Below are positions 1-64,000 of a DNA stretch of 64,000 nt, one piece after another. The notes under the pieces were generated by a model that searched no databases, had not been told where the DNA came from, and worked only from the letters and a program-made list of their open reading frames with translations. Every line of letters begins with the position of its first letter. Positions within the stretch are counted from its first letter, which is position 1. The translations under genes were made by a program, and so were the position numbers. Source of the stretch: Scylla paramamosain (lineage: Eukaryota; Arthropoda; Malacostraca; Decapoda; Portunidae); contig NC_087192.1 in assembly GCF_035594125.1 (NCBI RefSeq), forward strand, positions 12,990,501 through 13,054,500, written 5' to 3'.

Positions 1-3000
1 GTGTGTTTAACTCCTTACATACCAAAACGCTAAAACGCATGTAAAAACACCCTTTATGGAGAAACAGAATAACAATACCAAAAATATGTATTTTGAGTGT
101 TTTTGATCATGTTACCTATAAAAAACGCTTAAATACATGTAAAGAACCCCATGTTTGTATAAGAAAAGGACATTACGAAAATCATGTATTATGAGTGTTT
201 TTAAGTTCCTTAAGTACCAAAAAGCTAAAACTCACAAATAATACTTTATAGAGAAAAAAAATTGTTATTCATCTTCATAGGTACCGAGATACCAAATTCT
301 GGAAAAATGCAGTGAAATTTTGTAAAAAAAAAATCATTATGAAAAAAATAATCTTAGCTTTTTTCCGGAGTTATGTTCCAAACCCTGAAGTGCATACAAA
401 GCCACCTATATGGAGAAATTATTCGAATTTACCAGAAACCTGTCTTTTGAGTGTTTTTTTCAGCAATTTCAACAATATTTCTGAAAACGTGTCTTTTCAG
501 TGATTTATGTAGAAAAACGCTAAAACAGATGCAAACCAACCAATATGAAGAAATAGAATAACATTACCAAAAAGATATATTTTTATGTGTTTTTGAGCTT
601 GTTACCAACAAAAAATTTCGAAAATGGATGAAACGCACTCTATATTAGGAAAGAAAAAGGCATTACAAGAAATCTGTATAATGAGTGTTTTATAGTTTCA
701 CAAGAACCACAAGGCAAAAAACTCAAAAACTCGTGTACATAAAGAAGTTTCTTACATACCAAAATGCTGAAACTCATGAATAACACTTTTAATTGAGAAA
801 CATAACTACCTTACCAAATGTGTGTATTAGAGAAGTTTCTTAAATACCAAAATAGTGAAGCTCATGAATAACACTTTTAATTAAAAAAACAGAACAACCT
901 TACTAAATGCCTGTATTTTGAGCCTTTTTCACATTTTTAGTTACCAAAACCCCAAATTCCATGCGGGAAAAAAATAATATTACCAGAAAATGTCTTTCGA
1001 GTGTTTTTGAGAGTGTTAGGCAATAAACCACTAAAAAGCAGGGCAATCACATTACATGGGAATAAAACCAACTTTTACCAAGAACTTGCTTTTAGGTGTT
1101 TTTGAGCTCATTACATACCAAAACGCTAAAATGGACAAAAAGAATAACATTACCAAAAACATGTATCTAAATACATGCAAAGAACCTTATGTTTGGGAAA
1201 CGAAAGGACATTACGAGAAATATGTATTATGAGAGTTTTTAAGTTCCTTAAGTATTAAAAAGCTAAAACCCACAAATAACTCTCTTTATTTAGAAAAACT
1301 AAATAAATAAAAAATATAAAAAATTGGAGTTATTTATTTTTTTTTTGTTAATCATCTTCATAGATACTGAGATGCCAAAATTCTGGGGAAATTCCGGGCT
1401 ATTATATGATAAAAGAAAATTATCAAAAAAGTTAATTTTATTATTTTTTTCGGACTGGTATATACCAAACCCTAAAGTGCATGCAAAGCCTCCTATATGA
1501 GGAAATTAAACGCCCTTAAAAGAAATCTGTCTTTTGAGTGTTTTTCAGAATGTTAGGCACCAAAAAGATAAATAAATAAGGAACTCACTTTATATGGGAA
1601 TCCAAAACAAAATTACTGAAAACGTGTCTTCCCAGTGTTTTACGTAGAAACGCTAAAATGGATGCAAACCAACCAATATCAAGAAATAGAAAAAACATTA
1701 CCAAAAAGGTATATTTTGAGTGTTTTTGAGCTTGTTACCTACATAAAAATGCTAAAATTGATACAAAGCACTGTATATTGGGAAACAGAGGGACATTGCG
1801 AGAAAAGTATATAATAAGTGTATTATAGTTCAAAAGAACAACAAGGCAAAAAACGCAAAAACACGTGTATATGGAAAAGTTTCCTAGATACCAAAATGAT
1901 GAAACTCATGAATAACACTCTTAATTGAGAAACAGAACAACCTTACCAAATTCGAGTGTTTTGAGTGTTTTTCATATTCTTAGTTACTAAAAACGCAAAT
2001 TTCATGCGAAACCAGATTTATATGGGAAAACATGACATTTCTAGAAAAATGTCCTTTGAATGTTTTTGAGCGTGATAGGCAATAAAGCACTAAAAAGCAG
2101 GGCAATCACTTTTCATTGCAATAAAACCAATTTTTACCAAGAACTTGCCTTTAAATGTTTTTGAGCTCCTTATATACAAAACCGCTAAAACGCATGCAAA
2201 ACAAACTTTATGGAGAAACAGAATAACATTACCAAAAAGATGTAATTTGGGTGTTTTTTATCATGTTATCTCTAAAAAACGCTTAAATATATGCAAAGAA
2301 CATTATGTTTGGGAAACAGAAGGACATTACGAAAAAAGTTGATTATGAGTGTTTTTTTAAGTTCCCTAAGTACCAAAAAGCTAAAACCCACAAATAACAC
2401 TCTTTATTTAGAAAAAAAAATAGGAATTTTTTATTTTCATCTTCATAGGTACCGAGATGCCAAAATTCTGGGAAAATTCAGGAAAATTTTATGAACCAAA
2501 GAATATTACTAAAAAAGTTAATTTTAGCTTTTTTTTTCGGAATGTTGTGTAGCAAACCCTAAAGTGCATGCAAAGCCTCCTATATGAGGAAATTAAACGA
2601 CCTTACCAGAAATCTGTCTTTTGAGTGTTTTTCAGCATGTTAGGCACCAAAACGATAAATAAAAAGGAACTCACTCTATATGGGAATCCAAAACAAAATT
2701 ACTGAAAATGTATCTTCTCAGTGTTTTACGTAGAAAAACGCAAAAACTCGTGTATATAAAGAAGTTTCTTAGATACAAAAATACTGAAACTCATGAATAA
2801 CAATCTTAATTGAGAAACAGAACAACCTTAGCAAATGCATGTATTTTGAGTGTTTTTCATATTCCTAGTTAGCATTACCCTAAATAGCATGCGAACCTAG
2901 CTTTATGAGGGAAAAAAATGACATTACCAGAAGTGTGTTTTAATTATTTTTCAGCATGTTAGGCAGTGAAGTACTAAATAGCAGGGCAATCATATTACAT

Positions 3001-3712
3001 AGGAATAAAACCAATTTTTACCAAGAACTTGCCAATATGTATTTTTGAGCTCCTTACATACCAAACCGCTAAAACGCATGGAAAACAAACTTTATGGAGA
3101 AACAGAATAACATTACCTAAAACATGTATTTTGAGTGTTTTTTTAATATTATCTATAAAAACACTTAAATACATGCAAAGAACATTATGTTTGGGAAACG
3201 TAAGGACATTACGAGAAACGTGTATTACGAGTGTTTTTAAGTTCCTTAACTAATAAAAAGCTAAAGCCCATAAATAACACTCGTTATTTAGAAAAAATAA
3301 AAAAAAAATAAAAAAATAAATAAAAGGACTTTTTTTTGTTATTAACCTTCATAGGTACCGAGATGCCAAAATTCTGGGAAAAATTAGGGCAATTATATGA
3401 TGAGAGAATATTATCAAAAAAGTTGATATTAGCTTTTTTTCGGACTGTTATGTACCAAACAGTAAAGTACATGCAAAGCCTCCTATATAAGGAAATTAAA
3501 CGACCTTACTAGAAATCTGTGTTTTGAGTGTTTTTCAGCATGTTAGGCACCAAAACGATCAATAATAAGGAACTCACTCTATATGGCAAACCAAAACAAA
3601 ATTACTGAAAACGTGTCTTCTCAGTGTTTTACGTAGAAAGACGCTAAAAAGAATGCAAACCAACCAATATCAAAAAGTAGAAAAACATTACCAAAAAGAT
3701 ATATTTTGAGTG

Positions 3713-4096
3713 TTTTTGAGCTTGTTCTTCTTCTTGTTCCCAGCTTTTCCCTATTCGGGGTCGCCGTTGTGAATGAGCCTTCTCCACGTATTTCTATTGT
3801 TTGCCATCTCTGGATTTATATTCTTCTCCCCAAGATCTCCGTTTATGCAGTCAGTCCATCTTCTTTTGGGCCGTCCTCTTCTTCTAACTCCCTCCACCTC
3901 CATTTCCATGATCTCCCTTCCTGCGTGGTCTTCGCCAACTCTTCTTCTCAAGTGTCCATACCACCTCAACCTTAACTCCTGGATCTTCTTGGAGACTTCA
4001 ACTACTTTCACCGTTCCTCTTATGTACTTATTCCTAATTCGGTCTGTTCTTTTGACTCCCACCATCCATCTCCCACCATCCATTTTTGAGCTTGTT
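3713..4096 (-). mobile_element. 5'-truncated RTE-like LINE insertion with 14-bp target-site duplication
   Basis: A 356-bp GC-richer segment (3,727-4,082) interrupts monomer m5. It is bracketed by two identical copies of 'tttttgagcttgtt' at 3,713-3,726 and 4,083-4,096, which is the native m5 sequence and therefore a target-site duplication. On the minus strand the insert encodes the C-terminal end of a non-LTR reverse transcriptase, a stop codon at 3,753-3,751, then only about 24 nt before an AAG-rich tail ('gaacaagaagaag'). A very short 3' UTR ending in a simple-repeat tail is typical of the RTE clade. The 5' end is cut off, as usual for target-primed reverse transcription. The same monomer without insert is seen for example at 60,471-60,484 on the minus strand, which supports a late insertion into a pre-existing array. 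Confidence 0.9.
3751..4083 (-). pseudogene. C-terminal fragment of RTE-type endonuclease-reverse transcriptase ORF
   Basis: An open frame of about 110 codons runs to a natural stop. The first ATG lies at the insertion edge and is accidental, because the parent ORF is truncated upstream. Visible features are 'RIRNKYIRGTVKV' near the start, 'RLRWYGHLRRR' near residues 38-48, the 'RRRGRPKRRWTDCI' motif near residues 67-80, and an end reading 'WRRLIHNGDPE'. This conserved tail follows the reverse transcriptase domain in RTE-type LINE proteins. No catalytic motif and no endonuclease domain remain, so the product cannot be active. There are no internal stops or frameshifts, which suggests a fairly young insertion. 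The clade assignment is from memory of the family motif and was not searched. Confidence 0.8.
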
Positions 4097-5082
4097 ACCT
4101 ATAAAAAAAAACAGGAAAATTGATAAAAAAGCACTTTATATTGGAAACAAAAGGACATTGCGAGAAAAGTGTATAATTAATGTTTTATAGTTCAAAAGAA
4201 CCAAAAGGCAAAAAACGCAAAAACTCGTGTATATGGAGAAGTTTCCTAGATACCAAAATGCTGAAACTCATGAATAACACTCTTAATTGAGAAACAGAAC
4301 AACTTTACTAAATGTTTGTATTTGAAGTGCTTTTCACATTTTTAGTTACCAAAATCCCAAATTGCATGTGAAACCAGCTTTATGTGGGAATAAAATGACA
4401 TTACGAGAAAAGTGTCTATTGAGTGTTTTTTAGCGTGATAGGGAATAGAGCATTAAAAAGCAGGGGAATCACTTTCCATGGCAATAAAATAAATTTTTAC
4501 GAAGAACTTGCTTTTAAGTGTTTTCAGCTCCTTATATACCGAAACGCTAAAACGCATGCAAAACACACTTTATGGAGAAAGAGAATAACATTACCAAAAA
4601 CATACATTTTGCATGTTTTTGGCAAAATTTGGGCAAAATTAAAAAAATTATGAGTCAATTACCAAAAAAGTTAATTTTAGCTTTTTCTTTTCGTGCTGTT
4701 ATGTACTAAACCCTAAAGTGCATGCAAAGCCACCTATATGGGGAAATTAAACGTCTTTGCCAGAAAACTGTCTTATGAGTGTTTTTCAGCTTGTTAGGCA
4801 CCATAATGGTAAATAACATGCGTCACTCTATATGGGAATCTAAAACAAAATTACTGAAAACGTGTCTTTTCGGTGTTTTACGTAGAAAAACGCTTAAACG
4901 GATGCAAACCAACCAATAAGAAGAAATAAAATTACATTACCAAAAAGGTACATTTTGAGTGTTTTTGAGCTTGTTACCTACAAAAAACGCGAAAATGGAT
5001 GCAAAGCACTCCCTATTGGGAAATAAAAGGACATTACGAGAAACGTGTATAATGAGTGTCTTATTTTTTTTGAGCAAAAGAA

Positions 5083-5106
5083 CTTGTGGTTCACAAGAAC
5101 TACAAG
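5083..5106 (+). repeat. Hairpin variant inside m6 (copy 1)
   Basis: The arms 'cttgtggttc' and 'gaactacaag' face each other across a 4-nt loop 'acaa', with one mismatch. It is an added inverted copy of the normal m6 word 'gaaccacaag' and follows a 'cttatt' change upstream. The same variant occurs at 21,568-21,591, 49,989-50,012 and 54,930-54,953, so it marks a subfamily of HOR units. Confidence 0.7.
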
Positions 5107-8100
5107 GCAAAAAACGCAAAAAATTCGTGTATATAAAGAAGTTTCTTAGATACCAATATGCTGAAACTCATGAATAACAATATTAATTGAGAAACAGAAG
5201 AACCTTACCGAATGCGTGTATTTTGAGTGTTTTTCACATTCTTAGTTAGCAAAACCCCAAATAGAACGCGAATCTATGTTGGAAAAAAAATGACATTACC
5301 AAAAGTGTCTTTTGAGTGTTTTTGAGCGTTTTTGGCAATAAATAAAAAAAAAAAAAACAGGGCAATCACATTACAAGGGAATAAAACCAACTTTTACCAA
5401 GAACTTGTCTTGAAGTGTTTTTGTCCTCCTTACAAACCAAAACGCATGCAAAAAACTCCTTAATGGAGAAGCAGAATAACATTACTAAAAACATGTGTTT
5501 TAAGTCCTTTTGATCATGTTATCTATAAAAACGCTTAAAGACATGCAAAGAACCCTATGTTTGGGAAACGAAAGGACATCACGAGAAACGTGTATTAGGA
5601 CCGTTTTTAAGTTCCTTAAGTAACAAAACGTTAAAACCCATAAATAACATCCTTTATAGAGAAAAAAATAAATAAAAAAATCTTTTTTTTATATTGATTT
5701 TCATAGGTACCAAGATGCCAAAATTCTGCCAAAATTCATGGAATTTATGTGGAAAAAAGTACATTATCAAAAAAGTTAATTATAGCTCTTTTTCGGATTT
5801 TTATGTTCCAAACTCTAAAGTGCATGCCACCTATATAAGGAAGTTAAACGACTTTACTAGAAACCTGTCTTTTCAGTGTTTTCCAGCATGTTAGGCACCA
5901 AAACGATAAATAATATGGAAGTCAGTTAATATGTGAATCCAAAACAAAATTACTGAAAAACGCGTCTTTTCAGTGTTTTACGTAGAAAAACGCTAAAACG
6001 GATGCAAACCAACAAATATGAAGAAATAGAATAACATTACCAAAAAGTGTTTTTTAGCTTTTTACCTACAAAAAACGCGCAAATGGATAGAAAGAACTCT
6101 ATATTGGGAAGCAAAAGGATATTAAGAGAAACGTGTATAATGAGTGTTTTATAGTTTCACAAGAACCACAATGCAAAAAACGGAAAAACTCGTGTATATA
6201 GAGAAGTTTCTTACATACCAAAACGCTAAAACTCATGAATAACACTTTTAATTGAAAAACAGAACTACCTTACCAAATGTGTGTATTTTGAGTGTTTTTC
6301 ACATTCTTAGTTACGAAAATCCCAAATTACATGCAAAACTACCTTTATGGGGGAAAAAAATGACATTACCAGAAAAGTGTCTTTTGAGTGTTTTTGAGCG
6401 TTATATGCAACAAAACACTAAAAAGCAGAAATATCACATTACATTGGAATAAAACCAAATTTTACGAAGAACTTGCCTTTAAGTGTTTTTTAACTCCTTA
6501 CATACCAAAACGCTAAACGCATGCAAAACAACCTTTATGAAGAAACAGAATAACATTACCAAATACATGTATTTTGATTGTTTATGATCATGTTACCTAT
6601 AAAATCGCTTAAATACATGCAAAGAACCCTATGTTTGTGAAACGAAAGGACATTACGAAAATCGTGTATTATGAGTATTTTTAAGTTATCTAAAACCCAC
6701 AAATAACACTCTTTATAGAGAAAAAAATAATTAAAAAAATATATTTTTTTTTGTTATTCATCTTCATAGGTAACGAGATGCCAATTTTCTGAGAAAATTC
6801 AGGGAAATTATGTGAAAAAAACATTAAAAAAAAATGATTTTAGCTTTTTCCGGAGTTATGTAGGAAACCCGGAAGTGCATGCAAAGCCACCTATATGGGG
6901 AAATTACACGACTTTATAAGAAACGTGTCTTTGGGTGTTTTCAGCAATTTCAACAATATTACTGAAAAGTGTCTTTTCAGTTTTAGCAAAGAACGCTAAA
7001 ACGGATGCAAACCAACCAATATGAAGAAACAGAATAACATTACAAAAAAGTTGAGTGTTTTTGAGCTTGTTACCTACAAAAAACGCAAAAATGAATGCAA
7101 AGCAGTCTATATTGGGAAACAAAAGGATATTACAAGAATATTGTATAATGAATGTATTAATAGTTTTAAAGAACCATAAGGCAAAAAACGCAAAACTCGT
7201 ATATATGGAGAAGTTTCTTAGATACCAAAATGCTGAAACTCATGAATAACACTCTTAATTGAGAAACAGAACAATTTTAGGAATTGAGTGTATTTTGAGT
7301 GTTTTTTTTCATATTCTTAGTAGTCCAACCCCAAATTACATGCGAAACTGTGGAAAAAAAATGAAATTACTAGAAAAATGTCTTTTTAGTGTTTTTCAGC
7401 GTGTTAGGCAATAAAGCATTAAAAAGCAGGGCAATCACATTACATGGGAATATAACCAACTTTTACCAAGAACTTGCCTTTAAGTTTTTTTGAGCTCCTT
7501 ACATACTAAAACGCTAAAACCCATGCAAAACACCCTGTATGAAAAAACAGAATAACATTATCAAAAACATGTATTTTGAGTGTTTTTGAGCTTGTTACCA
7601 ATAAAAACGCTTAAATACATGCAAAGAACCCTATGTTTGGGAATAAAAGGACATTACGAGGAATGTGTATTATGAGTGCTTATAAGATCCTTAACTACCA
7701 AAAAGCTAAAACCCACAAATAACTGTATACAGAAAAAAAAAATAAAAATAAATAAAAAAAACGTTTTTTTATTGATCTTCATAGGCAACGAGATGCCAAA
7801 ATTCTGGAAAAATTTAGGAAAATTACGTGAAAAAAGAATGTTATGAAAGAGGTTAATTTTAGCTTTTTTTTTCGGACTGTTATGTACCAAACCCTAAAGT
7901 GTATGCAAAGCCACCTAAAAAGGGAAATTAAACGACTTTACAAGAAACCTGTCTTTTGAGTGTTTTTCAGCATGATAGGCATCAAAACGATAAATAACAT
8001 GGAAGTCACTCTATATGGGAATCCAAAAATTACTGAAAACGTGTCTTTTCTGTGTTTACGTAGAAAAACGCTAAACTCCGATGGAAACCAACCAATATGA

Positions 8101-8235
8101 AGAAATAGAATAACATTACCAAAAAGGTATATTTTGAGTGTTTTTTGATCATGTTACCTATAAAAACGCTTCAATACATGTAAAGAACCTTATCTTTAGG
8201 AAACAAAAGGACATCACGAGAAGCGAGTATTATGA

Positions 8236-11200
8236 TAAAATATAACTTTTTAGTAACGTTTTTCTATTTCTTGATATTGGTTGCTTTGCATCCGTTTTAG
8301 CGTTTTTCTAAATAAAACACTGAGAAGACACGTTTTCAGTCACTTTGTTTTGGATTCCTATATACAGTGAGTTCCTCATTATTTATCGTTTTGGTGCCTA
8401 AAATGCTAAAAAAAAAACACAAAACACAGATTTCTGATAAGGTCGTTTAATTTCCTTATATATGAGGCTTTCCATGCACTTTAGGGTTTGGTACATAACA
8501 GTCCGAAAAAAAAGCTGAAATTAACTTTTTTGTTAATAATCTATTATCATATGATTGCCCTGAATTTTCCGAAAATTTTCTCATCTCGATACTATGAAGA
8601 TGAATAAGGAAAAAAAAAAATTCCTATTTTTTTTATTTTTTATTTTATTTTCTAAATAAAGAGTGTTTATTTGTGGGTGTTAGCTTTTTGGTACTTAAGG
8701 AACTCAAAAAACACTCATAATACACGTTTCTCGTAATGTCCTTTTGTTTCCCAAACATAATGTTCTTTGCATGTATTTAAGCATTTTTATAGATGACATG
8801 ATCAAAAACACTCAAAATACATGTTTTTGGTAATGTTACTCTGTTTCTCCATAAAGTTTGTTTTGAATGCATTTTAGCGGTTTGTTATATAAGGAGCTCA
8901 AAAACACTTAAAGGCAAGTTTTTGGTATAAATTGGTGTTATTCCAATGTAATATGATTGCCCTGCTTTTTAATGCTTTGTTGCCTCTCACGCTCAAAAAC
9001 ACTTAAAAGACACTTTTCTGTTAATGTCATTTTTTTCTCACATAAAGATCGTTTTGCATGCAATTTGGGATTTTTGGTAACTAAGAATGTGAAAAGCATT
9101 CAAAATACACGCATTTTGTAAGGTTGTTCTGTTTCTCAATAAAGAGTGTTATTTATGAGTTTCAGGATTTTGGTATCTAGGAACCTACTCCATATCCACG
9201 AGTTTTTGTGTTTTTTGCCTTTTGGTTTGTTTGAACTATAAAAATCTCATTATACACTTTTCTTGCAAAGTCCTTTTGTTTTCTAATGTAGAGTGCTTTG
9301 CATCAATTTTTCCGTTTTTTGTAGGTAACAAGCTCAATAACACTCAAAATATACCTTTTTGGTAATGTTTTTCTATTTCTTAATACTGGTTGGTTTCAAT
9401 CCGTTTTAGCGTTTTTCTACATAAAACACTGAAAAGACACGTTTTGAGCAATTTTGTTTTGGATTCTCATATAGAGTGAGTTCCTTATTATTTATCGTTT
9501 TGGTGCCTAATATGCTGAAAAACACTCAAAAAACAGATTTCTGGTAAGGTCGTTTAGATATATAACAGTCCGAAAAAAAGGTAAAATTAATTTTTCATTA
9601 ATTTTCTTTTATCATATAATAGTCTTGAATTTTCCCAGAATTTTGGCATCTCGGTACCTATGAAGATGAATAACAAAAAAAAAAAAAAAATCCTATTTTT
9701 TTTTTCTTACTTTCTTTCTAAATAAAGTGTTATTTGTGGGTTTTAACTTTTTGGTACTTAAGGAACTTAAAAACACTTATAATACACATTTCTAGTAATG
9801 TCCTTTCGTTTCGCAAACATAAGGTTCTTTGTTTGTATTTAAGCGTTTTTATGGATAACATGATGAAAACCCTCAAAATATATGTTTTTGGTAATTTTAT
9901 TGTTTCTCCATAAAAGGTGTTTTGCATGCATTTTAGCGTTTTGGTATGTAATGAGCTCAAAAACACTTAAAGGCAAGTTCTTGGTAAAAGTTGTTTTTAT
10001 TCCCATGTAATGTGATTACCCTGCTTTTTAGTGCTTTATTGCCTAACACGCTCATAAACACTCAAAAGACACTTTTCTGGTAATATCATTTTTTTTCCCA
10101 CATAAAGCTAGTTTTGCATGGAATTTCGAGTTTTGGTAACTAAGAATGTGAAAAAAAACTCAAAACACAGGCATTTAATAAGGTTGTTCTATTTCTTAAG
10201 AAAAAGTGTTATTCATGAGTTCCAGCATTTTGTTATGTAAGAAACTTTTCTTCTACACACATTTGGTAAGGTATTTCTGTTTCAAAATTAAAAATGTTAT
10301 TCATGAGTTTCAGCTTTTTTGGTATGTAAGAAACTTCTTTATTTTACACGAGTTTTTGAGTTTTTTTCCTTCTGGTTCTTGTCAAACTATAAAACACTCA
10401 TACACGTTTCTCGTAATGTCCTTTTCTTTGCCAATATAAAGTGTTTTCCATCCATTTTTTTATTTTTTGTAGGTAACAAGCTCAAAAACACATCAAAATA
10501 TATCTTTTTGGTAATGTTATTCTATTTCTTCATATTGGTTGGTTTACATCCGTTTTAGCGTTTTTCTACGTAAATCACTGAAAAGACACGTTTTCAGTAA
10601 TATTGTTGATATTGCTGAAAAAACACTCAAAAGACAGGTTTCTGGTAAAGTCGTGTAATTTCCCCATATAGGTGGATTTGTATACACTTCAAGGTTTGTA
10701 CATAACTCCGGAAAAAAGCTAAAAAATTTTTTTTTTTTTTTTTTTTTACAAAATTTCCATGAATTTTGCCAGAATTTTGGCACCTCGGTAACTATGAAGA
10801 TGAATAACAAAAAAAAAAAAATCCCTCTATAAAGAGTGTTATTTGTGGGTTTTAGCTTTTTGGTACTTAAGTAACTTAAAAACAATCATAATACACGATT
10901 TTCGTAATGTCCTTTTGTTTCACAGATATAGGGTTCTTTACATGTATTTAAGCGTTTTTTTAGGTTACATGATCAAAAACACTCAAAATACATGTTCTTG
11001 GTATTGTTATTCTGTTTCTCCATAAAGGGTGTTTTCCATACGTTTTAGAGATTTGGTATGTAAGGAGTTAAAAAACACTTCAAGGCAAGTTCTTCGTAAA
11101 AGTTGGTTTTATTCCCATGTAATGTGATTGTTCTGCTATTTAGGGCATTGTTGCATATCACGCTCAAAAACACTAAAAATACACTTTTTTGGAAATGTCA

Positions 11201-12300
11201 TTTTTTTTCCCACATGAAGGTAGTTTCGCTGTAATTTGGCATTTTCGTAACTAAGAATGTGAAAAACACTCAAAATACACAATATGGTAAGGTAGTTCTG
11301 TTTATTGATTAAAAGTGTTATTCATGCATTTCATCATTTTGGTTTGTAAGAAATTTCTCTATATACACAAGTTTTTGTGTTTATTGCCTTGTGGTTGTTT
11401 TAAAACTATAAAACACTCATTATACACGTTTCTCGTAAAGTCCTTTTGTTTCCTAATATAGAGTGCTTTACATCCATTTTTGCATTTTTTGTAGGTAACA
11501 AGCTGAAAAACACTCAAAATATATCTTTTTAGTAATGTTATTCTATTTCTTCATATAGGTTGGTTTGCATCCGCTTTAATGTTTTTTTTACGTAAAACAC
11601 TGAAAAGACACGTTTTCAGTAATTTTGTTTTGGATTCACATATTGACTGACTTCCATATTATTTATCGTGTAGGTGCCTAACATGCTGAAAAACACTGAA
11701 AAGACAGGTTTCTGATAAAGTCTTTTAACTTCCCTATATAGGTGTCTTTGCATGCACTTTAGGGTTTGGTACTTAGCAATCCGAAAAAAAGCTGTAATTA
11801 ACTTTTTTGGTAATGTTCTTCTTTCCACATCAATGCCCTGAATTTTGGCAGAATTTTCGCATCTCGGTCCCTATAAGAATGAGTAACAAAAAAAAAAAAA
11901 ATTCCCATGTTTTTATTTTTTTTTTGTTTATTATTTTTTTTCTAAATAAAGAGTGTTATTTGTGGGTTTTAGCTTTTAGGTATTGAAGGAACTTAAAAAA
12001 CACTCATAATACACGTTTCTCGTAATGTCCTTTCGTTTCCCAAACATAAGGTTCTTTGCATGTATTTAAGTGTTTTTATAGATAATATGATCAAAAACAC
12101 TCAAAATACATGTATTTGGTAATATTATTCTGTTTCTCCATAAAATGTATTTTGCAGGCGTTTTAGCGTTTTGGTATGTAAGGAGCTCAAAAACACTTAA
12201 AGCCAAGTTCTTGGTAAAATTTGGTTTTATTCCCATGTAATGTGATTGCCCTTCCTTTTAGTGCTTTATTGCGTAACACGCTCAAAAACACTCAAAAGAC
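8236..12300 (-). repeat. Satellite array block, reverse orientation
   Basis: The same HOR is read on the minus strand. Seams lie near 8,590, 9,655, 10,785 and 11,862. At the left edge forward m10/m11 ('gtattatga') is joined to reverse m5/m4 ('taacgtttttctatttc'). The two sides are not mirror images of each other, so this is a rearrangement junction and not a simple palindrome centre. The block closely matches 41.9-46.0 kb in inverted orientation: the junction and seam coordinates of the pairs all sum to about 54,200. No gene is seen. Confidence 0.9.
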
Positions 12301-12775
12301 ATGCAAGGCCTCAAATATGAGGAAATAAGAGACCTTACCAGAAATCTGTCTTTTGAGTGTTTTTCAGCATGTTAGGCACCAAAACGATAAATAATAAGGA
12401 ACTCTCTCTATGTGGGAATCCAAAAGAAAATTACTGAAAACTTGTCTTCTCAGTGTTTTACGTAGAAAAGCGCTAAAATTGATGCAAACCAACCAATATC
12501 AAGAAGCAGAAAATCATTACCAAAAATATATATTTTGAGTGTTTTTGACCTTGTTACATACAAAAAAACACAAAATTGATACAAAACACTCTATATTGGG
12601 AAACAAAGGGACATTGCGAGAAAAGTGTATAATGAATGTTTTATAGTTCAAAAAAACCACAAGCCAAAAAACGCAAAAACTCGTGTATATGGAAAAGCTT
12701 CCTAGATACTGAAATACTGAAACTCATGAATAACACTCTTAATTGAGAAACAGAACAACCTTACTAAATGCGTGT
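12301..12775 (+). repeat. Inverted m2-m6 cassette, copy 1 (forward inside reverse block)
   Basis: Within a reverse block the sequence turns forward for about 475 bp and runs from m2 ('atgcaaggcctc') through m3, m4 and m5 to the end of m6 ('aaatgcgtgt'). It then turns back to reverse with 'caaaaacactaaaaggcaag'. The same two joins recur in seven other places, so this is one inherited rearrangement and not eight independent ones. Confidence 0.85.
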
Positions 12776-13299
12776 CAAAAACACTAAAAGGCAAGTTTTT
12801 CGTAAAAGTTGGTTTTATTCCCATGTAATGTGATTGCCCTGCTTTTTAGTGCTTTATTGCCTAACATTCTCAGAAACAATCAAAGACACTTTTCTGGTAA
12901 TGTCATTTTTTTCCCACATAAAGTTAGTTTCGCATGGAATTTGGGGTTGTGGTAACGAAGAATGTAAAAAAAACACTCAAAATACACGCATTTAGTAAGG
13001 TTGTTCTGTTTGTTAATTAAAAGTGTTATTCATGAGTTTCAGCATTTTGGTATCTTAGAAACCTCCGCACAGACGAGTTTTTGCGTTGTTTGCCTTGTGA
13101 TTCTGGTGAAACTATAAAACACTCATTATTGATGATTTTCGTTATGTCCATTTTTTTCCTAATATACAGTGCTTTGCATCCATTTTTGCGTTTTTTTTAT
13201 GTAATAAGCTCAAAAACACACAAAATATACTTTTCTGGTAATATTATTCAATTTTTTTCATATTCGCTGGTTTGCATCCGTTTTTGCGTTTTTCTACGT
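12776..13299 (-). repeat. Short reverse satellite segment ending at a shared inversion junction
   Basis: Reverse m8, m7, m6, m5 and m4 are followed by an abrupt switch at 'ttctacgt|ggaaatta', where reverse m4 meets forward m2. The complement of this join, 'taatttcc|(t)cgtaga', appears at 61,783. In both places the distance to the neighbouring m2-m6 cassette is about 525-530 bp, so the two are copies of one junction in opposite orientation. Confidence 0.82.
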
Positions 13300-16200
13300 G
13301 GAAATTAAAGGACTTTACAAGAAAACTGTCTTTTGAGTGTTTTTCAGCATGTTAAGCACCAAAACGATAAATAATATGGGTCACTCTATATGGGAATCCA
13401 AAACAAAATTACTGAAAACGTGTCTTTTCAGTGTTTTACGTAAAAAACGTTAAAACTGATGCAAACAGACCAATATGAAGAAATAGAATAACATTACCAA
13501 AAAGATATATTTTAAGTATTTTTGAGCTTGTAACCAACAAAAAAAAAAAAAAACGTGAAAATAGATGCAAAGCACTCCATATTGGGAAACAAAAAGACAT
13601 TACGAGAAACGTGTATAATGATTATTTTATAGTTTCACAAGAACCACAAAGCAAAAAACGCAAAAACTAGTGTATATGGAGAAGTTTCTTAGATACCAAA
13701 ATGCTGAAACTCCTGAATAACACTCTTAATTAAGAAACAGAGTAACATTACTAAATGCGTGTGTTTTGAGTGTTTTTTCACATTCTTAGTTGCTAGAACA
13801 CCAAATTGCATGCGAAACAAGCTTTATGTGGGAAAAAAAATGATATAACGATAAAAGTGTCTTTTGAGGGTTTTTGAGAGAGTTAGGCAATAAAACACTA
13901 AAAAGGAGGGCAATCACATTACAACGGAATAAAACCAACTTTTACCAAGAACTTGCCTTTAAGTGTTTTTTAACTCCTTATATACCAAAACGCTAAAACA
14001 CATGCAAAACACCCTCTATGGAGAAACAGATTAAAATTACCAAAAACATATATTTTGAGTGTTTTTAATCATGTTACTTCTAAAAACACTTAAATACATG
14101 CTAAGAACCCTATGTCTGGGAAACGAAAGGACATTACTAAAAACGTGTATTATGCGTGTTTTTAAGTTCCATAAGTACCAAAAAGTTAAAACCTCTTTAT
14201 AAAGAAAAAAATAAAGAAATAATATAAAAATAGGATTTTTTTTTGTTATTCTTCTTCATAGGTACTGAGATGCCAAAATTCTGGCAAAATTCAGGGAAAT
14301 TATGTGTAAAAAGAATATTATCAAAAAGGTTAATTTTAGCTTTTTTTTCGGACTGTTATGTACCAAACCATGAAGTGCATGCAAACCCAATTATATGGAG
14401 AACTCAGACGACTTTACGAGAAACCTGTGTTTCTAGTGTTTTTGAGCATGTTAGTCACCAAAACAATAAATAATATTGAAGTCATTCTATGTGGTAATCC
14501 AAAACAAAATTACTTTAAACGTGTCTTTTTCGTGTTTTACGTAGAAAAACGCTAAAAAGGATGCAAGCCAACCAATATAAAAAAAAATAGAATAAGATTA
14601 CCAAAAAGGTATATTTTGAGTGTTTTTTTAGCTTTTTACTTACAAAAAAAAATGCGAAAATGGATGGAAAGCTCTCTCTATTGGTTAACAAAGGACATTA
14701 CGAGAAACGTGTATAATGAGTGTTTTATAGATTCTCAAGAATCACAAGACAAAAAACGCAAAAACTCGTATATATGGAGAATTTTCTTAGATACCAAAAT
14801 GGTGAAACTCCTGAATAACACTATCAGTTGAGAAACAGAACAACCTTACCAAATGCGTGTATTTTGAGTGTTTTTTCACATTCTTAGTTTCCAAAACACC
14901 AAATTTTATGTGAAAGTATCTTTATGTGGGAAAAAAATGACATTACAAGAAAAGTGTCTTTTAAGTGTTTTTTTTTTTTTTAGCATGATAGGCAATAAAG
15001 CACTAAAAAGCAGGGCAATCACATTACATGGAAATAAAATCAACTTTTACCAAGTGTTTTTTCTAAGTGTTTTTGAGCTACTTATATACCAAAACGCTAA
15101 AACGCATGTAAAACACTCTTTATTTAGAAACGGAATAACATAACCAAAAACATGTATTTTGAGTGTTTTTGATCATGTTACCTATAAAAACGCTTAAATA
15201 CATGCAAAGAATCTTATGTTTGGGAAACGAAAGGACATTTCGAGAAATGTGTATTATGAATGTTTTTAAGTTCTTTAAGTACCAAAAAGCTAAAACCCAC
15301 AAATGCCACTCTTTATAGAGAAAAAAAAAATAAATAAATAGAAAAATAGGATTTTTTTGTATTCATCTTGCAAAACACCCATTATGGAGAAACAGAATAA
15401 CATTACCAGAAACATGTATTGTGAGTGTTTTTGATCATGTTACCTACAAAAATGCCTAAAGACATGCAAAGAACCCTATGTTTTTAAAATTGAAGGACAT
15501 TACGAAAATCGTGTATCATGAGTGTTTTTAAGTTCTTTAAGTACCAAAAAGCTAAAATCCACAAATAACTTTTCATTGAGAAAAAAAAAATTGTTAATCA
15601 TCTTCATAGGTACCGAGATGCCAAAATTCTGCCAAAATTCATGGAAATTTTGTAAAAATAATCATTATAAAAAAAATAATTTTAGCTTTTTTCCGGAGTT
15701 ATGTACAAACTCTGAAGTGCATGCAAATCCACCTATATGGGGAAATTACACGACTTTACCAGAAACCTGTCTTTTGAGTGTTTTTCAGCAATCTGAACAA
15801 TATTACTTAAAACGTGTCTTTTCAGTGATTTACGTAGAAAAACGCTAAAACGGATGCAAACCAACCAATATGAAGATATATAATAACATTACCAAAAAGA
15901 TATATTTTGTTGTGTTTTTGAGCTTGTTACCTACAAAAAATGCAAAATGGATGGAAAGCACTTTATATTGGCAAAGAAGAGGACATTACGAGAAGCGTGT
16001 ATGAGTGTTTTATAGTTTGACAAGGACCAGAAGGTAAAATACTCAAAAACTCGTGTACATAAAGAAGTTTCTTACATACCAAAAAGCTGAAACTCATCAA
16101 TAACACTTTTAATTTTGAAACAGAAATACCTTACCAAATGTGTGTATTAGAAAAGTTTCTTACATACCAAAATGCTTAAACTCATGAATAACACTTTTAA

Positions 16201-19200
16201 TTAGGAAATAGAACAACCTTACTAAACACTGTGTTTTGAGTTTTTTTTTTCACATTCTACCAAAACCCCAAATTCCATGCAAAACTAACTTTATGTTTGA
16301 AAAAAAAAAAGATATTTCCAGAAAAGTGTTTTTTGAGTGTTTTTCAGCGTGTTAGGCAATAAAGCACTAAAAAGCAGGGTAATCACATTACATGGGAATA
16401 ATAACAACTTTTACCAAGAACTTGCCTTTAAGTGTTTTTGAGCTAATCACATACAAAAACGCTAAAACGCAAGCAAAACACCTTTTATGGAGAAAGATAA
16501 TAAAATTACCAAAAACATATATTTTGAGTGTTTTTGATCATGTTATCTATAAAAACGCTTAAATACATGCAAAAAACCTTATGTTTAAGAAACGAAAGGA
16601 CATTACGAGAAATGTGTATTATAAGTGTTTTTAAGTTCCTTAAGTACCAAAAAGCTAAAACCCACAAATAACACTCTTTATTTAGAAAAAAAAGTAATAA
16701 AATATAAAAATAGTATTTTTTTTTTTTTGTTATTCATCTTCATAGGTACCGAGATACCAAAATTCTGGGAAAATTCAAGACTATTATATGTTAAAAGAAA
16801 AATTATCAAAAAAGTAAATTTTAGCTTTTTTTATTCGGACTGTTATGTACCAAACCCTAAAGTGCATCCAAAGACTCTTATATGAGGAAATTAAACGAGC
16901 TTACCAGAAATCTGTTTTTTTGAATGTTTTTCAGCATGTTAGGCACCAAAACGATAAATAATAAGGAACTCACTCTATATGAGAATCCAAAACAAAAATA
17001 CTGAATGTGTTTTTTCTTTCTTTTACGTTGAAAAACGCTAAAACGGATGCAAACCTTCCAATATCAAGAAATAGAAAAACATTACCAAAAAGGTATATTT
17101 TGAGAGTTTTTGAGCTTGTTACCTACAAAAAACGCGAAAATTGATGCAAAGCACTCTATATTAAAAAACAAAAGGACTTTGCAAGAAAAGTGTATAATGA
17201 GTTTTTTATAGTTCAAAAGAACCAAAAGGCTAAAAACACAAAAACTTTTAAGTATTTTTGAGCGTGATAGGCAATAAAGCACTAAAAAGCAGGGCAATCA
17301 TATTACATTGGAATAACACTAATTTATACCAAAAACTTGCCTTTAAGTGTTTTTGATGTCCTTATATACCAAACCGCTAAAACCCATACAAAAACAAACT
17401 TTATGGAGAAACAGAACAACATTACCAAAAACATGTATTTTGAGTGTTTTTGATATTGTTATCTATAAAAACGCTATCTATAAAAACATGCAAAGAACAT
17501 TATGTTTGGGAAACAAAAGGATATTACGAGAAACGTGTATTATGAGTGTTTTTTTAAGTTCCTTAAGTACCAAAAAGGCAAAACCCACCAATAACAGTCT
17601 TTATTTAGAAAATAAAAAATAAAAATATAAAAAAATATGATTTTTTTTTCTTTTGTTATCCATATTCATAGGTACCGAGATGCCAAAATTCTGGGAAAAT
17701 TCAGATCAATCATATGATAAAAGATTATTATCAAAAACGTTAATTTCCGGTTTTTTTTTATTGGACTGTTATGTACCAAACCTTAAAGTGCATGGAAAGA
17801 CTCCTATATGAGGAAATTAAACGACCTTACCAGAAATCTGTGTTTTGAGTGTTTTTTTTAGCATGTTAGGTACCAAAACGATAAATAATAAAGAACTCAC
17901 TCTATATGGGAATCCAAAAAAAAGCTACTGAAAACGTGTCTTCTCAGTGTTTTACGTAGAAAAACTCTAAAACGAATGCAAAGCAACCAATATCAAGAAA
18001 TAGAAAAACGTTACTAAAAAGGTATATTTTGAGTGTTTTTGAGCATGTTACCTAAAAAAAAACGCGAAAATTGATGCAAAGCACTCTATATTGGGAAAGA
18101 AAAGGACATTGCAAGAAAAGTGTATAATGAGTGTTTTATAGTTCATAAGAACCGCGAGGCAAAAAAAGCAAAATCTCGTGTATATGGAGAGGTTTCCTAG
18201 ATATAAAAATGCTAAAACTCATGTATAACACTCCTAATTGAGAAACAGAACAGACCTAATAAATGCGTGTATTTTGATTGCTTTTCACATTCCTATCAAA
18301 ACCCAAAATTGCATGCGAAAATAGATTTATGGGAAAAAAAAGACTTTACCAGATAAGTGTGTTTTGAGTGTTTTTGAGCGTGATAGAAAATAAAGCACTA
18401 AAAAGGAGGGCAATCACATTACGTTGGAGGAAAACGAATTTTTACCAAGAACTTGCATTTATGTGTTTTTGAGCTCCTTATATACCAAAGCACTAAAACG
18501 CATGCAAAACACTCTTTATGGTGAAACAGAATAACATTACCAAAAAAACATGTATATTGAGTGTTTTTGATCATGTTACCAATAAAAACGCTTAAATAAA
18601 TGCAAAGAACACTATTTTTGGGAAACGAAAGGAGATTACGAGAAACGAGTATTATGAGTGTTTTTAAGTTCATTAATTACAAAAAAGCTAAAAGTCACAA
18701 ATAACACTCTTTATTGAGAAACAATAAATAAATAAAAAATTTAAATAAATATAATATTTTTTTTCTTTCTTATTCATCTTCACAGGTACTGAAATGCCAA
18801 AATTCGGGCAAATTTTAGGAAATTATGTGAAATAAGAATATTATCAAAAAAGTTAAATTTAGCTTTTTTTTGATCATTATGAGTGTTTTTAAGTTCATTA
18901 ATTACAAAAAAGCTAAAAGTCACAAATAACACTCTTTATTGAGAAACAATAAATAAATAAAAAATTTAAATAAATATAATATTTTTTTTCTTTCTTATTC
19001 ATCTTCACAGGTACTGAAATGCCAAAATTCGGGCAAATTTTAGGAAATTATGTGAAATAAGAATATTATCAAAAAAGTTAAATTTAGCTTTTTTTTTCGA
19101 ACTGTTATGTACCAAACACCTAAAGTGCATGACAACCCACCTATATGTGGAAATTAAATGTCTTTGCCAGAAAACGGTCATATAAGTGTTTTTCAGCATG

Positions 19201-20040
19201 TTAAGAACCAACACGATAAATAACATGGAAGTCAATCTATATGGGAATCCAAAACAAAATTACTAAAAACGTGTCTTTTCAGTGTTTTACGTAGAAAAAC
19301 GCTAAAACGGATGTAAACCAACCAATATGAAGAAATAAAATAACATTACCGAAAAGGTATATTTTAAGTGTTTTTGAAATTGTTACAAAAAACGCGAAAA
19401 TGGATGGAAAGCACTCTATATTGGGAAGCAAAAGGACATTACGAGAAACGTGTATAATGAGTGTTTTATAGTTTCACAAGAACTACAAGGCAAAAAACGC
19501 AAAAAATCGTGTATATTGAGAAGTTTCTTACATTCCAACCAATTACAACCAATATGAAGGAATAGAATAACATTACCAAAAAAGTATATTTTGTGTGTTT
19601 TTGAGCTTGTTACATAAAAAGAAACTCGAAAATGGATGCAAAGCACTCTATATTAAAAAAAAAAGGACATAATGAGAAACGTGTATAATGAGTGTTTTAT
19701 AGTTCAACAGAATCACAAGTCAAAAAACGCAAAAACTCGACTGTATGGAGAAGTTTCTAAGATACCAAAATACAGAAACTCATGAATAACACTCTTAATC
19801 AAGAAACAGAACAACCTTACTAAATGCGTGTATTTTGAGTGTTTTTTTACATTCTTAGTTACCAAAACCCCAAATTCCATGCGAAAGTAGCTTTATGAGG
19901 GAAAAAAATGACATTACCAGAAAAGTGTCTTTGAGTGTTTTTGAGCGTGTTAGGCAATAAAGCACTAAAAAGCAGGGCAATCACATTACATGGGAATAAA
20001 ACCCACTTTTACGAAGAACTTGCCTTTTAGTGTTTTTGAC
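13300..20040 (+). repeat. Satellite array block, forward orientation
   Basis: HOR seams lie near 14,263, 15,609, 16,745, 17,672, 18,786 and 19,013; the last two are the two copies of a local duplication. Near 15,370 there is a forward-to-forward register jump from m1 ('ttcatc') into m9 ('ttgcaaaacaccc'), which drops or adds part of a unit. The stretch 16.7-19.6 kb resembles 44.5-47.3 kb in direct orientation. No gene is visible. Confidence 0.9.
18651..19100 (+). repeat. 225-bp near-identical tandem duplication
   Basis: The segment starting 'attatgagtg' at 18,651 is repeated from 18,876, covering m11, the A/T seam and m1 up to 'agttaaatttagc' and the following T tract. The copies look identical apart from T-tract length. 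Four bases 'gatc' sit between them. Neighbouring HOR units differ at many positions, so this duplication is very recent compared with the array. Confidence 0.92.
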
Positions 20041-20347
20041 ACGCATTTAGTAAGGTTGTTCTATTTCTCAATTAAGAGTGTTATTCATAAGTTTCAGCAT
20101 TTACACGAGTTTTTGCGTTTTTTGCCTTGTGGATTTTTTGAACTATAAAACATTCATTATACATTTTTCTCGCAATGTTTTCTACGTAAAACACTGAGGA
20201 GACACGTTTTCAGTAATTTTCTTTTGGATTCCCACATAGAGTGAGTTCCTTATTATTTATCGTTTTGGTGCCTAACATGCTGAAAAACACTCAAAAGACA
20301 GATTTCTAGTAACGTCTTTAATTTCCTCATATGGGAGGCTTTGCATG
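20041..20347 (-). repeat. Inverted m2-m6 cassette, copy 2 (reverse, internally deleted)
   Basis: It has the same entry join ('gtttttgac|acgcatttag') and exit join ('tttgcatg|tcttttcagtg') as the other cassettes but is only about 307 bp long. Near 20,178 the sequence runs from m5 ('ctcgcaatg') directly into the m4/m3 border ('ttttctacgtaaaacac'), which accounts for the missing ~165 bp. Confidence 0.82.
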
Positions 20348-20898
20348 TCTTTTCAGTGTTTTTGAGCGTGTTACGCAATAAAGCACTAAAAGCCAGGGCA
20401 ATCACATTACATGGGAATAAAACCAAATTTTACCAAGAACTGGCCTTTAAATGTTTTTGAGCTCCTTACATACCAAAACGCTAAAACGCATGCAAAATAC
20501 ATTTTATGGAGAAACAGAATAACATTACCAAATACCAAATTTTGAGTGTTTTTGATCATGTTATCTAAAAAAAACGCTTAAATACCTGCAAAGAACCTTA
20601 TGTTTGGGAAACGAAAGAACATTACAAGAAACGTGTATTATGAGTGATTTTTAAGTTCCTTTAGTACCAAAAAAGCTAAAACCCACAAATAACACTCTTT
20701 AGAAAAAAAATAAATAAAGAAAAAAAATAAAAAAATGAAAATTTTTGTTTTTGTTTTTCATCTTCATAGGTACCGAATTGCCAATATTCTGCCAAAATTC
20801 AGGGACTTTATGTGATAAAAAGAACATTATCATGAAAGTTAATTATAGCTTTTTTTTTTTTATTGTTATGTACCAAAACTTAAAGTGCATGCAAAGCA
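20348..20898 (+). repeat. Short forward satellite segment
   Basis: It holds forward m8, m9, m10, m11, a seam near 20,768, m1 and the first part of m2. At 'gtgcatgcaaagca|cataatttcc' it switches to reverse m1. This makes the two m1 copies at about 20.77-20.85 and 20.90-20.95 kb a close inverted pair with a short m2-derived spacer, a potential cruciform. Confidence 0.82.
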
Positions 20899-21567
20899 CA
20901 TAATTTCCTTCAATTTTGGCAGAATTTTGGCATCTTGGTACCTATGGACATGAATAACAAAAAAATAAAAATGCTATTTTTTATTTATTTAATTTTTTTC
21001 TATATAAAGAGTGTTATTTGTAGGTTTTAACGTTTTGGTACTTAAACAATTTAAAAACATTCATACTACACATTTCTCGTAATGTCCTTTCGTTTCCCAA
21101 ATATAGGGATCTTTGCATGTATTTAAGCGTTTTTATAGGTAACATGATAAAAAAAACATTCAAAAACACTTGTTTTTTGGTAATGTTATTCTGCTTCTCT
21201 ATAAAGGAGTGTTTTGCATGCGTTTTTTAGCGATTTGGTATATAAGGAGCTAAAAAACACTTCAAGGCAAGTTCTTGGTAAAAGTTGGTTTTATTCCAAT
21301 GTAATATGATTGCCCTGCTTTTTAGTGCTCTATTGCCTAACACGCTCAAAAACACCCAAAAGACACTTCTGGTAATGTCATTTTTTTCCCACATAAAGCT
21401 TGTTTCGCCTACTATTTGAGGTTTTGCTTAGAATGTGAAAAAAAACACTCAAAATACACGCATTTGGTAAAGTTGTTCTGTTTCTCAATTAAGATTGTTA
21501 TTCATAAGTTTCAGCATTTTGGGATCTAAGAAACTTCTTTATATACACGACTTTTTGCGTTTTTTGC

Positions 21568-21591
21568 CTTGTGGTTCTTGTGAACCACAAG
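21568..21591 (-). repeat. Hairpin variant inside m6 (copy 2)
   Basis: A perfect 10-bp stem 'cttgtggttc'/'gaaccacaag' has a 4-nt loop 'ttgt'. It is the reverse-orientation counterpart of the variant at 5,083 and the forward ones near 50.0 and 54.9 kb. Confidence 0.72.
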
Positions 21592-24500
21592 TTTTTTTCC
21601 CCGAAAATAATAAGACACTCATTATAAATGTTTCTCGTAATGTCCTTTTCTTTCCCAATAGGGAGTGCTTTGCATCCATTTTCACGTTTTTTCTAGGTAA
21701 CAAGCTCAAAAACACTCAAAATATACCTTTTTGGTAATGTTATTCTTTTTCTTCATAATGGTTGGTTTCCGTCCGATATAGCGTTTTTCTACGTAAAACA
21801 CCAAAAAAACACGTTTTCAGTAATTTTGTTTTCGATTCCCAAAGAATATTGCCAGAATCTTGGCATCTTAGTACCTATGAAGATGAATAACAAAAAAAAA
21901 AAAATTATTTTTTTTTCTCTATAAAGAGTTTTATTTGTGGGTTTTAGCTTTTTTGGTACTTAAGGAACTTAAAAACACTCATTTTACACGTTTCTCGTAA
22001 TGTCCTTTCGATTCCCAAACATAAGGTTCTTTGCATGAATTTAAGCGTTTTTAAAAATAACATGATCAAAAACAGTCAAAATACATGTTTTTCGTAATGT
22101 TACTCTGTTTCTCCATAAAAGGGTGTTTTGCATGTGTTTTAGCGTTTTGGTATGTAAGGAGTTAAAAAAAAAAAAACACTTAAAGGCAAGTTCTTCGTAA
22201 AAGTTAATTTTATTTCCATGTAATGTGATTGTTTTGCTTTTAGTGTTTGTTGCAAATCACGCTCAAAAACACTCAAAAGACACTTTTCTGGTAATGTTTT
22301 TTTTTTTTCCCTCATAAACCTAGTTTCGCATGAAATTTGGGATTTTCGTAACTAAGAACGTAAAAAAAGACTCAAAATACACACATTTGGTAAGGTAGTT
22401 CTTTTTCTCAATTAAAAGTGTTATTCATGCATTTCAGCATTTTGGTATGTAAGAAACTTCTCTATATACACGAGTTTTTGCGTTTTTTGCCTTGTGGTTC
22501 GTGTGAAACTATAAAACACGTTTCTTGAAATGTTCTTTTGTTTCCCAATATAGAGTGCTTTCCATCCATTTTCGCATTTTTTCTATGTAAAAAGCTGAAA
22601 AACACTCAAAATATATCTTTTTGGTAATGTTACTCTATTTCTTCATATTGGTTGGTTTGCATCCGTTTTAGTGTTTTTCTTCGTAAATGACTGAAAAGAC
22701 ACGTTTTTAGTAATATTGTTGAAATTGCTGAAAAAACACTCAAAATACAGATTTCTGGTAAAGTCTTGTTATTTCTCCATATAGATGGCTTTGCATGCAC
22801 TTCTGGGTTTGGTACATAATTCCGGAAAAAAGCAATTTTTTTTTTTATATGTCGTTTCGTTTCACAGACATAGGGTTCTTTGCATGTATTTAAGCGTTTT
22901 TATTGGTAACATGATCAAAAACATTCAAAATACATGTTTTTGGTAATGTTATTCTGTTTCTCCATAAAGGGTGTTTTATATGCGTTTTAGCGTTTTGGTG
23001 TGTAAGGAGTTAAACACACTTAAAGGCAATTTCTTCTTAAAAGTTAGTTTTATTTCTATATAATGTGATTATTCTGTTTTTTAGTGCTTTGTTGCATATC
23101 ACGCTCAAAAAGACTCAAAAGACACTTTTCTGATAATGTCATTTTTTTCCCACATAAAGATAGTTTCGAATGAAATTTATGATTTTCGTAACTAAGAATG
23201 TGAAAAACACTCAAAATACACACATTTGGTAAGGTAGTTCTGTTTCTCAATTAAAAGTGTTATTCATGAGTTTTAGCATTTTGGTATGTAAGAAACTTCT
23301 CTATATACACGAGATTTTGCGTTTTTTGTCTTGTGGTTCTTGTGAAACTATAAATTGATCATTATACACGTTTCTCTAAATGTCCTTTTGCTCCCCAGTA
23401 TAGAGTGCTTTTACATCCATTTTCGTGTTTTTCATAGGTAAAAAGCTCAAAAACACTTTTTGGTAATGTTATTCTATTTCTTCATATTTGTTGCTTTGCA
23501 TCCCTTTTAGCGTTTTTTCTATGCGAAACACTGAAAAGACACGTTTTCAGTAGTTTTGTTTTGGATTCACATATTCACTAACTTCCATATTATTTATCGC
23601 TTTGGTGCCTAACATGTTGAAAAACACTGAAAAGACAGGTTTCTGGTAATCTCGTTTAATTTCCTCATATAGGTGGCTTTGCATGTACTTTAAGGTTTGG
23701 TAAATAACAATTCGAAAAAAAAGCAATAATTAACTTTTTTGATAATGTTCTTTTTTCCACATAAATTTCCTGAATTTTGGCAGAATTTTTGAATATTGGT
23801 ACTTATGAAAATCAATACAAAAAATGCAATTTTTTTATTCATTTTTTTTTTCTCTTAAAAGAGTGTTATTTGTGGGTTTTAACGTTTTGGTACTTAAGAA
23901 ACTTAAAAACAGTCATAATACACGTTTTTCGTAATATCCTTTCGTTTCCGAAAGATAGGTTTCTTTGCATGTATTTAAGCGTTTTTATAGGTAACATGAT
24001 CAAAAACACTTAAAACATGTTTTCTGTAATGTTTTTTCTCCTTCTCCATAAAGGAGTGTTTTGCATGCGTTTTAGCGTTTTGGTATGTAAGGAGCTCAAA
24101 ACACATAATGGCAAGTTCTTGGTCAAAGTTGGTTTTATTCCCATGTAATGTGATTGCCCTGCTTTTTAGTGCTTTATTGCCTAACACGCTCAAAAACACT
24201 CAAAAGACACTTCTGGCAATGTCATTTTTTTCCCACATAAAGCTAGTTTCGCATGGTATTTGGGATTTTGCTAAGAATGTGAAAAACTGAAAATACACGC
24301 TTTTGGTAAGGTTTTTCTTTTTCTCAATAAAGATTGTTGTTATTCATGAGTTTCAGCATTTTGGTATCTAAGAAACTTCTTTATATACACGAGTTTTTGC
24401 TCGAAAATAATAAGACACTCATTAAACACGTTTCTAGTAATGTCCCATTGTTTCCCAATAGGGAGTGTTTTGCATCCATTTTCACCTTTTTTGTAATTAA

Positions 24501-26151
24501 CAAGCTCAAAAACACTTAAAAAATACCTTTTTGTTAATGTTATTCTAATTATTTTCCATATTGGATGGTTTGCATCCGATTTAGCGTTTTTCTACGTAAA
24601 ACACCGAAAAGACACGTTTTCAGTAATTTTGTTTTAGTTTCCCATATAAAGTGACTTCCATATTATTTATCGTTTTTGTGCCTAACATGCTGAAAAACAC
24701 TCATAAGACAGTTTTCTGGCAAAGACGTTTGATTTCCGCATATAGGTGGTTTTGCATGCACTATAGGGTTTGCTACATAACAGTCGAAGAAAATAAAGCT
24801 AAAATTATCTTTTTTGATAATGTTCTTATTTCACAAAATTTCATGAATTTTGCCCGAATTTTGGCATGTCGGTACCTGTGAAGATGAATAAGAAAGAAAA
24901 AAATATCGTATTTTTTTATTTATTTATTTTTTCTCAATAGAGAGTTATTTGTGGCTTTTAGCTTTTTGGTTCTTAATGAATTTAAAAACACTCATAATAC
25001 ACGTTCTCGTAATGTCCTTTCGTTTTCCACAAATAAGGGTCTTAGCATGTATTTAAGCGATGTATTGGTAAAATGATCAAAATTACTCAAAATACATGTT
25101 TTTGGTAATGTTATTCTGTTTTTCCATAAAGTGTGTTTTGCATGCGTTTTAGCGTTTTGGTATATAAGGAGCTCAAAAACACTTAAAGGCAAGTTCTTGG
25201 TAAACATTGATTTTTGTTCCCATGTAATGTGATTGCCCTTCTTTTAAGTGCTTTATTGCTTATCACGCTTAAAAACACTCAATAGAAACTTTTCTGAAAA
25301 TGCCATTTTTTTTTTTTACCACATAAAGCTGGTTTAGCAATGAATTTGGGTTTTAGGTAACTAAGAATGTGAAAATCACTCAAAATACACTCATTTAGTA
25401 AGGTTGTTCTATTTCTCAATTTACAGTGTTATTCATGAGTTTCAGCATTTTGTTATCTAGGAAACTACTCCATATACAAGAGTTTTTGCGTTTTTTGATT
25501 TGGGGTTCTTTTGAACTATAAAACACTCGTTATACACTTTTCTTGCATTGTCCTTTTGTTTCTCAATATAGAGTGTTTTTGCATCAATTTTCGCGTTTTT
25601 TGTAGGTAAAAAGCTCAAAAACACTCAAAATATACCTTTTTGGTAACGTTTTTCTATTTCTTGATATTGGTTCGTTTCCATCCGTTTTAACGTTTTTCTA
25701 CGCAAAACACTGAGAAGACACGTTTTCAGTAAGTTTGTTTTGGATTCCCATATAGAGTGAGTTCCTTATTATTTATCGTTTTTGTGCCTAACATGCTAAA
25801 AAAAACACTTAAAACACAGATTTCTGGTAAGGTCGTTTAATTTCAACATATTGAAGGCTTTGCATGTACTTTAGGATGTGGTACATAACAGTCCTCAAAA
25901 AAAAGCTGAAATTAACTTTTTTGATAATATTCATTAATCACATAATTGCCCTGAATTTTCCCAGAATTTTGGCATCTCGGTACCTATGAAGATGAATAAC
26001 AAAAAAAAAATCCTATTTATTTTACTTTTTTTATATAAAGAGTGTTATTTGTGTGTTTTAGCTTTTTGGTAGATAAGGAACTTAAAAAAAACACTCATAA
26101 TACACGTTTCTTGTAATGTCCTTTTGTTTCCCAAATATAATGTTCTTTGCA

Positions 26152-26236
26152 TGTACTTAAGCGTTTTATAGATAACTATAGATATAGATATAGATATAGA
26201 TATAGATATAGATGTACTTAAGCGTTTATAGATAAC
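26152..26236. repeat. TAGATA microsatellite flanked by a short duplication
   Basis: About six tandem TAGATA hexamers (about 26,176-26,212) lie inside reverse m10. They are flanked by two copies of 'gtacttaagcgttt(t)atagataac'-type sequence (26,153-26,175 and 26,213-26,235), split by the hexamers. The native monomer contains only one 'atagataac', so the tract probably grew by slippage after a short duplication. A run of Ser-Ile codons on the minus strand is a by-product. Confidence 0.88.
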
Positions 26237-26370
26237 ATGATCAAAAACACTCAAAATATATGTTTTTGGTAATGTTATTCTTTTTCTCCATAAAGTTTGT
26301 TTTGCATGCGTTTTAGCGGTTTGGTATATAAGGGGTTAAAAAATACTTCGTAAAAGTGGGTTTTTTTCTC

Positions 26371-26806
26371 ATGTAATGTGATCGTTCTGCTTTTTAGAGC
26401 TTTGTTGCATATCACGCTGAAAACACTCAAAAGATACTTTTTTGGTAATGTCATTTTTTTTCCCACATGAAGCTATTTCCGCATGTAATTTGGCATTTTC
26501 GTAACTAAGAATGTGAAAAACACTCAAAATACACAATTTGGTAAGGTAGTTCTGTTTTCGATTAAAACTGTTATTCATGCATTTATTCATGTAATGTGAT
26601 CGTTCTGCTTTTTAGAGCTTTGTTGCATATCACGCTGAAAACACTCAAAAGATACTCTTTTGGTAATGTCATTTTTTTTCCCACATGAAGCTATTTTCGC
26701 ATGTAATTTGGCACTTTCGTAACTAAGAATGTGAAAAACACTCAAAATACACAATTTGGTAAGGTAGTTCTGTTTTCGATTAAAACTGTTATTCATGCAT
26801 TTATTC
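26371..26806 (-). repeat. 218-bp near-identical tandem duplication
   Basis: The segment beginning 'atgtaatgtgatcg' at 26,371 repeats from 26,589, spanning m8, m7 and part of m6 in reverse. The copies differ at only a few bases (for example 'cattttcg' versus 'cactttcg' and 'atttccgc' versus 'attttcgc'). The junction shares 'cat' with both partners, consistent with unequal exchange or slippage at microhomology. Confidence 0.92.
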
Positions 26807-27770
26807 ATTTTGGTATGTAAGAAATTTCTCTATATACACGAGTTTTTGCGTTTATTGCCTTGTGGTTCTATTAAAACTATAAAACACTCATTTTACACGT
26901 TTCTCGTAATGTCCTTTTGTTTCCTAATATAGAGTGCTTTACATCCATTTTGGCATTTTTTTTGTAGGTAACAAGCTCAAAAACACTCAAAATATATCTT
27001 TTTAGTAATGTTATTGTATTTATTCATATAGGATGGTTTCTATCCGCTTTAGCGTTTTTCTACGTAAAACACTGAAAAGACACGTTTTCAGTAATTTTCT
27101 TTTGGATTCATATATTGACTGACTTCCAAATTATTTATCGTTTTTGGTGCCTACCTAACATGCTGAAAACACTGAAAAGACAGGTTTCTGGTAAAGTCGT
27201 TTAACTTCCCTATATAGGTGGCTTTGCATGCACTTTAGGGTTTGGTACATAACAATCCGAGAAAAAAGCTATAATTACCTTTACGATAATATTCTTTTTT
27301 CCACATAAATTCCCTGAATTGTTGCAGAATTTTGGCATCTCCGTACCTATGAAGATGAATAAAAAAAAAAAAAAAAAATCCCATTTTCTTATTTTTTATT
27401 TATTTTATTTTTTTTTCTAAAGAGTGTTATTTGTGGGTTTTAGCTTTTTGGTACTAAAGGAACTTAAAAATCACTCATAATACACGTTTCTCGTAATGTT
27501 CTTTCGTTTCCAAAACATAAGGTTCTTTACATGTAATTAAGCGTTTTTATAGATAACATGATCAAAAACACTCAAAATACATGTATTTGGTAATGTAATT
27601 CTGTTTCTCCATAAAAGTATTTTGGATGCGTTTTAGTGTTTTGGTACGTAAGGAGCTCAAAAACACTTAAAGGCAAGTTCTTGGTAAAATTTTCTTTTAT
27701 TCCCATGTAATGTGATTACCCTGGCTTTTAGTGCTTTATTGCGTAAGACGCTCAAAAACACTGAAAACAC

Positions 27771-28214
27771 ATGCAAAGCGTCCCATTTGAGGAAATCAAA
27801 GACCTTATCAGAAATCTGTCTTTTGAGTGTTTTTCAGCATGTTAGGCACCAAAACGATAAATAATATGGAACTCACTCTATGTGGGAATCCAAAAATAAA
27901 TTACTAAAAACGTGTCTTTTCAGTGTTTTACGTAGAAAAACGCTAAAACTGATACAAACCAACGAATATCAAGAAGCAGAAAAACATTTATTAAAAATGT
28001 ATATTTTGAGTGTTTTTAAGCTTGCTACCTACAAAAAAACGCGAAAATGGATACAAAGCAATCTATATTTGGAAACAAAGTGACATTGCGAGAAAAGTGT
28101 ATAATGAATGTTTTATAGTTCAAAAAAAAAAAAACACAAGGCAAAAAACGCAAAAACTCGTGTATATGCTGAAACTCTTAATTGAGAAACAGAGCAACCT
28201 TACTAAATGCGTGT
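27771..28214 (+). repeat. Inverted m2-m6 cassette, copy 3 (forward inside reverse block)
   Basis: Entry ('acac|atgcaaagcgtc') and exit ('aaatgcgtgt|caaaaa') match the other copies. It is about 444 bp long because the middle of m6 is missing near 28,170 ('gtgtatatgctgaaactc' joins two normally separate parts). Confidence 0.82.
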
Positions 28215-31200
28215 CAAAAATACTAAAAGGTAAGTTCTTCGTAAAAGTTGGTTTTATTCCCATTTAATGTGATTGCCCTGCTTTTTAGTGCTTTATTGCC
28301 TAACACGCTCAAAAACACTCAAAGACACTTTTCTGGTAATGTCATTTTTTTCCCACATTAAGCTAGTTTCGCATGGAATTTGGGGTTTTGATAACTAAGA
28401 ATGTAAAAAAAAAACACTTAAAATACACGCATTTAGTAATGTAGTTCTGTATCTTGATTAAGAGTGTTATTCATGAGTTTCAGTATTTTGGTATCTTAGA
28501 AACTTCTCCATACAGTCGAGGTTTGCGTTTTTTGCCTTGTGATTCTGGTGAAACTATAAAATATTCATGATACTTTTTTCTCGTTATGTCCTTTTTTTTC
28601 CTTATATAGAGTGCTTCGCATCCATATTCGCGTTTTTTTTTATGTAACAAGCTCAAGAACACACAAAATATAGTTTTTTGGTAATGTTATTCTATTTCTT
28701 TATATTGGTCAGTTTCCATCCATTTTAGCGTTTTTCTACGTAAATCTTTTAAAAGACGCGTTTCCAGTAATTTTGTTTTGGATTTCCACATAGAGTGACT
28801 CATATTATTTATGGTTTTGGTGCCTAACATTCTTTTTGATGCCTTTTGCTTCCCAATATAGAGTGCTTTCCATCCATTTTCGCGTTTTTTGTAGGTAAGA
28901 ATTTCAAAAAGTCTCAAAATATACCTTTTTGGTAATGTTATTCTATTTCTTTATTTTGGTTGGTTTGCATCCGTTTTAGCCTTTTCTACGTAAAACACCG
29001 AAAAGACAGTTTTTCAGTAATTTTGTTTTGGATTCGCATATAGATTGACTTCCTTGGGTTTTATCGTGTTGGTTCCTAACATGCTGAAAAACACTCATAA
29101 GGCAGTTTTCTGGCAAAGACGTTTAATTTCCCTATATATGTGGCTTTGTATGCAATTTAGGGGTTTGTTACATAACAGTCCGAAAAAAAAACCTAAATTT
29201 AACTTTTTTGATAATGTACTTATTTCATATAATTTCCTGAACTTTGCCCGAATATTGGCACCTCCTTACCTGTGAAGATGAATAGAAATGAAAAAAAAAT
29301 ATTGTACTTTTTTATTTATTTTTTTTTCTCAATAAAGAGTGTAATTTGTTGCTTTTAGCTTTTTCGTAGTTAATGAACTTAAAAACACTCATAATACACG
29401 TGTCTCGTAATGTCCTTTTGTTTCCAAAAAATAGGGTTCTTTGCATGTATTTAAGCGTTTTTATCGGTAACATGATCAAAAACACTCAAAATACATGTTT
29501 TGGTAATGTTATTCTGTTTCACCATAAAGTGTATTTTGCAGGCATTTTAGTGTTTTGGTATATAAGGAGCTCAAATACACTTAAAAGCAAGTTCTTGTTA
29601 AAAATTGGTTTTATTCCAATGTAATGTGATTGCCCTCTTTTTTAGTGCTTTATTGCCTATCACGCTCAAAAACACTCAGAAGACTCTTTTCTGGTAAAGT
29701 AATTTTTTTTCCCACAAATCTATTTTCGCATGCAATTTAGGGTTTTGGTAACTAAGAATGTGAAAAGCACTCAAAATACACGCATTTAGTAAAGTTGTTC
29801 TGTTTCTCAATTAGGAGTGTTATACACGAGTTTTAGCATTTTAGTATCTAGCAATCCTCTCCATATACACGAGATTTTGCGTTTTTTGCTTTGTTGTTCT
29901 TTTGAACTATAAAACACTCATTATACACTTTTCTTGCAATGTCCTTTTGTTTCGCAATATAGAGTGCTTTGCATCAATTTTCAAGTTTTTTTTTTGTAGG
30001 TAACAAGCTCAAAAACACTCAAAATATACCTTTTTAGTAACGTTTTTCTATTTCTTGATATTAGTTGCTTTGCATCCGTTTCAGCGTTTTTCTACGTAAA
30101 ACACTGAAAAGACACGTTTTCAGTAACTTTGTTTTGGATTCCCATATAGAGTGAGTTCCTTATTATTTATCGTTTTGGTGCCTAACACGCTAAAAAAAAA
30201 ACACTCAAAACACAGATTTCTGGTAATGTCGTTTAATTTCCTAATATAAGAGGCTTTGCATGCACTTTAGGGTTTGGTACATAACACTCCGAAAAAAAAA
30301 GCTGAAATTAACTTTTTTGATAATATTCTTTTATCATACGATTGCCCTGAATTTTCCCAGAATTTTGGCATCTCGTTACTATGAAGATGAATAACAAAAA
30401 AAAATGAAAAATTCCTATTTTTTTATTTTTTTATTTCGGTTTTTCTAAATAAAGAGTGTTATTTGTGGGTTTTAGCTTTATGGTACTTAAGGAACTTAAA
30501 AACACTTATAATTCTCATTTCTCGTAATGTCCATTCGTTTCGCAAACATAAGGTTCTTTGCATGTATTTAAGCGTTTTTATAGATAACATGATTAAAACC
30601 CTTAAAATATATGTTTTTGGTAATTTTATTCTGTTTCTCCATAAAAGGTGTTTTGCATGTGTTTTAGGGTTTTGGTATGTAATGAGGTCCAAAACACTTA
30701 AAAGCAAGTTATTGGTAAAAGTTGTTTTTATTACAATGTAATGTGATTACCCTGGTTTTTAGTGCTTTATTGCCTAACACGCTCAAAAACACTCAAAAGA
30801 CACTTTTCTGATAATATCTTTTTTTTTCCCACATAAAGCTAGTTTTGCATGGAATTTGGGGTTTTGGTAACTAAGAATGTGAAAAAAAAACTCAAAACAC
30901 AGGCATTTAGTAAGGTTGTTCTATTTCTTAATTAAAAGTGTTATTCATAAGTTCCAGCATTTCGGTATGTAAGAAACTTTTCTAATACACACATTTCGTA
31001 AGGTATTTCTGTTTCAAAATTAAAAGTGTTATTCATGATTTTCAGCTTTTTAGTATGTAAGAAACTTCTTTATGTACACGATTTTTTGAGCTTTTTCCCT
31101 TGTGGTTCTTGTCAAACTATGAAACACTCATACACGTTTCTCGTAATGTTCTTTTCTTTGCCAATATAAAGTGCTGTTCATCCATTTTTGCATTTTTTGT

Positions 31201-32974
31201 AGGTAACAAGCTCAAAAACACATCAAAATATATCGTTTTAGCGTTTTTCTACGTAAATCACTGAAAAGACACGTTTTCAGTAATATTGTTGAAATTGCTG
31301 AAAAACACTCAAAAGACAGGTTTCTGGTAAAGTCGTGTAATTTCCCCATATAGGTGGATTTGCATACACTTCAGAGTTTGTACATAACTCCGGAAAAAGC
31401 TAAAATTATTTTTTTTTTATTTTTTTTTTCAAAATTTCCATGAATTTCGAAAGAATTTTTGCATCTCGGTACCAGTGAAGATGAATAACAAAAAAAAAAA
31501 AAAGATTCTCTCTGTAAAGAGTGTTATTTGTGGGTTTTAGCTTTTTGGTACTTGAGGAACTTAAAAACACTCATAATACACGATTTTCGTAATGTCCTTT
31601 TGTTATACAAACATAGGGTTCTTTACTTGTATTTAAGCGATTTTATAGGTTACATGATCAAAAACTCTCAAAATACATGTTTTGGTAATGTTATTATGTT
31701 TCTCCATAAAGGGTGTTTTGCATGCGTTTTAGCGATTTGGTATGTAAGGAGTTAAAAACACTTAAAGGCAAGTTCTTCGTAAAAGTTGGTTTTATTCCCA
31801 TTTAATGTGATTTTTCTACTTTTCAGTGCTTTATTGCATAACACGCTCAAAAACACTAAAAAGACACTATTTTGGTATTGTCATTTTTTTTTTCCCACAT
31901 GAAGGTAGTTTCGCAAGTAATTTAGCATTTTCGTAACTAAGAATGTGAAAAACACTCAAAATACACAATTTGGTAAGGTAATTCTGTTTATCGATTAAAA
32001 GTGTTATTCATGCATTTCATCATTTCGGTATGTAAGAAATTTCTCTATATACACGAGTTTTTGCGTTTATTGCCTTGTTGTTCTTTTAAAACTATAAAAC
32101 ACTTATTATACACGTTTCTCGTAATGTCCTTTTGTTTCCTAATATAGAGTACTTTACATCCATTTTTGTATTTTTTGTTGGTAACAAGCTCAAAAACACT
32201 CAAAATATATCTTTTTGGTAATGTTATTCTATTTCATCATATAGGTTGGTTTGCATCCGCTTGAGTGTTTTCTACGTAAAACACTTAAAAGACACGTTTT
32301 CACTAATTTTGTTTTGCATTCACATATTGACTGACTTCCATATTATTTATCGTTTTGGTGCCTAACATGCTAAAAAACACTGACAAGACATGTTTCTGTT
32401 AAAATCGTTTAACTTCCCTATATAGGTGTTTTTGCATGCTATTTAGGGTTTGGTACATAACAATCCGAAAAAAAGCTATAATTAACTTTTTTGGGAATGT
32501 TCTTTTTTCCACATAAATTCCCTGAATTTTGGTAGAATTTTGGCATCTCGGTACCTATAACGATGAATAATAAAAAAAAATCCAATTTTTTTTTGTTTAT
32601 TTTTTTTTCTAAATAAAGAGTGTTATTTTTTGGGTTTTAGCTTTTAGGTACTAAAGGAACTTAAAAAAAAACATCTATAATCGACGTTTCTCGTAATGTC
32701 CTTTCGTTTCCCAAACATAAGGTTCTTTGCATGTATTTAAGCGTTTTTATAGATAATATGATCGAAAACACTTAAAATACATATATATATTTGGTAATAT
32801 TATTCTGTTTCTCCATAAAATGTATTTTGCATGAGTTTTAGCGTTTTGGTATGTAAGGAACTCAAAAACACTTAAAGGCAAGTTCTTGGAAAAATTTGGT
32901 TTTATTCCCATGTAATGTGATTGCCCTTTGCTTTAGTGCTTTATTGCGTAACACCCTCAAAAACACTCAAAAGA
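28215..32974 (-). repeat. Satellite array block, reverse orientation
   Basis: HOR seams lie near 29,267, 30,377, 31,470 and 32,551. From about 30.35 kb to its end the block matches 9.6-12.3 kb in direct orientation with an offset of about 20.7 kb, including the cassette that follows. Near 28,750 the m4/m3 border carries the variant 'cttttaaaagacgcg', related to 'cttttaaaagattt' at 40,890 and 55,825 in forward blocks. No gene is seen. Confidence 0.9.
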
Positions 32975-33447
32975 CATGCAAGGCCTCGCATATGATGAAA
33001 TAAGAGACCCTACCAGAAAACTGCCTTTTGAGTGTTTTTCAGCATGTTAGGCACCAAAACGATAAATAATAAGGAACTCACTATATGTGGAAATCCAAAA
33101 GAAAATGACTGAAAACGTGTCTTCTCAGTGTTTTACGTAAAACTGATGCAAACCAACCAATATCAAGAAGCAGAAAAAACATTACCAAAAATATATATTT
33201 TGAGTGTTTTTGAGCTTGTTACATACAAAAAACACAAAATTGATACAAAACACTCTATACTGGGAAACAAACGGACATTGCGAGAAAAGTGTATAATGAA
33301 TGTTTTATAGTTCAAAAAAACCACAAGCCAAAAAACGCAAAAACTCGTGTATATGGAGAAGCTTCTTCGATACTAAAATGCTGAAACTCATGAATAACAC
33401 TCTTAATTGAGAAACAATTAATTGAGAAACAATAACTAAATATGTGT
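32975..33447 (+). repeat. Inverted m2-m6 cassette, copy 4 (forward inside reverse block)
   Basis: It shows the same joins as copy 1, with which it shares details such as 'atgcaaggcctc' and 'cagaaaa' in m4. Near 33,405-33,432 a short direct duplication of 'aattgagaaacaa' is present in m6. Confidence 0.84.
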
Positions 33448-36400
33448 CAAAAACACTAAAAGGCAAGTTTTTCGTAAAAGTTGGTTTTATTCCCATGTAA
33501 TGTGATTGCCCTGCTTTTCAGTGCTTTATTGCCTAACATGCTCAAAAACACTCAGACACTTTTCTGGTAATGTCATTTTTTTCCCACATAAAGTTAGTTT
33601 CGCATGGAATTTGGGGTTTTGGTAACTAAGAATGTAAAAAAACACTCAAAATACACGCATTTAGTAAGGTAGTTCTGTTTTTCAATTAAAAGTGTTATTC
33701 ATGCATTTCAGCATTTTGGTATGTAAGAAACTTCTCTATATACACGAGTTTTTGCGCTTTTTGCCTTGTGGTTCGTGTGAAACTATAAAACACTCATCAT
33801 ACACGTTTCTCGTAATGTTCTTGTTTCGCATTTTTTCTACGTAACAAGCTGAAAAACACTCAAAATATATCTTTTTGGTAATGTTATTCTATTTCTTCAT
33901 ATTGGTTGGTTTGCATCCGTTTTAGCGTTTTTCTTCGTAAATGACTGAAAAGACACGTTTATAGTAATATTGTTGAAATTGCTGAAAAAACACTCAAAAG
34001 ACAGATTTCTGGTAAAGTCTTGTAATTTCCCCATATAGATGGCTTTGCATGCACTTCTTTGTTTGGTACATAATTCCGGAAAAAAGCTAAATTTTTTTTT
34101 TTTATATGTCCTTTCGTTTCACAGACATAGGGTTCTTTGCATGTTTTTAAGCGTTTTTATAGGTAACATGATCAAAAAACATTCAAAATACATGTTTTTG
34201 GTAATGTTATTCTGTTTCTCCATAAAGGGTGTTTTGCATGCTTTTTAGCGTTTTGGTATGTAAGGAGTTAAACACACTTAAAGGCAATTTCTTCGTAAAA
34301 GTTAGTTTTATTCCTATATAATGTGATTATTCTGTTTTTTAGTGCATTGTTGCATATCACACTTAAAAACACTCAAAAGACACTTTTCTGATAATATCAT
34401 TTATTCCCACAGAAAGCTAGTTTCGCATGTAATTTGGGATTTTCGTAACTAAGAATGTGAAAAACACTCAAAATGCACACATTTGGTAAGGTAGTTCTGT
34501 TTCTCAATTAAAAGTGTTATTCATGAGTTTTAGCATTTTGGTATGTAAGAAACCTCTATATACACGAGTTTTTGCGTTTTTTGTCTTGTGGTTCTTGTGA
34601 AACTATAAAATAATCATTATACACGTTTCTCTAAATGTCCTTTTGCTTCCCAATATAGAGTGCTTTTACATCCATTTTCGCGTTTTTTGTAGATAAAAAG
34701 CTCAAAAACACTTTTTGGTAATGATATTCTATTTCTTCATATTTGTTGCTTTGCATCCCTTTTAGCGTTTTTTCCACGTGAAACACTGAAAAGACACGTT
34801 TTCAGTAATTTTGTTTTGGATTCACATATTGACTGACTTCCATATTATTTATCGGTTGGTGCCTAACATGCTGAAAAACACTGAAAAGACAGGTTTCTGG
34901 TAAACTCGTTTAATTTCCTCATATAAGTGGCTTTGCATGTACTTTAATGTTTGGTAAATAACAATCCGAAAAAAAGCTATAACTAACTTTTTTGATAATG
35001 TTCTTTTTTCCTCATAAATTCTTTGAATTTTGGCAGAATTTTGGCATCTCGGTACCAGTGAAAATCAATACAAAAAAATGCAAATATTTATTTATTTATT
35101 TTATTTTATTTTCTCTCTTTAATGAGTTATTTTTGGTTTTTAACGTTTTGGTACTTAAGAAACTTAAACAGTCATAATACACGTTTCTCGTAATGTCCTT
35201 TCGTTTCCGAAAGATAGGCTTCTTTGCATGTATTTAAGCGTTTTTATAGATAACATGATCAAAAACACTTAAAACATGTTTTTTGTAATGTTTTTCTGCT
35301 TCTTCATAAAGGAGTGTTTTGCATGCGTTTTAGCGTTTTGGTATGTAAGGAGCTCAAAACACATAATGGCAAGTTCTTGGTCAAAGTTGGTTTTATTTCC
35401 ATGTAATGTGATATCCCTGCTTTTTAGTGCTTTATTGCCTAACACGCTCAAAAACACTCAAAAGACACTTCTGGTAATGTCATTTTTTTCCCACATAAAG
35501 CTAGTTTCGCATGCTATTTGGGATTTTGCTAAGAATGTGAAAAACACTGAAAATACACGCTTTTGGTAAGGTTTTTCTTTTTCTCAATAAAGATTGTTGT
35601 TATTCATGAGTTTCAGCATTTTGGTATCTAAGAAACTTGGTATCTAAGTATCTAAGAAACTTTGGTATCTAAGACACTCATTATACACGTTTCTCGTAAT
35701 GTCCTTTTGTTTCCAAATAGGGAGTGGTTTGCATCCATTTTCACCTTTTTTTGTAGGTAACAAGCTCAAAAACACTCAAAATATACCTTTTTGGTAATGT
35801 TAATCTATTTTTTTCATATTGGTTGGTTTGCATCCGATTTAGCGTTTTTCTACGTAAAACACCGAAATGACACGTTTTCAGTAATTTTGTTTCCCATATA
35901 AAGTGACTTCCATGTTATTTATCGTTTTGGTGCCTAACATGCTGAAAAACACTCATCAGACAGTTTTCTGGCAAAGTCGTTTGATTTCCCTATATAGGTG
36001 GTTTTGCATGCACTATAGGGTTTGCTACATAACAGTCGAAGAAAAAAAAGCTAAAATTATCTTTTTTGATAATGATCTTGTTTAACAAAATTTCATGAAT
36101 TTTGCCCGAATTTTGTCATCTCGGTACCTGTGGAGATGAATAAGAAAGAAAAAAATATGTTGTATTTATTTATTTATTTATTTTTCTCAATAGAGAATTA
36201 TTTGTGGCTTTTAGCTTTTTGGTTCTTAATGAATTTAAAAACACTCATAATACACGTTTCTCGTAATGACCTTTCGTTTTCCACAAATAGGGTTCTTAGC
36301 ATGTATTTAAGCGATTTATTGGTAAAATGATCAAAAACACTCAAAATACATGTTTTTGCTAATGTTATTCTGTTTTTCCATAAAGTGTGTTTTGCATGCG

Positions 36401-37454
36401 TTTTAGTGTTTTGGTATATAAGGAGCTCAAAAACACTTAAAGGCAAGTTCTTCGTAAACATTGGTTTTATTCCCATGTAATGTTATTGCCCTTCTTTTTA
36501 GTGCTTTACTGCCTATCACGTTCAAAAACACTCAATAGACACTTTTCTGAAAATGCCATTTTTTTTTTTTTTTTACCACATAAAGCTGGTTTTGCAATGA
36601 ATTTGGGTTTTGGGTAACTAAGAATATGAAAAGCACAAAAATACACGCATTTAGTAAGGTTGTTCTGTTTCTCAATTAAGAGTGTTATTCATGAGTTTCA
36701 GCATTTTGATATCTAGGAAACTACTCCATATACACGAGTTTTTGCGTTTTTTGCTTTGTTGTTATTTTGAACTATAAAACACTCATTATACACTTTTCTC
36801 GCAATGTCCCTTTCTTTCTCAATATAGAGTGCTTTGCATCAATTTTCGCGTTTTTTTTTTTTGTAGGTATCAAGCTCAAAAACACTCAATATGTACCTTT
36901 TTCGTAATATTTTTCTATTTCTTGATATTGGTTGGTTTGCATCTGTTTTAGCGTTTTTCAACGTAAAATACTGAGAAGACACGTTTTAATTAATTTTGTT
37001 TTGGATTCACATATTGAGTGAGTTCATTATTATTTATCATTTTGGTGCCTAACATGCTGAAAAACACTCAAAAGACGATTTTCTGGTAAAGTCATTTAAT
37101 TTCCTAATATAGGAGGCTTTGCATGCTCTTTAGGGTTTGGTCCGAAAAAAAAGCTAAAATCAACTTTTTTGATAATATTCTTTTATCATATAATTGCCCT
37201 GAATTTTCCCAGAATTTTGTCATCTCGGTACCTATGAAGATGAATGATAAATTTTTTTTTTTTTTTTTTTTTTCTAAATAAAGAGTGTTATTTGTGGGTT
37301 TTAGCTTTTCGGTATTTAAGGAACTTAAAAACACTCATAATACACGTTTCTCGTAATGTCCTTTCGTTTCCCAAACATAAGGTTCTTTTTATGCATTTAA
37401 GCGTTTTTATCTATAATATGATCAAAAACACTCAAATTACATGTTTTTTGTGTT
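33448..37454 (-). repeat. Satellite array block, reverse orientation
   Basis: HOR seams lie near 35,050, 36,123 and 37,215. Most of it is a direct copy of 22.38-26.0 kb (offset about 11.26 kb), sharing even unit-specific details such as the deletion at 34,095 and the 'ggagctcaaaacacataatgg' region of m9. Around 35,620-35,670 'ggtatctaagaaactt' is locally multiplied. The block ends inside m10, where the diverged region starts. No gene is seen. Confidence 0.9.
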
Positions 37455-37965
37455 TTTTTATTCCCATATGGTGATCTTTCCATGCTTTTTAGCATTCTGG
37501 TACCTAGCAGATTCATAAACATTCAAAAGACACGTTTCATTAAATTTAGTTTTGTTTGTTAGTGGGCTTCCATACATTTTGGCGTTTTGGCACCTAACAA
37601 TATGAAAAAAAACACTCAAAATACACGTTTTTCGTAATGTTGTTATGTTTATCCATAGAGTGCTATTCATGCGTTTTCACATTTTGCTACCTAAGAAGCT
37701 CAAATTTACTCATAATACACGTTTCTCGTAATGTCTTATTCTTTCTTCATATAGAATACTTTGCATACATTATGGCGTTTTTCTTCCTAACAAGCTCAAA
37801 CACTCTCAAATGATTTCTTTTTGGTGATATTATTCTGTTTTTCCATAAAGTGTGTTTTTCATGCATTTTACATTTTTGGTACGTAAGAAGGTGAAAAAAA
37901 AAATCTTAAAAGACACGTTTTGGGCAAAGTAGTTTTTTATTTTTTTTATTTCCATGTATATGTGT
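37455..37965 (-). repeat. Diverged satellite monomers, reverse (types e-d-c-b-a-e)
   Basis: About five and a half monomers have the same length and boxes as the main array but clearly different sequence. Reading along the plus strand the order is e, d, c, b, a, e. Type d ends 'acctaacaatatg', c has 'ccatagagtgctattcatg', b has 'cttcatatagaatactttgc', and a has 'tttttccataaagtgtg'. The A/T seam and the m1 monomer of the main HOR are absent. It meets a forward copy of the same family near 37,965 in a T-rich stretch. Confidence 0.78.
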
Positions 37966-39993
37966 ATATAAACTTGTTAACTACAAAACAGTAAAAAGCA
38001 TGAAAACTTCCCTATACTGGAAAAGCAAAAACAACATTTTTTTAGTATTTTTCAGCTACTAACGTACAAAAACGCTAAAATGCTTGCAAAAATCCCTTCA
38101 TGGAAAAAACAAATAACCTTACCAGAAACTAGTATTTCATTTTATTTTTTAAGCTTGTCACGTACAAAAGCGCCAAAATCCATGCAAAGTACACTATATA
38201 TGGATACGAAAGTGCATTACGAGAAACGTGCAGTATGAGTGTTTTCAAATTATTAGGTACCAAAACGCTAAAGCGAATGAATAGCACTCTATATGGAGAA
38301 ACAAAAACGCAAAAATGCATGAAAAACATCATATATGAGGGAAAATACGACACTTCTAGAAACGTGTCTTTTCTGTGTTTGTAATCGTATTAGGTACCAA
38401 AACGCTAAAAAGCATGGAAAGAACCATACATGGGAAAACAAAACATTACAAAAAAGTCTTTTCATTGTTTTGAGCTACTTACATACTAAAACGCAAAGGC
38501 GCATGCAAAACACCTTTTATGGAGAAACAGCAAAACGTGTATTTTTAATGTTTTAAGATAATTACGTAAAAAAATTTCAAAATTCATATAAAGTTCCCAA
38601 TATGGGGAAACGAAAAGACATTACGAGAAACGTATATTATAATTGTTTTACACCTTTATTAGGTTGAAAAATACAAAAATGCATGAATACCACTCTATAT
38701 GGAGTAACAGAGCAACATTACTAAAAACGTGTATTTTGTTTGTTTTAACAATGTTATGTACCAAAACGTCGAAATTCATGCAAAGTTCAATCTATGGGAG
38801 AAACGAAACGAAATTTCCAGAAACGTAAATTTTGAGTGTTTATGAGCGTGTTAGGCACCAAAACTCTAAAAAATAAAAATGGAAAGCATTCTATATGGGA
38901 ATAAAAAACAAAATTATAAAAAAATAGTATTTTTTTAGTGTTTTTGAGCTACTTTTATATCAAAACGCTTGAACAGACGCAAAACACGCTTTATGGAAAA
39001 ACAAAATAACAATACGAAAAAACTATATTTTCAGTGTTTTTGAGGTATGTAAGAAGAATAACGCCGAAATGTATGTAAAGTTCCCTATGCCGAGAGAAAC
39101 GTGTATTATGAGAGGTTTTGAGCTTTTTAGGTACCAAACACAAAGGCACCTTAATAGTACTCTATATGGAGAAACAAAACAACACGAATGAAAATATATA
39201 TTTTGAGTGGTTTTCATATTATTAGGTACCAAAGCGCAAAAATACATGCAAAGACCTCTAAAAGACGACACAAAACGAAATTACAAGAAACCTATCTTTT
39301 GAGAGTGTTTCTACGTGTTAGGCACCAAGACAATAAGAGGTATGAAAAGAGCACTATGTTGGAAGGGAAAAAGAAATAACCAACAAAGTGACTTTTCACG
39401 TGTTTGGAAGTTTTTAAATTTATAATGTACCAAAACGATAAAACATGCAAAACACCCTTCCTGCAGAAACATAAAACATTACCAAAAAAGAGCATTTTGA
39501 GCGATTTTTCAGCTTGTTATGTACATAAGCGTCAAAATGGATATAAAGTACCCTATATAAGAAAACGAAAAGACATTAAGAGAAACCAATATTACGAGTT
39601 TTTTTTTATTTTTTAGCTTATTAGGTACCGAAACGATAAAACGCACGATTTGCCTTATGTATGGAGAAAACGTGTATTTCAAAAGTATTTAGCTTTGTTA
39701 GGTATCAAAAGGCCAAAATGCCTGCAAAGCACCCGATATGGGCAAAATAAACGACATTTCCAGAAACATGTCTTTTGAGAGTTTATGAGTGTGTTAGGCA
39801 CAAAAAGCTCTTAAAAAGCATGGAAAGTACCGTAAATGGGAAAACATTGTTTGAGCTACTTACGTACCAAACTGCTAAAACGGTTGGAAAATACACTTTA
39901 TGGAGAAACTCAACAGATTTACCAAAAACATGCATTTTGAGAAATTTTGCGCCTGTTACGTACAAAAACGATAAAATACATGCAAATAACCCT
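37966..39993 (+). repeat. Diverged satellite with strict 5-monomer period (a-b-c-d-e)
   Basis: About 23 forward monomers can be assigned to five types by their boxes. Type a has 'agctacttac' and 'tttatgga'; b has 'agcttgttacgtac' and 'ccctatat..ga', ending 'acgagaaacgt.ttat'; c has 'attaggtacc', 'gaatagcactc' and 'tatggagaaac'; d has 'catgcaaag' and ends 'ccagaaac.tgtctttt'; e has 'gtgttaggcacc', 'agcatggaaag' and 'tatgggaa'. The order b, then (a b c d e) four times, then a b, is unbroken apart from local truncations. The type a starts near 38,054, 38,472, 38,946, 39,408 and 39,853 give a period of about 420-475 bp. Each monomer differs clearly from the next of its type, so this is old sequence. 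No gene is seen. Confidence 0.8.
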
Positions 39994-41428
39994 AAACCTA
40001 TAAAAACGCTTAAATACATCTAAAGGACCCTATGTTTGTATAACAAAAGGACATTACGAATATCGTGTATTATGAGTGTTTTTAAGTTACTTAAGTACCA
40101 AAAAGCTAAAACACACAAATAACACTCTTTATAGAGATGATTTCTTTTTTTTTGTTATTCATCTTCATAGTTACCGAGATGCCAAAATTCCGGCAAAATT
40201 AATGGAAATTTGTAAAAAAAAAAACATTATATAAAAAATATTTTTAGCTTTTTTCCGGAGTTATGTACAAACACTGAACCAACTTTTACCAAGAACTTGC
40301 CTTGAAGTGTTTTTTAGCTCCTTATATACCAAATCGCTAAAAAACGCATGCAAAACACTCCTTTATAGAGAAGCAGAATAACATTACCAAAAAACAAGTG
40401 TTTTTGAGTGTTTTTTTTATCATGTTACCTATAAAAACGCTTAAATACATGCAAAGATCCCTATATTTGGGAAACGAAAGGACATTACGAGAAATGTGTA
40501 GTATGAATGTTTTTAAATTGCTTAAGTACCAAAACGTTAAAACCTACAAATAACACTCTTTATAAAGAAAAAAATTAAATAAATAAAAAATAGCATTTTT
40601 ATTTTTTTGTTATTCATGTCCATAGGTACCAAGATGCCAAAATTCTGCCAAAATTCAAGGAAATTATGTGGAAAAAAAGAACATTATCAAAAAAGTTAAT
40701 TTTACATTTTTCCGGGGTTATGTACCAAACCATAAAGTGTATGCAAAGCCACCTATTCGGGAAAATTTAACGACTTTACAGGAAACCTGTCTTTTGAGTG
40801 TTTTTACGCATGTTAGGCACCAAAACGATAAATAATATTAAAGTCACTCTATATGGAAATCCAAAACAAAATTACTGAAAACGTGTCTTTTAAAAGATTT
40901 ACGTAAAAAAACGCTAAAACGGATGCAAACCAACGAATATGAAAAAAATAGAATAATATTACCAGAAAAGTATATTTTGTGTGTTTTTTCGCTTGTTACA
41001 TAAAAAAAAACGCAAAAATGGATGCAAAGCACTGTATATTAGGAAAAAAAAATGGACATAACGAGAAACGTGTATAATGAGTGTTTTATAGTTTCACCAG
41101 AATCACAAGGCAAACAACGCAAAAACTCGTCTGTGTGGAGAAGTTTCTAAGATACCAAAATGCTGAAACTCATGAATAACACTCTTAATCAACAAACAGA
41201 ACAACCTTACTAAATGCATGTATTTTGAGTGTTTTTTACATTCTTAGTTACCAAAACCCCAAATTCCATGCGAAACTAACTTTATGTGGGAAAAAAATGA
41301 CATTACCAGAAAAGTGTCTTTGAGTGTTTTTGAGCATGTTAGGCAATAAAGCACTAAAAAGCAGGGCAATCACATTACATGGGAATAAAACCAACATTTA
41401 CGAAAAACTTGCCTTTTAGTGTTTTTGA
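39994..41428 (+). repeat. Satellite array block, forward orientation
   Basis: The main HOR resumes within m10 ('acctataaaaacgctt'). Seams lie near 40,170 and 40,627. Near 40,277 the sequence jumps from m2 ('gtacaaacactga') into the end of m8 ('accaacttttaccaag'), so one unit is shortened to about 450 bp. The right part (from about 40.9 kb) is nearly the same as 61.8-62.3 kb. No gene is seen. Confidence 0.88.
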
Positions 41429-41902
41429 CACGTATTTAGTAAGGTTGTTCTGTTTCTCAATTAAGAGTGTTATTCATGAGTTTCAGCATTTTAGTATCTA
41501 GGAAGCTTTTCCATATACACGAGTTTTTGCGTTTTTTGGCTTGTGGTTTTTTTGAACTATAAAACATTCATTATACACTTTTCTCGCAATGTCCCTTTGT
41601 TTCCCAATATAGAGTGTTTTGTATCAATTTTGTGTTTTTTTGTATGTAACAAACTCAAAAACACTCAAAATATATATTTTTGGTAATGTTTTTCTGCTTC
41701 TTGATATTGGTTGGTTTGCATCAGTTTTAGCGTTTTTCTACGTAAAACACTGAGAAGACAAGTTTTCAGTAATTTTCTTTTGGATTCCCACATAGAGAGA
41801 GTTCCTTATTATTTATCGTTTTGGTGCCTAACATGCTGAAAAACACTCAAAAGACAGATTTCTGGTAAGGTCTCTTATTTCCTCATATACGAGGCCTTGC
41901 AT
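41429..41902 (-). repeat. Inverted m2-m6 cassette, copy 5 (reverse inside forward block)
   Basis: It is a complete 475-bp copy with joins 'gtttttgac|acgtatttag' and 'ccttgcatg|tcttttgagtg'. It is flanked on both sides by m8, so the forward order reads m7-m8-(m6 to m2 inverted)-m8-m9. It is very similar to copy 8 at 62.3 kb. Confidence 0.87.
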
Positions 41903-44515
41903 GTCTTTTGAGTGTTTTTGAGCGTGTTACGCAATAAAGCACTAAAAGGAAGGGCAATCACATTACATGGGAATAAAACCAAATTTTACCAAGAACTTGC
42001 CTTTAAGTGTTTTTGAGCTCCTTACATACCAAAACACTAAAACGCCTGCAAAATACATTTTATGGAGAAACAGAATAATATTACCAAATACATGTATTTT
42101 GAGTGTTTTTGATCATATTATCTATAAAAACACTTAAATACATGCAAAGAACCTAGAAACGACATTACAAGAAACGTGTATTATGAGTGCTTTTTAAGTT
42201 CTTTCAGTACCTAAAAGCTAAAACCCACAAATAACACTCTTTATTTAGAAAAAAAAAATAATAAACAAAAAAAATAAAAAAATGGGATATTTTTTTTTGT
42301 TATTCATCCTTATAGGTACCGAGATGCCAAAATTCTGCCAAAATTCAGGGAATTTATGTGGAAAAAAGAACATTAACAAAAAAGTTAATTATAGCTTTTT
42401 TTTTCGGATTGTTAAGTACCAAACCTTAAAGTGCATGCAAAGACACCTATATAGGGAAGTTAAACGACTTTATCAGAAACCTGTCTTTTCAGTGTTTTTC
42501 AGCATGTTAGGCACCAATACGATAAATAATATGGAAGTCAGTCGATATGTGAATCCAAAACAAAATTACTGAAAACGTGTCTTTTCAGTGTTTTACGTAG
42601 AAAAACACTAAAGCGGATGCAAACCAACCTATATGAAGAAATAGAATAACATTACTAAAAAGATATATTTTGAGTGTTTTTGAGCTTGTTACCTACAAAA
42701 AATGCAAAAATGGATGTAAAGCACTCTATATTAGGAAACAAAAGGACTTTACGAAAAACGTGTATAATGAGTGTTTTATAGTTTTAAAACAACCACAAGG
42801 CAATAAACGCAAAAACTCGTGTATATAGAGAAATTTCTTACAAACCGAAATGATGAAATGCATGAATAACACTTTTAATCAATAAACAAAACTACCTTAC
42901 CATATTGTGTATTTTGAGTGTTTTTCACATTCTTAGTTACGAAAATGCCAAATTACATGCGAAACTACCTTCATGTGGGGAAAAAAAAATGACATTACCA
43001 AAAAAGTGTCTTTTTAGTGTTTTTGAGCGTGATATGCAACAATGCCCTAAAAAGCAGAACAATCACATTACATGGGAATAAAACCAACTTTTACGAAGAA
43101 CTTGCCTTTAAGTGTTTTTTAACTCCTTACATACCAAATCTCTAAAACGTATGGAAAACACCCTTTATGGAGAAACAGAATAACATTACCAAAAACATGT
43201 ATTTTGAGTGTTTTTGATCATTTAACCTATAAAAACTCTTAAATTCATGTAAAGGACTCTATGTTTGTATAACAAAAGGACATTACGAAAATCGTGTATT
43301 ATGAGTGTTTTTAAGTTACTTAAGTACCAAAAAGCTAAAACCCACATATAACACTCTTTATAGAGAGATTTTTTTTTTGTTATTCATCTTCATAGTTACC
43401 GAGATGCCAAAATTCTGGCAAAATTCATGGAAATTTTGTAAAAAAAAAAAATAATAATAATGTTAACTTTTTTCCGGAGTTATGTACAAACCCTGAAGTG
43501 TATGCAAATCCACCTATATGGGGAAATTACACGACTTTACCAGAAACCTGTCTTTTGAGTGTTTTTCAGCAATAATAACAATATTACTGAATACGTGTCT
43601 TTTCAGTGATTTACGTAGAAAAACGCTAAAACGGATGTAAACCAACCAATATGAAGAAATAGAATAATATTAACAAAAAGATATATTTTGATGTGTTTTT
43701 GAGCTTGTTACCTACAAAAAATGAAAAAATGGATGGAAAGCACTTTATATTGGCAAAGAAAAGGACATTACGAGAAACGTGTATGAGTGTTTTATAGTTT
43801 GACAAGAACCAGAAGGAAAAAAATTCAAAAACTCGTGTAAAATAAAGAAGTTTCTTGCATACCAAAAAGCTGAAACTCATGAATAACACTTTTAATTTTG
43901 AAACAGAAATACCTTACCAAATGTGTGTATTAGAAAAGTTTCTTACATACCAAAATGCTGGAACTCATGAATCATATTTTTAATTAAGAAATAGAACAAC
44001 CTTACACTATGCCTGTGTTTTGAGTTTTTTTTCACATTCTTAGTTACCAAAACCCCAAATTTCATGCAAAACTAGCTTTATGTAAGAAAAAAAAAATGAT
44101 ATTACAAGAAAAGTGTTTTTTGAGTGTTTTTGAGCGTGTTAGGCAATAAAGCACTAAAAAGCAGGGTAATAACATTACATGGGAATAAAAACAACTTTTA
44201 CCAAGAACTTGCCTTTAAGTGTTTTAGAGCTCATTACATACCAAAACGCTAAAACGCATGCAAAACACCTTTTATGGAGAAACAGAATAAAATTACCAAA
44301 AACATATATTTTGAGGGTTTAGATCATGTTATCTATAAAAATGCTTAAATACATACAAAGAACCTTATGTTTGCGAAACGAAATGACATTACGAGAAATG
44401 TGTATTATAAGTGTTTTTAATTTTTTTAAGTACCAAAAAGTTAAAACCCACAAATAACACTCTTTATTAAAAAATAAAAATAAAGGAAATAAAAAAATAG
44501 GAATTTTTTTTTTTG

Positions 44516-45626
44516 TTATTCATCTTCATAGGTACTGAGATTCCAAAATTCTGGGAAAATTCAGGGCTATTATATGATAAAAGAAAATTATCAAGAAAGT
44601 TAATTTTAGCTTTTTTTTCGGACTGTTATATACCAAACCCTAAAGTGCATCCAAAGACTCCTATATGAGGAAATTAAACGATCTTACCAGAAATCTGTTT
44701 TTTGAGTGTTTTTCAGCATGTTAGGCACCAAAACGATAAATAATAAGGAACTCACTCTCTATGAGAATCCAAAACAAATTTGCTGAAAACGTGTCTTTTC
44801 AGTGTTTTACGTAGAAAAACGCTGAAACGGATGCAAACCAACCAATATCAAGAAATAGAAAAACATTACCAAAAAGGTATATTTTGAGTGTTTTTGAGCT
44901 TGTTACCTACAAAAAACGGGAAAATTGATGCAAAGCACTCTATATAAGAAAAGAAAAGGACTTTGCAAGAAAAGTGTATAATAAGCTTTTATAGTTCAAA
45001 CGAACAAAAAGGCAAAAAACACAAAAACTCGTGTATATGGAGAATGTTCCTAGATACCAAAATGCTGAAACTCATGAATAACAGTCTTAATTGAGAAACA
45101 GAACAACCTTACTAAATGCGTGTATTTTGAGAGCTTTTCACATTCTTAGTTATCAAAACCCCAAATTGCATGCGAAACCACCTTTATGTGAGGAAAAAAA
45201 TGACATTACCAGAAAAGTGTCTTTTAAGTGTTTTTGAGCGTGATAGGCAATAAAGCACTAAAAAGCACGGCAATCCTATTACATTGGAATAACACCAATT
45301 TATACCAAAAAACTTGCCTTTAAGTGTTTTTGAGCTCTTTATATAACAAACCGCTAAAACGCATGCAAAACAAACTTTATGGAGAAACAGAATAACATTA
45401 CCAAAAACATATATTTTGAGCGTTTTTTGATCATGTTATCTATAAAAATATTTAAATACATGCAAAGAACATTATGTTTGGGAAACAAAAGGACATTACG
45501 AGAAACGTGTATTATGAGTGTTTTTTAAGTTCCTTCAGTACCAAAAAGCTAAAACCCACAAACAACTTTCTTTATTTAGAAAATAAGAAAATATAAAAAA
45601 TATAAAAAATAGGAATTTTTTTTTTT
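44516..45626 (+). repeat. Representative 1.11-kb higher-order repeat unit with monomer map
   Basis: One clean unit is used here as the reference. Approximate monomers: m1 44,516-44,606; m2 44,607-44,702; m3 44,703-44,799; m4 44,800-44,884; m5 44,885-44,981; m6 44,982-45,128 (a half monomer plus a full one, about 147 bp); m7 45,129-45,225; m8 45,226-45,321; m9 45,322-45,416; m10 45,417-45,513; m11 45,514 to about 45,580, then the A-rich/T-rich seam to 45,626. By their boxes m3 and m8 are type e of the diverged block, m4 and m9 type a, m5 and m10 type b, m6 and m11 type c, and m2 and m7 type d. The unit is thus two 5-mers plus m1, the seam and the extra part of m6. Confidence 0.85.
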
Positions 45627-48600
45627 GTTATTCATCTTCATAGTACCGAGATGCCGAAATTCTGGGAAAATTCAGGGCAATCGTATGATAAAAGAATATT
45701 ATCAAAAAAGTTAATTTCAGCTTTTTTTTTTCAAACTGTTATGTACCAAACCCTAAAGTGCATACAAAGTTTCCTATATAAAGAAATTAACGATCTTACC
45801 AGAAATCTGTGTTTTGAGTGTTTTTTAGCATGTTAAGCACCAAAACGATAAATAATAAGGAACTCACCTCTATATGGGAATCCAAAACAAAGTTACTGAA
45901 AATGTGTCTTCTCAGTGTTTTACGTAGAAAAAAGCTAAAACGGATGCAAAGCAACCAATATCAAGGAATAGAAAAACGTTACTAAAAAGGTATATTTTGA
46001 GTGTTTTTGAGCTTATTACCTACAAAAAACGCGAAAATTGATGCAAAGCACTCTATATTGGTAAACAAAAGGACATTGCAAGAAAAGTGAATAATGATTG
46101 TTTTATAGTTCAAAAGAACCACAAGGCAAAAAACGCAAAATCTCGTGTATATGGAGAGGTTTCCTAGATACAAAAATGCTAAAACTCATGTATAACACTC
46201 CTAATTGAGAAACAGAACAACCTTAATAAATGCGTGTATTTTGAGTGCTTTTCACATTCTAAGTTACCAAAACCCCAAATTGCATGGGAAAATAGATTTG
46301 TGGGAAAAAAAATGACTTTACTAGAAAAATGTCTTTTAAGTGTTTTTGAGCGTGATAGGCAATAAAGCACTAAAAAGGAGGGCAATCACATTATATTGGA
46401 GGAAAACGAATTTTTACCAAGAACTTGCCTTTAATTGTTTTTGAGCTCCTTATATACCAAAACTCTAAAACGCCTGCAAAACACTCTTTATGGTGAAACA
46501 GAATAATATTACCAAAAACATATATTTTGAGTGTATTTGATTATGTTACCAATGAAAACGTTTAAATACATGCAAAGAACACTATTTTTGGGAAACGAAA
46601 GGAGATTACGAGAAACGTGTATTATGAGTGTTTTTAACTTCATTAATTACCAAAAAGCTAAAAGCCACAAATAACACTCTTTATTGAGAAACAATAAATA
46701 AATAAAAAAAATACGATATTTTTTTTTCTTTCTTATTCATCTTCACTGGTACCGAGATGCCAAAATTCGGGCAAAATTCAGGAAATTATGTGAAATAAGA
46801 ACATTATCAAAAAAGTTAAATTTAGCTTTTTTTTCGGACTATTATGTACCAAACCCCTAAAGTGCATGCAAAGCCACCTATATGGGGAAATTATACGTTT
46901 TTGCCAGAAAACGGTCTTATGAGTGTTTTTCAGCATCTTAGGAACCAACACGACAAATAACATGGAAGTCAATCTATATGGGAATCCAAAACAATATTAC
47001 TAAAAACGTGTCTTTTCGGTGTTTTACGTAGAAAAACGCTAAAACGGATGCCAACCAACCAATATGAAGGAATAAAATAACATTACCAAAAAGGTATATT
47101 TTGAGTGTTTTTGAAATTGTTACCTACAAAAAACGCGAAAATAGATGGAAAGCTCTCTATATTGGGAAGCAAAAGGACATTACGAGAAACGTGTATAATG
47201 TGTGTATTATAATTTCACAAGAACTACAAGACAAAAAACGCAAAAACTCGTGTATATAGAGAAGTTTCTTACATTCCAAAATGCTGAAACTCTGGAACAA
47301 CACTTTTAATTGAGAAACAGAACAATCTTACTAAATGCGTGTATTTTGAGTGCTTTTCACATCCTTAGTTACCAAAACCCCAAATTGCATGCGAAACCAG
47401 CTTTATGTGGGAAAAAAATGACATTACCAGAAAAATGTCTTTTGAGTGTTTTTGTGCGTGTTAGGCAATAAAGCACTAAAAAGCAGGGCAATCACATTAC
47501 ATTGAAATAAAACCAATTTTTAACAAGAACTTGCCTTTAAGTGTATTTGAGCTCCTTATATACCAAAACACTAAAATGCATGCAAAATACACTTTACATT
47601 GAAACAGAATAACATTACCAAAAACATGTATTTTGAGTGTTTTTGATCATGTTACCAATAAAAACGCTTAAATACATGCAAAGAACCCTTCTTTTGGGAA
47701 ACGAAAGGACATTACGAGAAACGTGTATTATGAGTGTTTTTAAGTTCATTAAGTACGAAAAAGCTAAAAGCCATAAATTACACTCTTTATTGAGAAAAAA
47801 AAAAAAAATAAAAAAATACGATATTTTTTTTCATTCTTATTCATCTTCACAGGTAAGGAGGTGCCAAAATTCGGGCAAAGTTCAGGAAATTATATAAAAT
47901 AAGAACATTATGAAAAAAGTTACATTTAGCATTTTTTTTGAACTGTTATGTATCAAACCCCTAAATTGCATGCAAAGCCACCTATATAGGGAAATTAAAC
48001 GTCTTTGCCAGAAAACTGTCTTATGAGGGTTTTTCAGCATGTTAGGAACCAACACGATAAAACCCAAGGAAGTCAATCTATATGGGAATCCAAAACAAAA
48101 TTACTGAAAACGTGTCTTTTTGGTGTTTTACGTAGAAAACGCTAAAACGCATGCAAACCAACCAAAATGAAGAAATAGAATAACATTACCAAAAATGTAT
48201 ATTTTGAGTGTTTTTTAAATTGTGTATTTTGAGTGTTTTTAACATTCTTAGTTACGAAATTGGCAAATTACATGCGAAACTACCTTTATATGGGAAAAAA
48301 AATGACATTACCAGAAAAATGTCTTTTCAGTGTTTTTGAGCGTGATATGCAACAAAGCACTAAAAAGCAGAACAATCACATCACTTGGGAATAAAACCAA
48401 CTTTTACGAAGAACTTGCCTTTAAGTGTTTTTTAACTCCTTATATACCAAAACGCTAAAACGCATGTAAAACACCCTTTATGGAGAAACAGAATAACATT
48501 ACCAAAAATATGTATTTTGAGTGTTTTGATCATGTTACCTATAAAAACGCTTAAATACATGTAAAGAACCCTATGTTTGTATAAGTAAAGGACATTACGA

Positions 48601-49988
48601 AAATCATGTATTATGAGTGTTTTTAAGTTCCTTAAGTACCAAAAAGCTAAAACTCACAAATAATACTTTATAGAGAAAAAAAAATTGTTATTCATCTTCA
48701 TAGGTACCGAGATATCAAAATTCTGGAAAAATTTAGGGAAATTTTGTAAAAAAATATCATTATAAAAAAATAATTTTTGCATTTTTCCCTATATGGAGAA
48801 ATTACTCTACTTTACCAGAAACCTGTCTTATGAGTGTTTTTTTCAGCAATTTCAACAATATTACTGAAAACGTGTCTCTTCAGTGATTTACGAAGAAAAA
48901 CGCTAAAACGGATGCAAACCAAACAATATAAAGAAATAGAATAACATTACCAAAAAGATATATTTTGAGTGTTTTTCAGCTTGTTACCTACAGAAAATGT
49001 GAAAATGGATGGAAAGCACTCTATATTGGGAAACAAAAGAACATTACGAGAAACGTGTATAATGAGTGTTTTATAGTTTCACATGAACCACAAGGCAAAA
49101 AACGCAAAAAACTCGTGTATATAGAGAAGTTTCTTACATACCAAAATGCTGAAATGCATGAATAACACTTTTAATTGAGAAACAGAACTACCTTACCAAA
49201 TGTGTGTTTTTTTTAGTGTTTTTCACATTCTTAGTTACGAAAATTTCAAATTACATGCGAAACTAGCTTTATGTGGGAAAAAAAAGTGTCTTCTGAGTGT
49301 TTTTGAGCGTGATATGAAACAAAGCACTAAAAAGCAGAACAATCACATTACATGGGAATAAAACCAACTTTTACGAAGAATTTGCCTTTAAGTGTTTTTT
49401 TTAACTCCTTACATACCAAAACGCTAAAACGCATGCAACACACCCTTTATGGAGAAACAGAGTAACATTACCAAAAACATGTATTTTGAGTGTTTTTGAT
49501 CGTGTTATTTATAAAAACGCTTAAATACATGCAAAGAACCTTATGTTTGGGAAACGAAAGGACATGAAGAGAAACGTGTATTATGAGTGTTTTTATGTTC
49601 CTTAAGTTCCAAAAAAGCTAAAACCCACAAATAACACTCTTTATAGAGAAAAAAAATAATAATATAATTTTTTTTTTTTTTTTTTTTTGTTATTCATCTT
49701 CATAGGCACTAAGATGCCAAAATTCTGGCAATATTCTTTGGGAATCGAAAACAAAATTACTGAAAACGTGTCTTTTCGGTGTTTTACGTAGAAAAACGCT
49801 AAAACGGATGCAAACCAACCAATATGAAGAAATAGAATAACATTACCAAAAAGGAATATTTTAAGTGTTTTTGAGCTTGTTACCTACAAAAAACGCGAAA
49901 ATGGATGGAAAGCACTCCTTATTGAGAGAGAAAAGGACATCACAAGAAACTTGTATAATGAGTGTCTTATTATTTTCGGGCAAAAGAA

Positions 49989-50012
49989 CTTGTGGTTCAC
50001 AAGAACCACAAG
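49989..50012 (+). repeat. Hairpin variant inside m6 (copy 3)
   Basis: A perfect 10-bp stem 'cttgtggttc'/'gaaccacaag' has loop 'acaa'. It lies just after 'cttattattttcgggcaaaa', the same upstream change as in the other copies. Confidence 0.75.
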
Positions 50013-51427
50013 GCAAAAAACGCAAAAATTCGTGTATATAAAGAAGATTCTTAGATACCAAAATGCTGAAACTCATGAATAACAATCTTAATTGGGAAAG
50101 AGAACAACATTACCAAATCCGTGTATTTTGAATGTTTTTTTTCACATTCTTAGCAAAACCCCAAATAGCATGCGAAAGTAGCTTTGTGGGAAAAAAATGA
50201 CATTACCAAAAGTGTCTTTTGAGTGTTTTTTGAGCGTGTTAGGCAATAAAGCACTAAAAAGCAAAGCAATCATATTACATTGGAATAAAACCAACTTTTA
50301 CCAAGAACTTGCCTTGAAGAGTTTTTCAGCTCCTTACATACCAAATCGCTAAAACGCATGCAAAACTCTTTTATGCAGAAGCAGAATAACATTACCAAAA
50401 ACAAGTGTTTTTGAGTGTTTTTTATCATGTTACCTATAAAACCGCTTAAATACATGCAAAGATCCCTATAATTGGGAAAGGAAAGGACATTACGAGAAAT
50501 GTGTATTATGAATGTTTTTAAGTTCCTTAAGTACCAAAACGTTAAAACCTTCAAATAACATTCTTTATAAAGAAAAAATAATAAACAAAAAAATAGCATT
50601 TTTATTTTTTTGTTATTGATGCTCATAGGTACCAAGATGCCAAAATTCTGCCAAAATTCAGGAAAATTATGTGGAAAAAACATTATCGAAAAAGTTAATC
50701 TTACCTTTTTTTTCGAAGTTATGTTCCAAACCATAAAGTGTATGCAAAGCCACCTATCTGATAAAATTTAACGAATTTACAAGAAAGCTGTCTTTTGAGT
50801 GTTTTTCTGCATTATAGGCACCAAAACGATAAATAATATGAAATTCACTCTCTATGGAAATCCAAAACGAAATTACTGAAAATGTGTCTTTTAAACGATT
50901 TACGTAGAAAAACGCTAAAACGGATGCAAACCAACCAATATGAAGAAATAGAATAACATTACCCAAAAAGTATATTTTGTGTGTTTTTTAGCTTGTTACA
51001 TAAAAAAAAATGCGAAAATGGATGCAAAACTCTCTATATAAGAAAAAAGAGAACATAACAAGAAACGTATATAATGAGTGTTTTATAGTTTCACCAGAAT
51101 CACAAGGCAGAAAACGCAAACACTTGACTGTATGGAGAAGTTTCTAAGATACCAAAATACTGAAACTCATGAGTAACACTCTTAATCAAGAAACAGAACA
51201 ACCTTACTAAATGCGTGTATTTTGAGTGTTTTTTTACATTCTTAGTTACCAAAACCCCAAATTCCATGCGAAACTAGCTTTATGTGGGAAAAAAATGACA
51301 TTACCAGATATGTGTCTTTTAGTGTTCTTGAGCCTGTTAGGCAATAAAGCACTAAAAAGCAGGGCAATGACATTACATGAGAATAAAACCAACTTTTACG
51401 AAGAACTTGTCTTTTAGTGTTTTTGAC

Positions 51428-51891
51428 ACGCATTTACTAAGGTTGCTCTGTTTCTCAATTCATGAGTTTCAGCATTTTGGTATATAGGAAACTTCTCCAT
51501 ATGCACGAGTTTTTGCGTTTTTTGCCTTGTGGTTTTTTTGAACTATAAAATATTCATTAACCACTTTTCCCGCAATATCCCTTTCTTTTCCAATATAGAG
51601 TGCTTTGTATCAATTTTCGCGTTTTTTTTTTGTAGGAAACAAGCACAAAAAACTCAAAATATACATTTTTGGTAATGTTATTCTGCTTCTTGATATTGGT
51701 TGCTTTGTATCAGTTTTAGCGTTTTTCTACATAAAACACTAAGAAGACACGTTTTCAGTTATTTTCTTTTGGATTCCCATATAAAGTGAGTTCCTTATTA
51801 TTTATCGTTTTGGTGCCTAATATGCTGAAAAACACTCAAAAGACAGATTTCTTGTAAGGTCTTTAATTTCGTCATATGGGGGGCTTTGCAT
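51428..51891 (-). repeat. Inverted m2-m6 cassette, copy 6 (reverse inside forward block)
   Basis: It has the same joins and flanking m8 monomers as copy 5, and is about 464 bp long because part of m6 is missing near 51,458 ('ctcaatt|catgagtttc'). Confidence 0.85.
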
Positions 51892-54800
51892 GTCTTTTAA
51901 GTGTTTGTGAGCGTGATACGCAATAAAGCCCTAAAAGCCAGGGTAATCACATTACATGGGAATAAAACCAAATTTTACCAAGAACTTGCCTTTAAGTGTT
52001 TTTGAGCTCGTTACATACCAAAACGCTAAAACGCATGCAAAATACATTTTATGGAGAAACAGAATAACATTACAAAATACATGTATTTTGAGTGTTTTTG
52101 ATCATGTTATGTATAAAAACGCTTAAATACATGTAAAGAACCTTATTTTTGGGAAACGAAAGAACATTACGAGAAACGTGTATTATGAGTGATTTTTAAT
52201 TTCCTTCAGTACCAAATAACACTCTTTAGAAAAATAAATAAATAAAAAAAAAATGGGATCTTTTTTATTTTTGGTTATTCATCTTCATAGGTACCGAGAT
52301 ATTAAAATTCTGCCAAAACTCACGGAATTTATGTGGAAAAAAGAATATTATCATAGAAGTTAATTATAGTTTTTTTTTCGGATTGTTATGTACCAAACCC
52401 TAAAATGCAAGCAAAGCCACCTATATAAGGAAGTTAAAGGACATTACCAGAAACCTGTCTTTTCAGTGTTTTTCAGCATGTTAGGCACCAAAACGATAAA
52501 TAATATGGAAGTCAGTCAATATGTGAATCCAAAAGAAAATTACAGAAAACGTGTCTTTTCAGTGTTTTACGTAGAAAAACGCTAAAGCGGATACAAACCA
52601 TCCTATATGAAGAAATAGAATAACATTACCAAAAAGATATATTTTGAATGTTTTTGAGCTTCTTACCTACAAAAAATGCAAAAAATGGATGTAAAGCACT
52701 CTATATTAGCAAACAAAAGGACATTACGAGAAACGTGTATAATGAGTGTTTTATAGTTTTAAAAGAATCACAAGGCAATAAACGCAAAAACTCGTGTATA
52801 TAGAGAAATTTTTTACATACCAAAATAAATAAATTCATGAATAACACTTTTAATCGATAAAAAGGAACTACCTTACCAAATTGAGTATTTTGAGTGTTTT
52901 TCACATTCTTAGTTACGAAAATGTAAAATTGCATGCGAAACTACCATCATTTGGGAAAAAAATGACATTACCAGAAAAGTGTCTTTTGAGTGTTTTTTCA
53001 GCGTGATATGCAACAAAGCACTAAAAAGCAGAACGATCACATTATATGGGAATAAAACCAAATTTTACTAAGAATTTGCCTTTAAGTGTTTTTTAACCCC
53101 TTATATACCAAACCGCTAAAACGCATGCAAAACAAACTTTATGGAGAAACAGAATAACATTACCAAAAACATGTATTTTGAGTGTTTTTGATCATGTTAT
53201 CTATAAAAACGCTAAAGTACATGCAAAGAACATTATGTTTGGGAACCAAAAGGACATTACAAGAATCGTGTATTATGAGTGTTTTTTTTAAGTTCCTTAA
53301 GTACCAAAAAGCTAAAACCCACAAATAACACTATTAATTTCGAAAAAAAAATAAATAAATAAAAAATAAATAAAATAAATAGGATTTTTTTTTTTTTGTA
53401 ATTCATATTCATAGGTACCGAGATGCCAAAATTCTGGGAAAATTCAGGGCAATTATGTGATAAAAGAATATTATCAAAAAAGTAAATTTCAGCTTTTTTT
53501 TTTCGAACTGTTATGTACCAAACCCTAAAGTGCATGCAAAGCCTCCTATATGAGGAAATTAAACGACCTTAAAAGAAATCTGTCTTTTGAGTGTTTTTCA
53601 GAATTTTAGGCACCAAAACAATAAATAAATAACTCACTTTATATGGGAATCACTTTTATATGGGAAACAAAACTACTGAAAACGTGTCTTCTCAGTGTTT
53701 TACGTACAAAAACGCTAAAACGGATGCAAACTAACCAATATAAAAAAATAAAAAAACATTACCAAAAAGGTATATTTTGAGTGTTTTTGAGCTTATTACC
53801 TACAAAAAACGGAAAATATTGATTCTTTTCAGTGATTTAAGAAGAAAAACGCTAAAACGGATGCAAACCAATCAATATGAAGAAATAGAATATTACCAAA
53901 AAGATATATTTTGAGTATTTTTCAACTTGTTACCTACAAAAAATGCGAAAATGGATGGAAAGCACTCTATATTGGGAAACAAAAAAACATAACGGGAAAC
54001 GTGTATAATGAGTGTTTTATAGTTTCGCAGGAACCACAAGGCAAAAAACGCAAAAACTCGTGTATATAGAGAAGTTTCTTACATACCAAAATGCTGAAAT
54101 GCATGAATAACACTTTTAATTGAGAAACATGACTACCTTACCAAATGTGTGTATTTTGAGTGTTTTTCACATTCTTAGTTACGAAAATCCCAAATTACAT
54201 GCGAAACTAGCTTTATGTGGGAAAAAAAAAAAGATATTACCAGAAAAGTGTCTTTTGAGTGTTTTTGAGCGTGATGTGCAACAAAGCACTAAAAAGCAGA
54301 ACAATCACATTACATGGGAATAAAACCAACTTTTACGAAGAACTTGCCTTTAAGTGTTTTTTTTAACTCCTTACATACCAAAACGCTAAAACGCATGCAA
54401 AACACCCTTTATGGAGAAACATTACCAAAAACATGTATTTTGAGTGTTTTTGATCATGTTATTTATAAAAACGCTTAAATACATGCAAAGAACCTTATGT
54501 TTGGGAAATGAAAGGACATTACGAGAAACGTGTATTGTGAGTGTTTTTAAGTTCCTTAAGTACCAAAAAAGCTAAAACCCACAAATAACACTCTTTATAG
54601 AGAAAAAAAATATAATTTTTTTTTTTTTTGTTATTCATCTTCATAGGTACTAAGATGCCTAAATTCTGGCAATATTCTTTGGGAATCGAAAAGAAAATTA
54701 CAGAAAACGTGTCTTTTCGGTGTTTTACGTAGAAAAACGCGAAAACGGATAGAAACCAACCAATATGAAGAAATAGAATAACAATACCAAAAAGGTATAT

Positions 54801-56374
54801 TTTGAGTGTTTTTTGAGCTTTTTACCTAAAAAAACGGGAAAATAGATGCAAAGCACTCCCTATTGGGAAAGAAAAGGACATTACGAGAAACGTGTATAAT
54901 GAGTGTCTTATTATTATCCTGCAAAAGAACTTGTGGTTAACAAGAACCACAAGGCAAAAAACGCAAAAACCCGTGTATATAAAGAAGTTTCTTTGATACC
55001 AAAATGCTGAAACTCATGAATGAATCTTAATTGAGAAACAGAACATTACCAAATTTTGAGTGTTTTTTCACATTCTTAGCAAAACCCCAAATAGCATGCG
55101 AATCTAGCTTTATGTGGGAAAAAAATGACATTACCAAAAGTGTCTTTTGAGTGTTTTTAAGCGTGTTAGGCAATAAAGCACTAAAAAGCAGGGTAATCAT
55201 ATTACATTGGAATAAAACCAACTTTTACCAAGAACTTGCCTTGAAGTGTTTTTCAGCTCCTTACATAAGAAATCGTAAAACGCATGCAAAACACTCCTTT
55301 ATGGAGAAGCAGTATAACATTACCAAAAACAAGTGTTTTTGAGTGTTTTTTTTATCATGTTACCTATAAAAACACTTAAATACATGCAAAGATCCCTATA
55401 TTTGGGAAACGAAAGGACATTACGAGAAATGTGTACTATGAATGTTTTTAAGTTCCTTAAGTACCAAAATGTTAAAACCTACAAATAACACTCTTTATAG
55501 AGAAAAAATAAATAAATAAAAAAATAGCATTTTTATTTTTTTGTTATTGATGTTCATAGGTACCAAGATGCCAAAATTCTGCCAAAATTCAGGGAAATTA
55601 TGTGGAAAAAAGAACATTATCGAAAAAGTTAATTTTACCTTTTTTCGGAGTTATGTACCAAACCATAAAGGGTATGCAATGCCACCTATTTGGGAAAATT
55701 TAACGACTTTACAAGAAACCTGTCTTTTGAGTGTTTTTTCGCATGTTAGGCACCAAAACGATAGATTATATGAAAGTCATTCTATATGGAAATCCAAAAC
55801 AAAATTACTGAAAACGTGTCTTTTAAAAGATTTACGTAGAAAAACTCTAAAACATATGCAAACCAACCAATATGAAAAAATAGAATAATATTACCAGAAA
55901 AGTATATTTTGTGTGTTTTTGAGCTTGTTACATAAAAAAACGCAAAAATGCAAAAACGCAAAAATGCAAAGCACTGTATATTAAGAAAAAAAAAAAAACA
56001 TAACGAGAAACGTGTATAATGAGTATTTTATAGTTTCACCTGAATCAAAAGGCAAAAAACGCAAAAACTCGTATGTGTGAAGAAGTTTCCAAGATACCAA
56101 AATGCTGAAACTGATGAATAACTTTCTTAATCAAGAAACAGAGCAACCTTAGTAAATGCGTGTATTTTGAGTGTTTTTTTTTCATATTCTTAGTTACCAG
56201 AACCCCAAATTCCATGCGAAACTAGCTTTATGAGGGAAGAAAATGACAATACTAGAAAAGTGTCTTTGAGTGTTTTTGAGCGTGTTAGGCAATAAAGCAC
56301 TAAAAAGCAGGGCAATCACATTACATGGGAATAAAACACACTTTTACGAAGAACTTGCCTTTTAGTGTTTTTGA
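51892..56374 (+). repeat. Satellite array block, forward orientation
   Basis: Seams lie near 52,300, 53,417, 54,648 and 55,560. Near 53,822 the sequence jumps from m5 ('aatattgat') into m3/m4 ('tcttttcagtgattta'), and at 54,680 from m1 into m3, as at 49,735. Small local duplications occur at 53,632-53,666 ('cactttatatgggaa' twice, imperfect) and 55,938-55,972 ('cgcaaaaatgcaaaaa'). No gene is seen. Confidence 0.9.
54930..54953 (+). repeat. Hairpin variant inside m6 (copy 4)
   Basis: Arms 'cttgtggtt' and 'aaccacaag' face each other across a 6-nt centre 'aacaag'. Apart from the central base change it equals the copy near 50.0 kb, about 4.94 kb away, which is also the distance between the neighbouring cassettes. 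Confidence 0.7.
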
Positions 56375-56852
56375 CTTGCATTTAGTAAGGTTGTTCTGTT
56401 TCTCAATTAAGAGTGTTATTCATGAGTTTCAGCATTTTGGTATCTAGGAAACTTTTCCATATACACGAGTTTTTGCGTTTTTTGCCTTGTGTTTTTTTTT
56501 TAAATATATAACATTCATTATACACTTTTCTCGCAATGTCCCTTTGTTTCCAAATATAGAGTACTTTGTATCAATTTTTTGCGTTTTTTTTGTAGGTAAC
56601 AAGCTCAAAAACACTCAAAATATACATTTTTGGTAATGTTTTTCTGCTTCTTGATATTGGTTGGTTTGCATCAGTTTTAGCGTTTTTCTACGTAAAACAC
56701 TGAGAAGACACATTTTCAATAATTTTCTTTTGGATTTCCACATAGAGTGAGTTCCTTATTATTTATCATTTTGGTGCCTAACAAACTGAAAAACACTTAA
56801 AAGACAGATTTCTGGTAAGGTCTTTAATTTCCTCATATGGGAGGCTTTGCAT
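56375..56852 (-). repeat. Inverted m2-m6 cassette, copy 7 (reverse, next to LINE fragment)
   Basis: It is a complete copy of about 480 bp with the usual joins ('gtttttgac|ttgcatttag', 'ctttgcatg|tcttttcag'). Unlike the other copies, the forward m8 that follows is broken off after about 50 bp by the LINE fragment. Confidence 0.86.
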
Positions 56853-56905
56853 GTCTTTTCAGTGTTTTTTGAGCGTGTTACGCAATAAAGCACTAAAAGC
56901 CAGGG
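56853..56905 (+). repeat. Truncated forward m8 next to the LINE fragment
   Basis: This is a short forward remnant, 'tgagcgtgttacgcaata' to 'gccaggg'. The expected continuation 'caatcacattac' is missing and LINE sequence follows. Confidence 0.85.
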
Positions 56906-57388
56906 AGGCACAGTTTCGGAGAACAATAGGAGGGACCCCATCAGGTCCATAAGCCTTCCGAGGGTTTAGGCCAGCGAGGGCATAGAAAACATTACGAAGA
57001 ATTTTAATAGGTGGCATGAAGTAGTCAGAGGGTGGAGGAGAGGGAGGAACAAGCCCAGAATCGTCCAAGGTTGAGTTTTTAGCAAAGGTTTGAGCAAAGA
57101 GTTCAGCTTTAGAAACAGATGTGATAGCAGTGGTGCCATCTGGTTGAATTTGAGGAGAGAAAGAAGAAAAAGCAAAGTTATTGGAGATATTTTTGGCTAG
57201 ATGCCAGAAATCACGAGGGGAGTTAGATCTTGAAAGGTTTTGACACTTTCTGTTAATGAAATATAAAGTGCATGAGATTCTGGTGATGGAAGGCTTAAGT
57301 ACCCTTTGTGGGCCACCTCTCTATCATGTATAGCACGAGAACAAGCTGTGTTAAACCATGGTTTAGAAGGTTTAGGACGAGAAAAAGA
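56906..57388 (-). mobile_element. Internal fragment of a Jockey/CR1-type LINE at a strand switch
   Basis: About 480 bp of clearly GC-richer, non-satellite DNA. The minus strand encodes the region between the endonuclease and reverse transcriptase domains and the first conserved part of the reverse transcriptase. Neither end of the element is present: there is no 3' UTR, no tail and no start. The left neighbour is forward m8 and the right neighbour is reverse m3/m4, so no target-site duplication is possible or seen. It was therefore not simply inserted here. It was carried in with, or trapped by, a rearrangement that joined two parts of the array. The protein resembles jockey-like elements frequent in decapod crustacean genomes, from memory and unsearched. 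Confidence 0.85.
56906..57388 (-). pseudogene. Broken ORF2 fragment of a Jockey/CR1-type LINE (linker and start of RT)
   Basis: Two reading frames cover the fragment. From about 57,388 to 57,260 the frame reads 'KPSKPWFNTACSRAIHDRE' and on to 'SHALYIS'. At about 57,258-57,262 it shifts; a second frame, open to the left edge, contains 'SPRDFWHLAKNIS', 'PDGTTAITSVSKAELFAQTF', the proline-rich 'VPPSPPPSDYF' and 'AYGPDGVPPIVLRNC'. The last is the conserved entry to the reverse transcriptase domain. The shift probably reflects a small internal deletion. The catalytic aspartates lie further downstream and are absent, so this is a dead fragment. Confidence 0.82.
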
Positions 57389-60300
57389 CTCGTTTTCAGT
57401 AATATTGTTGAATTTGCTGAAAAACACTCAAAGACAGATTTGTGGTAAAGTCGTGTAATTTCTCCATATAGGTGGCTTTGCATGCACTTCTGGGTTTGGT
57501 ACATAATTCCGGAAAAAAGCTAAATTTTTTTTTAAATGTTTTTTTACATAATTTCGCTGAATTTTGCCTGAATTTTGGCATCTTCATACCTATGTAGATG
57601 AATAACTAAAAAAAAAAATTCTATTTTTTTAGTTGTTTATTTTTTCTCTATTTGTGAGTTTTAGTTTTTTGGTACTTAAGGAACTTAAAAACAATCATAA
57701 TACACGATTTTCCTAATGTCCTTTCGTTTCACAGACATAGGGTTCTTTGCATGTATTTAAGCGTTTTTATAGGTAACATGATCAAAAACACTCAAAATAC
57801 ATGTTTTTGGTAATATTATTCTGTTTCTCCATAAAGGGTGTTTTGCATGCGTTTTAGCGTTTTGGTATGTAAGGAGTTTAACTCCTTACATACCAAAACG
57901 CTTAAAGGCAACTTCTACGTAAAAGTTGGTTTAATTCCTATATAATGTGATTATTCTGCTTTTTAGTGCTCTGTTGCATATCACGCTCAAAAACACTCAT
58001 AAGACATTTTTCAGATAATGTCATTTTTTTCCCACATAAAGCAAGTTTTGCATGTAATTTGGGATTTTCGTAACTAATAATGTGAAAAACACTCAAAATA
58101 CACACATTTGGTAAGGTAGTTCTGTTTCTCAATTAAAAGTGTTATTCATGAGTTTTAGCATTTTGGTATGTAAGAAACTTCTCTATATACATGAGTTTTT
58201 GCGTTTTTTGTCTTGTGCTTCTTGTGAAACTATAAAACAATCATTATACACGTTTCTCTAAATATTCTTTTGCTTCCCAATATAGAGTGCTTTCCATCTA
58301 TTTGCCCGTTTTATGTAGGTAAAAAGCTCAAAAACACTTTTTGGTAATGTTATTCTATTTTTTCATATTTGTTGGATTGCATTCGTTTAAGCGTTTTTCT
58401 ACGTAAAACACTGAAAAGACACGTTTTCAATAATTTTTTTTGGGATTCACATATTGACTGACTTCCATATTATTTATCGTTTTGGTGCCTAACATGCTGG
58501 AAAACACTGAAAAGACAGGTTTCTGGTAAAGTCGTTTAACTTCCTTATATAGGTGGCATGCACTTTAGAGTTTGGTACAAAAAAATTCGAAAAAGAGCTA
58601 TAATTAACTTTTTTGTTAATGTTTTTTTTTTCCACATGAATTCCCTGAATTTTGGCAGAATTTTGGCGTCATGGTACCTAAGAAAATCAATATAAGAAAA
58701 AAAGCTATTTTTATTTTTTTTTCTCTCTATACAGAGTGGGTTTTAACGTTTTAGTACTTAAGGAACTTAAAAATGGTCCTAATACACGTTTCTCGTAATG
58801 TCCTTTCGTTTCCCAAACATAGGGTTCTTTCCATGTATTTAAGCGTTTTTTGTAGGTAACATGATCAAAAACACTTAAAACACATGTTTTTAGTAATGTT
58901 ATTCTGCATCTCCATAAAGGATTTTTTGCATGTGTTTTAGCGTTTTGGTTTGTAAGGAGATCAAAAACACTTCAAGGCAAGTTCTTGGTAAAAAGTTGGT
59001 TTTATTCCCATGTAATGTGATTGCCCTGTTTTTTTGTGATTTATTGTCTAACACGCTCAAAAACACTCAAAAGACACTTCTGGTAATGTCATTTTTTTTC
59101 CAACATAGTTTCGCGTGCTATTTGGGGTTTTGCTAACTATGAATGTGAAAAAAAAAAACACTCAAAATACACGCATTTGATAAGATTGTTCTGTTTCTCA
59201 ATTAATATTGTTATTCAAGAGTTTTAGCATTTTGATATCTAAGAAACTTCTTTATGTACACTAATTTTTGCGTTTTTCTGATTCAAAAATAATAAGACAC
59301 TCATTATACACGTTTCTCGTAATGTCCTTTTGTTTTCCAATAGGGAGTGCTTTGCATCCATTTTCGCGTTTTTTGTAGGTAACAAGCTCAAAAACACTCA
59401 AAATGTACCTTTTTGGTAATGTTATTTTATTTCTTCTTATTGGTTGGTTTGCATCCGTTTTAGTGTTTTTCTACGTAAAACACCGAAAAGACACGTTTTC
59501 AGTAATTTTGTTTTAGTTTCCCATATAGAGTGACTTCCATGTTATTTACGGTTATGGTGCCTAAGAAGCTGAAAAACACTCATAAGACAGTTTTCTGGCG
59601 TTTAATTTCCCCATATAGGTGGCTTTGCATGCACTTTAGTGTTTGGTACATAACAGTACGAAAAAAAAAAAGCTAAAATTAACTTTTTTAATAATTGACT
59701 CATAATTTCCTTAATTTTGCCCAAATTTTGGCATCTCGGTACCTGTGAAGATGAAAAAGAAAGAAAAAAATATTGTATCTTTTTTTACTTTCTTTTTTCT
59801 CAATAAAGAGTGATATTTGTGTCTTTTAGCTTTTTGGTAAATAATGATCTTAAAAACACTCGTAATACACGTTTCTCGCAATGTCCTTTCATTTCCCAAA
59901 AATAGGGTTCTTTGCATGTATTTAAGCGTTTTTATTGGTAACATGATCAAAAACACTCAAAATATATGTTTTTGGTAATGCTATTCTCTTTCTCCATAAA
60001 GTGTATTTTGCATGCGTTTTAGCGTTTTGGTATATAAGGAGCTGAAAACACTTAAAGGCAAGTTCTTGGTAAAAATTGATTTTATTGCCATGTAAAGTGA
60101 TTCCCCTGCTTTTTAGTGCTTTATTGCCTATCACGCTCAAAAACACTCAAAAGACACTTTTCTGGTAATGTCATATTTTTCCCACATAAAGCTGGTTTCG
60201 CATGCAATTTGGTATTTTGGTAACTAAGAATGTGAAAAGCAGTCAAAATACACGCATTTAGTAAAGTTGTTCTGTTTCTCAATTAAGAGTGTTATTCATG

Positions 60301-61782
60301 AGTTTCAGCATTTTGGTATATAGGAAACTTCTCCATATACACGAGTTTTGCGTTTTTTGCCTTGTGGTTCTTTTGAACTATAAAACATTCATTATACACT
60401 TTTCTCGCAATGTCCCTTTGTTTCCCAAGATAGAGTGCTTTGTATCAATTTTTTGCGTTTTTTTGTAGGTAACAAGCTCAAAAACACTCAAAATATACCT
60501 TTTTGGTAATGTTTTTCTACTTGATATTGATTGGTTTGCATCAGTTTTAGCGTTTATCTACGTAAAACACTGAAAAGATACTTTTTCAGTAATTTTGTGA
60601 TGTATTCCCACATTTAGTGACTTCCATATTATTTATCGTTTTGGTGCCTAACATGCTGAAAAAAAACACAAAAGACAGGTTTCTGGTAAGGTCGTTTAAT
60701 TTCCCCATGCTAAAGTGCTTTGCATGCACTTTAGGGTTTGGTACATAACAGTCCGAAAAAAAAGCTAAAATTAACTCTTTTTCATAATGTTCTTTTTTCA
60801 CACAATTTCCCTATTTTTGCATCTAAGTACCTATGAAGAAGAATAACAAAATAAAAATCCTATTTTTTTTGTTATTTCTTTATTTTTTTCTTTATAAAGA
60901 GGTTTTAGCTTTTTGGTACTTATGGAACTTAAAAACAAGCATAATACACGTTTTTCGTAATGTCCTTTCGTTTCCCAGACATAGGGTTCTTAGCATGTAT
61001 TTAAGTGTTTTTAGAGGTAACACTCAAAATATATGTTTTTGGTAATGTTAATCTGTTTCTCCGTAAAGGGTGTTTTGCATGTGTTTTTAGCGTTTTGGTA
61101 TATAAGGAGTTAAAAAACACTTAAAGGCAAGTTCTTGGTAAAAGTTGGTTTTATTCCGTTGTAATGTGATTGCCCTCCTTTTTAGTGCTTTATTGCCTAA
61201 CTCTCTCAAAAACCCTCAAAAGACACTTTTCTGGTTATATCATTTTTTATCCCACATAAAGCTTGTTTCGCATGCTTTTTGGTGTTCTAGTAACTAAGAA
61301 TGTGAAAAACACTCAAAATACACGCATTTAGTAATGTTATTCTGTTTCTTAATTAAGAATGTTATTCAGGAGTTTCAGCATTTTGGTATCTAAGAAACTT
61401 CTCCATATACACTAGTTTTTGCGTTTTTTGCTTTGTGGTTCTTGGGAAACTATAAAATACTCATTATACACGTTTCTCGTAATGTCTTTTTGTTTCCCAA
61501 TATAGAGTGCTTTGCATCTATTTTCGCGTTTTTTTATTTTTTTTTGTTAGAAGCTCAAAAATACTTAAAATATATCTTTTTGGTAATGTTATTCTATATC
61601 TTCATATTGATCTGTTTGCATCAGTTTTAACATTTTTTACGTAAAACACTGAAAAGACACGTTTTCAGTAATTTTGTTTTGGATTCCCATATAGAGTGAT
61701 TTCCATATTATTTATCGTTTTGGTGCTTATCATGCTGAAAAACACTCAAAAGACAGTTTTCTTGTAAAGTCGTTTAATTTCC
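57389..61782 (-). repeat. Satellite array block, reverse orientation
   Basis: HOR seams lie near 57,585, 58,674, 59,737 and 60,828. The first 3 kb is an inverted copy of 4.1-7.1 kb: paired markers sum to about 64,350, including the unusual m1 word 'ttgactcataattt' near 59,695 and its complement near 4,640. It ends at 61,783 where reverse m2 meets forward m4. No gene is seen. Confidence 0.9.
57856..57902. repeat. 47-nt near-perfect palindrome
   Basis: Arms of 23 nt (57,856-57,878 and 57,880-57,902) are exact reverse complements around a single T: 'ggtatgtaaggagtt' t 'aactccttacatacc' with 'gcgtttt'/'aaaacgc' outside. The left arm is normal reverse m9. The right arm is its inverted copy, after which the reverse array continues with 'ttaaaggcaac'. 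It looks like a templated fold-back insertion of about 25 nt. Confidence 0.95.
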
Positions 61783-62312
61783 TCGTAGAAAAACGCTAAA
61801 ACGCATGTAAACCAACGAATATGAAAAGATAGAATAATATTACCAGAAAAGTATATTTTGTGTGTTTTTGAGCTTGTTACATAAAAAAAAAACGCAAAAA
61901 TGGATGCAAAGCACTGTATATTAGGAAAAAAAATGGACATAACGAAAAACGTGTATAATGAGTGTTTTATAGTTTCACCAGAATCACAAGGCAAACAACG
62001 CAAAAACTTGCCTGTGTGGAGAAGTTTCTAAGATACCAAAATGCTGAAACTCATGAATAACACTCTTAATCAAGAAACAGAACAACCTTACTAAATGCGT
62101 GTATTTTGAGTGTGTTTTTTTACATTCTTAGTTACCAAAACCCCAAATTCCATGCGAAACTAACTTTATGTGTGAATAAAATGACATTACCAGAAAAGTG
62201 TCTTTGAGTGTTTTTGAGCATGTTAGGCAATAAAGCACTAAAAAGCAGGGCAATCACATAACATGGGAATAAAACCAACTTTTACGAAAAACTTGGCTTT
62301 TAGTGTTTTTGA
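61783..62312 (+). repeat. Short forward satellite segment after shared inversion junction
   Basis: Forward m4 to m8 run up to the next cassette. The left edge, 'taatttcc|tcgtaga', is the complement of the join at 13,299. Sequence here is nearly the same as 40.9-41.43 kb, where the array continues leftwards without any switch. The uninterrupted form at 40.9 kb is presumably the ancestral one. Confidence 0.82.
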
Positions 62313-62790
62313 CACGCATTTAGTAAGGTTGTTCTGTTTCTCAATTAAGAGTGTTATTCATGAGTTTCAGCATTTTAGTATCTAGGAAGCTTTTCCATAT
62401 ACACGAGTTTTTGCGTTTTTTGGCTTGTGGTTTTTTTGAACTATAAAACATTCATTATACACTTTTCTCGCAATGTCCCTTTGTTTCCCAATATAGAGTG
62501 TTTTGTATCAATTTTGTGTTTTTTTTTTGTATGTAACAAGCTCAAAAACACTCAAAATATATATTTTTGGTAATGTTTTTCTGCTTCTTGATATTGGTTG
62601 GTTTGCATCAGTTTTAGCGTTTTTCTACGTAAAAGACTGAGAAGACAAGTTTTCAGTAATTTTCTTTTGGATTCCCACATAGAGAGAGTTCCTTATTATT
62701 CATCGTTTTGGTGACTAACATGCTGAAAAACACTCAAAAGACAGTTTTCTGGTAAGGGCTCTTATTTCCTGATATGCGAGGCCTTGCATG
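62313..62790 (-). repeat. Inverted m2-m6 cassette, copy 8 (reverse inside forward block)
   Basis: It is a complete copy, closely similar to copy 5 (offset about 20,885), including the shared details 'aggaagctttt' and 'gagagagttcc'. Confidence 0.87.
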
Positions 62791-64000
62791 TCTTTTGAGT
62801 GTTTTTGAGCGTGTTACGCAATAAATCACTAAAAGGAAGGGCAATTACATTACATGGGAATAAAACCAAATTTTTACCACTTTACCACTTGAAGTGTTTT
62901 TGAGCTCCTTACATACCAAAACGCTAAGACGCCTGCAAAATACATTTTATGGAGAAACAGAATAATATTACCAAATACATGTTTTTTGAGTGTTTTTGAT
63001 CATATTATCTATAAAAACACTTAAATACATGCACAGAACCTTATGTTTGGGAAACGAAAGGACATTACGGGAAACGTGTATTATGAGTGTTTTTTAAGTT
63101 CCTTCAATACCTAAAAGCTAAAACCCACAAATAACACTCTTTATTTAGAAAAAAATAATAAACAAAAAAAAATTAAAAAATGGGATTTTTTTTTTTTTTG
63201 TTACTCATCCTTATAGGTACCGAGATGCGAAAATTCTGCCAAAATTCAGGGTATTTATGTGGAAAGAAGAACATTACCAAAAAAGTTAATTACAGCTTTT
63301 ATTTTCGGATTGTTAAGTACCAAACCCTAAAGTGCATGCAAAGACACCTATATAGGGAACTTAAACGACTTTATCAGAAACCTGTCTTTTCAGTGTTTTT
63401 CAGCATGTTAGGCACCAACACGATAAATAATATGGAAGTCAGTCAATATGTGAATCCAAAACAAAATTACTGAAAACGTGTCTTTTCAGTGTTTTACGTA
63501 GAAAAACACTAAAGCGGATGCAAACCAACCTATATGAACAAATAGAATAACATTACTAAAAAGATATATTTTGAGTGTTTTTGAGCTTGTTACCTACAAA
63601 AAATGCAAAAATGGATGTAAAGCACTCTATATTAGGAAACAAAAGGACTTTACGAGAAACGTGTATAATGAGTGTTTTATAGTTTTAAAACAACCACAAG
63701 GCAATAAACGCAAAAATTCGTGTATATAGAGAAATTTCTTACAAACCGAAATGATGAAATGCATGAATAACACTTTTAATCAATTAACAGAACTACCTTA
63801 CCAAATTGTGTATCTTAAGTGTTTTTCACATTCTTAGTTACGAAAATGCCAAATTACATGCGAAACTACCTTCATGTGGGAAAAAAAATGACATTTCCAA
63901 AAAAGTGTATTTTTAGTGTTTTTGAGCGTGATATGCAACAATGCCCTAAAAAGCAGAACAATCACATTACATGGGAATAAAACCAACTTTTACGAAGAAC
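62791..64000 (+). repeat. Satellite array block, forward orientation, running off the window
   Basis: It holds m8 to m11, one seam near 63,217, then m1 to m8. It is a close direct copy of 41.9-43.1 kb (offset about 20,890-20,900), down to the truncated m8/m9 region; near 62,880 it has a small local change ('accactttaccactt'). The array clearly continues beyond the right edge, as it does at the left edge (position 1 lies in m9). No gene is seen. Confidence 0.9.

What the first reader, a model, noticed from the sequence alone, without database searches (positions are those of the whole stretch)
37455..39993. Diverged island preserves an ancestral a-b-c-d-e five-monomer repeat
Some 23 forward monomers fall into five types in unbroken cyclic order, and the reverse part follows the same order mirrored. 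The 1.1-kb HOR monomers can be assigned to the same five types in the same order (d e a b c d e a b c for m2-m11). This suggests that the modern HOR arose by doubling of an older 5-mer, with m1, the seam and part of m6 added. The island lacks these additions and has not been homogenised, although modern array flanks it on both sides.
Basis: partly seen in the sequence, partly recalled or inferred. Interest (0 to 1): 0.78.

Follow-up and report, generated by a model that had tools for sequence, protein, structure and literature searches.

The report
Fossil pentamer block inside crab satellite
A tandem-repeat array, probably of a crab or related crustacean, carries a block that still shows the older five-part repeat from which the present twelve-part repeat was built, and that block has itself been copied many times around the genome.

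Summary
The window is a ~96-bp satellite array, mostly a 12-part ~1.1-kb higher-order repeat (HOR: H1-H11 plus a 52-bp H12). At about 37455-39996 the order becomes an unbroken five-type cycle (22 monomers plus a stub on +, five on -). HOR monomers pair with it as a=H1/H6 (weakest), b=H2/H8, c=H3/H9, d=H4/H10, e=H5/H11; H7 and H12 are additions. Island-only clustering is rejected. Block monomers lack the private changes of either HOR half, so the HOR descends from this 5-mer.

The "unhomogenised relic" needs correcting. A 32-base signature of the island occurs at 237 places in the host genome, both strands, at least 33 contigs. Twenty fetched copies and the window average 97.4% identity (chosen among the best matches), while HOR units are 85% alike whether neighbours or far apart. 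The window's island is a copy, cut at both ends, of an older block of about 8-9 kb. Multi-kb blocks carrying the HOR, often with its frozen ancestor, are the present unit of copying. Closest precedent: human alpha satellite (ancestral pentamer; dead layers). New variant of a known kind.

The parts
37414..37954 (-). minus part of the island: c-head/H4-tail hybrid 37414-37504, b 37505-37594, a 37595-37691, e 37692-37787, d 37788-37883, unassigned tail 37884-37954
37955..37991 (.). strand switch at 37954/37955 (inversion centre) and, just beside it, the 32-base signature 37960-37991
   Evidence: switch; 237 places genome-wide with up to 3 mismatches, reversed-pattern control 0
37980..38392 (+). 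island turn 1: c 37980-38062, d 38063-38160, e 38161-38255, a (truncated) 38256-38300, b 38301-38392
38393..38853 (+). island turn 2: c 38393-38481, d 38482-38564, e 38565-38661, a 38662-38756, b 38757-38853
38854..39320 (+). island turn 3: c 38854-38955, d 38956-39051, e 39052-39129, a 39130-39224, b 39225-39320
39321..39796 (+). island turn 4: c 39321-39425, d 39426-39519, e 39520-39623, a 39624-39700, b 39701-39796
39797..39996 (+). island last part: c 39797-39862, d 39863-39958, 38-bp e stub to 39996
37422..37455 (.). left junction island c | H4 tail | H5; shared with L012, L013, L017, L021 and L023, which form one clade with the window
   Evidence: for L023 from monomer labels, not one continuous alignment
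39990..40003 (.). right junction e stub | complete H5; shared with L012, whereas L018, L024 and L025 continue with other sequence fitting an e monomer
33449..37413 (-). left flank: 12-part HOR, minus orientation
39997..41426 (+). right flank: 12-part HOR, plus orientation (H5 H6 H7 | H3 H4 ...)
45053..46166 (+). example HOR unit: H1 45053-45148, H2 -45245, H3 -45341, H4 -45438, H5 -45536, H6 -45642, H7 -45741, H8 -45835, H9 -45922, H10 -46018, H11 -46114, H12 (52 bp) 46115-46166

Best explanation
The island is a copy, cut at both ends, of an old satellite block that keeps the pre-HOR organisation: tandem five-monomer units (a-b-c-d-e, ~480 bp) of a ~96-bp satellite. Two diverged 5-mers of this lineage, plus two additions (H7 after the second a; the 52-bp H12 after the second e), became the 12-part ~1.1-kb HOR, which spread over many contigs. 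Later, multi-kb blocks holding HOR stretches, in many cases with the old block and its inversion centre, were copied in both orientations within and between contigs. Each new unit of amplification froze the previous one inside it: 5-mers ~72% alike, HOR units ~85%, old-block copies ~96-100% in the sample taken. Shown: the 5-mer order, the pairing by type, the number of signature places and the shared junctions. Well supported but alignment-sensitive: the branching order. Inferred: the copying mechanism (recombination or replication of long segments), the time order in absolute terms, and a centromeric or pericentromeric location. The block is most likely a passenger without a function of its own.
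For: 5-mer order without labels. Blind labels. Further monomers: in the old block outside the window-homologous part (C25b), cyclic steps are 28 of 37, 11 of 14 and 9 of 12 with HOR+island profiles (0 of 5000 shuffles each); with HOR-only profiles 23 of 37 (0 of 5000) and 7 of 14 (46 of 5000). Pairing and trees. Branching, with 59 of 69 such monomers (10 dropped for low margin): sites derived in both halves but not the block 7, block+first half 1, block+second half 0, first half only 21, second half only 20, block only 3; bootstrap 494 of 500. Copies: 39 other places at 94-97% over the whole 501-base query, only 40 candidates scored; 237 signature places, 118 + and 119 -, control 0; 21 copies mean 0.9735. 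Carried together: between the window and the five copies sharing its left junction, the HOR left flank is 95.9-97.5% and the island 98.05-98.6% alike; these six form one clade, 100/99. HOR 0.85 at all distances.
Against: With one cruder alignment (MAFFT of consensuses) the branching count was 6 against 5 and 0, bootstrap only 266 of 500; with a third alignment 6, 2, 0 and 440 of 500; with a laxer outgroup threshold it was 8, 5, 0. The a type is weak: HOR-only profiles call all four + side a's d, and island a is as near H4 as H1 by identity (0.83, 0.82). Island c is near H9 but H3 is not among its best three. At the right end of the old block HOR-only labels show no order (1 of 12; 4 of 11). 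Gene conversion between HOR halves could mimic shared derived sites. H7 and H12 have no clear source. Lags 9 and 13 also stand out in the block's middle segment, perhaps from lost or gained monomers.
Confidence: 0.85

Rival explanations
1. The island is a degraded, secondary 5-mer made from one half of the HOR by deletion and re-amplification.
For: Island d is clearly nearest H4 (0.91 against 0.85 for H10) and a is nearer H1 than H6 (0.82 against 0.76); both edges of the island join at or just before H5.
Against: At sites private to the first half, island cells are 10 derived, 95 ancestral, 18 third base; at sites private to the second half 11, 96, 14: about the noise level (similar). Island c is nearer the second half (H9 0.85, H3 0.76). 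Sites joining the block with one half: 1 and 0, against 7 joining the two halves (less clear).
Confidence: 0.05
2. The island is a unique relic that escaped homogenisation because it sits at an orientation switch (the 'segment cut off' idea described for alpha satellite).
For: It lies at a switch (37954/37955) between oppositely oriented HOR flanks; a passage of PMC2729386 names inversion as one way in which segments get excluded from homogenisation.
Against: It is not unique: 237 signature places and closely alike copies. The HOR around it is not locally homogenised, so no escape is needed. The idea may still explain why the 5-mers inside were not re-homogenised before block copying.
Confidence: 0.07
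3. The old block is a mobile element that picked up satellite DNA and spreads by itself.
For: Many places, balanced orientation, many contigs.
Against: Copies end at different points; in 11 of 20 fetched copies the right end passes into the HOR at the same d|H9 labels, in two more at H8|H9, and HOR flanks travel with it. Not done: a search of the block for coding sequence and a systematic search for target duplications.
Confidence: 0.04

Closest known systems
Human alpha satellite suprachromosomal family 3 and the ancestral pentamer
   Same: A longer HOR built from an ancestral five-monomer repeat. Passages of PMC4496801 list SF3 as W1-W5 with a pentameric ancestral arrangement; titles on an ancestral pentamer were seen in reference lists only. 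That the X-chromosome 12-mer DXZ1 is two pentamers plus two monomers is recalled, not read.
   Different: Unrelated ~96-bp monomer, decapod host, and the 5-mer stage itself survives as an array; a table note in PMC4496801 says that in live domains the ancestral arrangement can only be observed or deduced from monomer order within a HOR unit.
Dead layers of ancestral alpha satellite flanking human centromeres
   Same: Older, more diverged stage of the same satellite next to the younger HOR (passages of PMC9549924, PMC4496801 and PMC2729386).
   Different: There the layers lie outward in a rough age gradient; here the old layer lies among HOR stretches and recurs at many places, copied as part of blocks.
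Patchwork HOR blocks (orangutan alpha satellite)
   Same: Distinct blocks form a patchwork (start of the abstract of PMC12428378, seen in the listing).
   Different: There blocks share only 80-90% identity as independent expansions; here closely alike blocks contain 85% alike units, the reverse nesting.

Membership tests
Satellite with higher-order repeat organisation | Diverged monomers in fixed order repeat as a larger unit that is more alike than its monomers | tested here: met
   Identity 0.818 at lag 12 against 0.61-0.69 at lags 1-11; within-type 0.80-0.88; order H1-H12 across the window
Satellite with higher-order repeat organisation | Neighbouring units homogenised (more alike than distant ones) | tested here: not met
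   0.851 at <1.5 kb, 0.848-0.862 at longer distances for nine of the 12 parts; 0.851-0.857 in and between three other stretches, for monomers that fit a HOR type clearly
HOR derived from an ancestral pentamer | HOR monomers fall into five types in cyclic order | tested here: met
   H1-H6 pairing moderate; H7 and H12 excepted
HOR derived from an ancestral pentamer | Pentameric array without the HOR's private changes | tested here: met
   less clear with the alignment
Dead ancestral satellite layer | More diverged than the younger layer | tested here: met
   p-distance 0.272 against 0.142/0.152
Dead ancestral satellite layer | Lies outside the younger array in an age gradient | tested here: not met
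   HOR on both sides in the window and in the three 30-kb stretches; HOR labels in all 20 fetched loci
Centromeric satellite | Carries the centromeric histone | not testable with these tools
   Only clustering seen: on C4, C13, C28 and C42 the listed places lie within 0.8-1.4 Mb, but C8 and C22 have two separate sites and several contigs only one listed place
Alpha satellite | ~171-bp monomer of primates | tested here: not met
   Commonest piece lengths 95-97 bp; host a decapod by an insert
Mobile element | Fixed termini with target duplications | tested here: inconclusive
   Ends vary between the 20 fetched copies; target duplications not searched

The most novel reading that the evidence does not exclude
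In this genome the unit of satellite amplification has climbed through discrete stages (monomer, 5-mer, 12-part HOR, multi-kb mosaic block), each freezing the last. The present stage copies whole mosaic blocks in random orientation between chromosomes by a mechanism other than local unequal crossing-over, for instance circular DNA or break-induced replication, so ancestor and descendant satellites are amplified together. The old block's inversion centre might even promote that copying.
Probability: 0.3. Interest if true: 0.78.

Novelty: new variant of a known kind. Interest (0 to 1): 0.62.

Why it matters
How higher-order repeats arise is mostly deduced from monomer order inside the finished unit. 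Here the precursor 5-mer array and its 12-part descendant lie side by side, and the precursor exists in many copies, so the steps (which monomers were added, how far the halves had diverged before amplification, whether copying works by local exchange or by long blocks) can be measured directly. The flat 85% identity of HOR units at all distances argues against local homogenisation as the force that keeps this satellite alike.

Tried and rejected
Host identification by satellite DNA failed: three bacterial or archaeal matches in genome contigs, none in viral contigs, two unrelated papers by sequence word. Rfam (gathering threshold) and tRNA scans of the window were empty. Pfam gave nothing above cut-off for the three frames tried in the two inserts. 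Six-part doubling (H1=H7, H6=H12) was considered: HOR identity at lag 6 is raised (0.687) and H12 is H6's best partner, but H7 does not pair with H1 and has no clear type, so 5+5 plus two additions fits better. I first read the island as a unique relic at an inversion; the genome search overturned that. Paper searches that gave nothing on this satellite; none of the 15 papers listed holds 'higher-order repeat', which is weak evidence, and I make no claim that decapod HORs are unpublished. Genome-wide counts of the two junctions and of HOR units were not obtained (tool busy).

Full report
WHAT THE WINDOW IS. The 64 kb is one AT-rich satellite with a ~96-bp monomer, read by a cyclic two-strand profile: 867 bases fall outside it with the permissive settings, 5724 with the stricter ones. 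Most of it is a 12-part HOR of about 1.1 kb, H1-H11 plus a 52-bp H12, with many switches of orientation. The window lies at G000:C42:12990501-13054500 of an unnamed 1.21-Gb assembly in 234 contigs. A retroelement-like insert (so judged by eye; no Pfam hit above cut-off) at 3727-4082 encodes a protein tail 92% identical to a Scylla paramamosain protein; all six hits that bear a name are decapods (Scylla, Penaeus, Macrobrachium). The host is therefore a decapod, perhaps a portunid crab (inference).

THE OBSERVATION. At 37414-39996 the H1-H12 order breaks down. The pieces follow a five-type cycle: 22 monomers plus a 38-bp stub on + and five on -. Identity by lag, using no type labels, peaks at 5, 10 and 15 (0.714, 0.714, 0.744; other lags 0.623-0.658; 0 of 1000 shuffles), also with profile-free alignments (z 8.1, 0 of 5000). 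With type profiles trained only on the HOR outside the island, 17 of 22 labels fall in cyclic order against a best of 14 in 100000 shuffles. The five misses are one c and all four + side a, called d, so the a type rests on the tree, on its place in the cycle and on an ATGAATA head in three of five. Minus side: 4 of 5.

RELATION TO THE HOR. Shared departures from the generic monomer pair H2-H8, H3-H9, H4-H10 and H5-H11 as reciprocal bests. H1's best is H4 (-11.3) with H6 second (-12.7); H6's best is H12 (-11.9) with H1 second (-12.7). Island consensuses score best with a:H1 (H4 nearly equal), b:H2 then H8, c:H9 (H3 not in the best three), d:H4 then H10, e:H5 then H11. In the consensus tree (H1,H6), (H3,H9) and (H5,H11) are pairs (84/84, 85/67, 93/82) with island a, c and e as their sisters; b and d are unresolved. 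In a tree of 81 monomers (five drawn at random from each of H1-H11, 26 of the 27 island monomers; the 45-bp a was left out) the a, b, c and e types form clades with their HOR partners (95/81, 97/77, 98/84, 99/96); d is unresolved and one a (39624) falls with d. Holding the 26 island monomers together costs 89 log units, pAU 2e-5, on only 94 columns. The HOR thus reads a b c d e a [H7] b c d e [H12]. H7 and H12 show no clear type.

WHICH IS OLDER. Mean p-distances of individual monomers: island-island 0.272, first half-first half 0.142, second-second 0.152, first-second 0.291, island-first 0.301, island-second 0.307 (columns where H6 or H9 lack alignable sequence left out). The halves are almost as far from each other as from the island; their consensuses differ at 85 of 425 sites. 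Polarised by the other types, the window island gave 6 sites derived in both halves only, 1 with the first half, 0 with the second (bootstrap 486 of 500). Other alignments gave 6/5/0 (266 of 500) and 6/2/0 (440 of 500). Using only old-block monomers from outside the window-homologous part (59 of 69 kept; at most one straddles its edge) gave 7/1/0, 494 of 500, and 3 changes private to the block against 21 and 20 in the halves; at a laxer threshold 8/5/0. The block's consensus 5-mer is therefore probably close to the ancestor, and island monomers carry the halves' private changes only at about noise level. The extra monomers are as far from each other (0.277) as from the window's island (0.274), as expected of one array.

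The island core (37500-38000) has 39 other full-length matches at 94-97%; with the window itself they lie on 16 contigs. Only 40 of 10371 first-look candidates were scored. A 32-base signature beside the inversion centre (37960-37991) occurs at 237 places including the window, 118 + and 119 -, against 0 for the reversed pattern, with up to 3 mismatches; the 100 listed places (39 exact) lie on 33 contigs by my count. I fetched 20 copies on 14 contigs, all chosen, so they are biased towards likeness to the window. All 20 show the same inversion centre in their monomer labels. On the left, 15 of 20 continue with further a-e monomers where the window turns into HOR, and the three stretches followed further hold several kb of them with another inversion; on the right 15 of 20 continue for about 1.3 kb before the HOR, 11 of them ending at d|H9 labels. 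In three 30-kb stretches the whole old block measures about 8-9 kb by labels. The extra monomers (69 of 60 bp or more in one copy) also follow the cycle: 28 of 37, 11 of 14 and 9 of 12 steps with HOR+island profiles (0 of 5000 shuffles each). HOR-only profiles give 23 of 37 (0 of 5000), 7 of 14 (46 of 5000) and, at the right end, 1 of 12 (no order); a second copy of the same block gives similar numbers but is not independent. Nearest HOR consensus of the 69: H4 30, H5 9, H9 8, H8 6, H1 5, H2 4, H11 4, H10 3, never H3, H6 or H7; H12 was not scored.

BLOCKS. Twenty-one copies (20 loci plus the window) average 0.9735 substitution identity (210 pairs, 0.960-1.000), 0.981 on the same contig (9 pairs) and 0.973 on different ones (201); with gaps counted, they match the window at 93-98%. 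The window and the five copies that share its left junction form one clade (100/99), and L012, which also shares the right junction, is its sister (99/98). Between those copies and the window the HOR left flank is 95.9-97.5% alike and the island 98.05-98.6%: they travelled together. Inside the window, 4-5 kb blocks recur at 87-93% in both orientations. By contrast single HOR units are about 0.85 alike at every distance within the window (nine of 12 parts), and within and between three 30-kb stretches of C25 and C28 (0.851-0.857; 8167 pairs between stretches, 2.4% of them at 0.95 or more).

READING. Four nested levels: monomer types ~65% within the island, 5-mers ~72-73%, HOR units ~85%, old-block copies 96-100%. 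I infer that the unit of amplification moved up each time and froze the former unit, and that local exchange between neighbours is not what keeps this satellite alike. The pathway is inferred, not shown. Two non-satellite inserts, 15% HOR divergence and many inversions fit what passages of PMC4496801 and PMC9549924 describe for dead satellite, but the spread of blocks shows that the material was still being copied later. No function for the block is needed.

PRECEDENTS. Alpha satellite offers a pentameric ancestor (SF3) and dead ancestral layers (passages; titles only). The new elements here are an unrelated satellite, survival of the 5-mer stage as an array among HOR stretches, and its copying in blocks. 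I searched ten times in the paper library and do not claim that nothing like it is in print.

Noticed in passing
12302-12776, 32977-33448, 41427-41901, 51425-51890, 56378-56851, 62311-62788: A ~475-bp block of opposite orientation with the same contents (H8 tail-H9-H10-H11-H12-H1 head) recurs beside H3: probably one rearrangement spread by copying. Variants at 12777-13298, 20038-20345, 27765-28215 and 61785-62310.
   Followed up: partly
3727-4082: Retroelement-like insert; minus-strand tail 92% identical to a Scylla paramamosain protein.
   Followed up: yes
56907-57415: Second non-satellite insert, reverse-transcriptase-like by eye on the minus strand; no Pfam hit above cut-off.
   Followed up: partly
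8237-13299 / 40901-45998; 22172-26167 / 33449-37407; 40902-43101 / 61784-64000: Multi-kb duplications within the window at 93% (inverted), 90% (ending at the island's left edge) and 95%.
   Followed up: partly
18651-19096; 26369-26808: Recent small tandem duplications (225 bp twice at 100%, 218 bp twice at 98%) in otherwise 85% alike HOR.
   Followed up: no
45537-45642: H6 carries an A-rich then T-rich tract in place of the middle of an a-type monomer in five of the six H6 copies printed (the sixth is shortened); its origin is open.
   Followed up: no
L028 and L029 (contigs C34 and C29): Island pieces of 1.07 kb without a substitution between two contigs, flanked by HOR in matching order: a very recent interchromosomal copy or an assembly effect.
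   Followed up: no
listing (genome G000): The signature falls into sequence subfamilies (for example many places with the same two mismatches, on C4, C13, C16 and others) that my 20 fetched copies did not sample.
   Followed up: no
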